Assembly (NCBI GenBank): GCA_016219705.1
Contig: JACRKQ010000010.1
Location: forward strand, 1-47,566
Direction: 5' to 3'
Length of the DNA: 47,566 nucleotides
Source: Candidatus Saganbacteria bacterium
Lineage (GTDB): Bacteria; Margulisbacteria; WOR-1; O2-12-FULL-45-9
Part shown: piece by piece, positions 1 to 47,566 of the stretch
Layout of the letters: each line of letters opens with the position of its first letter
How positions within the stretch are numbered: position 1 is the stretch's first letter
The notes under the pieces: generated by a model
What the model was told of the DNA's origin: nothing
Seen by the model: only the letters and a program-made list of their open reading frames with translations
Database searches by the model: none
Position numbers and translations under genes: made by a program

Positions 1-698
<698 letters not shown>

Positions 699-708
699 TT
701 ATTTTTAA

Positions 709-737
709 ATTATAGCATCGATTTATTAGGGTTGCAA
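709..737 (-). promoter_or_regulatory. Sigma70-type promoter of gap, sharing its -35 with the divergent promoter
   Basis: On the minus strand, -35 TTGCAA (737-732), a 17-base spacer and -10 TATAAT (714-709). The start point would be near 702, giving a leader of roughly 34 bases that contains the AAAGGGGAG ribosome-binding site of gap. TTGCAA is its own reverse complement, so the same six bases serve the plus-strand promoter. Confidence 0.7.
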
Positions 738-759
738 ATTTCTGGTAATTCTTTATAAT
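732..759 (+). promoter_or_regulatory. Sigma70-type promoter of the 773 unit, leaderless
   Basis: On the plus strand, -35 TTGCAA (732-737), a 16-base spacer and -10 TATAAT (754-759). The expected start point near 766 leaves only about 7 bases before the ATG at 773, and no Shine-Dalgarno sequence fits there. The -35 box is the same six bases used by the gap promoter. Confidence 0.68.
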
Positions 760-772
760 ATATTTAATAATA

Positions 773-1780
773 ATGGAACGAAAATTATTGTTCACGTTTT
801 TATTTGTCTTATTGCTCCCCTTTTACGCTTGCGGTTGGAACCAAATCAATATTTCTTTTTCTCACCCCGCCAACACCCCCTACTTCATCGGACAACCGGA
901 ATGCAACATCGACGGAGAAGAATTCACCACCATCATTTTAAGGATTAAGGCGGAGAGAGGCGGTCCGGCGAGACTATTTTGGGCGACAAATTTTGATCCA
1001 AAAATGAATGAGCCCAAAAGCCTCTCTTTTTCGATCGACAGCTCAAATGACTTTAAAGAATATGCCTTTAACCTGCGCCGGCAGAATCCTTATTGGACGG
1101 GCTTTATCGGACAGGTTCTGATTTTTCCGGACGAAACAACTGAAGGGCTTGAAATCAAAGCGACAGCAATCCATGACGATATAATAACCAATCTTAAATC
1201 CGGCTGGCGGGAATTTTTTGTTTTTGAAGCTCCTCAATTGCGGTCGGTTAATTTTATCTATGGGCCAAAGGTTAATGGGGTTTCTATGAATTTATATCTC
1301 TATTATTTAGCGATCATTTCAGCGGCATTTATTTTATTAAGCGCGTTCATTAAGTCTCAAAATATAGCTGTCGCTCTAAAACTTGGCGCCAAAAAGACAA
1401 TTATAATTTGTTTGTTTTTATGGCTGGCCCTGGATGCCCGGATTTTATTGGACCAGGCTCGGACAGTCCGGCTTGATTTCCAGACATTTTACGGCAAAAG
1501 CCTCGAGGAAAAAAGAGCGGCTATCACCTTGGGGGATTATTATGATTTTTTAAAATTTGCTGACGCAAAAATACCGCGCGGCTCCGGTTTTAATCTCCTT
1601 TTTTTACCGCAATATTATTATTTGGAAAAAGCCAATTATTACCTATACCCGACGCATTATGATAAAAAAGGCGATTATGTCCTGGTATATAATGCAGACG
1701 ACCAGGCAGCTGATTATATAAAGGCTGGCTACAAAATTCTGGCCGTATACAAAAAAGGAGAATATATTTTAAAGAAATGA
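773..1780 (+). CDS. Membrane protein of unknown function with N-terminal signal sequence
   Basis: 335 residues, not recognised as a named family. Residues 1-21 form a hydrophobic signal sequence containing a cysteine (FYACG). About 150 polar, beta-rich residues follow that look extracytoplasmic. Two hydrophobic stretches come next (about 175-190 and 210-222), then a second soluble region rich in Tyr and Asp to the C-terminus. The stop overlaps the start of the next gene by four bases (ATGA), so it is probably co-translated with the GT-C type transferase at 1777. A role in handling a periplasmic sugar or polymer is inferred from neighbours only. The start is essentially leaderless; an alternative start could not be supported. 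Confidence 0.75.
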   Translation: MERKLLFTFLFVLLLPFYACGWNQINISFSHPANTPYFIGQPECNIDGEEFTTIILRIKAERGGPARLFWATNFDPKMNEPKSLSFSIDSSNDFKEYAFNLRRQNPYWTGFIGQVLIFPDETTEGLEIKATAIHDDIITNLKSGWREFFVFEAPQLRSVNFIYGPKVNGVSMNLYLYYLAIISAAFILLSAFIKSQNIAVALKLGAKKTIIICLFLWLALDARILLDQARTVRLDFQTFYGKSLEEKRAAITLGDYYDFLKFADAKIPRGSGFNLLFLPQYYYLEKANYYLYPTHYDKKGDYVLVYNADDQAADYIKAGYKILAVYKKGEYILKK

Positions 1781-3183
1781 TTGACTATTTCAAATTATTT
1801 TTTGCAATATTGTATCCGACTTTTATCGGGTTTGTTTTTTTATCCGTCTTTATTCCCAGAAAAGACGTTCTCTCGAATATGGAGAAGCTCGCTTTATCTT
1901 TTTTAATCGGCAGCGGCGGTTTATCCCTGGTTATATTCTTGCTTGGCGCCTGTAAAATCAAGCTGATCTTAGTAAATATTCTCATCGGATCCGCCATAAT
2001 CCTGGCGCCGCCCCTTTATCTAAGCCTTAAAAATAAAACACTGACCATTACCGCCTCGTCTTGGATCAAGATAAAAAAATTCACCTGGTTTGAATTGATA
2101 TTATTGGCTTTAATTTTCATCCGAGTTTCTTTCGTGCTTTTTGAAAATTTAAGCAAACCGGTTATAAGCGTTGACGCCTTTGCCAACTGGAGCTTGCGCG
2201 CCAAGGCTTTCTTTTTTGACAGCGGCTTGCTGTTAAACCAAAAAGGCGCCTTTTTCCTGGGCGGCGGAGCGGTTTTTTATCCGCTCAATATCCCACTTGT
2301 GGAAACATGGATTTTTAATGTTCTGGGTTATTGGAATGACGAGCTTATTAAAATCATATTTGGTTTGTTCTTTTTAGCGCTTATAACAATATTTTACAGT
2401 GCGATCAGAAGGGTTAGTGCCCGGCCGGTCGCGCTGTTCTCCACATATTTGCTTACCACGCTTCCGCTGCTTGTCCATCACGCCACTATTGAGTACGCGG
2501 ACTTTCCTCTTAGCGTATATTTTACCGCTTCGGCGCTATTTTTATTAAATTACTTTGATTCAAAAAACAACAAGTATCTTTATCTTTCCGCCATATTGGC
2601 CGGCATAGCCGCCTGGACAAAGACGGAAGGCGTCCCCTTATTGTTGATAAATCTAGTTGTACTTGGCATTTTCTATATCAGATCGAAACAAGAATTATTA
2701 GCGGCCGCTAAAAATATTTTTTATTATATTCTGGTGGCGCTGATCTTTAAGCTGCCATGGTCAATTTTTAATTGGGCCTATCATATCCCCAAAAGCATTT
2801 ATCAACAGATTGAATATGAAAAAATATTCATCAATCTTGATCGCCTGCCAGTAATTTTAAGTTATTTTTACAATAAAATGTTCTTCTACGGCCATTGGAA
2901 CATTGCCTGGTTTGTTTTTGTCGTTGTCTTAATTCTCTCGTTTAATCGTTTAAAAGAGGCGCGGTTTTTTTATCCTTTCATTTATATTCTGTTATTCCTG
3001 CTGGCTTTTGGCACAATGTATTACATCACAGAAAATTATGTTTGGCTGCTGGATGGGACAACATTAAACAGAAATACCTTGCTAATCATGCCGCTGGTCA
3101 TATTTTTTATTGCCATTAACCTGCAAGATTTGCTTGCCCCGCCCCCATTGTCTGGCCAACCAAAAAAGAAAAGAAAAAAATGA
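1777..3183 (+). CDS. Multi-spanning membrane glycosyltransferase, GT-C/PMT (GT39)-like
   Basis: 468 residues with about ten or more hydrophobic segments from residue 5 to 450 and a very basic tail (KKKRKK). An acidic motif in the first large extracytoplasmic loop (SVDAFANWSLRAKAFF) occupies the place of the Asp/Glu motif that GT-C enzymes use to bind a polyprenyl-phosphate sugar. Further on, a KTEG segment (WTKTEGVPLL) recalls membrane mannosyltransferases. It overlaps its neighbours on both sides by four bases. The next gene is a DPM1-like transferase that could supply the lipid-linked donor. Acceptor and sugar cannot be read from the sequence; the family call is by architecture and moderate in certainty. 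Confidence 0.75.
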   Translation: MIDYFKLFFAILYPTFIGFVFLSVFIPRKDVLSNMEKLALSFLIGSGGLSLVIFLLGACKIKLILVNILIGSAIILAPPLYLSLKNKTLTITASSWIKIKKFTWFELILLALIFIRVSFVLFENLSKPVISVDAFANWSLRAKAFFFDSGLLLNQKGAFFLGGGAVFYPLNIPLVETWIFNVLGYWNDELIKIIFGLFFLALITIFYSAIRRVSARPVALFSTYLLTTLPLLVHHATIEYADFPLSVYFTASALFLLNYFDSKNNKYLYLSAILAGIAAWTKTEGVPLLLINLVVLGIFYIRSKQELLAAAKNIFYYILVALIFKLPWSIFNWAYHIPKSIYQQIEYEKIFINLDRLPVILSYFYNKMFFYGHWNIAWFVFVVVLILSFNRLKEARFFYPFIYILLFLLAFGTMYYITENYVWLLDGTTLNRNTLLIMPLVIFFIAINLQDLLAPPPLSGQPKKKRKK

Positions 3184-3881
3184 AAGCCCATCTTTTATCC
3201 ATCATCATCCCAGTTTATAACGAAGAAAGCCACATAGAAGAAGTCCTTGCCAAGATCAAGGCCGCAAAACTACCGGTCAATGTCGATCGGGAAATAATCA
3301 TCATTGATGATGGCAGCAGCGATCGGACGCCATATATTCTTAAAAATTTTATAGGGGATAAAAATATCATTGTCTATTCTTCGGCCTCAAATTCCGGCAA
3401 AGGAATGGCCATTAGGATCGGCATTACTAAAGCCCGGGGAGATATTATCCTTATTCAAGACGCAGACCTAGAATATAATCCTGATGAATACACAAAACTT
3501 TTAGCGCCCATCTTATTGGGACAAGCTAAAGTTGTTTATGGCTCACGATTTAAGGGCCATATTATCGGGATGCGTTTTGCTTATCGCCTGGCAAATTCAA
3601 TTTTAACGCTAATGGCGAACTTATTATTTGGCGCCAAGATTACCGATGAAGCTACCTGTTATAAGGTTTTTTTAGCTGAAGTTTTAAAAAATATTGAACT
3701 GAACTGCCGGCGCTTTGATTTTTGTCCGGAGATTACGGCCAAACTTTTAAAATCTGGTTATAAAATTCATGAGGTCCCGATCAGTTACAGATCGCGTTCG
3801 GTTGAAGAAGGGAAAAAAATCAGTTTGAAAGACGGTTTCTCCGCCGCCTGGACGTTAATAAAGTATCGATTTGCCAACTAA
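3180..3881 (+). CDS. Family 2 glycosyltransferase, dolichol/polyprenyl-phosphate mannose synthase-like
   Basis: 233 residues. The GT2 fold is clear: IIIPVYNEE at the N-terminus, the nucleotide-binding IIIDDGSSDRT, the metal-binding triad region IQDADLEYNPDEY and the YGSRF motif that follows in DPM1-like enzymes. There are no strong membrane helices, as in soluble DPM1-type enzymes that act at the inner face of the membrane. It would transfer a sugar from an NDP-sugar to polyprenyl phosphate, giving a donor for the adjacent GT-C protein. The ATG overlaps the previous stop (ATGA) and the next gene begins three bases after its stop, so it sits inside a four-gene operon. Confidence 0.88.
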   Translation: MKAHLLSIIIPVYNEESHIEEVLAKIKAAKLPVNVDREIIIIDDGSSDRTPYILKNFIGDKNIIVYSSASNSGKGMAIRIGITKARGDIILIQDADLEYNPDEYTKLLAPILLGQAKVVYGSRFKGHIIGMRFAYRLANSILTLMANLLFGAKITDEATCYKVFLAEVLKNIELNCRRFDFCPEITAKLLKSGYKIHEVPISYRSRSVEEGKKISLKDGFSAAWTLIKYRFAN

Positions 3882-3884
3882 CCA

Positions 3885-4442
3885 ATGAAAGATTTCAATA
3901 AAATCGATTTTCTTATTCAGAAAAGAAGAATTAAGCTAATAGAAAACTTTGTGCCGCCAAACTCCTATATTTTAGATATCGGTTGCGGCTATTATCCGCA
4001 AAACTTGATCAATCTACGCCAAAAGATTAAACAAGCCGTTGGCATTGACAAAGACATTCCTGACACAGTCTTAGCCCCTAACATCCGTTTTATCAAAACA
4101 GAGTTTAAAACAATAATCCCCTTGCCGAACAACGAGTTTGACTGCGTGTTAATTTTAGCCGTCTTGGAGCATCTTGATCATCCGCCGGAGATAATCCGTG
4201 AATGTTATCGGGTTTTGAAACCAGGCGGGAGAATAATTATCACCATCCCCACAAATTATTCTAAAGCGATTTTACTTATCTTGGCATATTTGGGTTTAAT
4301 TAGCAAAGAAGAGATCTTTGACCACAAACATTATTTTCGCAAAGAAGAGATCAATAAAATGCTGCTCCAGGCTAAGTTTAAAAAAATTATCGGCCGATCT
4401 TACAACTTTGGCATAAACGCGCTCTTTGTTTTTGAAAAGTGA
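3885..4442 (+). CDS. Class I SAM-dependent methyltransferase
   Basis: 185 residues of the Methyltransf_11 type. Motif I is ILDIGCGYYP (about residues 29-38), the acidic residue ending strand beta2 is in VGID, and VLEHLDHP and LKPGGRIIITIP are the post-I and motif IV/V equivalents. It is the last gene of the 773 unit, and its stop at 4442 meets the convergent GT-C gene (stop at 4446) with almost no spacer, so no separate terminator fits between them. It probably methylates a sugar or lipid intermediate made by this unit; that substrate is inferred from neighbours. Confidence 0.85.
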   Translation: MKDFNKIDFLIQKRRIKLIENFVPPNSYILDIGCGYYPQNLINLRQKIKQAVGIDKDIPDTVLAPNIRFIKTEFKTIIPLPNNEFDCVLILAVLEHLDHPPEIIRECYRVLKPGGRIIITIPTNYSKAILLILAYLGLISKEEIFDHKHYFRKEEINKMLLQAKFKKIIGRSYNFGINALFVFEK

Positions 4443-4445
4443 CCA

Positions 4446-6233
4446 TTAGAACTTCTCTCTCTTGTAAATTTTCGCCGTTAGCCCTAGGTCCGGAAACTCT
4501 TTGGCGGCGGCCAGTTTGATATATTTCCCTTTTAACATGGCTGGCCCGATTTCCAGCCAGCGTCGTTCCAGCCAATCTCCAGCCCTAGCATAAGGAGATT
4601 GAGAATCAACCTCTATATCAAGGAAATAATCAGATTGCCAGAAATTATTTTTAACCAGGGGAAGATCGTTGATACTAAATACAGGGGCTAACCACCCCTG
4701 GCCCTGAAAATGCCAGTAAATCACATATGGGCTTAATTCAGCAAAACTGATCATGGTTGAGATTGATTTGTTTTTTTCAATATTTGAACTAAAAAACGTT
4801 AAAACATCCTGGAAACTTGATTTTGGAGTGGTTTTAAAATCAGAATATATTGCCCCTTGCTCCATAGGATAAGTAAATGCCGGCCGTTTCGCTAAACCAA
4901 ATAAAAATGGCGGGGAAAATTTATTTAAACTTTCTTTATAAATAACAAACATTATCGATCGATTCGCAACTTCTTTAGTATATCTAGTTAGGCTTAAAGA
5001 ATCGGAAGCAACTAAAACAAGTAATAAGATGAAAACAAGAGCATAATTAGATGTGAATTTAAGAGATTTAACATAATCAAAGAATAGAACAACGAAATAG
5101 GCTAATAATAAGAAAACAAGCGGGCTGGCGGTTGATAAATACCTTTCTTGAATATTGTTCGATGAAATATAGCTTATAAACAATAAGTTGGTCCAAAACA
5201 ACAAAGATATAAGCCTTATCTTCTTGTCCTTAAAAAACCAAAAAGAGACAAATAATGAAAACAATAATCCTAATCCAATCCACAGCGAAAAAGTGTAGCT
5301 CGTAATAAGTGATTGCGTATAAAATATCATCGCCTTAATAAAACCAGCTATTGGAGAGAAAGAGGGATCAGACAAGCTCTGCGTTCTAAAAAGAACCCCC
5401 AAACCATATTTTCGCTCAAACGGCGGCATTGCCCACCACAAGATAAAAAGAGGCAAAAAACCGGCTATTATCAAAATATTATTTACAATCCAGGCAATTA
5501 GTTTGTTGTCATTGCTAAAAACAAGTGACAAAAGATTATTTTTAATCGCAACTTTTGGCTGTTTTTTGACATATTTATTCTGTTTTACCGGTTCAATTTC
5601 CGACGGTTTTTGATTTATTCCCCATAATAAAGAGAGCTGAAAAAGACCAACCCCAAAGATCAGTTGCAGCGCAAAATTTGATTTTGCCCAGTAGGCAATA
5701 CTTAGTAATGCCCCCAAACATAAATATTTCCATGCAGTTTCAATTAAAATAAACTTGATCATAAAATAGGCCAGTAACAATAGAATAAAAATTCCCAGCA
5801 TCTCCTGCATATTCACCGTAGCTAAATGCAATAAAATCGGCGAAGACAGAAATAGAGAAAGACCGATCAAACCAATAAGCCAGCCCTTTTCCTTAGAAAG
5901 TTTCCGTCCTATAAAAAAGACCAGGATGGAAGATAGAAAAAACAGCAAAAGACTCGAAGCCCTAGCAGAAGCATAAGAAAAACCGAACAAGCAGAGAAAT
6001 ATCCCGTCAAGCCAGGAATGGATCGGCATCCACAAAGCCTGGTTATTTGTGTGCTCCCAAAACATCCCCCAGTCCGACGTTCTTAAATCATTATATATCT
6101 GCATCCCGTATAAACCGTGATGTGATTCATCCCAGAGGAAAACATCCAGCGGCGAAAGAAATTGGAAATAAGCATATAGACATGCCAGCAAAGTTAAAAC
6201 CATTGCTATCAAGAAAGAATGTTTTTTAATCAT
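4446..6233 (-). CDS. GT-C/ArnT-like membrane glycosyltransferase, last gene of the gtr trio
   Basis: 595 residues from the ATG at 6233, which has an AGGAG site five bases upstream and overlaps the end of the GtrA gene. An in-frame upstream start at 6266 would add 11 residues and lacks comparable support. The protein has roughly a dozen membrane segments. The first periplasmic loop carries DVFLWDESHHGLYG, matching the D-E acidic motif of PMT/ArnT enzymes. A soluble C-terminal domain of about 150 residues follows. With the GtrB-like and GtrA-like genes just upstream it forms the classical serotype-conversion arrangement: GtrB makes the lipid-linked sugar, GtrA flips it, and the third protein adds it to the polysaccharide. 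The third component is always serotype-specific, so the sugar is unknown. Confidence 0.85.
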   Translation of the reverse strand: MIKKHSFLIAMVLTLLACLYAYFQFLSPLDVFLWDESHHGLYGMQIYNDLRTSDWGMFWEHTNNQALWMPIHSWLDGIFLCLFGFSYASARASSLLLFFLSSILVFFIGRKLSKEKGWLIGLIGLSLFLSSPILLHLATVNMQEMLGIFILLLLAYFMIKFILIETAWKYLCLGALLSIAYWAKSNFALQLIFGVGLFQLSLLWGINQKPSEIEPVKQNKYVKKQPKVAIKNNLLSLVFSNDNKLIAWIVNNILIIAGFLPLFILWWAMPPFERKYGLGVLFRTQSLSDPSFSPIAGFIKAMIFYTQSLITSYTFSLWIGLGLLFSLFVSFWFFKDKKIRLISLLFWTNLLFISYISSNNIQERYLSTASPLVFLLLAYFVVLFFDYVKSLKFTSNYALVFILLLVLVASDSLSLTRYTKEVANRSIMFVIYKESLNKFSPPFLFGLAKRPAFTYPMEQGAIYSDFKTTPKSSFQDVLTFFSSNIEKNKSISTMISFAELSPYVIYWHFQGQGWLAPVFSINDLPLVKNNFWQSDYFLDIEVDSQSPYARAGDWLERRWLEIGPAMLKGKYIKLAAAKEFPDLGLTAKIYKREKF

Positions 6234-6630
6234 TTGCGCTCCTGAAGGAAAATTTTTTATGCCCATAATAGCTAAAAATCACGTTAATAACAGTTAACCC
6301 CGCTAAAGCCCAAGGAGGCGATATTTTTAAAAGCTCCACCCCGATTGGCAGCAGCGCAAAATTTACGGCCAGGGCCGCTCCATAAACCAGGTAGAAACGA
6401 AGATACTCCTGCCAATAATTGCCGCGTGTCTTAAAAACAAAAATCTTATAGCCGATATAAGCGTTGGTTATGGAGAAAACATTGCTGATCACCAGCAAAA
6501 ATAAGTAGTGAATCTTCACTGATAGCAAGCAATAAAGGCCCACGAAGGTCAAATAGCCAAAAACGGTATTCCATATTCCAACCAACAGATAATTAATTTT
6601 CTCCTGATGCCGCTTGTACAATTGGCGCAT
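6226..6630 (-). CDS. gtrA: GtrA-family membrane protein (probable lipid-linked sugar flippase)
   Basis: 134 residues with four hydrophobic segments and the GtrA signature near the N-terminus (YLLVGIWNTVFGYLTFVGLY), plus NAYIGYKIFVFK in the middle and YYGHKKFSF near the end. GtrA-like proteins are thought to move undecaprenyl-phosphate-linked sugars to the periplasmic face. The ATG overlaps the stop of the GtrB-like gene (TAATG), and its own stop lies inside the first codons of the GT-C gene, so all three are probably translationally coupled. Confidence 0.9.
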   Translation of the reverse strand: MRQLYKRHQEKINYLLVGIWNTVFGYLTFVGLYCLLSVKIHYLFLLVISNVFSITNAYIGYKIFVFKTRGNYWQEYLRFYLVYGAALAVNFALLPIGVELLKISPPWALAGLTVINVIFSYYGHKKFSFRSAND

Positions 6631-7559
6631 TAAAAGTTTATGCGCTCCTTTTCGATCACCAACGGCCGCTTTTGGACCTGGGTATGGATCGAACCAATAT
6701 ACTCACCGATAATACCGATAAAGAAAAGCTGGACAGCAGAGAAGAAAAAGAGCCCGATTACCAGCGGAGCCATCCCAGCATCAAAATTATTCCAAAAAAC
6801 CAATTTGTAGATCAAATAGCCCAGCGCCACCACCACGCTCGACAGCGCCACCACAAAACCCAGCATTGTCGCCAGCCGCAGAGGGACCTTAGAATGATTG
6901 GTAATCCCCAGCATCGCCATATCGAAAAGGGTATAAAAATTATTTTTTGTTTTGCCTTTTTTACGCGTCGGCTGGACATACTCGATTTTGGCAACAGAAA
7001 ACCCTAAATCACTAATTAACCCACGAAAATAAGGATAGGGGTCATCAATCCTCCGTAACTCCTCTATAACTCGCTGGTCATAAAGGCCAAAACCGGTAAA
7101 ATTAGGAATCTGTTCAACTTCTGACAAATTACTGATTAAACGATAAAACAAATTTCGTATGGCAAACATCAACCGCGACTCCTGGCTCCCTTTTTTCACC
7201 CCAACTACAACTTTATATCCGGCTTCCCATTTCTTAATAAAATTATTGATCATTGTCGGAGGGTCTTGCAAATCAGCCGCCAAAGAAACGATAACATCTC
7301 CCTTGGCCTGTAAAAAAGCATGATAAGGGGACCGGATATGGCCAAAATTCCTCGTATTAACAATAATTTTAACTTTTTTATCCGTCGCCGCAATAGATTT
7401 TAAAATTTCAACCGTTTTATCTTTTGAAGCATTATCAATAAAAATATGCTCATAAGCATAATCTTTTAATTCGGAAAAAACAGCCTTAACCTGCAGGTAA
7501 ACTTCCGCAACATTGGCTTCTTCATTGAAACAAGGGGTAACGATACTAATTAATTTCAT
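6630..7559 (-). CDS. gtrB: GtrB-like polyprenyl-phosphate glycosyltransferase (GT2 with two C-terminal membrane helices)
   Basis: 309 residues. The N-terminal GT2 domain shows VTPCFNEEANV, IFIDNASKDKT, the nucleotide/metal motif VSLAADLQDPP (DLQDP is typical of GtrB/DPM3-like enzymes) and YFRGLISDLGF. Two strong membrane helices lie near residues 232-255 and 265-290, followed by the family's EYIGSIHTQVQKRP segment. It would load a sugar from UDP or another nucleotide onto undecaprenyl phosphate at the cytoplasmic face. The start overlaps the end of the cyclase-like gene by 14 bases and the stop overlaps gtrA. Confidence 0.92.
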   Translation of the reverse strand: MKLISIVTPCFNEEANVAEVYLQVKAVFSELKDYAYEHIFIDNASKDKTVEILKSIAATDKKVKIIVNTRNFGHIRSPYHAFLQAKGDVIVSLAADLQDPPTMINNFIKKWEAGYKVVVGVKKGSQESRLMFAIRNLFYRLISNLSEVEQIPNFTGFGLYDQRVIEELRRIDDPYPYFRGLISDLGFSVAKIEYVQPTRKKGKTKNNFYTLFDMAMLGITNHSKVPLRLATMLGFVVALSSVVVALGYLIYKLVFWNNFDAGMAPLVIGLFFFSAVQLFFIGIIGEYIGSIHTQVQKRPLVIEKERINF

Positions 7560-8619
7560 TTAAACCCTCCAAAACAGCTTTTACTTCCATTGCTTTCAAA
7601 TCATTAACCCGGATCATTTCATAATTATCTTTCATCATGATCAGAGCCAGATCATTACCAAGTCTCTTCTTGTCATTTTCCATCGCTCGAACAACATTAT
7701 TACTGTCGAATCTTATCTTATCAAGATTGATTTTTAAGAATGGAAATAAAATCTTCCTTCGTATATAAAGGCTATTTTCAATCGACAGCAAATTTCGGCT
7801 AACTGCCACAGAATTTGCCAAAATCATACCTAAAATAACCGCTTGACCATGAGAAATTTTAAAATTTGTAACCGATTCCAAGGCGTGGCCAAAACAATGC
7901 CCAAAATTGAGAATATTGCGTCGGCCTTGATCAAACTCATCTGCCTCAATATAACCTTTTTTAATAAACAAGGAACGATGAATGGCATTTGATAAAACAG
8001 ATTCTTCTCTCTTAAAAATATAAGGGATTTCTGTTAGTAGTTTGTTAACGGCCTCTTCCCCACCAATAAGATGCAATTTAACTAACTCCCCAACCCCACT
8101 AAAAAAAACATCATCCTCTTGGGTAGTTAAAAACCTCGTATTAACGTATATCTCATTAGGAGGATAGAATGTTCCCAGCAAATTTTTAAAGCCCTGATAA
8201 TTAAGTGAGGTTTTAGCTCCTATACAACTATCACATTGGGCCAACATAGTTGTCGGAACAAAAACCCATTTGATCCCTCTATATAACGTGGAAGCAACAA
8301 AGCCTGTTAAATCTTGAAGAATTCCCCCACCGATAGAAACCAACGCAGCATTTTTCTTAGCTGCCTGTTTTATCATTTCGTCATAAATTGGCCGCAAACC
8401 ATCCAACGATTTACAAGCCTCGCTAACTTCATAAACAAGAACGCTGTCTTTGGGGAGAACTGACAATAACCCTGCCCGATGGAACTTCCACACATTAGAA
8501 TCAATCACAAAAATAACATTCGGAATACTTATTAAATTACCTAGAAAGCCATCAGAATCATCAAAATCGACAAAATAATTTTTTATATTAGACTTTAATG
8601 GAATTCGCGTTAAAGACAC
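7546..8619 (-). CDS. 3-Dehydroquinate synthase-like sugar phosphate cyclase in a surface-sugar operon
   Basis: 357 residues from a GTG at 8619 that overlaps the SDR stop. The family pattern is complete: NAD-binding GGGILQDLTGF, VPTTMLAQCDS, GAKTSLNYQGFKNLLGTFYPP, and the zinc ligands seen as Glu in GVGELVK, His in ILNFGHCFGHALE and His in SHGQAV. Classical AroB enzymes have HGEAV at the last site; here Glu is replaced by Gln. The family converts DAHP to dehydroquinate (AroB) or sugar-7-phosphates to cyclitols (EEVS, DOI synthase and relatives). Lying between an SDR, an aldolase and glycosyltransferases and away from any other shikimate gene, it more likely makes a cyclic or ketose sugar building block than dehydroquinate. 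The reaction is inferred. Confidence 0.82.
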   Translation of the reverse strand: MSLTRIPLKSNIKNYFVDFDDSDGFLGNLISIPNVIFVIDSNVWKFHRAGLLSVLPKDSVLVYEVSEACKSLDGLRPIYDEMIKQAAKKNAALVSIGGGILQDLTGFVASTLYRGIKWVFVPTTMLAQCDSCIGAKTSLNYQGFKNLLGTFYPPNEIYVNTRFLTTQEDDVFFSGVGELVKLHLIGGEEAVNKLLTEIPYIFKREESVLSNAIHRSLFIKKGYIEADEFDQGRRNILNFGHCFGHALESVTNFKISHGQAVILGMILANSVAVSRNLLSIENSLYIRRKILFPFLKINLDKIRFDSNNVVRAMENDKKRLGNDLALIMMKDNYEMIRVNDLKAMEVKAVLEGLNEIN

Positions 8620-9278
8620 GTATAACCACCATCAATAACAATTGTTTGGCCGGTAATATAAGTATTATTGTCAGAACAGAGAAAAGAGATAAGTTTGGCA
8701 ACTTCCTTTACATCAGCTAACCTTCCCAACGGAATATTGGCAGTTATTTTTTTTATCTCCTCATCAGATAAATTTTTTCGCGTCAATTCCGTATCAACAA
8801 AGCCAGGGGCAACGGAATTTACCAAAATATTGTGGGGAGCCAACTCCACCGCCAAGGTGCGACTGAGGGCATTGAGTCCAGCCTTAGCCGCACCGTAAAT
8901 TCCTCTTTTGGGTTTTGCTACTACACTCCAAATAGAACTAACGTTCACAATTTTGCCATAATTTTGCTTTATCATGAGAGGAATAAGCCCTCTAATTAAT
9001 CTAACAGGAGAAAGGAAGTTAACCCTCATAATTTCTTCAATCTCTTTATCAGGCAAACTGGCTATTTCTCCCAGAGGATTAATGCCAGCGTTGTTCACCA
9101 AAACCGAGATCGGGATATTGATCTGCTTAATAAAGGCATCAATTGAAGCGTCTGAGGCAAGATCCAGCGTTCTACGAGATGGGGTTAATACGTCAAAACC
9201 ATCCTCAATCAGTTTAGCCGCAATTTCCTTACCAATACCTCTGCTTCCGCCAGTAACTAAGGCTCTCTTTTTATTCAT
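8610..9278 (-). CDS. Short-chain dehydrogenase/reductase (SDR, FabG-like)
   Basis: 222 residues from the ATG at 9278, which has a GGTGGGG stretch just upstream and overlaps the aldolase stop; a GTG at 9287 is a weaker alternative. Classical SDR features are all present: ALVTGGSRGIGKEIA (NAD(P) site), VNNAGINP, the catalytic Ser in VNVSSIW, YGAAK as YxxxK, and the C-terminal IDGGYT. The wide family acts on many keto or hydroxy substrates. Its position between the ThDP/aldolase pair and the cyclase suggests it reduces or oxidises an intermediate of the same sugar pathway rather than serving fatty-acid synthesis. Confidence 0.9.
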   Translation of the reverse strand: MNKKRALVTGGSRGIGKEIAAKLIEDGFDVLTPSRRTLDLASDASIDAFIKQINIPISVLVNNAGINPLGEIASLPDKEIEEIMRVNFLSPVRLIRGLIPLMIKQNYGKIVNVSSIWSVVAKPKRGIYGAAKAGLNALSRTLAVELAPHNILVNSVAPGFVDTELTRKNLSDEEIKKITANIPLGRLADVKEVAKLISFLCSDNNTYITGQTIVIDGGYTCL

Positions 9279-10086
9279 ACGCCCCACCCGCTTCTTTAAT
9301 TAATTTGTCATAGCGGGATTGCAGCATAACGATGCGCTGTTTATCTTCTTCATAAATCATGCCATAAAAATCTCTCTTGTTTTTCAACCACATTAATTCA
9401 AAACCAACCGCCTTTAATATTCCTTTATCGGCAGTAGAACCAAGCGCTTCCGGACATTGAAAAATAACTTTTCTGGTTTCATAACGATCGAGGACGTCTT
9501 TGGGTAACCGCTTAAAAAACGGCAAAGACACGGCCGAAACCCCGCCGCCAACAACACATTCTAGGTCTCGTTTTTTTGCCTCGACAAACAGTTTCTCCGC
9601 CACATTATAAATTTGTTCTGAGTTAATGTCTTCCCTGGTTAAACCCATTGAACCAGTCATATCAACCCGGCCTAAAACAATGCCATTGAGATCACCAATT
9701 TCCGGCAAAGCCAACATCTTTTCAAATTTTTGATAACCATCGATTGTTTCAATATTGATAAAAAAAGAGACATCTTCTCTTTCATCTACCGGGAACACCA
9801 GTTTGGTCGCCGCTAAATATTTTTTAAGCGCATAGGCCGATTCAATCATTGGAGCAACAATTCTTGACACACCAATAGACCGGCAATCGTACATATCTTT
9901 TAATGCCTCACACCCACCAATCTTGATGGTTAAACCCAAGCCCGCATGACTAACCACATCTTTCAGGCGCAGGGCTTCTTCCATTCTGGTCCCCTCTGCT
10001 TCAAATTCAGCTTTTATTCCTCTTACCCAGAAATTTTCCTTCAAATCCTTTAAAACATCAACCATTTTTTGCTCAAGTTTATTCAT
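9271..10086 (-). CDS. HpcH/HpaI-type class II aldolase (citrate lyase beta fold)
   Basis: 271 residues. The family's barrel is seen as GIKAEFEAEGTR near the start, the acidic metal ligand in FFINIETIDGY and the second ligand in GIVLGRVDMTGSMGL (usual form GxxDLxxSLG). Members use a divalent metal to join pyruvate, as its enolate, to an aldehyde, or to cleave such products. The 271-residue length is usual. The gene overlaps the ThDP gene by four bases (ATGA) and the SDR by eight. Next to a pyruvate-type ThDP enzyme and a DAHP-cyclase homologue it could build a 2-keto-3-deoxy acid chain; this pathway role is inference. Confidence 0.88.
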   Translation of the reverse strand: MNKLEQKMVDVLKDLKENFWVRGIKAEFEAEGTRMEEALRLKDVVSHAGLGLTIKIGGCEALKDMYDCRSIGVSRIVAPMIESAYALKKYLAATKLVFPVDEREDVSFFINIETIDGYQKFEKMLALPEIGDLNGIVLGRVDMTGSMGLTREDINSEQIYNVAEKLFVEAKKRDLECVVGGGVSAVSLPFFKRLPKDVLDRYETRKVIFQCPEALGSTADKGILKAVGFELMWLKNKRDFYGMIYEEDKQRIVMLQSRYDKLIKEAGGAYE

Positions 10087-11912
10087 ATTATTTTCTCCAC
10101 CTTTCTATTATTTTCTTCCCAAGGCTCAATTATCATATTCTCCATAAATTCGTCTCTCGGCAAAAAAGGAAACATATCTTCTAATGGTTTGGAAACCATT
10201 CGACCATCGGGCAATTTCTCCGAAGAGAGCTTAGGTTCAAACTTATAATCTGGCTTCAATATTACTTCACACACCAGCGGCCCCGCCCTTTTCATTATTG
10301 ACTGTAAATCAGACAACAAAGTTTGCTGATTTGCTAAGCGCATAGTTGGTAAACCATAAGCCCCAGCCACCTTAATTATATCAGGACAAGAGACTCCAGA
10401 CTGCTCACAGCAGGCAACACGTCTTCCTTCAAAAAACGCATCTTGGGTTTGCTTAATAGAAACATAGCCACAATTATTCAAGACAAACAGCTTGATTGGC
10501 AATTGATGATGAGCCACTGTTTGTAATTCCTGAATATTCATCTGAAGACTGCCATCTCCCGCTAGACAAATAACTGGACGTTTCCCAGCAGCAATACAGG
10601 CACCAATTGCAGCAGGCAAATCATACCCCATAGAAGCGCAACCGGAATTCCAAAAGATTCGCTGACCTCTTTTAACTTTACCTGCTTGAAACAGAGCCAC
10701 ACAAGCGGTTCCGTTCCCCGCAACAGCAATTGATTCATTAGGCATAACCCCAGTTAATAGATCCATAAAAACATAGGGATCAATTAAACCGCTAATTTTT
10801 ACTTTTTCAGACGTGACAACCGGATATCGCTTAGTTTTTTCGCGCGCCCAGATCAACCAAGACTGGTAATCTGGTAATTTTTTTCTATTTAAAGTTTTGG
10901 ATAGTTTTTCAATAAAAACTTTCAGATCTGCACAAATCGCCAAATCAGGTTTAATCGTTGGTTTCTGCAATTCCGCCGGATCGATATCAACAATAATCTT
11001 GTATGAGGACCGAGCATAAGTCGGCCAATTATAGCTGATCTGTCTAATATTATTTCTCGAACCTAATGAAATCAAGAAGTCGGCATTTTGTAAAGTAAAA
11101 TTCCCTCCCCTGTCTCCAATCGTTCCGGGATGCCCAATGAATAACGGGTGATCACTGGAAACCAGATCAAAACCATTAAATGTCGTTAAAACCGGAATTT
11201 GCAACTTATTAATCAAAGATAAAAATTCGGTTTTAGCACCCGACAAACGGATCCCATGTCCAGCTAAAATCACCGGGCGTTTTGCCGATAGCAGTTTTTT
11301 AATTAATTTGTCTACTAATTTATCAAGTTGTTGTGATCGTTGTTTTTTGGCGGGCTTGAAACCTTTTAGTTTTCTTTCATCGACCAGCGCCGCTTGAATA
11401 TCAAGAGGAATATCCAGCCAGACAGGGCCAGGCCGCCCATGAGTCGCTAAGTAGATAGCTTTTTCAAGATGACAACGGATAGATTGGTGATCTTTAACCA
11501 TAACCGCATATTTTGTCACAGGCCGAACTATATCGACAATATTAATCTCCTGGTCTCCTACTTGCCGCAACCCTAATTTCGGATAGGCCGCAATGGTTGT
11601 CTCCTGCTTTACCTGACCGGAAAGATATAGGCAGGGAACCGAATCGAGCCATTGACCAATAACTCCAGTCAAAGTGTTAGTTCCTCCAGGACCACTCGTC
11701 ACAACAACAACTCCCATTTTGTCAGATGTCCTAGCATAACCTTCGGCCGCCATCGCCGCCGCCTGCTCGTGATGGGGACAATAATATTTTAATTTGGGAT
11801 GTTTGCCGACTGAGTCAACTAAGTGCATCGCTCCACCACCGGAAATCATGAAGATATCCCGCAGGCCAAGCGAGGCTAAAGAATTACAAATATAATCGGT
11901 TAATTTAATCAT
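10083..11912 (-). CDS. Thiamine diphosphate-dependent enzyme, acetolactate synthase-like (YerE-like candidate)
   Basis: 609 residues with all three domains of the acetolactate synthase fold. The N-terminal domain has the catalytic Glu in CPHHEQAAAMAAEGYAR and the GGTNTLTG loop. A central domain of about residues 190-330 contains the VDIDPAE segment. The C-terminal ThDP domain has the diphosphate motif GDGSLQMNIQEL ending at VLNN. It would decarboxylate pyruvate or a related 2-keto acid and pass the two-carbon unit to an acceptor. In Yersinia, YerE does this on a CDP-3,6-dideoxy-4-keto sugar to make yersiniose, and that substrate is the expected product of the rfbFGH genes upstream here. A regulatory small subunit of true acetolactate synthase is absent. 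Confidence 0.87.
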   Translation of the reverse strand: MIKLTDYICNSLASLGLRDIFMISGGGAMHLVDSVGKHPKLKYYCPHHEQAAAMAAEGYARTSDKMGVVVVTSGPGGTNTLTGVIGQWLDSVPCLYLSGQVKQETTIAAYPKLGLRQVGDQEINIVDIVRPVTKYAVMVKDHQSIRCHLEKAIYLATHGRPGPVWLDIPLDIQAALVDERKLKGFKPAKKQRSQQLDKLVDKLIKKLLSAKRPVILAGHGIRLSGAKTEFLSLINKLQIPVLTTFNGFDLVSSDHPLFIGHPGTIGDRGGNFTLQNADFLISLGSRNNIRQISYNWPTYARSSYKIIVDIDPAELQKPTIKPDLAICADLKVFIEKLSKTLNRKKLPDYQSWLIWAREKTKRYPVVTSEKVKISGLIDPYVFMDLLTGVMPNESIAVAGNGTACVALFQAGKVKRGQRIFWNSGCASMGYDLPAAIGACIAAGKRPVICLAGDGSLQMNIQELQTVAHHQLPIKLFVLNNCGYVSIKQTQDAFFEGRRVACCEQSGVSCPDIIKVAGAYGLPTMRLANQQTLLSDLQSIMKRAGPLVCEVILKPDYKFEPKLSSEKLPDGRMVSKPLEDMFPFLPRDEFMENMIIEPWEENNRKVEKII

Positions 11913-12796
11913 TTATCCACCAGTAACGATTCTTGTTTTATCATTGATTTATTGTCAGCATACCATTGATACAGCCGAGCAACTGCTTTGTCAATTGACA
12001 AAAAGCTTAACTTCTTCATTTCGCTCCGTAAACGGGTATTATCGCCGCTATATTCCACGCCCATCTCTGACTGAGCAACCTTGATGGGCAAATCTTTCCC
12101 GGATATTTTTTTCACTTGTTCTGCCAGGGTTAACAATTCAATAGCGTGGTCAGGGGTGACATTAAAAGCTTTCTGACTGGAATCATTTTCGATAAAATGC
12201 TCAATCACCGGCGGCAGGTCATCAATATAAATATAATCAAACTTACGATTCTGCTTCATAGTCAGCGGCAGATCAAATAACGCCTTACAGATCATATTGG
12301 AAATCAAACGAATGGCGTAATCTTCATATTTTCCAAAAATACCAAAAATGCGCAACTCAACGATGTTTTTATGCGTTTCAATATACTTGGCTGCAATATA
12401 TTTGGAAAAACCTCCTTCATCAATTGGCACATGAGCATCAAAATATTCTTCCTTCATTTTTGGCTGATAATGACGTTGATCGTAGACCAACCCAGAACTT
12501 AAATAAATCATTTTGCCGAAACAGTCAGCATTACGCGCCAGATTAAAAAAAATCCGACAGTTATCATAAAGCTGGTTGCTGGAATCCTTGGCATTGCGGT
12601 GGCCAGGCTTCACAGCAGAATGAATAACAATATCAACAGAATTTACTTTTAAGTAATCTCTCACAGCCTTCTCATCTAACAATTCTAGTTCGGCGTGAGT
12701 TGGTGCCAGAATCTGATATTTTGCTCCTAATTGTTCAATAACATTGCGTCCAATAAAACCGCTGCCACCTAAAACCAAAAGTTTCATTTTCCTCAT
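11909..12796 (-). CDS. NAD(P)-dependent NDP-sugar epimerase/reductase (extended SDR)
   Basis: 295 residues starting at an ATG (12796) that overlaps the rfbH stop as TAATG; a second ATG at 12787 is possible and a start at 12874 inside rfbH is unlikely. The N-terminus KLLVLGGSGFIGRNVIE is the NAD(P)-binding Rossmann motif. The catalytic Ser lies in YLSSGLVYD, and the YxxxK motif is KYIAAKY. The DYIYIDDLPPVIEHFI segment is typical of sugar-nucleotide reductases such as RmlD, CDP-abequose/paratose synthases and YerF. Directly after rfbH it would most simply reduce a keto group on the CDP-dideoxy sugar or on its two-carbon adduct; which one cannot be decided here. Confidence 0.87.
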   Translation of the reverse strand: MRKMKLLVLGGSGFIGRNVIEQLGAKYQILAPTHAELELLDEKAVRDYLKVNSVDIVIHSAVKPGHRNAKDSSNQLYDNCRIFFNLARNADCFGKMIYLSSGLVYDQRHYQPKMKEEYFDAHVPIDEGGFSKYIAAKYIETHKNIVELRIFGIFGKYEDYAIRLISNMICKALFDLPLTMKQNRKFDYIYIDDLPPVIEHFIENDSSQKAFNVTPDHAIELLTLAEQVKKISGKDLPIKVAQSEMGVEYSGDNTRLRSEMKKLSFLSIDKAVARLYQWYADNKSMIKQESLLVDK

Positions 12797-15552
12797 TATG
12801 TGCAAAATTCCTTGATTATCTTTATCATATACTGTAATGTCCCAAAGGACATACCCGGATAAACTCCCACCCAAAAAGTTTGATTCATAATTAAATCTGT
12901 GTTAATTAAATGCCCAACGACCCGATAACCTTCTCCCGTTTTTCGCATCTCGTCAAAACAAGGATGTTTTACCATGTTCCCAGCAAAGAGCATTCTGGTC
13001 TGAATCCCTTTAGCTTCTAAGTGTTGAACAATTTTATCTCGATTAAACTTAACTCCAGACTTAACCGTCAATAAAAAACCAAACCAGCTTGGATCGGAAT
13101 TAGCTGTCGGTTCCGGCAAAATAAAATGATCTGACAAATCAGATAGCCCCGATCTTAATGTTTGCCAATTATTTTTCCTGGCTTCAATAAAACCAGACAG
13201 CTTCTCCAGCTGAGCACAACCAATCGCCGCCTGCATTTCTGTCGCCAATAAATTGTAGCCAAAATGAGAATAAGTGTATTTATGGTCATAACCATAAGGA
13301 AGAGCACCTAACTGCCGCTTGAAGCGTTTTTTACAGGTATCATCTTTTCCGGATGGACACCAGCAATCTCGTCCCCAGTCCCGGAGAGAATTTACAATTT
13401 TATTTAGCAACGGATCGTTCGTATAGACGGCTCCCCCCTCACCCATCGTATTATGTAAAAACACCCCTAAGAATCCGCCATAAAAGTTTTCTTGACCAGG
13501 AACAGAAAAGTCATAAACATATTCGTTCGCTTCATAGTCAATTTTTTGGACACTCCTTACCCTTAAAAAACTTACGTCCCCAGTAATTAATGAATATAAG
13601 TCTTTATTTGAAGCTACATATTGCGCCAGTCTTTTGCAGGAAATAACTTTTTGTTTTTTATTAACACTAATATATTTTCTAAATATGCTCAATAAAGGGA
13701 TCTGCAAGGCAAAATTATTTCTTTCTTTAATATTTTTTTTGATAATAGTATGTTTTCCATAAACATAGCCACTAAAACTCAATGTATAATTTTCATTCCC
13801 CTTAGTCAAACGCCCAGCAATTATCTTGTTTTTTTCGATATTCCTGCGATAAAAAGAAGCGCTAATACCTATTCTTGACAATAAATACTGAAAATCATTT
13901 AATAAGTCCTTAGAAACGCTTGTGACATCAATATTATTAGTGTTATCCGATTTATTCCTCATAGAACCATCACCCTTAGTATAACCATAGACAAAGGCTT
14001 TGATACAAGCAGCATCACTGTGATAAAGGAACCAGGGCAGGCGTTTGTTTTTAGCCCCTTTTTTGATCCCAAAAATCTCTAAAAATACGATCTCCAGATT
14101 CTTTGATTGAATTTTAACCACGGCAGAATGATCTTTTTCCCTAACAGTCACCGGCAAATCAAATAAAGACCTGACGATATTTTTTACGTCCCTAATTAAA
14201 TCTTTTTCTTGCCTATTAAAAGAGAAGACTAAGCCATTCTGGTAAGAACCCTCGGCAATAAAGTAACCAAGCAAGCGGCAAAGTTGTTCATTGATAAGTA
14301 AACGAGCTGGAATTTTCTTGCTGGATTGAAAAATGCCAACTTTAACATCGTCATTTTCTAAGTTGTATTCTTTTAAATATTTAATCGGCAGCGAGTTCCT
14401 GTCTTTAAGCTGCCATCTATAATCAGCATTTTTAACGTATTTTAAGTTGGCATGAGAAAAACCTGATATATACGCATTTTTGTTTTTAAAATGCTCTAAA
14501 ATATCTATATGATGTATTTCACCTGGTGTGGGGATATCGTTAGTTGCAACAACAAAATCATCTTCAGTTATTAGATCGGCGCGTTTCGGTAATATTTTTG
14601 CAGAATTATTGTCTAAGACAAACACGCTGTGATCTTCAGTCACTTCCACCGTTCTGCCATGCTGGCAAACAATTTTCAACATTTTTTTTGAGCCTAGTTT
14701 GTGTCTCAAAATAGAAAAAGGAGCAATCCAATTAACTTTATTTTCATTATTAAAAGATAATATTTTTATTGTTTCCAGTTTATCCGCATACAGCTGAAAT
14801 ATTTGTTCAATATTATCCAATTTCCAACGCCCATTCTCATCTAAATATGGAATTGGCGTATTTTTCGAACAACTCATATGGTGCGGTGGATAAAAGCTTG
14901 ACGTCCCGATATCTCCAATTGTTCCAGTATAATGCCATTTATCGTCTAATTTATATTTTGAGCCTAGAGAATCACAATTATCCTCAATTAAAAATAATTT
15001 ATGCTTATCACAAAAGCTTTTGACCGCCGCCAGATCAAAGGGATTGCCTAAAGTATGGGCCAGCATAACCGCTTTAGTCTTTTTAGATAAAGCTTTTTCA
15101 AGTTGTGAACAATCAATATTATATAAAGGCAAAGAGACGTCAACAAAGACAGGGACCGCACCGTATTGAATAATTGGGGCAATCGTCGTCGGGAAACCCG
15201 CCGCCACCGTAATAACTTCATCTCCAGGCTTAACCCGTCGATCCCCTAACTTAGAAGACGTAAGAGCCATAAAAGCCAAAAGGTTGGCCGAAGAACCGGA
15301 ATTAACCAATGAACAATATTTTATCCCTAAAAACTTCGCAAAATCTTTCTCAAACTGATCGGCATATCTTCCAGCCGTCAGCCAAAAATCAAGAGAGGCA
15401 TCAACTAGATTCGTTATCTCTTTTTCGTCAAACACCCTGCCTGCATAAGAAATTTTATCCCCCGGGTTAAAAGATTTTTTATTGGCATGATAATGCCGGT
15501 AATATTCTTCAACCAAAGCTTTAATTTTTTGTCGCAATTCTTTTTCAGACAT
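12796..15552 (-). CDS. rfbH: RfbH: CDP-4-keto-6-deoxyglucose-3-dehydrase (PLP, 2Fe-2S) precursor containing an intein
   Basis: 918-residue precursor. The flanks, residues 1-226 and 702-918, join into a 443-residue enzyme of the DegT/ColD/RfbH family, the normal length. RfbH (E1) removes the C3 hydroxyl of CDP-4-keto-6-deoxyglucose using PMP and one [2Fe-2S] cluster. The cluster cysteines are C193 (DNCDSLG) and, after the intein, C730, C732 and C740, in the E1 spacing C-x-C-x7-C. The catalytic His that replaces the usual PLP lysine is in SFYPPHHM. Spliced, this reads HHM-TMGEGGAVY, matching other RfbH proteins (usually HH[IM]TMGEGGAV). It overlaps rfbG by eight bases and the next gene at TAATG. 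The E3 reductase partner is not in the window. Confidence 0.95.
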   Translation of the reverse strand: MSEKELRQKIKALVEEYYRHYHANKKSFNPGDKISYAGRVFDEKEITNLVDASLDFWLTAGRYADQFEKDFAKFLGIKYCSLVNSGSSANLLAFMALTSSKLGDRRVKPGDEVITVAAGFPTTIAPIIQYGAVPVFVDVSLPLYNIDCSQLEKALSKKTKAVMLAHTLGNPFDLAAVKSFCDKHKLFLIEDNCDSLGSKYKLDDKWHYTGTIGDIGTSSFYPPHHMSCSKNTPIPYLDENGRWKLDNIEQIFQLYADKLETIKILSFNNENKVNWIAPFSILRHKLGSKKMLKIVCQHGRTVEVTEDHSVFVLDNNSAKILPKRADLITEDDFVVATNDIPTPGEIHHIDILEHFKNKNAYISGFSHANLKYVKNADYRWQLKDRNSLPIKYLKEYNLENDDVKVGIFQSSKKIPARLLINEQLCRLLGYFIAEGSYQNGLVFSFNRQEKDLIRDVKNIVRSLFDLPVTVREKDHSAVVKIQSKNLEIVFLEIFGIKKGAKNKRLPWFLYHSDAACIKAFVYGYTKGDGSMRNKSDNTNNIDVTSVSKDLLNDFQYLLSRIGISASFYRRNIEKNKIIAGRLTKGNENYTLSFSGYVYGKHTIIKKNIKERNNFALQIPLLSIFRKYISVNKKQKVISCKRLAQYVASNKDLYSLITGDVSFLRVRSVQKIDYEANEYVYDFSVPGQENFYGGFLGVFLHNTMGEGGAVYTNDPLLNKIVNSLRDWGRDCWCPSGKDDTCKKRFKRQLGALPYGYDHKYTYSHFGYNLLATEMQAAIGCAQLEKLSGFIEARKNNWQTLRSGLSDLSDHFILPEPTANSDPSWFGFLLTVKSGVKFNRDKIVQHLEAKGIQTRMLFAGNMVKHPCFDEMRKTGEGYRVVGHLINTDLIMNQTFWVGVYPGMSFGTLQYMIKIIKEFCT
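13450..14874 (-). other. Intein with LAGLIDADG homing endonuclease inside RfbH
   Basis: 475 residues (S227-N701 of the precursor), in frame. Block A is SCSKNTPI with Ser as the first residue. Block B has the TxxH motif (TEDH, residues 305-308). The two endonuclease motifs are LLGYFIAEG (427-435) and FVYGYTKGDG (520-529), each with the acidic residue intact. Block F is VYDFSVPGQENF (679-690). Block G ends GVFLHN with the penultimate His and terminal Asn, and the +1 extein residue is Thr. All nucleophiles for class 1 splicing are therefore present and the endonuclease looks intact, so both splicing and homing may be active. Cleavage with Cys228 as the first residue would leave an extra Ser in the enzyme and fits the family alignment less well. 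Confidence 0.95.
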
Positions 15553-16585
15553 CCAGATATTCCTTAATTTGTGCCAAACAGACCACTCTTAAATCTTTTT
15601 GCGATTGATAGGCCTTGGTCCATTCAACAATTTTGGCTACAGCAGTTTTTAAGCGCCAGCGCGGCTGCCAGCCCAATTGTTTTTTTGCTTTGGCGCTGTC
15701 CAATCGCAAATAGGCCGCTTCGTGCGGATGTTTCCCTTTATCAATACTATAGCCGGCTCCCTCTCCCCATTGCCGGCATAACTCTTTGAGCAAAATTTCA
15801 ACTGAACAATTATCTTTTTTGTCTGGGCCAAAATTCCAGCCGCCCGTATATTTTCGTTCTGTTTTGAAAAGCTTTTCGGCTAACAAAAGATAACCAGACA
15901 ACGGCTCCAAGACATGCTGCCAAGGTCGCAAAGCTTTAGGATTTCGAATTTTAATTTTCTCCCCACCAAGAATCGCTCTAATAAAATCAGGGACTAATCT
16001 ATCAGTTGCCCAGTCTCCCCCGCCAATAACATTGCCCGCGCGAGCAGTCGCCGCATTCATCCCGTAAGATTGTCGATAGGCAGACGTTACTAATTCGGAA
16101 CAAGCTTTACTGTTCGCGTATGGGTCATAGCCACCTAAAGGATTATCTTCTCTAAATTTATTGGCCCTTGATCTCTGCTCATAAACTTTATCCGTTGTCA
16201 CATTGATAACAGCTTTAACACTCGGGCAGCGCCGCGCCGCTTCCAATAAATCAACCGTCCCCATAACATTGGTAGCATAAGTAGCAACAGGAATCTTATA
16301 AGATTCTCTCACGATTGGCTGAGCGGCCAGGTGCATTACAATTGCTGGTTTTGCTGCCAAGAGAGATTTTTCTAACTTATCTAAATTACGAACGTCGCCA
16401 ATAACAGATTCCATCTCTTTATCAAGGCGGCACAGCTCAAATAAACTCGGTTTAGTCGGCGGCCGCAGGGCATAACCGGAAACATCCGCGCCCAACATCT
16501 TGAGCCACAAGCACAACCAGGCCCCCTTAAAACCCGTGTGGCCCGTAACAAAAACTTTTTTGCCTTTCCAAAATTTATCTTGCAA
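15545..16585 (-). CDS. rfbG: CDP-glucose 4,6-dehydratase
   Basis: Extended SDR that converts CDP-glucose to CDP-4-keto-6-deoxyglucose. A TTG at 16585, directly after the rfbF stop and preceded by GGAG, gives 346 residues beginning LQDKFWKGKKVFVTGHTGFKGAWL, the usual RfbG start. A start at 16684 would add 33 unrelated residues lying inside rfbF. Motifs include the Rossmann HTGFKGAW, VINVTTDKVYEQ with the catalytic Thr, GYDPYANSKACSEL carrying YxxxK (YANSK) and RAGNVIGGGDWA. It overlaps rfbH by eight bases, so RfbF, RfbG and RfbH are made as a set. Confidence 0.94.
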   Translation of the reverse strand: MQDKFWKGKKVFVTGHTGFKGAWLCLWLKMLGADVSGYALRPPTKPSLFELCRLDKEMESVIGDVRNLDKLEKSLLAAKPAIVMHLAAQPIVRESYKIPVATYATNVMGTVDLLEAARRCPSVKAVINVTTDKVYEQRSRANKFREDNPLGGYDPYANSKACSELVTSAYRQSYGMNAATARAGNVIGGGDWATDRLVPDFIRAILGGEKIKIRNPKALRPWQHVLEPLSGYLLLAEKLFKTERKYTGGWNFGPDKKDNCSVEILLKELCRQWGEGAGYSIDKGKHPHEAAYLRLDSAKAKKQLGWQPRWRLKTAVAKIVEWTKAYQSQKDLRVVCLAQIKEYLDV

Positions 16586-16586
16586 A

Positions 16587-17363
16587 TTATTTCCAAACTC
16601 TCCAAGGAGCCTGCCCTGTTTGCCATAAATTTTCGAGAATATTCTTTTCGCGCAGTGTGTCCATCGGCTGCCAGAAACCGTCATGCCGATAGGCCATTAG
16701 CTGGCCGTCTTTAGCCAAATTGGCCAGCGGTTCCTTTTCCCACAGAACATCATCTCCGTCAATATAATCCAAAACTTTGGGCTGCAGCACAAAAAAACCA
16801 GCATTGATCCAGGAATTATCGCCGCTCGGTTTTTCCTGAAAAACTTTTACTTGTCCTTGCTCATTAATATCCATAGCTCCAAACCGCCCCGATGGCTGGG
16901 CCGCTGTAACCGTCGCCAGTTTGCCGCTAGCCTGATGAAACTTTACCAACTCAACTATATTTACATCGCCCAATCCATCCCCATAGGTCAACATAAATAG
17001 TTCACTATTAAGATATTCCTTAATCCGTCTCATTCGGCCTCCGGTCATCGTTTCTAACCCTGTATCAACTAATGTAACTTTCCAAGGCTCGGCCTTATGA
17101 TTATGAATGGAAATCTCACCGCCGGCCTTAAAATCAAAAGTCACATTTGATTCATGCAGGAAATAATTGGCAAAATACTCTTTAATTTGATAGCCCTTAT
17201 AGCCTAAACAGATCACAAAATCATTATAGCCAAAATGCGCGTACGTTTTCATAATATGCCAAAGAATCGGTTTTTCCCCGATTTCGATCATCGGTTTTGG
17301 TTTGAGCGCCGATTCCTCGCTAATTCTCGATCCCTGCCCCCCGGCTAAAATAACAACTTTCAT
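16587..17363 (-). CDS. rfbF: Glucose-1-phosphate cytidylyltransferase
   Basis: 258 residues, the usual length. It makes CDP-glucose from CTP and glucose-1-phosphate, the entry step for CDP-linked deoxy sugars. The N-terminus MKVVILAGGQGSRI is the nucleotidyltransferase signature, followed by KPKPMIEIGEKPILWH and YAHFGYNDFVICLGYKG, which are characteristic of RfbF rather than RmlA. It is the first gene of the eleven-gene overlapping minus-strand operon ending at 4446. An AAGGAG sequence lies 12 bases before the ATG. No convincing promoter was seen in the 102 bases upstream, so read-through from the methyltransferase gene at 17466 is possible. Confidence 0.96.
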   Translation of the reverse strand: MKVVILAGGQGSRISEESALKPKPMIEIGEKPILWHIMKTYAHFGYNDFVICLGYKGYQIKEYFANYFLHESNVTFDFKAGGEISIHNHKAEPWKVTLVDTGLETMTGGRMRRIKEYLNSELFMLTYGDGLGDVNIVELVKFHQASGKLATVTAAQPSGRFGAMDINEQGQVKVFQEKPSGDNSWINAGFFVLQPKVLDYIDGDDVLWEKEPLANLAKDGQLMAYRHDGFWQPMDTLREKNILENLWQTGQAPWRVWK

Positions 17364-17465
17364 CTTAAAATCATACTCCTTTGATATAATATAAATATCT
17401 TTTGCGCACCAAATTTTTCATAAACACATCTATAAACTCCGGACGTCAGCTTCTTGTTTTAAATT

Positions 17466-18290
17466 CTAAATAAACCAAAAGTCTTGATATAATGCCGGTT
17501 TTTTTTTTATCAATTCTTCGCCATACTTCTTTTTATCCCAATAAAAATTAGCGTAAATATTTTGAATTGGTTTTATAATTTTTGCATTATCAGTGTCAGT
17601 TTTTTTGGTTGCAAAAAAGGCAACTTCAACGCTTTTATCAGACAGTAAAGGGAAAGGCCTGCCAACTTTATCATAACGGTATATTTTGGCCTTTTTGGCA
17701 ATATTAAAACTGCTGCCTTCGATTAAATAACAACTAAAATTTTCAAATCCATTAGCGGAAAAATAATCAAACAGCAGCGTTGGGCTAAAAGAATAAAATC
17801 CGTGGTCAATCGCATTGGCCGCAGGCAAAACTAAAACCAATTCCCCGCCCTTTTTTAACATTTTAACAATATTACTTAAAGCCATGGGAATATCAAAAAC
17901 ATGTTCCAAGGTCCCGATATCAAATATCACATCAAATTTTTCTCGGTATTCTTCGCTTATTTCATTATTAAAATCAATTAAATAATCTGGGGACTCATAA
18001 TCAGAAATATCAGCCACATAGACTCGTTGTGCGCCCAATAAAGTTAAAACGGATTGAACATTAGTATAATCATTGGCCGGCGTCCCAATCCACCCCGGAA
18101 TCTTATTTCTTGTATCAAATCCTTCAGGCAGTGAGGCGATTTTAATGCCCTTGGCCAGGAAAATATTTTTCACATCATTTAAGGCGCCAAAAACAGCCTG
18201 CTGGCCTAAAACCAACACCTCTCCCCGAATATGATGTTGGGAAAATTCCAGCGCCAACAATTCTAAATGACTTTTTAATATACCCACCAA
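17466..18290 (-). CDS. SAM-dependent methyltransferase-like protein
   Basis: 274 residues. The middle of the protein carries a methyltransferase core: VIFDIGTLEHVFDIP as a motif IV-like segment and LKKGGELVLVLPAAN further on. The first motif region (LTLLGAQRVYVADISDYE) is a variant without the usual GxGxG. The N-terminal part (VLVLGQQAVFG) is unassigned. The start is TTG at 18290 or GTG at 18287; AAGGGG a few bases upstream suits either. A divergent promoter pair precedes it. It is 102 bases from rfbF on the same strand and could be its operon leader. The substrate is unknown; a surface-sugar substrate is inferred from position. Confidence 0.8.
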   Translation of the reverse strand: MVGILKSHLELLALEFSQHHIRGEVLVLGQQAVFGALNDVKNIFLAKGIKIASLPEGFDTRNKIPGWIGTPANDYTNVQSVLTLLGAQRVYVADISDYESPDYLIDFNNEISEEYREKFDVIFDIGTLEHVFDIPMALSNIVKMLKKGGELVLVLPAANAIDHGFYSFSPTLLFDYFSANGFENFSCYLIEGSSFNIAKKAKIYRYDKVGRPFPLLSDKSVEVAFFATKKTDTDNAKIIKPIQNIYANFYWDKKKYGEELIKKKPALYQDFWFI

Positions 18291-18333
18291 CTGGCCCCTT
18301 TCATAACCTTAAAACATCCTCTTTAATGATTTA

Positions 18334-18362
18334 ATTATAGCTTATTTTACCAGCCCTGAAAA
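18334..18362 (-). promoter_or_regulatory. Promoter of the 17466-18290 methyltransferase gene
   Basis: On the minus strand, -35 TTTTCA (18362-18357), a 17-base spacer and -10 TATAAT (18339-18334). The start point would be near 18327, leaving a leader of about 37 bases that includes an AAGGGG site. Its -35 overlaps the -35 of the plus-strand promoter by five bases. Confidence 0.55.
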
Positions 18363-18384
18363 CAGCCAAATTATTTGTTATAAT
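18356..18384 (+). promoter_or_regulatory. Promoter of the 18393 GT-C gene, leaderless
   Basis: On the plus strand, -35 CTGAAA (18356-18361, four of six consensus bases), a 17-base spacer and -10 TATAAT (18379-18384). The expected start point is near 18391, one or two bases before the ATG at 18393, so the message would be leaderless. No Shine-Dalgarno sequence is available. Confidence 0.58.
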
Positions 18385-18392
18385 GTAAAGAA

Positions 18393-19871
18393 ATGGACAT
18401 CTTTAAGCCAGCCAAATGGATATTATTGGCATTGTGTCTGATGCTTCTAGCTTCCTATTTAATTAAAATTGATAATCTCCCGTTTATTCGTCTGGATGAC
18501 GGAGAACTCCTGCAATTATCAGCTAATTTTTCTACTCACGGCTATTTAGGCAGTGAGATGATGAATTCAGGGCATCAGGAGAATCTCTATTATCATGTCC
18601 ACCCGCCGCTTTATTACATTGTTAATGGCCTGGTTTTTAAGCTGACCGGTATTGGGATTTTACAATCTCGCCTTGTTTCACTATTGGCCGCATTAACAAT
18701 TATCGTCTTAACGTTTCTTCTATCCGGCAAATTATTAAAACTGCCTCTTTCTCATAACAATTTTTTGCTATTAGCTGTTTTTTTTCTAAGCACCCCTATT
18801 TTCTTTGTCCTCGCTCGCTCCAATCGTCCGGAAATGTTGGCCCTAGCATTTATCCTCATGGCGATCCTGTCTTATAGCCATTATCTGGAGACTAAAAGGA
18901 CAACACCATTAATCATAAGCGGCTTGTGCTGTGGACTGGCTTTTACCACTCAATTTTATGCGATTTTTGTCGTGCTATTTCTTTCTATCTCGCAATTAAT
19001 CGATCGTCTTCGATCTTGGCGGCGTTTATTTCTCTTCTCGGCCGCGGCGGCTTTGCCCACGCTCTGCTACGGCCTCTGGATCACCCGCGACTTTCCAGCT
19101 TTTATTTACCAGCTATTTATCGCCAGATATGCAGCCGCAAGCACAAACATCATTAATATCTTTGCCCGCTACCAACACTTTTTCTTATCGTTTGAAACTA
19201 TCAATACCACGATCTTTTTTCTGTTATCACTATTATCGATCTTTTGGATAAAAATCGGAAAGGGAGAAAAAAGACCTTGGATGATCCCAACACAGCCATT
19301 AATGTTTATTCTCTGTTTTTTAGCGGTTTTTATTTTTATCCCTGTGCTTAATAAATATTATTACGTAATTATATTGCCTTTCATCTATCTCTTCTATATT
19401 TATGCGCTTAACCAAAAGCATAATCATTTTTTTCTGCTGCTTATATCTTTATATTTGATAATTAACCTTGGCGGCTTGGGCATTTATTGGCATAAATATA
19501 AAAATTTTGATTATAATGCCTACGGAAAAAGAGTCCTTGCCTCATTACCTCCTCCAGGAAATTTTAGCCTCCTAGCCAGCCCCTCGCTTTATCCGGCGCT
19601 GCGCGACTATCAATTTTACGCCTTTAACAACGGTTCTATTATTGCACCGGGGCAAACTTATGAAGGATTAAAAGCCCGATTGGATAAATTGAAAGTAAAA
19701 TATGTAATATATCAAGAATATAACGAGAAGCTGTATGCGAAATTAGATTATATAAACCAATTTCTCCAACAAGATTGTCGTCTGGTTGCCATAATACAAG
19801 ACCCATATTACGGTAGTGAGGGCTTGAAAAAAGATAATTATATTAAGATTTATTCAATAATCGCCAGATAA
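18393..19871 (+). CDS. GT-C/ArnT-like membrane glycosyltransferase
   Basis: 492 residues with about ten membrane helices and a soluble C-terminal tail of roughly 110 residues. The first periplasmic loop has FIRLDDGELLQLS, an Asp-Asp/Glu motif, followed by YYHVHPPLYYIVNGLVFKL, which matches the conserved HPPLYY of PMT/ArnT (GT39/GT83) enzymes. These transfer a sugar from a polyprenyl-phosphate donor to a lipid or protein on the periplasmic side. It stands alone on the plus strand among minus-strand surface-polysaccharide genes and has its own leaderless promoter. Donor and acceptor are not evident. Confidence 0.87.
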   Translation: MDIFKPAKWILLALCLMLLASYLIKIDNLPFIRLDDGELLQLSANFSTHGYLGSEMMNSGHQENLYYHVHPPLYYIVNGLVFKLTGIGILQSRLVSLLAALTIIVLTFLLSGKLLKLPLSHNNFLLLAVFFLSTPIFFVLARSNRPEMLALAFILMAILSYSHYLETKRTTPLIISGLCCGLAFTTQFYAIFVVLFLSISQLIDRLRSWRRLFLFSAAAALPTLCYGLWITRDFPAFIYQLFIARYAAASTNIINIFARYQHFFLSFETINTTIFFLLSLLSIFWIKIGKGEKRPWMIPTQPLMFILCFLAVFIFIPVLNKYYYVIILPFIYLFYIYALNQKHNHFFLLLISLYLIINLGGLGIYWHKYKNFDYNAYGKRVLASLPPPGNFSLLASPSLYPALRDYQFYAFNNGSIIAPGQTYEGLKARLDKLKVKYVIYQEYNEKLYAKLDYINQFLQQDCRLVAIIQDPYYGSEGLKKDNYIKIYSIIAR

Positions 19872-19917
19872 ATTAATGGCGCCGGAAAATCAATCGCGCC
19901 GTAATTCTAACTATTGC

Positions 19918-20973
19918 TTAACCAGCGAATATTTCTGTGAAACTTAGCGGCTCACCCTTAACCTGCCGGCGATAAAAACCTCTCATGAACCGCAGCAAAA
20001 AATTCGGCATGATTATTAGAGGGAATAATTTGGCCCAAAATAAAAGATGATTCCAATATGCGCCAAATAAAAAAGGGATAACGATTAATATAAATCTTTT
20101 AGGGTCTGCAAGCTTTAACCTAACCGCCCAGGAAAAGCCATCGTTTCTAATTACCAGATCGTCGATCAAATAAATATATTTCTTATCAAAAAAAACGGCC
20201 GCCGCAATTTTATGAAACATTAAAACATCCTGCCGCAATCTCATTTCCGGTTCGACCGAGCCATCATTGCCCCATCGTCTTTTGACCAAAGGCTCTGGCC
20301 AATACCCCATTGTCCCAGGAGCTCTCCCCCACAGCATTGATTGAAAAGCATAAAGGTGAACATAGCCTGTCCCCACAAATCTTTCCTTGGCCGCGACTTT
20401 AAGCCATTTCTCTCTTCGAAAAACCACATTCGAAAGATAATTGCAGTAAGCAATAAGTTTTTTATTGGTCCGAAAATAATTGTCCGTCACTTTTTTATCT
20501 TGAAAATTATAAATTCTTTCTTCGTTAAACGGCATGATCCGGCGAGGACGCATCGGTTGATCAGGCGTTAGCATAAAATCCTTTTTTTCAAAAAAATAAA
20601 GGTCCGCAAGTTTATCTTGTTTTAATTTTTGTAAAACATATTTTAGCGCGCCTGGCGACAACAGATCGTCATCCCCCAGCAGCCAAACAAATTCCCCGCG
20701 GGCTCGCTCGACAGACAATAAACAATTACCATCAAAGCCGACATTTTTTTCATTTTTAAAATATTCGATTATACGATCATTTTTCTTTTTAATCTGCGCC
20801 GCGATCTTTTCTGTCTGGTCGGTTGAAGCGTTATCGGAAATGACAATTTCCAGCTCATTAGAACTAACATCCTCAATCTGGCTGATAATGCTCGCGATTG
20901 CTTCCTGTAAAAAACTCATCCGATTATAAGTCGGGATACAAAGAGCAAGCAGCGGGTTAGAAGTAGAACTCAT
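19918..20973 (-). CDS. Family 2 glycosyltransferase (WbbL/RfbU-like, cytoplasmic GT-A)
   Basis: 351 residues. The GT-A domain is at the N-terminus: LALCIPTYNRMSFLQEA, IVISDNASTDQT, and the metal site WLLGDDDLLSPGAL, followed by about 200 residues with a weakly hydrophobic C-terminal region (about 280-320). The form is typical of O-antigen glycosyltransferases that extend the lipid-linked repeat unit. The ATG overlaps the stop of the flippase gene by four bases (ATGA), so the two are coupled. Confidence 0.88.
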   Translation of the reverse strand: MSSTSNPLLALCIPTYNRMSFLQEAIASIISQIEDVSSNELEIVISDNASTDQTEKIAAQIKKKNDRIIEYFKNEKNVGFDGNCLLSVERARGEFVWLLGDDDLLSPGALKYVLQKLKQDKLADLYFFEKKDFMLTPDQPMRPRRIMPFNEERIYNFQDKKVTDNYFRTNKKLIAYCNYLSNVVFRREKWLKVAAKERFVGTGYVHLYAFQSMLWGRAPGTMGYWPEPLVKRRWGNDGSVEPEMRLRQDVLMFHKIAAAVFFDKKYIYLIDDLVIRNDGFSWAVRLKLADPKRFILIVIPFLFGAYWNHLLFWAKLFPLIIMPNFLLRFMRGFYRRQVKGEPLSFTEIFAG

Positions 20974-22427
20974 GTTTTTTTGATTAGTTCCTTAATGAAA
21001 CTGAATATAAATTCTTTTTCTACCAAACAGACGACAAGCGCATAGACAAAGACAAACACCAAGGACTCCAGATATGGCGCCACAAAAGGGTTGTTCACCC
21101 AGAAAGCAGCCAACCAGGCCGCCAGCATAGCCGGCACAACCATTAATAATGGCCGCCACAACCCGCTTAAAACAGCCACTTTGACGATTTTTCTGCCGTA
21201 AAAGATCGAATAAGAAGCGGCGGAAATCTCGGCAATAATTGTCGCGACCGCCGCCCCCGCGAAACTATATTGAGGAATCAATACAAAATTTAAAACGATA
21301 TTAACCAGCGCGCCAATCAGCGCTCCTTTTAAAAAAATATTATATTTTCCCGCCGCGATTAAAATTGTAATACCATGAACCGAACCTATGACAATGGAAA
21401 CCATCACCCAAATTAAATACCGCAAGGCGCTGGCCGCTGGCGCATATTCCGCCCCATAGAGCCAAGCCACAAGAGAAGGCGCGAGAATAAAGACAATCAC
21501 AATTAACGGGACAAATATTAAAATCGACAAGCGCAAATATTTATCAATAAATAATTTGGCTGCCGATAAATCGCTGTTCAGCCGGCGCACAGCTGTTGGC
21601 AATACCGCCGCCTGCCAGGCGGCAAAGCTCGCAATCATAATATTGAGAAGTTGATAAGCCGCGTTGTAATAGCCAACTACTTCTTTTGTGTCAAAGAAAC
21701 CAAGCATAATGACATCAAGATTGGTATATATTTGGAGCAGGATCAGCGCCGCCCCCAAAGGCAGAGCGCGTAAGTAGATTTGCGGCCATGTCCGCAGCGC
21801 AATAAATTTTAAATCAATTTTTAAAAACCTCTTAAATAAAACCACTAAGAGGCTAAGAGAAACTAAGACGCCAATAACAAACTGAATAAGCGGGGCGAAT
21901 AATAAATCTTCCGGTTTCCTGACAATTAATATTATTAATCCAAAAGTTGCGGCGGCATAAGCAACTCTGGCCAAGGCCATATATTCCATCTTTTCGATGC
22001 CTTGAAACAGCCAGTCGACGATCAAAGCCCGATAAAAAATCAATAAGAAGACCGACAAAAACAGCCAGCGCAAATTAGAATCCATGCGGCTAAAGATTAT
22101 AATAGCTGCGCTAATAATATAAATAGAACAAGCTACGACCAATCTAATAGCCAGGATATTAATCGCCAGCGGCCCAAACTTGTCTCTGTCCCTGGCAATT
22201 TCTTGGGTGCCAAGCAGAGGAAGTCCGGCGTCCATAAATAAAACCAGATAAACAAAAAAGGCCTGCACAAAAGAATACAGGCCATAGACCGCCGCATGAA
22301 GAACGCGCGCCAGGTAAATAGTGAGCAGGAAGTTTAGCGTCCCGCTAACAATGCTTCCAATAAAAAGCCAGGAGAAGTTTTTAGCGATTCGTTTGGTTGC
22401 GCTCATTTTATTACTTGATTTGATCAC
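20970..22427 (-). CDS. wzx: Wzx-type O-antigen/polysaccharide flippase (MATE/MOP superfamily)
   Basis: 485 residues from a GTG at 22427; an ATG at 22406 (MSATKRIAKNFSWLF) is an equally reasonable start and neither has a good ribosome-binding site. The protein has 12-14 hydrophobic helices along its whole length. Family hallmarks are NFSWLFIGSIVSGTLNFLL at the N-terminus, RVLHAAVYGLYSFVQAF, and ELGTQEIAR-like text (LLGTQEIARDRDK). It would move undecaprenyl-diphosphate-linked repeat units across the inner membrane. No Wzy polymerase was identified with confidence nearby. Length matches the family. Confidence 0.9.
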   Translation of the reverse strand: MIKSSNKMSATKRIAKNFSWLFIGSIVSGTLNFLLTIYLARVLHAAVYGLYSFVQAFFVYLVLFMDAGLPLLGTQEIARDRDKFGPLAINILAIRLVVACSIYIISAAIIIFSRMDSNLRWLFLSVFLLIFYRALIVDWLFQGIEKMEYMALARVAYAAATFGLIILIVRKPEDLLFAPLIQFVIGVLVSLSLLVVLFKRFLKIDLKFIALRTWPQIYLRALPLGAALILLQIYTNLDVIMLGFFDTKEVVGYYNAAYQLLNIMIASFAAWQAAVLPTAVRRLNSDLSAAKLFIDKYLRLSILIFVPLIVIVFILAPSLVAWLYGAEYAPAASALRYLIWVMVSIVIGSVHGITILIAAGKYNIFLKGALIGALVNIVLNFVLIPQYSFAGAAVATIIAEISAASYSIFYGRKIVKVAVLSGLWRPLLMVVPAMLAAWLAAFWVNNPFVAPYLESLVFVFVYALVVCLVEKEFIFSFIKELIKKT

Positions 22428-22511
22428 TTAAATCTCAGGCGCGCCCGAGTGTCGCATCCATATTTAAATCTACGATGACAAAAAAATACTTCAGAGAAGA
22501 AAGGGACAATT

Positions 22512-22919
22512 TTATTTGTGGCAAAGGCCAAGATGAATTTCTTTTATAGGAGAATAATGTTTGATGTTTCTAGTCAATAAATCTGCTTCATGGCAGTAAG
22601 CAGAAGCGGCAATAATGGCATCGATCATACTTGTGCCGAATTTTTTTCCATAACTTCGGCGATATTCAGCAGCTTTACGGATAACCATGGTAGAGATATC
22701 CAGCCTTTCTAGTTTAGATAACAACGAATCGATTTTTTCTTGTTCTTGCCAATTTCTGCAACCTGATAACAATTCGCCTTCAGTTAAAATGGAAAAATAA
22801 CCATGAATTTTGCCTGTTTTGACAGCCTCAAATATTTCTATTGCAAATGATTGCCCATTCAGAAAATCAATAAATATATCTGTATCTATGACATACTTAC
22901 TATCGGTTTTTATGGTCAA
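22512..22919 (-). CDS. vapC: PIN-domain toxin, VapC type
   Basis: 135 residues from a TTG at 22919 that has GGGAG seven bases upstream; an ATG at 22952 is the alternative and would add 11 residues. PIN-domain acidic residues are in place: YVIDTDIFIDFLNG near the start (first Asp), the conserved Glu in ILTEGELLSG, and the C-terminal GTSMIDAIIAASAY and LLTRNIKHY segments (usual D-A-x-IA and T-x-N/D). VapC toxins are metal-dependent RNases that cut tRNA or rRNA. It overlaps the AbrB-type antitoxin gene by 20 bases. The pair sits between the flippase gene and rmlB, where such modules often mark a variable locus. Confidence 0.87.
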   Translation of the reverse strand: MTIKTDSKYVIDTDIFIDFLNGQSFAIEIFEAVKTGKIHGYFSILTEGELLSGCRNWQEQEKIDSLLSKLERLDISTMVIRKAAEYRRSYGKKFGTSMIDAIIAASAYCHEADLLTRNIKHYSPIKEIHLGLCHK

Positions 22920-23160
22920 ATCTATTGCTCCCTTTACGAATCTTATTAACATAATTTACCGCGAAAAGGCTTTCTTTCTTGTTTTTCCACATTCCCTTGC
23001 ATTCTTCAAATGGATCTTTCGACCTTGGTTTTTCTAGAATAATGGTCTTCTCGCCCAATGACTCAATGATTAAACTATCACCCTCCTTAATTTCAATTTC
23101 TTTACGGATGGTTGGAGGAATTAATATAAGATATCCTTTTTTTACTGTTATTTTTGTCAT
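22900..23160 (-). CDS. vapB: AbrB/SpoVT-type antitoxin (VapB-like)
   Basis: 86 residues. The N-terminal 45 residues form a swapped-hairpin AbrB domain (MTKITVKKGYLILIPPTIRKEI, then IKEGDSLIIES); the rest is a charged tail likely to bind and block the toxin. An AAGGAG site lies eight bases before the ATG. The upstream promoter carries an inverted repeat across its -35 box, fitting autoregulation by the antitoxin-toxin complex, as is usual for VapBC. Confidence 0.87.
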   Translation of the reverse strand: MTKITVKKGYLILIPPTIRKEIEIKEGDSLIIESLGEKTIILEKPRSKDPFEECKGMWKNKKESLFAVNYVNKIRKGSNRFDHKNR

Positions 23161-23192
23161 ATTTTACAACTCCTTATTTCAAAACCTTTTAA

Positions 23193-23221
23193 ATTCTACC
23201 ATTCAAACAGCCTTGTTTCAA
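23193..23221 (-). promoter_or_regulatory. Promoter of the vapB-vapC pair
   Basis: On the minus strand, -35 TTGAAA (23221-23216), a 17-base spacer and -10 TAGAAT (23198-23193). The start point near 23186 gives a leader of about 26 bases that contains the AAGGAG site of vapB. Confidence 0.65.
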
Positions 23222-23231
23222 TAAAGCTGTT
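23206..23231. promoter_or_regulatory. Inverted repeat over the vapBC -35 box, candidate operator
   Basis: AACAGC (23206-23211) and GCTGTT (23226-23231) form a 6-base inverted repeat separated by 14 bases, bracketing the -35 hexamer. Antitoxin complexes usually bind such palindromes in their own promoter. There is no T-run, so a terminator is less likely. Confidence 0.4.
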
Positions 23232-23251
23232 ATCGGAAAATCTTCTAATTT

Positions 23252-24262
23252 TTACCTCCCATACCAGGCCGCCTGGAACTTTTTAAACTCCTGTTGTTTA
23301 TCTTTGATCTTTTTCCACCAAGATTGGTTTTTTAAATACCATTGGACAGTTTGTTTCAGCCCGTCTTCAATCTTTATTTTCGGCTCCCAATCCAGTTTCT
23401 TGACTTTGGAACAGTCGATTGAATAGCGCCGGTCATGTCCCGGCCGATCCTTCACATATTCAATCAGACTCTCTGGCTTGCCCAGCTCTTTAAGGATAAT
23501 TTTTGTTATATCAATGTTTTCTCTTTCATTTTCTCCGCCAATATTATAAACGTCACCTAGTTTTCCGCGACGCAAAACAGCGTCAACCGCCGCGCAATTA
23601 TCGGCGACGAATAGCCAATCGCGGACATTTTTCCCGTCGCCATAGACCGGCAGAGGCTTGTTTTCAATCGCGTTGGTAATAAAGAAAGGAATAATCTTTT
23701 CCGGATAGTGATATGGCCCATAATTATTGGATGAACGGGTAATGACAATCGGCAAGCCGTAAGTCGTGAAATAGGCCCGGACTAAAAGATCTCCCCCGGC
23801 TTTGGAAGCCGAATAGGGCGAATTAGGCGCGAGAGTAGATTCTTCAGTAAAGGAACCATTATCGATACTCCCATAAACTTCATCGGTTGAAATATGCAAA
23901 TAACGTTTAAGTCGCTGCTTCTTGACCGCTTCCAGCAAAACCTGCGTTCCCAAAACATCAGTCTGCACAAAAGAAGCCGCTTCCAAAATCGAGCGGTCAA
24001 CATGCGTTTCGGCGGCAAAATTAACGATCGCGTCAACCGGGCCTAAATCGTTGAGCGCTTTCTCAACTGCGCTCGCGTCACAAATGTCTCCCTGAAAAAA
24101 TTGATAGCGATGATCAGACGTTAAATCAAGCAAATTATCAAGATTGCCGGCATAAGTCAATTTATCAAAATTTATAACTGAATCTTCTGGATAATGCGCC
24201 AGTAAGTAGCGGATAAAATTACTGCCGATAAAGCCGGCGCCGCCGGTCACTAAAACTTTCAC
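23252..24262 (-). CDS. rfbB: dTDP-glucose 4,6-dehydratase
   Basis: 336 residues from a GTG at 24262 that overlaps the rmlA stop (GTGA). It makes dTDP-4-keto-6-deoxyglucose. Features: VTGGAGFIGSNFIRYLL (NAD site), FDKLTYAGNLDNL, FAAETHVDRSI, the catalytic STDEVYGS with YSASKAGGD as YxxxK, RSSNNYGPYHYPEKIIP, DWLFVADNC and RPGHDRRYSID. All are hallmark RmlB motifs and the length is normal. RmlC and RmlD, needed for dTDP-rhamnose, are not in this window. Confidence 0.96.
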   Translation of the reverse strand: MKVLVTGGAGFIGSNFIRYLLAHYPEDSVINFDKLTYAGNLDNLLDLTSDHRYQFFQGDICDASAVEKALNDLGPVDAIVNFAAETHVDRSILEAASFVQTDVLGTQVLLEAVKKQRLKRYLHISTDEVYGSIDNGSFTEESTLAPNSPYSASKAGGDLLVRAYFTTYGLPIVITRSSNNYGPYHYPEKIIPFFITNAIENKPLPVYGDGKNVRDWLFVADNCAAVDAVLRRGKLGDVYNIGGENERENIDITKIILKELGKPESLIEYVKDRPGHDRRYSIDCSKVKKLDWEPKIKIEDGLKQTVQWYLKNQSWWKKIKDKQQEFKKFQAAWYGR

Positions 24263-24987
24263 GCGGATTTTCTCCCTTCCGTCAGCACGGCGGCCGTCTC
24301 CAAGGAATCAAAAGTCCCCGCATCGGTCCACCAGCCGCTTAAAAAATCACAAGTCAGTTCGCCGCGTCCTAAATAAGCATTATTAACGTCCGTAATCTCC
24401 AATTCTCCCCGTCCGGAGGGTTTTAACGATTTAATAAGTTCAAAGACCTGACAATCATAAAAATAAATTCCCGTAACGGCGTAATTACTCTTGGGTCGCT
24501 GCGGTTTTTCTTCAATCTTCAGCACTTTACCGTCAATCACTTCCGCTACCCCAAATCTTTTTGGATCAGGGACTTCTTTTAAGAGAATTTTGGCCCCGGT
24601 TTTCTGTTTAGAAAAATTATCGACAGCCGGCTTTAAGGCGTCAGCAAAAATATTATCGCCAAGGATTACGACCATTTGATCCTCGCCGATAAAGTTTTCC
24701 GCCAAACCAAGCGCTTGGGCGATCCCCCCCGCCTCATCCTGAACTTTATAAGTGAATCGGCAGCCAAACTCTTTACCGCTGCCCAACAGCGCCACCACAT
24801 CCCCCATGTGCTCAACCCCGGTCACAATCAATATTTCGGTAATACCCGCCTCGATCAACCTTTCAATGGGATGATAGATCATCGGTTTGCGGCCAACTGG
24901 CAATAAATGCTTATTAGTAACTTTAGTCAAAGGGAATAGACGTGAACCGGTCCCGCCAGCCAAAATAATGCCTTTCATTTTCTTCAT
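24259..24987 (-). CDS. rfbA: Glucose-1-phosphate thymidylyltransferase, short form
   Basis: 242 residues, shorter than the roughly 290-residue enterobacterial RmlA, so it lacks the C-terminal part that contributes to the allosteric site in those enzymes. Motifs: GIILAGGTGSRLFPLT, TNKHLLPVGRKPMIYHPIE, VVILGDNIF (metal site), PKRFGVAEV, and ITDVNNAYL with WTDAGTFDSL. The ATG at 24987 overlaps the rph stop (TAATG); a second ATG at 24978 would start at MKGIILAGG. It would make dTDP-glucose for the next gene, rfbB. Confidence 0.93.
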   Translation of the reverse strand: MKKMKGIILAGGTGSRLFPLTKVTNKHLLPVGRKPMIYHPIERLIEAGITEILIVTGVEHMGDVVALLGSGKEFGCRFTYKVQDEAGGIAQALGLAENFIGEDQMVVILGDNIFADALKPAVDNFSKQKTGAKILLKEVPDPKRFGVAEVIDGKVLKIEEKPQRPKSNYAVTGIYFYDCQVFELIKSLKPSGRGELEITDVNNAYLGRGELTCDFLSGWWTDAGTFDSLETAAVLTEGRKSA

Positions 24988-25703
24988 TAGGCGACAACTT
25001 CCTTTTGCTTGTTAATTAATTTCTGAATCCCTTCGGCCGCCAGTTGCAACATTTTATCCAGATCTTCTCTGGAAAACGATTTATTTTCCGCCGTCCCCTG
25101 CACCTCAACAAATTCTCCCGCATCCGTCATCACTACGTTCATATCGACATCAGCCAGTAAATCTTCATTGTAAGGCAAATCAACGACTGGATTGCCATCG
25201 ACTATGCCGACGCTAACCGCCGCTACATTGCCTCTAATTGGATTTTTTTCGACTAGTCCTTTTTTCATTAAATGCGCAACCGCGTCTTTCAAAGCCACAA
25301 AAGACCCGGTAATTGCCGCCGTCCGCGTCCCGCCGTCAGCCTGGATAACATCACAGTCAATGGTAATTGTCCGCTCGCCAAGTTTTTTTAAATCGACGAC
25401 CGCCCGCAATGAACGGCCGATCAACCGCTGGATCTCCTGGGTGCGCCCTTTGGTTTTCCCGTGCAGGTGCTCACGCATGCTTCTCTCTTTTGTCGCCCTG
25501 GGAAGCATAGCGTATTCGGCTGTCAACCAGCCTTCGCCGCTCCCTTTCTTGTGTCGGGGAATTTCTTCAGAAACAGAGGCGGTACAGATAACTTTGGTCT
25601 CTCCCATCTCAATGAGAACAGATCCTTCAGGATATTTTAGGTAACGGCGGGAAAGCTTAACCGGACGCAGGTCAGCGGGACCGCGGCCATCTTCCCGCTT
25701 CAT
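24987..25703 (-). CDS. rph: Ribonuclease PH
   Basis: 238 residues, the family length. A phosphorolytic 3'-exoribonuclease that trims tRNA 3' ends. It begins [17 protein letters not shown], close to the family's usual RxDGRxxxxLRP. It has [29 protein letters not shown], the phosphate-binding [15 protein letters not shown], and [22 protein letters not shown], with the catalytic acidic residues in [15 protein letters not shown]. It overlaps both neighbours by a few bases within the recG-to-rmlB operon. Confidence 0.97.
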
Positions 25704-26152
25704 TTGGTTTCACCGGCAAGCGCTGGTTTTTGCAGCCGCTGGCGGCCGGCTTGGACGGTGCGCAAGATCCTCGTTGAGGTCGCCTCCAGATTAGCCAGCA
25801 CTTCATCAGCGTATTTATCCGCGCCTTCACGGATCTCTTTCGCCATTTGGTAAGCTTGCTGCAGGATTTCAACCGCTTTAGCTTCGTCCTGGGAACGGCC
25901 GACCAGCAGTTCGTCATTCACCGGCAACATAGTCGCCTTTTCCACGGTCCGCGCTTCTTCGCGTCCGCCGGCAGGCTGTTGTTTTCCTAAAGCATCTTTA
26001 GCAAAACCGCCGCCGCCCTGGATGACCAGCCGCATCTTATCGATGATCCCCAAAATTTTATCTTCATTTACAATCACTTTTTTCGTCAAAGGAATCTTAC
26101 TGCCATCCAGAATTAACGCTTCCAAAGTATCCAGCAAACCTAAAAGTTCCAT
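25700..26152 (-). CDS. Small conserved protein of unknown function, ATP synthase subunit B/H-like coiled coil
   Basis: 150 residues from the ATG at 26152 (AGAGG seven bases upstream); a TTG at 26158 would add two residues. The N-terminal 45 residues ([19 protein letters not shown], then [18 protein letters not shown]) look like a short helical domain found beside coaD in several bacterial groups. The rest is polar and helical, resembling the membrane-free coiled coil of V-type ATPase H or F-type b subunits. No catalytic residues are evident. It lies between coaD and rph in an overlapping operon. Function unknown. Confidence 0.75.
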
Positions 26153-26172
26153 TTTCAATCCTCTCCTTTATT

Positions 26173-26643
26173 TCAATTCTGTTTTAATTTATCAATCACG
26201 CCCGGCGGCACCATCTCGCTGATATCGCCGCCAAAATGGGAGATCTGCCGGACAAAACTGGAAGATAAATAAGAATATTTATAATCAGTCATCAGAAAAA
26301 ATGTTTCAATTTCCGGCGCCATTTTGCGGTTAGTTAAAGCCATCTGGAACTCATAATCAAAATCGGAGACCGCCCGCAAGCCGCGGACAATTACCTGGGC
26401 TTTTTTTTCCCTGGCATAATCCACCAATAAGCCGGCAAAACTTTCTACAGCAACATTGGGGAATGGGGCTGCGGTTTGTTTGATCATCGCCACCCGCTGT
26501 TTCAGGGAAAAACGGGGGATCTTTTCCGGATTGCGGATCACCGCCACCACAACCTGGTCAAATAACCTGGCCGTGCGGCTGATAATATCCAAGTGTCCAT
26601 TGGTGATCGGATCAAAACTTCCGGGATAAATTGCTCTTTTCAT
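26173..26643 (-). CDS. coaD: Phosphopantetheine adenylyltransferase
   Basis: 156 residues. Fourth step of coenzyme A synthesis, joining 4'-phosphopantetheine and ATP. The nucleotidyltransferase signature is AIYPGSFDPITNGHLDI, followed by FAGLLVDYAREK, VRGLRAVSDFDYEFQM, LMTDYKYSYLSSSFVRQI and PPGVIDKL. It is complete and of normal length. Its start lies 32 bases inside the end of rsmD. Confidence 0.97.
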   Translation of the reverse strand: MKRAIYPGSFDPITNGHLDIISRTARLFDQVVVAVIRNPEKIPRFSLKQRVAMIKQTAAPFPNVAVESFAGLLVDYAREKKAQVIVRGLRAVSDFDYEFQMALTNRKMAPEIETFFLMTDYKYSYLSSSFVRQISHFGGDISEMVPPGVIDKLKQN

Positions 26644-27175
26644 AAAAAGTTAATACTGTTTCGCCGTATCTTTCTTCGCGACTAAACAACAACTGGCCAA
26701 ATTCTGCCGGTATTTGCCGCTGTTTCCTGTGTTCCGCTATCACCAACCCCATTGTTTTGAGGTACTGGCCGCCGCCCAAAACTATTAATGCCCGCTCTAA
26801 AGCAGGGCTGTCATACGGCGCACCCAGAAAAATCAAGTCAAACTGCCGATCCTGACGCGCTAAAATTTTTAAACCGCGCTCAACATCAAGGGGATAAATT
26901 TCCGCTTGAGCAGCCAATCCGGTCGTCTGCAAATTATCTTTAATTACTTTGATCGCTTGCCGGTTTTGTTCTATAAAGACCGCCAATTGTCCGCCGCGCG
27001 ATAGAGCTTCAATCCCCACTGCCCCCGAACCGGCAAAAAGGTCTAAAAAGATACAGCCCTCTACCCGATTACGTAAAATATTAAAAAGGGCTTCCCGAGC
27101 CCGATCAGTTAAGGGGCGCGCCGCTGTTGGCGCCTTGAGCTTTCTCCCCTTGGTTTTGCCAGATATTACGCGCAC
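26612..27175 (-). CDS. rsmD: RsmD-type 16S rRNA (guanine966-N2)-methyltransferase
   Basis: 187 residues. It begins MRVISGKTKGRKLKAP, followed by RPLTDRAREALFNIL and the SAM motif FLDLFAGSGAVGIEALSRGG, all typical of RsmD. The catalytic motif, usually (D/N)PP(Y/F), reads LIFLGAPYDSP here, with Gly-Ala in place of Asp-Pro. Enzyme activity is therefore less certain than family membership. The gene overlaps recG by 71 bases and coaD by 32, and the rsmD-coaD order is common in bacteria. Confidence 0.9.
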   Translation of the reverse strand: MRVISGKTKGRKLKAPTAARPLTDRAREALFNILRNRVEGCIFLDLFAGSGAVGIEALSRGGQLAVFIEQNRQAIKVIKDNLQTTGLAAQAEIYPLDVERGLKILARQDRQFDLIFLGAPYDSPALERALIVLGGGQYLKTMGLVIAEHRKQRQIPAEFGQLLFSREERYGETVLTFYEKSNLSRKF

Positions 27176-29141
27176 TTTCCCTGTCTTCCGCGATCAGCCC
27201 AAAAGCCGCTTCTCGAGCTTCACACAATATTTTTTCGTCTCTAATTATATCAGCAACACGAAAGCTTGGCAAACCGCTCTGGCGCGTGCCGCAAAAGTCG
27301 CCCGGCCCGCGCAGTTGCAAATCAACTTCCGCTAAATAGAAGCCATCAGTTGAATCGATCAGCGCTTTCAAACGAGCTTTAGCCTCGGGAGATTTCGCAT
27401 CAGCCAAGAGAAAACAATGCGCCTGTTCCCCGCCCCGGCCGATTCTCCCTCGCAATTGATGTAGCTGGCTCAAGCCAAAACGCTCCGCGTGTTCAATGAT
27501 CATGACTGTCGCGTTGGGAATATCAATGCCAACTTCGATGACCGTGGTTGAGACCAAAACATTAATTTTCCCCACCTTAAAATCAGCCATGATCTTTTCT
27601 TTCTCTTTATTTTTTAATCGGCCATGCAGCAAACCAACTTTATATTCAGGGAAGATCTCTTTTTGCAAACGCTCTGACTCCGCTATCGCCGCCCGCAAAT
27701 CGATCTTTTCCGATTCAGCCACCAGCGGACAGACGACAAAGACCTGCCGGCCGGCCATTATTTCCTGGCGGATAAAATTGTAGGCGCCGGCGCGCTTGCT
27801 TTCCGGGACAAAATAAGTCTTAACCGGCGTGCGTCCCGGCGGCAATTCATCGATAATTGAACGATCAAGATCGCCGTAGAGCGTCAGCGAGAGGGAGCGG
27901 GGAATCGGCGTGGCCGTCATGACTAAAACATCAGGCGTCACTCCCTTTTGGACCAAAGCCGCCCGCTGCACCACGCCAAACCGATGCTGTTCATCAATAA
28001 CCACTAACCCCAATTTTTTATAGCCTACTCCCTCTTGAATTAACGCATGTGTGCCGACGACTAAATCATATTTATCAACAGAGTGGTTCGTCCCCTGCTT
28101 GGAAGTTGTAGAAGTCAATAAACCCACTTTGACTTTAAAACTTTTCAATAGTTTGGTCATTTTTTCAAAATGCTGCTGCGCTAAAATTTCTGTCGGCGCC
28201 ATCACCGCCGCCTGATAACCGGATTTAATCGCAACCAGTGCGGCCAATACGGCTATGATAGTTTTGCCTGAACCAACATCCCCCTGCAGTAAACGATTCA
28301 TCGGCCGCGCCGAGACCATCTCGGCTAAAATTTCCTGCCAGACTCTGGCTTGCGCCGCTGTTAATTTAAAAGAGAGTGATGAAAGAAATCTATCGAGAAT
28401 GACTTGATCTACCTGAAAAGTAATCCCCGGTTGGGCCTTAACCTTTTCACGACGCAAGCCGAGTCCGAGTTGAAAGGAAAAAAACTCATCAAAGACAAGA
28501 CGACGCCGCGCCGGTGCAACTTCGTCTAATTTATCGGGAAAATGCAGCCTCATAATTGACGGTTGGAGTTCGGCCAAAGCATATTTTTTCTTAATCGCTT
28601 TGGGCAGCCAATCTTGGACCAGATCCAATAAATCGTCCAAAACATTTTTTATAATGCCGCGTAGTTTTTTGGGAAACAGGCCTTCGGTTAAAGCATAGAC
28701 CGGGATAATTTTAGGCAGATCGGGAGCATAAATTTCATAATCCCGGGCCTGAAATTGGCGGCTGGCATCAAAAGTGGAAATTTCCAGTTTTCCGGTTACA
28801 ACCAAACGCATGCCGCAGCGGAATAATTGCGCCAAATATGGCTGATTAAACCAGACGGCCTGGATCTGCCCGCTTTTATCCGCTAACTTGACTTTGAGCA
28901 CGGAGAAACGGCTGCGGGTCAATTGCAGATCGAGAGCGATAATTTCCGCGATTATGACTGACATTATGACTGGCTGTAAAGCGGCAATGGGGGTAATGAG
29001 ACTGCGATCATCATAATCACGGGGGAAGAAAAAGATCAAGTCATAGACCGTCTCCACCCCAAGCTTCTTGAAAAGTTTGGCGACTTTAGGGCCAACGCCT
29101 TTAAGATATTGAACCGAGGTCTCCAATTGTACTCGCGCCAT
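27105..29141 (-). CDS. recG: ATP-dependent DNA helicase RecG
   Basis: 678 residues, near the family length. It remodels stalled replication forks and Holliday junctions. Order: N-terminal helical region with a helix-hairpin-helix (VQYLKGVGPKVAKLFKKLG), OB-fold wedge domain (about residues 50-150), Walker A GDVGSGKT, VMAPTEILAQQH, DEQH box VIDEQHRFG, MTATPIPRSL, VIEVGIDIPNATVM and QLHQLRGRIGRG. The ATG at 29141 has no ribosome-binding site and appears leaderless. It is the first gene of the minus-strand series recG-rsmD-coaD-unknown-rph-rmlA-rmlB. Confidence 0.97.
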   Translation of the reverse strand: MARVQLETSVQYLKGVGPKVAKLFKKLGVETVYDLIFFFPRDYDDRSLITPIAALQPVIMSVIIAEIIALDLQLTRSRFSVLKVKLADKSGQIQAVWFNQPYLAQLFRCGMRLVVTGKLEISTFDASRQFQARDYEIYAPDLPKIIPVYALTEGLFPKKLRGIIKNVLDDLLDLVQDWLPKAIKKKYALAELQPSIMRLHFPDKLDEVAPARRRLVFDEFFSFQLGLGLRREKVKAQPGITFQVDQVILDRFLSSLSFKLTAAQARVWQEILAEMVSARPMNRLLQGDVGSGKTIIAVLAALVAIKSGYQAAVMAPTEILAQQHFEKMTKLLKSFKVKVGLLTSTTSKQGTNHSVDKYDLVVGTHALIQEGVGYKKLGLVVIDEQHRFGVVQRAALVQKGVTPDVLVMTATPIPRSLSLTLYGDLDRSIIDELPPGRTPVKTYFVPESKRAGAYNFIRQEIMAGRQVFVVCPLVAESEKIDLRAAIAESERLQKEIFPEYKVGLLHGRLKNKEKEKIMADFKVGKINVLVSTTVIEVGIDIPNATVMIIEHAERFGLSQLHQLRGRIGRGGEQAHCFLLADAKSPEAKARLKALIDSTDGFYLAEVDLQLRGPGDFCGTRQSGLPSFRVADIIRDEKILCEAREAAFGLIAEDRESARNIWQNQGEKAQGANSGAPLN

Positions 29142-29155
29142 AATTATGTTATAAT
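29127..29155 (+). promoter_or_regulatory. Promoter of rpmB, leaderless
   Basis: On the plus strand, -35 TTGTAC (29127-29132), a 17-base spacer and -10 TATAAT (29150-29155). The start point near 29162 leaves about three bases before the rpmB ATG. The -35 lies inside the recG coding sequence. Confidence 0.68.
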
Positions 29156-29176
29156 AATTTCATTATGAGTCGACAA
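29148..29176 (-). promoter_or_regulatory. Promoter of recG, leaderless, overlapping the rpmB promoter
   Basis: On the minus strand, -35 TTGTCG (29176-29171), a 17-base spacer and -10 TATAAC (29153-29148). The expected start point coincides with the A of the recG ATG at 29141. Its -10 overlaps the rpmB -10 on the other strand, and its -35 lies inside rpmB. Confidence 0.5.
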
Positions 29177-29356
29177 TGTCTTATTTGCAAGAAGAAACCA
29201 CAGTTGGGGATGAAGGTTTCCCATAGTATGCACCATACTAAACGTAAATGGCTCCCCAACCTGCAAAAGATCAACATCCTTTACAAAGGCAAGAAACGCA
29301 AAGCTTACGTCTGCACCAAATGCTTAAAAGCCGGTAAAGTGCAGAAAGCGCTTTAG
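29165..29356 (+). CDS. rpmB: 50S ribosomal protein L28
   Basis: 63 residues, the normal length. It has the L28 core (VSHSMHHTKRKWLPNLQK) and two CxxC pairs, CLICKK near the start and CTKCLKAGKV near the end, so it is the zinc-binding form. It is a single-gene unit between recG (divergent) and fliJ (convergent, with the two stops overlapping by four bases). The message appears to start three bases before the ATG, with no ribosome-binding site. Confidence 0.97.
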   Translation: MSRQCLICKKKPQLGMKVSHSMHHTKRKWLPNLQKINILYKGKKRKAYVCTKCLKAGKVQKAL

Positions 29357-29826
29357 CTATTATCAGGGTGTTTGAACCGCTCGGTCGCAATTTCATCAAG
29401 AAATTTCGTCTCTAAATCCAGCAGCGCTTTTTGGTATTCTTTCAATTTCTTTTCCCTGTGTTTTTCCATAATTTTCTTGTCTTTCATCGAACTGATCAAT
29501 TGAGCCCGCTGTTCTTCTAAAATTTTGCTGGCCTCGATCACTTTTTCAACCTGGCGCGCCAGATCATCCTTGAGCACTTCTAAATGAGCTTTGCGCTGCA
29601 GCACTTTGGAAAAATCGGAGATCTGGCCCTTGCGAAAAACACCCCGTAGCTCTTCTTCGCGATCTTTTTTCGCCTGGGCGATCGCTTCTTCTTTCTGTTT
29701 TTCTATCATATAGGCTCGCTGTTTCTCCGCAAATTTCTCCTGTTCCTTTTTCTCCTTAATCGCGCGGACCTTCAAAACCGCCTGGAGATCATATTGGAAT
29801 TTCTTTCCGGTCTTGGGTTTTACCAT
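29353..29826 (-). CDS. fliJ: Flagellar export chaperone FliJ
   Basis: 157 residues, almost entirely charged helix with heptad pattern, as expected for the FliJ coiled coil that docks on the FliI hexamer and FlhA during flagellar export. It begins KKFQYDLQAVLKVRAIKEKKE, which matches the family's F-x-L-x-x-VL-x-x-R start. The gene lies 10 bases after fliI, with AAGGA before the ATG, and is the last gene of the flagellar operon. Its stop overlaps the convergent rpmB stop. Confidence 0.88.
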   Translation of the reverse strand: MVKPKTGKKFQYDLQAVLKVRAIKEKKEQEKFAEKQRAYMIEKQKEEAIAQAKKDREEELRGVFRKGQISDFSKVLQRKAHLEVLKDDLARQVEKVIEASKILEEQRAQLISSMKDKKIMEKHREKKLKEYQKALLDLETKFLDEIATERFKHPDNS

Positions 29827-29836
29827 GGCTTATTCC

Positions 29837-31156
29837 TTACCGAAAAATCGCAATAAGTCTTTGCACCGTATCTTCAAAGATGATCTTTTCAAACGTCCCT
29901 TGCCGCAGAAAATTATTCACCTGGTCAATTTTTGTTAAAGCGTAATCGATTTTTGGATTGCTCCCCTTGACGTAAGCGCCGATGTTGATCAAATCTTCCG
30001 CCTCCGTGTAACGCGCTATAACTTCACGGAGCTTGCCCGCAGCCTGCTTTTGTTCATCGCCGACCAGATTGGTCATCAATCGGGAGACACTGTGCGGCAC
30101 GTCAATCGCCGGATAATGGTTTTTCGCGGCTAAATCTCGCGACAGGACAATATGGCCGTCAAGGATGGAGCGCGAATGGTCGGCAATAGGCTCATTCATG
30201 TCATCGCCTTCAACCAGGATAGTATAAAAAGCGGTGATCGATCCGACTTCCGCCGTGCCCGAGCGCTCCATGAGGCGGGGCAATAAGGCAAAAACCGAAG
30301 GAGTATAGCCTTTTGTCGTCGGCGGTTCCCCCGCCGCCAGGCCGATTTCGCGCTGGGCCATGGCAAAACGAGTGGTTGAATCCATCATTAAAATAATGCT
30401 CTTCCCCTGATTGCGGAAATATTCAGCGATAGCCGTAGCTACAAAAGCCGCTTTCAGACGGATAAGAGGCGGCTGATCAGAGGTTGCGGCCACAACAACT
30501 GAACGCCGCAAGCCATCTTCGCCCAGAGACTCTTCAATAAAATCACGGACCTCGCGGCCGCGCTCGCCAACCAGGGCGATCACGTTAATATCAGCGGAAG
30601 CATTGCGGGCGATCATCCCCATGACAGTAGATTTGCCTACCCCCGAACCGGCAAAGATACCGATACGCTGGCCGCGGCCGACTGTCAGCATGCCGTCAAT
30701 GGCCCGGATCCCCACTTTCATTATCTCCGTAATCCGCGGCCGTTTAACGGGATCAGGCGGATCAGCGTCAAGAGGATAATCATTTTCGCCCATTATCGGA
30801 CCTTTACCGTCGATTGGCTCGCCCAAACCATTAAGCACCCGGCCTAATAAATCAGGCCCAACCCTAACCATCAGCGGCCGACCGGCGGCGACAACCTGCG
30901 CTCCCGGCGCGATACCGGCGGTCGAACCCAGCGGCATCAGCAACACCCGATTTTCGCGAAAGCCCACCACCTCGGCAAATGAACTGCGATTTTCTTTTTC
31001 AACTCTTATCGTGCAAAGATCGCCGACAGAGACGCCGCCAACCTGGGCTTCGATGATCAGGCCGACAACCTGCACCACTTTACCAATGACTTTTACCAGG
31101 TCGGTCCGTTCAATCACGCGAAGGTATTTATCAAAATCAATCTTTAGCGAGGCCAT
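29837..31156 (-). CDS. fliI: Flagellum-specific ATPase FliI
   Basis: 439 residues, the family length. ATPase of the flagellar type III export apparatus. Walker A is GIFAGSGVGKST, with ALVGERGREVRDFIEESLG, the Walker B strand IILMMDSTTRFAMAQREIGLAAGEPP and the PRLMERSG loop, all typical of FliI rather than F1 ATPase subunits. The ATG overlaps the fliH stop (TAATG), and fliJ follows, giving the standard fliH-fliI-fliJ order. Confidence 0.97.
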   Translation of the reverse strand: MASLKIDFDKYLRVIERTDLVKVIGKVVQVVGLIIEAQVGGVSVGDLCTIRVEKENRSSFAEVVGFRENRVLLMPLGSTAGIAPGAQVVAAGRPLMVRVGPDLLGRVLNGLGEPIDGKGPIMGENDYPLDADPPDPVKRPRITEIMKVGIRAIDGMLTVGRGQRIGIFAGSGVGKSTVMGMIARNASADINVIALVGERGREVRDFIEESLGEDGLRRSVVVAATSDQPPLIRLKAAFVATAIAEYFRNQGKSIILMMDSTTRFAMAQREIGLAAGEPPTTKGYTPSVFALLPRLMERSGTAEVGSITAFYTILVEGDDMNEPIADHSRSILDGHIVLSRDLAAKNHYPAIDVPHSVSRLMTNLVGDEQKQAAGKLREVIARYTEAEDLINIGAYVKGSNPKIDYALTKIDQVNNFLRQGTFEKIIFEDTVQRLIAIFR

Positions 31157-31866
31157 TAATGTTTTTCTTCTTCAGCGGCAATTTTTTTTAGCGCGTCTTC
31201 CAGTGATTTTAATTTCGTTGAAATTTTAGCGTCGATAAAACCTAAATTGGTCTCGACCACGCAGCCGCCGGCTTCGACGTTGGCGTCCTCTAAAATGGAA
31301 AAACTTTTCACTCCGTCCAGCATCCCCGCCAGGCGATCTTTATAACGCTTGAGGAATTCCGCATCATCATGGTTGACCCGGACAATAATTTGCTCGCGGT
31401 CAGAAACACGCGCAATCGCCTCGGCTACAATGTTCAAAGAGACATCGCGATGGAGCGAGACTTCCGATTTAATGATCTGTTCCGCCACCCTGATCGCCAA
31501 ACGCAGAATCTCCGGCTCCGCTTCTTTAATAATCGCTTTCCGCTCTTTGACCGCTTGATTAAGGGTGGCCAGCGCATCTTCGATCTGCGTCCCCGCCTCC
31601 GCCCGCCCTTCTTCGTAGCCGGTTTGTTTCGCCTCTTCACGGACATTTTCCGCTTCATTCAGCGCTTCGTCAACAATGCGCTGGGCTTGCAACTGGGCTT
31701 CTGGAATATTTTCCGTCGCTGGTTCCGCCGGCGCTTGAGCCGACGCGGCAGGGAGAGTCATCGCCGGTTTAAACTTTGGCCGGGGTTTGGCAATGATTGG
31801 CGCGGGCTGGCGCTCAATCATCACTGTCCCGCTGTCATGGATCAAATTTCTTTTAATTAATGCCAT
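31156..31866 (-). CDS. fliH: Flagellar assembly protein FliH
   Basis: 236 residues. Regulator and stator-like partner of the FliI ATPase. The N-terminal 60 residues are Ala/Pro-rich and disordered, followed by the charged helical region with GYEEGRAEAG, which matches the FliH glycine-repeat helix, and a C-terminal domain (LRLAIRVAEQIIKSEV, then IIVRVNHDDAEFLKRY and AGGCVVETNLGFIDAKISTKL) homologous to the ATP synthase delta fold. It overlaps fliI. Confidence 0.92.
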   Translation of the reverse strand: MALIKRNLIHDSGTVMIERQPAPIIAKPRPKFKPAMTLPAASAQAPAEPATENIPEAQLQAQRIVDEALNEAENVREEAKQTGYEEGRAEAGTQIEDALATLNQAVKERKAIIKEAEPEILRLAIRVAEQIIKSEVSLHRDVSLNIVAEAIARVSDREQIIVRVNHDDAEFLKRYKDRLAGMLDGVKSFSILEDANVEAGGCVVETNLGFIDAKISTKLKSLEDALKKIAAEEEKH

Positions 31867-31869
31867 GAT

Positions 31870-32331
31870 TTAAAAAATTAATTTATCCTTGAACTGTTCT
31901 CTCAAGCCTTGGGTAATTTTTTCCCGTAAATTGTTCCTTCTAATATGTCCGACTAATTGGAGAAGCACCGGTTTTTCCCGCGGTAAAGCCAGCAGCGCGT
32001 CCTCGTATTCCTGCGGCGGCAATTGGGATAAAATAAAAGCGGCCACCTGTGGCCTTTCATACATCAAGATTTGATATTGGCGTTTTGGCTGCCTGACCGC
32101 CGCCGGTTGGGCGATTTGCTGGACCGCGGGTTTCTCGGCTATGGCGACAAAATTACTAAGGTCAGCCAGCACCTCCGCCAGAGCGTCCGGCGAAGGCGAC
32201 GGGAGATGGTTAATATTGGCCGCGATTAAGTCGGCTAATTCATTGGGCAGATAACGCAAGACCCTGGACGCCGTTTCCGCTCCAAGGATCGAAAGAAAAA
32301 TTGTCGCTTTTTCCCGTCCGGTTAATGGCAT
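31870..32331 (-). CDS. fliG: Truncated FliG-like protein (N-terminal and middle domains only)
   Basis: 153 residues from the ATG at 32331, which overlaps the fliF stop (TAATG); a TTG at 32346 would add five. FliG is usually about 330 residues. Residues 2-45 (LTGREKATIFLSILGAETASRVLRYL) match the FliG N-terminal domain that binds FliF. Residues about 90-125 (YERPQVAAFILSQLPPQEY) match the middle domain with its EHPQ-like motif. The protein then ends, with no C-terminal domain to contact MotA. The next gene, fliH, starts four bases later, so no remnant of the missing part exists here. The reading frame is clean, so a sequencing frameshift is unlikely. A full-length FliG may be encoded elsewhere. 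Confidence 0.85.
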   Translation of the reverse strand: MPLTGREKATIFLSILGAETASRVLRYLPNELADLIAANINHLPSPSPDALAEVLADLSNFVAIAEKPAVQQIAQPAAVRQPKRQYQILMYERPQVAAFILSQLPPQEYEDALLALPREKPVLLQLVGHIRRNNLREKITQGLREQFKDKLIF

Positions 32332-33839
32332 TACTCGCTTAACCAATCCCGAAGCAGTTCCGCGATACGCTCGGGATTCCTCTCCACCGCCGCTTTTATA
32401 TTCTCCAACGCGGTGACTTTTTCCTGGTTAAGCGGCGCCACGGAAGGCAGCGGCCGCGAGGGCGGCAGGCTGGGCTCCAGCGCCGGCCGAACAGCAGGTT
32501 TTGGCTGCCGCAGCGCGCGCCAGACCAGGACAACAACAAAGCCGCCCAAAACCACCAACAATAACCAGGCCAGGTTCCATAACCAACCGACGTGAATAAT
32601 TAATTTTGTTTGTGATTTCCCCGATGGTAAAGGTTTCTCCGTTTCGCCGCGGACAATCTCCGGCGGCGAAGAAGCAAGGTGAAAAGGAACCAATTGTAGC
32701 ACGATCTTATCACCGCGCCGTTTATTATAAGCCACGGCCGCCGCCACAGCTTTAAAAGTTGTTTGTTTTAATTGTTTGGACAAATCAAGCCGGTTATCAA
32801 TCAAGACCACAGTAATAACCCGTTTTATTTTTAATTCTTCTTTTTTGAGCAATTCGACCTTGGTTTTGTTTAATTCAATATTCGTTTTGACAATAACGCT
32901 GTTGAGAGGATAAAAGCGATTCAAAATTTCTTGAGCTTTACCAGCTAAATCATGCTCCAGCTCCTTTTTCGCCTGCCTCACCAGTAAAACTTTTCCCGCT
33001 GCCTCCGGAGTTGTAATGATCGCAGGCAGGACGGCTTTAGACATCAAAGTTGTTGAGGGAACACTGGTTGTTGTCGAAATCATAGGTAAAGTTGTAGTAG
33101 TTAGAGATGATGGCGGCGCAGCGCTGACCTCTTGAGAAATTTCCATTTCTGGCATCGGCATCAGAGAAACAGTCCTAGCTGATTTTGCCGTTAAAATTCG
33201 GCCGGTATTATCAATGATCGTCACATTTTCCGGCTGAAGGTTTTCCACGCTGCTGGCGACTAAATGGATTATCCCGGTGATTTTTTCCGCCGCCAGTTCG
33301 GCGCCAAGATGCAGGCGCAGCATAACCGCCGCCGTTACCGGAGCGACATTTTCAGCAAAAAGTTTTGTCTCCGGGATAACAATTTGCACCCGGGCATCCT
33401 CTACTCCTTGGATCCGTCTGATCGTCCGGGATAATTCACCGGAGATCGCCCGGATCAATTGGATGCGGCGGTCAAAATCAGTCGCGCCAAGTTTTGATTG
33501 GTCAAAAATTTCCCAACCGACAACCCCGCCGGCTGGCAGGCTTTTTTCCGCCAACCCCAGCCGCGCTTCATCCGCCTTGGCCTTGGGGACAGCAATCGAA
33601 CGCCCCTCCTCCCTGATTTCATAAGGGATGCTTAATTCTTTAAGGCGGGCGATGGCATTGGCCGCATCCTTCAATTCCATATTGGAATAGATCAGGGTAA
33701 AACCGCTGGAGCTGCGCGCGGCCGAACTGCAGCCGCGTACTAAAAAAATAAATATGGTGATTATTAAGACAGCGGCAACGCCGCCTAAAAGCAGAATCCG
33801 CCGGATATCAAAACCGCCTGGCGCCGCTGGTTCAGCCAT
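32331..33839 (-). CDS. fliF: Flagellar MS-ring protein FliF
   Basis: 502 residues, slightly shorter than the usual 550 or so. It forms the inner-membrane MS ring. A membrane helix near residues 15-37 is followed by ring-building domains: SNMELKDAANAIARLKEL, then GWEIFDQSKLGATDFDRRIQ, TIRRIQGVEDARVQIVIPE and ENVTIIDNTGRIL, all classic FliF text. A Thr/Pro-rich linker (about residues 235-285) precedes the third domain. The second membrane helix is near 412-434. The C-terminus ENIKAAVERNPERIAELLRDWL is the FliG-binding helix. GGGAGGG precedes the ATG. Confidence 0.95.
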   Translation of the reverse strand: MAEPAAPGGFDIRRILLLGGVAAVLIITIFIFLVRGCSSAARSSSGFTLIYSNMELKDAANAIARLKELSIPYEIREEGRSIAVPKAKADEARLGLAEKSLPAGGVVGWEIFDQSKLGATDFDRRIQLIRAISGELSRTIRRIQGVEDARVQIVIPETKLFAENVAPVTAAVMLRLHLGAELAAEKITGIIHLVASSVENLQPENVTIIDNTGRILTAKSARTVSLMPMPEMEISQEVSAAPPSSLTTTTLPMISTTTSVPSTTLMSKAVLPAIITTPEAAGKVLLVRQAKKELEHDLAGKAQEILNRFYPLNSVIVKTNIELNKTKVELLKKEELKIKRVITVVLIDNRLDLSKQLKQTTFKAVAAAVAYNKRRGDKIVLQLVPFHLASSPPEIVRGETEKPLPSGKSQTKLIIHVGWLWNLAWLLLVVLGGFVVVLVWRALRQPKPAVRPALEPSLPPSRPLPSVAPLNQEKVTALENIKAAVERNPERIAELLRDWLSE

Positions 33840-33853
33840 TTATCCCTCCCTGA

Positions 33854-34216
33854 TTAGACTTGCAGCTGCGTTATTTCTTTGAACGACGTGACAGCCGCAT
33901 TGATTGTCGTGATTGCTAAATTGACCTCGATGCTGGCCTTTGATTGGGCGACCATCACATCCTGCATTTCCGCCTCGCCGCGTAAATATTTATCAATTAA
34001 TCCGTTAGCATAAATTTCTGATCGGCTGACCCCTTCAAGAGAATTAATGGCTTTGGCCAGGACATCATCAAACATATTGCCGGGGAATTTATTGACGCTC
34101 TCCAGAGTCCCCGGCGCCGGGCCGACAGCCGATTGTGAAGCCTGGGCCATAGAATCTTCGCCTAAGATCTGCGCCAATCTCATCTCCGCATTAATCGGTC
34201 CAATGCTTTCTATCAT
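33854..34216 (-). CDS. fliE: Flagellar hook-basal body protein FliE
   Basis: 120 residues. FliE links the MS ring to the proximal rod. The C-terminal half shows the family pattern: FDDVLAKAINSLEGVSRSE followed by MQDVMVAQSKASIEVNLAITT. A GGGAGGG site lies just upstream of the ATG. It lies between flgC and fliF, the usual order flgB-flgC-fliE-fliF. Confidence 0.93.
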   Translation of the reverse strand: MIESIGPINAEMRLAQILGEDSMAQASQSAVGPAPGTLESVNKFPGNMFDDVLAKAINSLEGVSRSEIYANGLIDKYLRGEAEMQDVMVAQSKASIEVNLAITTINAAVTSFKEITQLQV

Positions 34217-34248
34217 TGTTCCCTCCCGCTACATAATAGTAGCCTTTA

Positions 34249-34680
34249 TCATGGCAGCTGCATGGTGTCTTGCATCATTTTTTTTGTGGCGTTAAAAGCC
34301 GTAATATTCGCCTCATAAAGACGCGAAACGTACATCAGGTCAGCCATTTCCTTGGAGTAACTGACATTAGGAAAAGAGACAAAACCCTGGGCGTCAGCGT
34401 CCGGATGTCCGGGCTTATAAACTCTCTGGAAAGGCGCAGCGTCTTCGACCACCTGGTCCACGGCCACCCCGCCCCCCTCCAGGCGATTTTCTGCCTGCAT
34501 AAGTTCATCAGAAAAAGATAACGGCTTTTCTCCCAGGACGGCGATCCGGCGGCGGTAAGGGCCGCCCAACACTGTCCTGGTGGTATTGATATTGGCCAGG
34601 TTGGAAGCAATTAATTCCATCGTTAAACGCTGGGCATCCAACCCCGATAAACTAATCTCCAGTGCGCGATCAAATCCCAT
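34249..34680 (-). CDS. flgC: Flagellar basal-body rod protein FlgC
   Basis: 143 residues. Proximal rod subunit. The N-terminal helix GLDAQRLTMELIASNLANINTT is the rod/hook signature, and the C-terminus (MADLMYVSRLYEANITAFNATKKMMQDT) is the paired helix; PYRRRIAVL and GHPDADAQGFVSFPNV are typical of FlgC. GGAGG precedes the ATG, in the gap of six bases after flgB. Confidence 0.95.
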   Translation of the reverse strand: MGFDRALEISLSGLDAQRLTMELIASNLANINTTRTVLGGPYRRRIAVLGEKPLSFSDELMQAENRLEGGGVAVDQVVEDAAPFQRVYKPGHPDADAQGFVSFPNVSYSKEMADLMYVSRLYEANITAFNATKKMMQDTMQLP

Positions 34681-34686
34681 CAGTCA

Positions 34687-34992
34687 TTACCTCCTTCCCT
34701 GCGTGGCAATAGCTTTCAAGATACTAATTTTTGATGAGAGCAATTTCACATAAGCGGAATACTTCATGGAATTTTCCGTCAATGACGCTAATTCATCTTC
34801 CAGCACGACCTGCTTTTGGTCCTGGCGTTTGACCGCCCGCATCAGCTCTTCATCAAAAACTAAAGGCTGGTAGCCGGGTGTTTTCGCATTGGCAATGTTA
34901 TGGGAGATTGTTTCCTGACGCTTGGCCGCGATGGTCATACTCCGTTCCAAATCAGCAAACTGCGCGTCAAATAGGCCAACCGGTTCAGTCAT
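34687..34992 (-). CDS. flgB: Flagellar basal-body rod protein FlgB
   Basis: 101 residues, a short FlgB. It has the rod signature ETISHNIANAKTPGYQP near residues 28-44 and the C-terminal helix ENSMKYSAYVKLLSSKISILK. The typical FlgB length is about 130 and this one is compact in the middle. It overlaps fliA by eight bases. Confidence 0.92.
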   Translation of the reverse strand: MTEPVGLFDAQFADLERSMTIAAKRQETISHNIANAKTPGYQPLVFDEELMRAVKRQDQKQVVLEDELASLTENSMKYSAYVKLLSSKISILKAIATQGRR

Positions 34993-35701
34993 GTTTTAAC
35001 TTCGCTTTGATCATTTTTATGGCTTTAGCCAGGACCCGGCAGACTTTAGGCCGGGACAAATTGAGCTGGGAAGCAATCGTTCTTTGGCTAAGCCCCTGGT
35101 GATAAAAGAGCTCCAAAACCTGACGATCATCCGGCGGCAAACTTTGCACGATACCGCGCAATTTTATTTTTAATTCGCTGAATTCCAATTCCGCCGCCGG
35201 TGTTGTTTCGCCGGGGACAGGCGCTTCGACTCCCACCTCCGCCATCTCTTCGATCGATAATAAATACATCAAGGCCGAGGCAGAGACAATTTTTTTTATC
35301 CGTTTGAGCGCTTGCTTGAATTCGTCTTCCGTCAGTTCTTTTTTTTCCAAAAGCTTGTCGGCTTCTTCTTCTTTACGAGTAGACACTGATTTAGCGCCAT
35401 TTTTCGCCAGGTCGCGCACCATGACCTGGACACGGTACGGTACAGGATTGTAATTTTTCAGGCCATCAAGCATCTCCCCGCGGATCCGGTAAGAAGAATA
35501 TGTCTCAAATTTGACGCCGCGATCGGGATCAAAATTTTCCCAGGCTTTCATCAAGCCGATAGTGCCGTCAGAGACAAGGTCATCGTATTCAATGTTGGGC
35601 GGCAGTCCGCGGCTGGAAACCATCGCCGCAATTGAATGCACCAGCGGCATATAAGCTTCCACTGATTTTGGCAGGTTTTTTTTAGCTTTTATTTTCGTCA
35701 A
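34985..35701 (-). CDS. fliA: Flagellar sigma factor FliA (sigma-28)
   Basis: 238 residues. Region 2 is seen in YMPLVHSIAAMVSSRGLPPNI followed by EYDDLVSDGTIGLMKAWENFD and FETYSSYRIRGEMLDGLK, typical of sigma-28. Region 4 has LPPDDRQVLELFYHQGLSQRTIASQLNLSRPKVCRVLAKA, with its helix-turn-helix. It would direct RNA polymerase to late flagellar genes and would normally be held back by FlgM, which is not seen here. The start is a TTG at 35701 with only a weak ribosome-binding site. It is placed between the flgJ-like gene and flgB, an uncommon position. Confidence 0.95.
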   Translation of the reverse strand: MTKIKAKKNLPKSVEAYMPLVHSIAAMVSSRGLPPNIEYDDLVSDGTIGLMKAWENFDPDRGVKFETYSSYRIRGEMLDGLKNYNPVPYRVQVMVRDLAKNGAKSVSTRKEEEADKLLEKKELTEDEFKQALKRIKKIVSASALMYLLSIEEMAEVGVEAPVPGETTPAAELEFSELKIKLRGIVQSLPPDDRQVLELFYHQGLSQRTIASQLNLSRPKVCRVLAKAIKMIKAKLKHD

Positions 35702-35702
35702 A

Positions 35703-36041
35703 TTATAAACCGCCCGTTTTTAAATTTTGGTCGGGAAATAAATCCGCGGCGGAAAAGGCTTTACTTCTCGCCAATTCCAGGGCCATCTGGTTGACCAGCA
35801 TGTCGCTGGCAAACAAAGAACCCATGGAAGCTTCTTTTTCATCACTTAAACTAATTTGCGGCGGATGGATAAAATTTTTCAATACTTCTTTATAAAATAA
35901 AGAGAGGAATTCCTCTTTTATCTCCTGCCGCTCATCATCAGTCCGGGCAATTTTAGCGCGCTCCAGCAAACCAGAGTCGGAAACGGCCTGGGTTAAATCA
36001 TTGCTGCCGCGGCCAAGAGGACTGGTAAATAAATCAGCCAT
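35703..36041 (-). CDS. flgJ: FlgJ-like rod-binding protein without muramidase domain
   Basis: 112 residues from the ATG at 36041, which overlaps the flgI stop (TGATG) and has GGAGG seven bases upstream. It corresponds only to the N-terminal rod-binding domain of FlgJ: EEFLSLFYKEVLKNF (the usual FExxFLxxMLKxMR-like helix) and FASDMLVNQMALELARS. The C-terminal peptidoglycan hydrolase found in enteric FlgJ is absent, as in many other phyla. It lies after flgI, the normal FlgJ position. Confidence 0.85.
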   Translation of the reverse strand: MADLFTSPLGRGSNDLTQAVSDSGLLERAKIARTDDERQEIKEEFLSLFYKEVLKNFIHPPQISLSDEKEASMGSLFASDMLVNQMALELARSKAFSAADLFPDQNLKTGGL

Positions 36042-37132
36042 CAAATTACCTCCAGCTCCGCTTTAATCGCCCCGGCCTGCTTCATCGCCTGTAAAATGGA
36101 AATCAGGTCCTGAGGAGTCGCGCCAACAGCATTAAGCGCTCTGACCAGCGAAGATAAGGTTGTGCTCCCAGTGACCATCGTTAATTTCCCCTGGATCTGT
36201 TTTAATTTGGCCACGGAACTGGCGCGAAAGCGATTATTTCCCGGCAGCGTTTCCGCCCCGCCTTCGGAAAAGAGAGCGACATCGCCGATAATAATATCAA
36301 AACCAGCGTAGGAAACGGCCACTGGCGCAATTTTGACCTTATCACCGATGACAATTGTCCCCGTCCTTTCATTGATGATGATTTTAGCGACCGTATCCGG
36401 CACGATAGTTAAATTTTCGACCATGGCGGCCAATTCCACTGGATCTTTATCTTCCGCCCGCACCACCACCACCGTCCCCGCATCTTTAGCCGCCGCATCA
36501 AGGCCGGCCTGCCGCATCTTACCGGCCAACCTGTTAGCCGTCGTGAAATCTGGATCATCTAGGACAAGGGTTAACAAATTTTTACTGGCAAATGATACCG
36601 GGACCTCTTTTTCGACCAGAGCGCCCCCGGCAATCCGGCCGACTGTCGTCTGCCGTTGTTTCACGTATGGCACCGTCGGGTTACCGGCCGCTACGCCGAC
36701 CAATAAACTTCCCTGGGCGACAGCGTAGACCTGGTCATCAACCCCGCGCAGGGGAGTGATCAACAGCGTCCCGCTCTGCAGTGACAACGCGTCGCCAACG
36801 GAAGAGACCGTGACATCGATTTTTTGCCCCGATTTAACAAAAGGCGGCAAAGTCGCCGTTACCATTACAGCCGCAGCATTACGGGAACGGAAATCGATCG
36901 TTTGCGGCACAACGCCCATTCTCGACATTAAATTTGTTAAAGCCTGCTGGGTGAAACCTGTTTGGCTCCGGTCGCCGGTATTGCTCAAACCGACAACCAG
37001 GCCAAAACCTATGAGCTGGTTATCGCGCGCTTCCAGCACATGGGCGATGTCTTTGACGCGGACCGGCGTCTGGGCAAAGACCGCGGCGCTGACGACAATT
37101 AAAAATAACGCGGCTAATGATGATCGACGCAC
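36041..37132 (-). CDS. flgI: Flagellar P-ring protein FlgI
   Basis: 363 residues from a GTG at 37132 that has AAGGAG seven bases upstream; an earlier in-frame start at 37156 lies inside flgH and is less likely. A signal peptide spans about residues 1-20. The family's VKDIAHVLEARDNQLIGFGLVVGLSNTGD, NAAAVMVTATLPPFVKSGQKIDVTVSS and IIINERTGTIVIGDKVKIAPVAVS text is complete. It forms the periplasmic P ring, so the cell has peptidoglycan in a periplasm. Confidence 0.96.
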   Translation of the reverse strand: MRRSSLAALFLIVVSAAVFAQTPVRVKDIAHVLEARDNQLIGFGLVVGLSNTGDRSQTGFTQQALTNLMSRMGVVPQTIDFRSRNAAAVMVTATLPPFVKSGQKIDVTVSSVGDALSLQSGTLLITPLRGVDDQVYAVAQGSLLVGVAAGNPTVPYVKQRQTTVGRIAGGALVEKEVPVSFASKNLLTLVLDDPDFTTANRLAGKMRQAGLDAAAKDAGTVVVVRAEDKDPVELAAMVENLTIVPDTVAKIIINERTGTIVIGDKVKIAPVAVSYAGFDIIIGDVALFSEGGAETLPGNNRFRASSVAKLKQIQGKLTMVTGSTTLSSLVRALNAVGATPQDLISILQAMKQAGAIKAELEVI

Positions 37133-37143
37133 TTTTTCACTCC

Positions 37144-37734
37144 TTAAAATAACCAATTAATAAACCGGACTAACCAGCCAGGCGACTCTGTCTCCGCCAC
37201 AACCCCCGTCCCCTGGACCGTCAATTCGGCATCCGCCACCTGGTAAGAAAAAATCGTATTGGCTCCGCTAATATCTTTGGGCCTGACCAGGCCGGTAATG
37301 GTGATATCCTGGGTCTCATTATTGACCTGGACGCGATGATGCCCCTCTATCCGCAAGTTGCCATTTGGCAAGACTTCTTTTACCCAGGCGGAAATTCGCG
37401 CCTGGACGCTACTGTCGCGGGAGGTCTGCCCCAATCCCTGGTATTTATTAGCTGCTTGTCCGGTCAAAGAATTACTGGCGCCGATAATCGGTGCTAATTT
37501 TGCGATCGTATGGTTAAGCTTGGCGCTTAAATCATCGCGGATGTCGGTCTTTGTCCCCGCCCGGTTCTGCGCCGTCGTATTTTCCAGGATGATAATATTT
37601 ACAATATCACCCAAACGATACCCTTTTTCCGTGCTGTAAGGCGAGGCGCTCTCTTTTTCGTTCCAGATCGAATCCGCCGTCGCCGCCCCAACCAGGCAGA
37701 GCGCCGCAAAAATCAAAAACAGGCGTCGCTTCAT
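37144..37734 (-). CDS. flgH: Flagellar L-ring protein FlgH
   Basis: 196 residues from the ATG at 37734, which has AGAGGTG upstream; an in-frame start at 37758 would add eight residues. It forms the L ring in the outer membrane, so the organism is diderm. Characteristic text: YRLGDIVNIIILENTTAQN, then NGNLRIEGHHRVQVNNETQDITITGLVRPKDI and ISAWVKEVLPNG. The signal peptide (MKRRLFLIFAALCLVGAATA) has no clear lipobox at its end, whereas enteric FlgH is a lipoprotein; the only cysteine is inside the hydrophobic stretch. Confidence 0.95.
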   Translation of the reverse strand: MKRRLFLIFAALCLVGAATADSIWNEKESASPYSTEKGYRLGDIVNIIILENTTAQNRAGTKTDIRDDLSAKLNHTIAKLAPIIGASNSLTGQAANKYQGLGQTSRDSSVQARISAWVKEVLPNGNLRIEGHHRVQVNNETQDITITGLVRPKDISGANTIFSYQVADAELTVQGTGVVAETESPGWLVRFINWLF

Positions 37735-37754
37735 TTTTTTCACCTCTACATTAA

Positions 37755-38492
37755 TCAAGGAGAAATTATTTCCACTTCATTAGTGGAAACCAATGTCCCA
37801 TTCAATATGCCCTGCGCGCCAGCAATCCCTTTACGCCTAACTTTGATCGGCTCAGCCAGATAGCCGTCAACCAACGCCACACCGTCCGCTTTCACTAAAA
37901 AGTTCTCTCCTTTAACTAGTATCTTAACCGGCTCTCCAGCCCGGACCAGAGGGACCGCCCTGACCATCCACTTGAATATCGTGCTATTTTCCGGGATCAT
38001 CGCGCTGGCCTCATTGCCCGGCAAAAGGGCCGGGTCAGTATAAAAGCCTGATGGAAGCAAGGCAATATCACGCGCCTCAACAGACAGGTCGGCGGATATA
38101 ATTTTTTTTCCGCGCCGGATCAGATGCTTGGCAAAAACAATCGGTTTGAAAACTGCTACCCGCGCCCTTACAAAAAAATTCTGATTATTGCCGCCATCAC
38201 TTGCCTCTACAGGGAAAATCACGTTGCCGACCGGCTTAAAATCGCGATCAATATCAACCACGCTCAAGGCCGCGGTTTCGCTTAATTTCTGCAGTTCCTG
38301 GAAAATTTTTTCCGCAAATTTAAATTCCACCCTGATATCGGCGCCAGCCCATTCCGGATTAGCGCCGGCGACATAATTATTAATCAACTTGCTAACCTTT
38401 GTTTGCGGATCGGTTAAGGCGCCAGCCTGGCCGCACCATAGCCAGCCAAGACAGCAAAACAACAACCATATTATACTTTTACTTTTTTTCAC
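37755..38492 (-). CDS. flgA: P-ring assembly chaperone FlgA (SAF domain)
   Basis: 245 residues from a GTG at 38492 with an AAAGGT site upstream; a TTG at 38495 is the alternative. The N-terminal signal sequence covers about residues 1-27. The C-terminal SAF/FlgA region includes KKIISADLSVEARDIALLPSG and AGEPVKILVKGENFLVKADG, then YLAEPIKVRRKGIAGAQGILNGTLVSTNEVEI. The chaperone assists FlgI assembly in the periplasm; it is next to flgH and flgI as expected. Confidence 0.92.
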   Translation of the reverse strand: MKKSKSIIWLLFCCLGWLWCGQAGALTDPQTKVSKLINNYVAGANPEWAGADIRVEFKFAEKIFQELQKLSETAALSVVDIDRDFKPVGNVIFPVEASDGGNNQNFFVRARVAVFKPIVFAKHLIRRGKKIISADLSVEARDIALLPSGFYTDPALLPGNEASAMIPENSTIFKWMVRAVPLVRAGEPVKILVKGENFLVKADGVALVDGYLAEPIKVRRKGIAGAQGILNGTLVSTNEVEIISP

Positions 38493-38503
38493 CAAAATGA
38501 CCT

Positions 38504-39301
38504 TTATTGTTTCATCCTATCAACACTGGTCAGCATCGCTTCATAAGACTGCACTGCTTTGGTGACCGAGTCAAAAACTCTCTGCACCATGACCATGCGC
38601 ATCATTTCGGAAATTACATTGACATTTGACTGCTCCAGGGCAAACTGGTTGATCGCCCCAAAGCCATTGTCTCCAGCGGTCCCCACCAGCGGCTCGCCGG
38701 AAGCTTCAGCAGCCTGAAAGATATTTTGGCCTAAACTTTTTAACCCCGCCGGATTGGTGAATCGGGCTAAGTTAATTTGGCCGATTTCGGAAAAAGTACT
38801 TTCGTTGTTAAGCGCCACTTGCACTATGCCGTCGCGACCGATGCTGATCGACGTCGTCCCTTCAGGAATAATAATCGCCGGTTCCAGTTTATGTCCATTG
38901 GGATCAACGAGGTTCCCTTCATTATCCAGATGCAAATTGCCCGCCCGGCCGTAAGCATTGGTCCCATCGGGCAGCTTAAAGATAAAAAAGCCATCACCTT
39001 TGATAGCGATATCCAATGGATTGCTCGTCGTGTCAAAGGCCCCTTCAGTAAAATCATGCGGCGTGGCGGCCACCCGCACCCCGGTGCCGTGTTCAACATT
39101 GACCGGCGGCGTTGCCGTGCCAGTCATGGCGAAATTAAGCTGGTCCTGGAAACTCTTTTCGACAAAAAAGAGACTTTCCATGTCTGAACGGCCTTTTTTA
39201 AAGGCCACCGTTTTAGCGTTAGACAAGTTGTTGGTGATATCAAGAATTTCGTCCTGCATTGCGTCAAGTCCAGTCGCGGCGACATACAATGGCTGAAACA
39301 T
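38504..39301 (-). CDS. flgG: Flagellar distal rod protein FlgG
   Basis: 265 residues, the family length. It begins MFQPLYVAATGLDAMQDEILDITNNLSNAKTVAFKKGR, the FlgG signature. Central DIAIKGDGFFIFKLPDG is typical, and the C-terminus ALEQSNVNVISEMMRMVMVQRVFDSV matches the paired helix. AAAGGGGG precedes the ATG. It is the second gene of the basal-body operon. Confidence 0.95.
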   Translation of the reverse strand: MFQPLYVAATGLDAMQDEILDITNNLSNAKTVAFKKGRSDMESLFFVEKSFQDQLNFAMTGTATPPVNVEHGTGVRVAATPHDFTEGAFDTTSNPLDIAIKGDGFFIFKLPDGTNAYGRAGNLHLDNEGNLVDPNGHKLEPAIIIPEGTTSISIGRDGIVQVALNNESTFSEIGQINLARFTNPAGLKSLGQNIFQAAEASGEPLVGTAGDNGFGAINQFALEQSNVNVISEMMRMVMVQRVFDSVTKAVQSYEAMLTSVDRMKQ

Positions 39302-39317
39302 TTTTATTCCCCCTTTT

Positions 39318-40055
39318 TTACGGAGTGGCTTTCCCCAGCTCCATGGCTCGGCTCAAGTTACCATCCCGAGTTTGCATCAATTTTGCGTTTATGCTCTGGA
39401 GCCTCTCTAATGATATCATTTCCACCATCTGTTCCATGATGTTAACATTTGATGTTTCAATGTATCCCTGGACGATTCGCGGAGTTTCCACATTCAAGAA
39501 GATAATATCGGGATTGCTTTTTTTAAAAATACTGCCGTTAAGAGATTCTAACTCGCCAGGCGTTTCTGGTTTGACGACCTTTAAATGGTTCGCTTCCACC
39601 CCGTCGATCATCACCTGGCCAGTCTGCGTCACAGTCACATCAGCCCCCTGTGTCACGACAATCGGCCCATTATTCCCCAGCACCGGAAAATTACCGGCCA
39701 CCGACAATAACCGGCCTTCTTTATCAAGACGGAAACGACCATCCCGCGTATAGCCTTCTCCCCATGGCCCCTGCAGGACAAAAAAACCTTCGCCGCCTAA
39801 AGCCAGATCTAATTTACCGCCGGTTTTGGCTAAAGTCCCGGCCGCATTATTAATAAAAGTGCCGTCAACCTGGGGTTTCATGGCCGAAACGCGCTGTTCA
39901 GCCGCTGCTAATTCGAGAGGAAAACCACGGACAATCACCTCTGACTTTTTGTAACCAGGCACTTCCGCGCCAACCATATTGTCCATCAGCTTGCGGACTT
40001 TTTGATCAGCGCTGTCTAAACCCTCCTGCCCGATCTCAAAAATTCTGTCGGTCAT
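39318..40055 (-). CDS. flgF: Flagellar rod protein FlgF-like (FlgF/FlgG family)
   Basis: 245 residues. It has the rod/hook N-terminal helix (MDNMVGAEVPGYKKSEV), the central LDLALGGEGFFVLQGPWGEGYTRDG and the C-terminal helix ETSNVNIMEQMVEMISLERLQSINA. The first position in the operon and pairing with flgG support FlgF. The mRNA would start about three bases before the ATG, without a ribosome-binding site. Confidence 0.92.
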   Translation of the reverse strand: MTDRIFEIGQEGLDSADQKVRKLMDNMVGAEVPGYKKSEVIVRGFPLELAAAEQRVSAMKPQVDGTFINNAAGTLAKTGGKLDLALGGEGFFVLQGPWGEGYTRDGRFRLDKEGRLLSVAGNFPVLGNNGPIVVTQGADVTVTQTGQVMIDGVEANHLKVVKPETPGELESLNGSIFKKSNPDIIFLNVETPRIVQGYIETSNVNIMEQMVEMISLERLQSINAKLMQTRDGNLSRAMELGKATP

Positions 40056-40064
40056 CTTAGGGGA

Positions 40065-40093
40065 ATTATAAAGTGGCTGGTACTAATTGTCAA
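40065..40093 (-). promoter_or_regulatory. Consensus sigma70 promoter of the flagellar operon, leaderless
   Basis: On the minus strand, -35 TTGACA (40093-40088), a 17-base spacer and -10 TATAAT (40070-40065): a perfect consensus with ideal spacing. The expected start point near 40058 is about three bases before the flgF ATG (40055). No sigma-54 or sigma-28 consensus was seen in this 70-base gap. Confidence 0.85.
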
Positions 40094-40125
40094 ACATTAT
40101 AAATGAGAAGTTTTCCGTCAATAAT

Positions 40126-40503
40126 TTACGGTCGCTTTTTGTCTTTCTCTTCTTCCTTCAGCCGCTCAACCACCCGCTCGCGTTTTTGGGTCATGCGGTC
40201 AAGCTTGTAGACAAAAAATAAGACTTCCGCCACCAGAGTGTAAAGCTCGGGCGGTATTTCCGTGTCCAGCTCTAATTTAGTCAACAGTTTGGCCAGTTCG
40301 GGATCTTCATAAAGGGGTATCTGGTTGTCCTCGGCAATTCGTAAAATTTCGTCCGCCACCAGGCCGCGGCCGGAAGCGATGACCAACGGCGCCCGATCGC
40401 GATCTATATCATAACGAATGGCGACTGCGGCTTTACGTTTCTCCGGCGTTTTCGTCTCACCTTCGCCCGCTTCGTCAATTTTATTAATGTTTTCTTCCGC
40501 CAC
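40126..40503 (-). CDS. FlhB C-terminal domain homologue (YlqH/FhlB-like)
   Basis: 125 residues from a GTG at 40503, with GGAGG just before it across the FliK-like stop. The middle (AVAIRYDIDRDRAPLVIASGRGLVADEILRIAEDNQIPLYEDPELAKLL) matches the cytoplasmic tail of the export-gate protein FlhB, but there is no membrane region and no NPTH autocleavage motif (the start corresponds to the region after it). In Bacillus the equivalent YlqH is a stand-alone FlhB-C homologue encoded next to a FliK-like YlqG, the same pairing as here. It may modulate substrate-specificity switching; this is inferred. Confidence 0.85.
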   Translation of the reverse strand: MAEENINKIDEAGEGETKTPEKRKAAVAIRYDIDRDRAPLVIASGRGLVADEILRIAEDNQIPLYEDPELAKLLTKLELDTEIPPELYTLVAEVLFFVYKLDRMTQKRERVVERLKEEEKDKKRP

Positions 40504-41799
40504 TTAGGCCTCCAAATCGATCCTTTTTAAGACGCTTTCCAATGATGACAACATGGGTATCAGATAAGATTTTATGTGGCTCATGGCCGGATCAACTTTC
40601 ACTTGATAACCGGTGATGGAAAAGTTCTTATCGCTTAATTTTTTTTGGAAATCGCCATACTCCCGCGCGATAGCGGCGCGTCCTTGCTCACCGTAATCTT
40701 TCTCGGAAAAAACAAACACGACATAGACTTTGTTATCTTTTATGTACAGGGAAACGACAATGCGGCCAAGATTAGTCGTTTCCAGCGACATGATAACTTG
40801 CGTATTGCGCGGATCAACCGCTGAACCTTTCCCTTCGCCGTCGCGCTTGACGACAATTTCCAAATCTTTCGGCGGCGTGGTCATAGCATTGGGAATCTGC
40901 TGGTAAAGATAATTTACCTCCGAGCGCCCCGGCTGCGAAAGGAGCGCCTGGGCCAGCATATTATCCATGACGCCATCGAGCTTACCGTGAAATTCCATTA
41001 AAGCGGAAGAAAGAGCTTGCGCTTCTTTACTGTTTGAGGCCGGCGCTTTATCCTGCACTCCGGCCAATAAAGCTTTGAGCGCCCGCGCGTCATTGAGGGT
41101 TGTCTGTCGGGTAACTGTGGCTTTATTACCGGTCGCTTTTTCCGAAAGATTGCGAAAAGATTCATCAAATTGCGACAGGAGCGTTCCCAATTGAGAAACA
41201 AGGTTAGCGTCAAGCAGACCTTTCCCCATTCCCATAGCGGAATTTAAATTCCCTACCGCTTGCTGCAGCGCGCCAAATTGTTGGGCCAAACCGGGATTCT
41301 GGGAAAAATATTGGCCTAAAACTTTCGCCGCCTGCGGCGAATCGATCCCTTTCATCAACAAAAGCAGGGAAGATTCCTGCATCGCCGGCGATTTATCCGA
41401 TCCCTGCAGCATTGTCGCCAGGCGGACAAAATTGGGACGGGAAAGTTCCACACCGTTGCGCAGCATGAGAGAAGCTAATTTAGTATTGAAATCATTTGGT
41501 TCAACCTGAATATTTAATAAATGGGAACGAACATCTTCGATGGTGAGCGCTCTGGCAATTGTCGGAGCTGCTGCCGCCGGAGCAGCCGGTGCGGCAGGAG
41601 CCGCTGTTTGCGGGGCGCGGGTTGGGGCAACTTCACCGGGTCTGGTCGGCGCCGCCTGGGTAGGAATACCGCGCGCGCCGCCGGCAGTTTGACTTTGTGG
41701 AGTTGAACTAACAGGAGCGCTGGCCGATTTACCGGTCGGCCAAATGATTGGCTTACCAGGATGGACACCGCCGCCTTCGGTGTTAAAATTACCGCCCAT
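40504..41799 (-). CDS. FliK-like protein (YlqG-like) with Ala/Pro-rich linker
   Basis: 431 residues. The first 80 residues are Gly/Pro/Ala/Gln-rich, including an Ala-Pro run (about residues 65-80). The middle is helical with no known domain. The C-terminal 110 residues (VIMSLETTNLGRIVVSLYIKDNKVYVVFVFSEKDY and the following G-x-QVKVDP text) resemble the hook-length control protein FliK C-terminal domain, in which the LGRVEV motif is conserved. It is next to the FlhB-C homologue, and GGGAG precedes the ATG. Whether it is the actual hook-length protein cannot be told, since flgD and flgE are not in the window. Confidence 0.75.
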   Translation of the reverse strand: MGGNFNTEGGGVHPGKPIIWPTGKSASAPVSSTPQSQTAGGARGIPTQAAPTRPGEVAPTRAPQTAAPAAPAAPAAAAPTIARALTIEDVRSHLLNIQVEPNDFNTKLASLMLRNGVELSRPNFVRLATMLQGSDKSPAMQESSLLLLMKGIDSPQAAKVLGQYFSQNPGLAQQFGALQQAVGNLNSAMGMGKGLLDANLVSQLGTLLSQFDESFRNLSEKATGNKATVTRQTTLNDARALKALLAGVQDKAPASNSKEAQALSSALMEFHGKLDGVMDNMLAQALLSQPGRSEVNYLYQQIPNAMTTPPKDLEIVVKRDGEGKGSAVDPRNTQVIMSLETTNLGRIVVSLYIKDNKVYVVFVFSEKDYGEQGRAAIAREYGDFQKKLSDKNFSITGYQVKVDPAMSHIKSYLIPMLSSLESVLKRIDLEA

Positions 41800-41812
41800 G
41801 CATCACTCCCAA

Positions 41813-42592
41813 CTATTTTTTCTTCGGTTCGCTGGCCTTACCGGCTGTTGCGCCTGCCGCAGCAGACTTCGTTTCAGCCGCCGGTTTACCCGCCGTGGCG
41901 GGAGCCGCTTTCTCTCCTGGTTTACCCGCCGCAGCGGAGGCTGCCGCTTCGGCCGCAGTACCTTCAGCCGGCGCGCCTTCAGCCGCAAAGGTCGGTTGAG
42001 CCGCAGCTTCTTCTTCTTTAGTCGGCGGGGAAACGTTAGCGATCATTTCCGCTGGATCAGATAAGACTTCAATTTCCTGGGCGGCTTTTAAATCGGAGAC
42101 ATGGAGAGAAGTGTTGATCGCCAATTGAGCGACATCAATTTCAAACTTATCCGGGATATTGCCGGGTAAACATTTGATTTCGATCTCACGCAAGCCGTGG
42201 ACAAGGACGCCGCCGGAATCTTTGACGCCAATCGGGGTGCCAATTAATTCAACTGGGACACTAGTTTTAATCGCTTCGTCCATAACAATATGCCTTAAAT
42301 CAAGATGAATGATCTCTCCGTTCAATGGATTACGCTGGACCTGCTGGGTGATAACCGGCACATTTTTTGATTTTTCACCGGCGGCAACATTTAAATTAAA
42401 AATGAGGTTATGGCCGGCGTCAGATTGCAAAACTTTTTTAGTAAATTCTTTCAGGTCAATAGCAATCGCGGTTGCGGGGAATTTCCGGCCGTAAACCACC
42501 GCCGGGATTTGGCCGCTGGCCTTCAGTTTTTTGGCCTTTTTACCCAATGCTTGTCTCTCGGCCGCCTTAATTTCTACCTGTTCTTTCGTCAT
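41813..42592 (-). CDS. rplY: 50S ribosomal protein L25 (general stress protein CTC type)
   Basis: 259 residues. The N-terminal L25 domain (about residues 1-90, ASGQIPAVVYGRKF, then HNLIFNLNV) binds 5S rRNA; the second CTC beta domain (to about residue 190) has VPVELIGTPIGVKDSGGVLVHGLREIEIKCLPGNIPD, as in the long form. The last 65 or so residues are an Ala/Gly/Pro/Lys-rich low-complexity tail built from AAAGKP-like units, ending EPKKK. A GGAAGG site precedes the ATG. Flagellar FliK-like genes follow 13 bases later. Confidence 0.95.
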   Translation of the reverse strand: MTKEQVEIKAAERQALGKKAKKLKASGQIPAVVYGRKFPATAIAIDLKEFTKKVLQSDAGHNLIFNLNVAAGEKSKNVPVITQQVQRNPLNGEIIHLDLRHIVMDEAIKTSVPVELIGTPIGVKDSGGVLVHGLREIEIKCLPGNIPDKFEIDVAQLAINTSLHVSDLKAAQEIEVLSDPAEMIANVSPPTKEEEAAAQPTFAAEGAPAEGTAAEAAASAAAGKPGEKAAPATAGKPAAETKSAAAGATAGKASEPKKK

Positions 42593-42628
42593 TAATTATT
42601 CCTTCCTTTCATCAAGCTCTGAACATAG

Positions 42629-42657
42629 ATTTTATCATAAAATCGCAAGGACTTCAA
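42629..42657 (-). promoter_or_regulatory. Promoter of rplY with extended -10
   Basis: On the minus strand, -35 TTGAAG (42657-42652), a 17-base spacer and -10 TAAAAT (42634-42629) preceded by TGA, an extended -10. The -35 covers the mrdA stop codon. The start near 42622 gives a leader of about 30 bases with a GGAAGG ribosome-binding site. Confidence 0.62.
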
Positions 42658-44441
42658 TGCCTGTACGGCGTCTTTGTCCGCCCATTATGGATAATATACT
42701 GTTCCTTAGGCATGGGCGGATAAGTCTTCTTTAAGCGGTTCTCACGATACCATTTTAATATGTCCCGAGCGATATAAGCCGAAGCCTGGTCTCCATGGGC
42801 GCCATGGGCGACAAAAGCGGCAATGGAGATTTGCGGATCATCATAAGGGGCATAACAGATAAACCAGGCGTGAGGCAGTCCTGGCGTTTGGGCAGTCCCT
42901 GTTTTTCCCGCCGCCGGCGCCGCCGCCGCCCGGACAGCAATTCCCGTCGCTCGATTAATAACATTATACAGCGCCTCCCTGATCAAATTTAAATACTCCG
43001 GCGCAATTCCCAAAGGAGGTCCATTTTCTTTTTTGGCCTGATAGACGATACGTCCGCTCCGATCTTTTATCTGTTCCACAACATACGGCTTCACGATCTT
43101 CCCCGTCGCGATAGCCGCATAGGCCGCGGCCATCTGCAAAGGAGTAACCTGGACCCAGCCCTGGCCTATTCCATAATTGATTGAATCGCCTTCATACCAT
43201 GGCTCTTTAAAATATTTTTCTTTCCACTCCCGCATCGGAATCATCCCCTTCTTTTCCTGCGGCAGATCAATGCCGGTCTTCTCCCCCAGGCCAAACAGGG
43301 CCGCATATTTGGCCAAAAGATCGGGGCCGAGCCGGCGGCCCAATTCATAAAAGACGGCATCGCAAGACCAGACCAAGCCTTCCTGCGCCGTAATGGGACC
43401 ATGGCCGCTCTCCAGCCAGCATTTAGCGATACGGTTATTGATTTTATAATAGCCGCGGCAATTAAAAATCTCTTCGGTTGAAACTTTATGTTCGCTCAAC
43501 GCGGCCGCTAAAGTTACGACTTTAAAAATTGAACCCGGCGGATAAATCGCCAGGGCGCGATTGATAAAAGGCTGGCGTAAATACTGCAGTTCCCGCCAGC
43601 CAGACTTGCGTTTTGGATCAGTAAAAATATTAAGATCATAATTAGGCGAGCTGGCTAAAGCCATGACCTGTCCTGTTTTGACATCTAAAACAACCACCGC
43701 CCCTTCCAGGTTGCCCAAGGCCCTCTCGACCGCTTGCTGCAATTCCATGTCAATCGTCAGCCAGACATCGGGCCCGGGGACAGACTCCAATGATTCCAAA
43801 ATCCTTAACGGAGTGCCATGAACATCAACCTCAACCTTTTTTCCGCCGTCGACGCCGCGGATTAACTCATCATAGCTTTTTTCGATCCCGTCTTTGCCAA
43901 GCAGATCGCCCGCATGGTACCCGCGGGATTTTAAGCGGGATAAATCAGCGGCGGAAATTTCGCCGACATAACCCAACAGGTGCGAGGCTAATTTCCCATG
44001 CGCCGCCAGCCGGACAGGCAGGCTGGTAACAACCACTCCCGGCAGATCATCTTTTTTCTCTTCAATACGGATCGCGGCGGACAGGGAAATATTATTTTTA
44101 ATAATAAATGGCTCCGCGGCAGAAACTTTTAATTCGATTTTTTCTCCCAGCAATTCATTAAGGAGGGCAATTATTTTAGCCCGGGCTTCCGACGTCCGGT
44201 TGCGCAAAGCGTCCGGGGTGACCCGCACGGAAAAGACCGGCCAATTTTTCACCAGGACTTTATTGTTGCGGTCATAAATTACACCCCGCGGCGCCGGGTC
44301 CGGCACAGTTTTCGCCGCGTTGGCCAGCGCCAGGTCATTAAAATGTCCAGCCTCAATCATTTGTAATTGCAGTAGACGTAAAAACAATAAGACAAAAATT
44401 GCGGCGAAAACAGCGAAGACCGCGCGGCTCTTATTCTTCAT
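42654..44441 (-). CDS. mrdA: Penicillin-binding protein 2 (peptidoglycan transpeptidase)
   Basis: 595 residues. Elongation-specific class B PBP. One N-terminal membrane helix (about residues 7-28), a non-penicillin-binding module with DPAPRGVIYDRNNKVL, then the transpeptidase domain: SxxK motif in PPGSIFK, the SxD motif in LVWSCDAVFYELG and the KTG motif in GKTGTAQ. The protein ends with a basic tail. It overlaps mreD by 11 bases and follows mreB-mreC-mreD, the usual shape-determination order. Confidence 0.96.
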   Translation of the reverse strand: MKNKSRAVFAVFAAIFVLLFLRLLQLQMIEAGHFNDLALANAAKTVPDPAPRGVIYDRNNKVLVKNWPVFSVRVTPDALRNRTSEARAKIIALLNELLGEKIELKVSAAEPFIIKNNISLSAAIRIEEKKDDLPGVVVTSLPVRLAAHGKLASHLLGYVGEISAADLSRLKSRGYHAGDLLGKDGIEKSYDELIRGVDGGKKVEVDVHGTPLRILESLESVPGPDVWLTIDMELQQAVERALGNLEGAVVVLDVKTGQVMALASSPNYDLNIFTDPKRKSGWRELQYLRQPFINRALAIYPPGSIFKVVTLAAALSEHKVSTEEIFNCRGYYKINNRIAKCWLESGHGPITAQEGLVWSCDAVFYELGRRLGPDLLAKYAALFGLGEKTGIDLPQEKKGMIPMREWKEKYFKEPWYEGDSINYGIGQGWVQVTPLQMAAAYAAIATGKIVKPYVVEQIKDRSGRIVYQAKKENGPPLGIAPEYLNLIREALYNVINRATGIAVRAAAAPAAGKTGTAQTPGLPHAWFICYAPYDDPQISIAAFVAHGAHGDQASAYIARDILKWYRENRLKKTYPPMPKEQYIIHNGRTKTPYRH

Positions 44442-44907
44442 TAAGCATTCGCCTCAATAAAAACAAAATCAACGGCGCCAGGAACAAATTATAAATTGTG
44501 GCGGCAATAATCTTGAAGCTGAAAGCGACCGGGGAACGGGAAATCTCTCCGCCAATTCCGAATAAAATGATTTGCCCAACCAAGAGCAGCGGCGTTAAAA
44601 ACGCAACTAAAGCCAGAATGAGCGCTTGTTCATCGCCGAGAAAACTCTGGCGCACCATGGCCGCCCCGCCGGCGACTAAAGTCCTGCTCATGGTATAAAA
44701 ATACGGCCCGACCGCTGATAAATCCTGAAAAAAACCGGCCAGGAAAGCAAAGAATATTGGCTCAACGCCATGATCAATGACCGTGAAGACAATGATACTG
44801 ATCAGGAAAACATCAGGAATTACGCCAAAAAAAATCAACTGCGGCAACAAGACTGTCTGGCAAATTACCAGGCCTAATAAATATAAGGATAATTTTAACC
44901 AGCGCAT
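44431..44907 (-). CDS. mreD: Rod shape-determining protein MreD
   Basis: 158 residues from the ATG at 44907, two bases from the mreC stop; a start at 44961 would lie inside mreC. Five hydrophobic segments and the small, unmarked sequence typical of MreD; PDVFLISIIVFTVIDHGVEP and AFLAGFFQDLSAVG match the family's conserved phenylalanine/glycine text. It lies between mreC and mrdA. Confidence 0.9.
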   Translation of the reverse strand: MRWLKLSLYLLGLVICQTVLLPQLIFFGVIPDVFLISIIVFTVIDHGVEPIFFAFLAGFFQDLSAVGPYFYTMSRTLVAGGAAMVRQSFLGDEQALILALVAFLTPLLLVGQIILFGIGGEISRSPVAFSFKIIAATIYNLFLAPLILFLLRRMLNEE

Positions 44908-44908
44908 A

Positions 44909-45718
44909 TTAAAGTAAAATAAAAACTTGCTCCAGGCGGAAAAATTCAACGGCTGGCTCAACGATCACCTGGTAAAACAGGTCGTGTTCTTTCTTGGCCG
45001 CGTGCACTACAGTCCCCAGCGGCAACCCGGCCGGATAATTAAGAGAGATCGCCGCCGTGACAATTTTATCGCCGATCCGCACGTCGCCGCCAGCCGCCAC
45101 ATATTTCAGGTAAAGCTTACTGACGGCGCTGCCGACCAGCACTCCGAGATCGCGGCTGCGCGCGTCAGCCGCCGCTACCCGGCTTTCGGGGTCAATGAGC
45201 AGCCTGACCCTGCAGGATAGAGTCTCGACGGCAACAACCTGGCCAACCACACCTTGAACGGTTATCACCGCCTGTCCAAGCTTGACGCCATTGATCCGCC
45301 CGCGGTCCAGTTCGACCAGGGAGAACCACGGCTCCGGCGAACGGCCGATGATCCGGGCCGTCAGCAGGTGAAAGCGCCGGGCTGATTTCATGGAAAAATT
45401 TAAGGCGGTTTTTAATTGTTCATTCTCATTTTTCAATTCATCTAAAATTAACGCTTCAACTTTAAGCTGCGCCAATTCTTGCTGATATCGGGCATTCTGA
45501 CTGGCCAGGCTGGCTAAACTAACTACCCGACCGGGAAAAGCCACTACCCCGCGCCAAACAGAAACCGCCAGCCATTGAGTGGGAAAAATAAAGATTTGCG
45601 CTGTGGTCCGCAGGACATTGAATTTATTAAACACCGGCAGAGAACAGACAACCGCGACAAGGAATAATAAAACCGCCAGTACCAACGGATTTTTCTGGCG
45701 ATAGGGGCGCAGCGTCAC
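44909..45718 (-). CDS. mreC: Rod shape-determining protein MreC
   Basis: 269 residues from a GTG at 45718 that overlaps the mreB stop (GTGA). A single N-terminal membrane helix (about residues 11-29), a coiled coil (about 65-100, with [12 protein letters not shown]) and the periplasmic beta domain with [33 protein letters not shown] and [18 protein letters not shown], the family hallmarks. It organises the elongation machinery in the periplasm. Confidence 0.95.
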
Positions 45719-46761
45719 TGGTTCGTTCGTTTAGGCATGATCAAGACTTTTTTCAGGGTGTCAATCTCCTCCAAAATCTTGCCCGTGCCGTAAGCCACGC
45801 AAGAGACGGGATCATCAACGACATACACCGACATATCAGTCTCCTGGGCTAAATATTTATCCAAACCGCGCAGAAGCGAACCGCCGCCGGCCATGACGAT
45901 CCCGCGGTCCATGATATCAGCCGCCAACTCCGGGGGAGTCTTTTCTAAAGTCATCCGCACAGCATCGACCACCGTCGAGACAGGGTCTGATAAAGCATCG
46001 CGGATTTCTGAAGAAGTTAAAGTTAAAGTTTTTGGTAAACCGGTGACTAAATCCCGTCCTCTCACTTCAATCGTCCGCTCTTCAGCCAGAGGATATGCGG
46101 AACCGATATCAATTTTAATCTGCTCCGCCGTTCGTTCCCCGATCAATAAATTATAATTTTTGCGGCAGTGCGCCACGATCGCCTCATCCATTTCGTCGCC
46201 AGCGACGCGAATTGATTTAGAGACGACGATGCCGCCCAAAGCTAAAACGGCGACTTCCGTGGTACCGCCGCCGATATCGACAATCATGCTCCCCTGGGCT
46301 TCGGAGACCGGTAAATTTGCGCCGATTGCCGCTGCCATCGGCTCTTCTACTAGATAAGCTTCCCGGGCGCCGGCATGGAGGGCGGCGTCGAGGACAGCGC
46401 GTTTTTCCACGCCGGTAATACCGGAAGGGACACCGACAACAATGCGCGGCCGGACAAAAGCGGAACGGTTATGGCTCTTATTGATAAAGTGGCGCAGCAT
46501 CGTTTCGGTAATTTCAAAATCAGCAATGACGCCGTCGCGCATCGGGCGTACAGCGACAATATTGGCCGGCGTGCGGCCCAGCATCGCTTTCGCCTCATTG
46601 CCGATGGCCAGAGCCTTGCCGCTATCCTTATCAATCGCCACAACGGAAGGTTCGCAAAGGATAATTCCCTCGCCGCGCGCAAAAACCAGAGTTGTTGCCG
46701 TCCCTAGATCGATCCCTAAATCACGCGAAAAATGACCGAAAAGCGAATCGTACAATCCCAT
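45715..46761 (-). CDS. mreB: Actin-like rod shape-determining protein MreB
   Basis: 348 residues. It has [14 protein letters not shown] (phosphate 1), [58 protein letters not shown] (phosphate 2) and [18 protein letters not shown] (adenosine) motifs. An AGAGGT site lies before the ATG. It directs lateral wall growth in rods. It is the second gene of the 47375-42654 unit, 14 bases after the SPOR gene. Confidence 0.98.
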
Positions 46762-46775
46762 TTATTTTACCTCTT

Positions 46776-47375
46776 TCATTCAAAAATTATTATCGACGCG
46801 AAACCCTGGGTTTTTAACTGCTCCTGCAATTGCCGAGCCTGCGTTTTTTTCTTAAAAGCTCCCGCTTGCACGCGCCAGCTTCCTTGAACTTCACGGACAA
46901 AAGATTCAAAACCAGCGGCTTGCAATTTTTTTGCCGACTCAAGAGCCGTGATCTTGTTCTCATAAACGCCGGCCTGTAATTTATAATATTTGCCGCTGAC
47001 AACCGGGAGGGGCTGTTTTACAACAAACATTTTTTTTGTTTTGTGTGCGACTGGCAAGGCTGGAGGAATAGTTGGTCCCGGTGTCGAGGCAAACGAATTA
47101 AGAGCGGGAGCCGCTTGAAGATCCGCAATATTATCCGGCGGCGCAGGGATATTGACTTTAATTGCCGATGGCGCTTCTTTTTTTAGCGGCAGCAAGATCC
47201 TTTTCCCCAGATTAAAACTCAACCAGAAACTGCCGACGATAACGAAAATTAAAAAAAGCGGAATTAAAATACCCTTAGCCGCCAGCCAAAAACGGCTGCG
47301 GCGCGGAATGCCATGCAACACCGGATCATTGGCCGGCGCTTCGGACTGATCGGGATTATGGTTTAATTCTGCCAC
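46776..47375 (-). CDS. SPOR-domain membrane protein
   Basis: 199 residues from a GTG at 47375. An N-terminal cytoplasmic tail of about 30 residues, one membrane helix (about 30-51, LIPLFLIFVIVGSFWLSFNL), a Pro/Ala-rich linker, and a C-terminal SPOR domain with the two-fold pattern (KYYKLQAGVYENKITALESAKKLQAAGFESFVREV followed by WRVQAGAFKKKTQARQLQEQLKTQG). SPOR domains bind denuded peptidoglycan at division sites. Its place before mreB suggests a role in wall growth or division. Confidence 0.9.
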   Translation of the reverse strand: MAELNHNPDQSEAPANDPVLHGIPRRSRFWLAAKGILIPLFLIFVIVGSFWLSFNLGKRILLPLKKEAPSAIKVNIPAPPDNIADLQAAPALNSFASTPGPTIPPALPVAHKTKKMFVVKQPLPVVSGKYYKLQAGVYENKITALESAKKLQAAGFESFVREVQGSWRVQAGAFKKKTQARQLQEQLKTQGFASIIIFE

Positions 47376-47566
47376 GGCAGATATTCTACACTGTCCGGCG
47401 GCACAGCGTCAAGCGTAGAAATATGTTAGCAGCCCTGACGAATAGTATTTGACACCGAAGGGAAAAATTCACTTCAGCAAACAAATTCTTCGCATGATTT
47501 TAACAAGGCATGGGAACCCCTTTTCCGCTTAATTTTTTTTGGACTTTACAATCTGGCAGATGTAAA
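47376..47566. other. Intergenic region upstream of the SPOR-mreB unit
   Basis: 191 bases with no gene seen. It contains the promoter at 47383-47412. Near the end, TTTAC/GTAAA and ATCTG/CAGAT arms form an almost perfect palindrome at 47545-47566 with a one-base bulge and almost no loop. A run of eight T follows a short GGG/CCC stem (about 47510-47540), which could be a weak terminator-like structure. Nothing more can be said because the window ends here. Confidence 0.5.
47383..47412 (-). promoter_or_regulatory. Promoter of the SPOR-mreBCD-mrdA unit, leaderless
   Basis: On the minus strand, -35 TTGACG (47412-47407), an 18-base spacer and -10 TAGAAT (47388-47383). The expected start point, near 47376, is the base before the GTG start of the SPOR gene (47375). 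Confidence 0.65.

Follow-up and report, generated by a model that had tools for sequence, protein, structure and literature searches.

A FliG without its torque domain in a flagellum-related, probably non-rotating type III export machine of the Saganbacteria

The Saganbacteria (WOR-1), a class of the Margulisbacteria, carry throughout the class a full basal body with no motor and a FliG protein that is cut at a domain boundary, so that it consists of the N-terminal and middle domains and ends before the C-terminal torque domain. FliG binds FliF through FliG_N and FliM through FliG_M, and makes contact with the stator through FliG_C. The gene was studied in a window, i.e., the whole stretch of 47,566 nucleotides analysed here, from a draft genome of this class. 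The short FliG is probably the complete functional form of the protein, a static adaptor that joins the FliF ring to a FliM/FliN-like sorting platform within a non-rotary type III export machine related to the flagellum. Gene and domain content, conservation, a clade of its own and the folds of both FliG domains are established by sequence, whereas a static adaptor, the lack of rotation and active secretion are inferred. With the genes for stators, hook cap and filament gone as well, the machine most likely serves protein secretion and not swimming.

The arrangement is a natural experiment on the N-terminal and middle domains of FliG in the absence of torque, and the fli and flg gene names used here would wrongly predict motility for the Saganbacteria. 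How injectisomes evolved from flagella is an old problem, and the intermediate that has been proposed, a flagellum without motility, is to our knowledge represented only by reduced systems. No description of the present system was found in the open-access literature on flagella or type III secretion in Margulisbacteria or Saganbacteria, as far as its incomplete coverage extends.

The short FliG and its gene neighbourhood

The window's fliG is a clean open reading frame of 153 codons that starts with ATG; an alternative upstream TTG start gives a protein of 158 amino acids. This ATG shares one base with the TAA stop codon of fliF (TAATG), and the ATG of fliH begins 3 bases past the fliG stop, so that there is no space for a lost C-terminal domain. 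Pfam recognised FliG_N (E 8e-10) and, in two stretches, FliG_M (E 1e-11), and did not find FliG_C in the 153 residues. A profile of the short-FliG family aligned with the N-terminal and middle domains only of solved FliG structures, e.g., with residues 10–186 of the 329 of Aquifex FliG (3hjl), and the conserved FliG_M motif ERPQ is present. The protein scored 33.7 bits against the NCBIfam FliG equivalog cut-off of 226.7, which it thus failed. It possesses the FliF-binding and FliM-binding domains that define FliG and lacks the torque domain. The original prediction of a two-domain FliG of 153 residues in a clean frame, located in the operon place of fliG and coupled to fliF and fliH, was borne out by Pfam, profile, fold and relatives, as well as by the overlap and gap at its two junctions.

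An AlphaFold model of the short FliG built with 27 homologues reached a mean pLDDT of 85 and superseded an earlier model from 13 sequences, in which the N half was weak (pLDDT 71.5). Foldseek matched the first half to FliG_N of the FliF-FliG complex 5tdy (1.9 Å over 66 columns) and the second half to FliG_M of the FliM-FliG complex 4qrm (1.6 Å over 67 columns), matches that are read per domain, as the model has a low pTM (0.47) and does not give the mutual arrangement of the domains.

The genes surrounding fliG are listed in Table 1, and their order, read from the FliK-like protein down to FliJ, recurs in loci of a genome collection, in which a few genes are unrecognised or lie beyond contig ends. 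The FliG-binding C-terminal tail of FliF, NPERIAELLRDWLSE, was found to be conserved when tails were compared. Elsewhere in the window, positions 12796-15552 encode a 918-amino acid protein resembling DegT/AHBA-type aminotransferases, with an apparent internal intein, located by eye, between 'SSFYPPHHMS' and 'HNTMGEGGAVYTND'.

Table 1. Components of the window locus in operon order, and stand-alone operons of putative torque modules from other Margulisbacteria families
Feature	Location	Strand	Evidence or remarks
FliK-like protein	window 40504..41799	-	Pfam Flg_hook 5e-4, below curated cut-off; conserved place
Stand-alone FlhB C-terminal-domain protein	window 40126..40503	-	Pfam Bac_export_2 5e-21, profile 261-335
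FlgF (rod)	window 39318..40055	-	Pfam FlgE/F/G D1 + Flg_bbr_C
FlgG (distal rod)	window 38504..39301	-	Pfam FlgE/F/G D1 + Flg_bbr_C
FlgA (P-ring chaperone)	window 37755..38495	-	Pfam ChapFlgA 2e-17
FlgH (L ring)	window 37144..37758	-	Pfam FlgH 7e-47
FlgI (P ring)	window 36041..37156	-	Pfam FlgI 1e-108
FlgJ-like rod protein	window 35703..36044	-	position only; no Pfam match; relatives in same place
FliA/WhiG-like sigma factor	window 34985..35701	-	Pfam Sigma70_r2 + r4
FlgB (proximal rod)	window 34687..34992	-	Pfam Flg_bb_rod; position
FlgC (proximal rod)	window 34249..34680	-	Pfam Flg_bb_rod + Flg_bbr_C; position
FliE	window 33854..34216	-	Pfam FliE 7e-11
FliF (MS ring)	window 32331..33839	-	Pfam YscJ_FliF 7e-57 + FliF_C
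Short FliG, 153 aa	window 31870..32331	-	FliG_N ~3-58, linker, FliG_M ~85-150, no FliG_C; Pfam + fold + conservation
FliH (ATPase regulator)	window 31156..31866	-	Pfam FliH 1e-20
FliI (export ATPase)	window 29837..31156	-	NCBIfam FliI_clade2 above cut-off; Pfam
FliJ	window 29353..29826	-	Pfam FliJ 5e-8
FliF_C-like, FliG with FliG_C, MotA, MotB	L082:5150-8694 (G051:C117)
FliF_C-like, FliG with FliG_C, MotA, MotB	L088:660-4545 (G045:C61)
Same operon type	L087:4445-10632 (G043:C15)	-	anchor unrecognised by Pfam
FliF_C-FliG_M-FliG_C fusion	L081:6896-9820		fusions ~485-630 aa
FliF_C-FliG_M-FliG_C fusion	L083:6786-9726
FliF_C-FliG_M-FliG_C fusion	L085:3781-6517
FliF_C-FliG_M-FliG_C fusion	L086:7915-10139
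Listed with the fusions	L052:8072-11957		FliG_C protein split over two adjacent ORFs

A second locus, on contig C94 of the same genome (L045), encodes a FliK-like protein, a 270-amino acid FlgE-like protein, a 407-amino acid FliM-like protein, FliN, FliO, FliP, FliQ, FliR, FlhB and FlhA. The FliM-like protein is missing the N-terminal LSQxEIDAL segment of the E. coli and Bacillus proteins, has LGSxD where FliM has GGxG, carries an acidic tail past its SpoA domain, and failed the NCBIfam FliM cut-off (62.9 vs 219.6). Because the GGxG loop that meets FliG_M is altered, the contact between FliG_M and the FliM-like protein is putative here. FlhB and FliI are flagellar by NCBI family models, and FlhA barely passed its NCBI cut-off (773.7 vs 772.1). 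Together, the two loci retain the export gate, ATPase, MS ring, rod, P and L rings and a C-ring remnant; no secretin was recognised among their genes. Downstream of flhA (L045:10262-17112) lie a 1028-amino acid secreted-type protein with a linker rich in Thr and an end that is weakly FlgD-Ig-like and, after it, two proteins of ~610-630 amino acids that resemble PorV-like barrels with SLH repeats.

Distribution of the short FliG, motor parts and candidate torque modules

A single copy of the short FliG per genome, located between fliF and fliH and with an identical end point, was present in 30 of the 31 genomes of the class, the sole exception being a genome that is 79% complete. Most of these genomes are drafts; the window's own is 87% complete and was searched by family and in stretches, and 18 of the 30 others are at least 90% complete, among them G010, a single 1.67-Mb contig in which the short FliG is the only one. 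The same protein occurred in 23 contigs of a GTDB genome collection that partly overlaps the 31 class genomes, and a scan of named genomes matched it only in Saganbacteria/WOR-1 and other Margulisbacteria.

FlhA was found in 30 of the 31 class genomes. Searches of all 31 found no flagellin (flagellin_N), MotA (MotA_N), MotB (MotB_plug) or hook cap FlgD, and no FliG_C, either by Pfam, with the model run on a positive control, or by a profile that had been made with FliG_C proteins from within the phylum. Across 57 related genomes of the phylum, which are not independent trials, FliG_C and MotB co-occur almost perfectly: both were found in 17 and neither in 39, and one (G041) had only a weak partial FliG_C match. 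The simplest reading of this co-occurrence is that the torque domain persists only in the presence of a stator, with the short FliG being a static adaptor between ring and sorting platform.

In other families of the Margulisbacteria, FliG_C also occurs outside flagella, in operons that encode a membrane protein with a FliF_C domain, FliG, MotA and MotB, or in FliF_C-FliG_M-FliG_C fusions, after which come MotA and, on contigs that extend far enough, MotB (Table 1). The operons on L082, L087 and L088 contain no export or filament genes, and several genomes with FliG_C outside flagella lack flagellin, e.g., G043 and G051. Operons and fusions alike resemble torque modules that come without export genes, the counterpart of the window's machine, and the three operons possibly represent an undescribed torque module such as a gliding or envelope motor. 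Neighbouring lineages thus have either the machine together with a true flagellum or the motor module by itself, so that the modular division of the flagellum into halves for export and for torque can be tested by comparison.

Phylogenetic position and comparison with known systems

Genome G034, from a sister family in the phylum, carries a complete flagellar locus, with a full FliG of ~333 amino acids, FlgD, MotAB and flagellin, and, separately, a short-FliG system with a 181-amino acid FliG and the same gene order; other flagellated families of the phylum have two FlhA genes per genome. The case that the original prediction had set against itself, a relative in which this short protein belongs to a system other than a flagellum, was in effect found: in G034, the motorless system stands beside a separate, complete flagellum.

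The short-FliG system formed a single clade with full support in a tree of FlhA. In a tree of six genes (FlhA, FlhB, FliP, FliQ, FliR and FliI; 1997 columns), it was a clade by itself (100/100), apart from each of the 12 flagella sampled, also those from the same phylum, and distinct from the sampled SctV clade (100/100). The trees, which are unrooted and cover 3-4 long-branched injectisome references and a small number of flagellar phyla, place the system on the SctV side of the flagella. An origin from the phylum's own flagellum was rejected by the AU test (p=0.015 for FlhA; p=0.005 for six genes), as was a clade uniting the system with the flagella of Firmicutes and of the phylum (p=0.015). 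By the sequences of its core genes, the system belongs neither with ordinary flagella nor with injectisomes.

Like the bacterial flagellum, the system has FliF, FliH, FliI, FliJ, FlhA, FlhB, FliOPQR, FliE, FlgB, FlgC, FlgF, FlgG, FlgA, FlgH, FlgI, FliN and a FliA sigma factor, and among the parts by which a flagellum is defined, the export gate, ATPase, MS ring, rod and P and L rings are present. Unlike the flagellum, it has no FliG_C, MotA, MotB, FlgD or flagellin, its FlgE-like protein is only 270 amino acids long, and its core genes form their own clade instead of nesting among the 12 sampled flagella. It resembles the injectisome, or non-flagellar type III secretion system (NF-T3SS), in that it has a type III gate and ATPase but no motility genes and most likely does not serve for swimming. 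The rod genes FlgB, FlgC and FliE exclude a system from the NF-T3SS (Abby and Rocha, 2012; PMC3459982), and here all three are present, together with P and L rings; nor do the core genes fall within the SctV clade, as represented by 3-4 references. The secretin-less systems of the Myxococcales are without FlgBCDEK, FliE, FliG and FlgH (PMC3459982), whereas rod proteins, FlgH and part of FliG are kept in the Saganbacteria.

Reduced flagella offer another comparison. Buchnera aphidicola keeps basal bodies without motility. As there and in Lysobacter, export and basal-body genes survive in the present system without flagellin and motor, but those are recent losses in single lineages, while the Saganbacterial state is class-wide, with a common, domain-precise truncation of FliG and a phylogenetic position apart from the flagellum. 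In Lysobacter, fliG was lost altogether, with flgB and fliE, and an active export system was retained (PMC9927559). As read from its genes, the Saganbacterial system would function like a type III secretion system that lacks a motor and is built on a basal body; it is a member of neither defined group.

A non-motile intermediate between the flagellum and the injectisome was inferred by Abby and Rocha (2012; PMC3459982). Tentatively, the present system may be a living relative of this intermediate that has retained rod and rings and, of FliG, the adaptor half, i.e., a third type III branch that was present in the ancestor of the Margulisbacteria and is sister to injectisomes, although this is considered the less probable outcome. 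In this reading, the complementary motor half (FliF_C-FliG-MotA-MotB) exists in the same phylum as a machine by itself.

Proposed machine and alternative readings

In the proposed machine, the FliF ring would be capped at its C-terminal tail by the N-terminal domain of the short FliG, whose middle domain would hold the platform of FliM-like protein and FliN. This adaptor would place FliM/FliN and, via FliH, the FliI ATPase beneath the FlhA/FlhB/FliPQR gate, from which protein would exit through a rod of FlgB, FlgC, FlgF, FlgG and the short FlgE-like protein and, at the P and L rings, traverse the outer membrane. Secretion is suggested because gate, ATPase and channel parts are intact, and the torque domain of FliG would be absent because there is no stator for it to act on. 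Among the options offered in the original prediction, a ring-assembly paralogue came closest, but the difference extends to the whole machine, since it also lacks stators, hook cap, flagellin and the end of FliM that binds CheY.

An alternative that is unlikely, yet the strongest of those considered, holds that the structure is a short, non-rotating surface appendage of rod and FlgE-like tip, used for attachment or signalling, with export serving its own assembly only. The retention of the 270-amino acid FlgE-like protein and of two FliK-like proteins would fit such an appendage, whereas the lack of a FlgD cap for hook growth and of flagellin, and the failure to identify an adhesin-like substrate, argue against it. 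Decay of a flagellum after loss of motility in the lineage, the remaining genes being relics, is improbable: it predicts the joint absence of motor, hook cap and flagellin genes that was observed, but it is difficult to reconcile with open frames, a fixed gene order and one conserved FliG end point across at least nine families, with the occurrence of the same system beside an intact flagellum in G034, with a clade separate from the phylum's flagella, and with the class-wide retention of the same 20-odd genes, which is unlike relics.

A rotary flagellum with a split FliG, in which a torque domain encoded elsewhere has diverged too far for Pfam and unusual stators and filament are used, is more improbable still. 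Other families of the phylum do have FliG_C in separate proteins beside MotA-like genes; those proteins, however, bring their own FliF-like anchor and MotAB, and FliG_C was absent from the window's genome and the 30 others of the class even with the profile made from them, as were MotB, FlgD and flagellin. The earlier suggestions that FliG is divided between two genes or that a second, full FliG exists were accordingly not upheld, each genome of the class that has a FliG having one. Finally, a frameshift or gap in sequencing or assembly that hides a longer fliG has next to no probability and is refuted by relatives: the window does come from a draft genome, and on contig L067 the junction of fliF and fliG is masked by a run of N, but the same short end recurs in 30 of 31 genomes, fliH lies directly downstream, and the models are full-length and of high confidence. 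An apparent natural FliF-FliG fusion on that contig (L067:4633-6564; G018; 643-amino acid frame) was rejected, as the run of N spans the junction.

For the preferred reading of a motorless export machine, several points count on the other side, namely, the draft state of most genomes, the altered GGxG loop of the FliM-like protein, the retention of a FliA-like sigma factor and the occurrence of CheW-domain proteins in four of the 31 class genomes. The latter genomes (G019, G023, G026 and G029) are all without flagellin and MotB, and their CheW proteins may serve another output, e.g., type IV pili.
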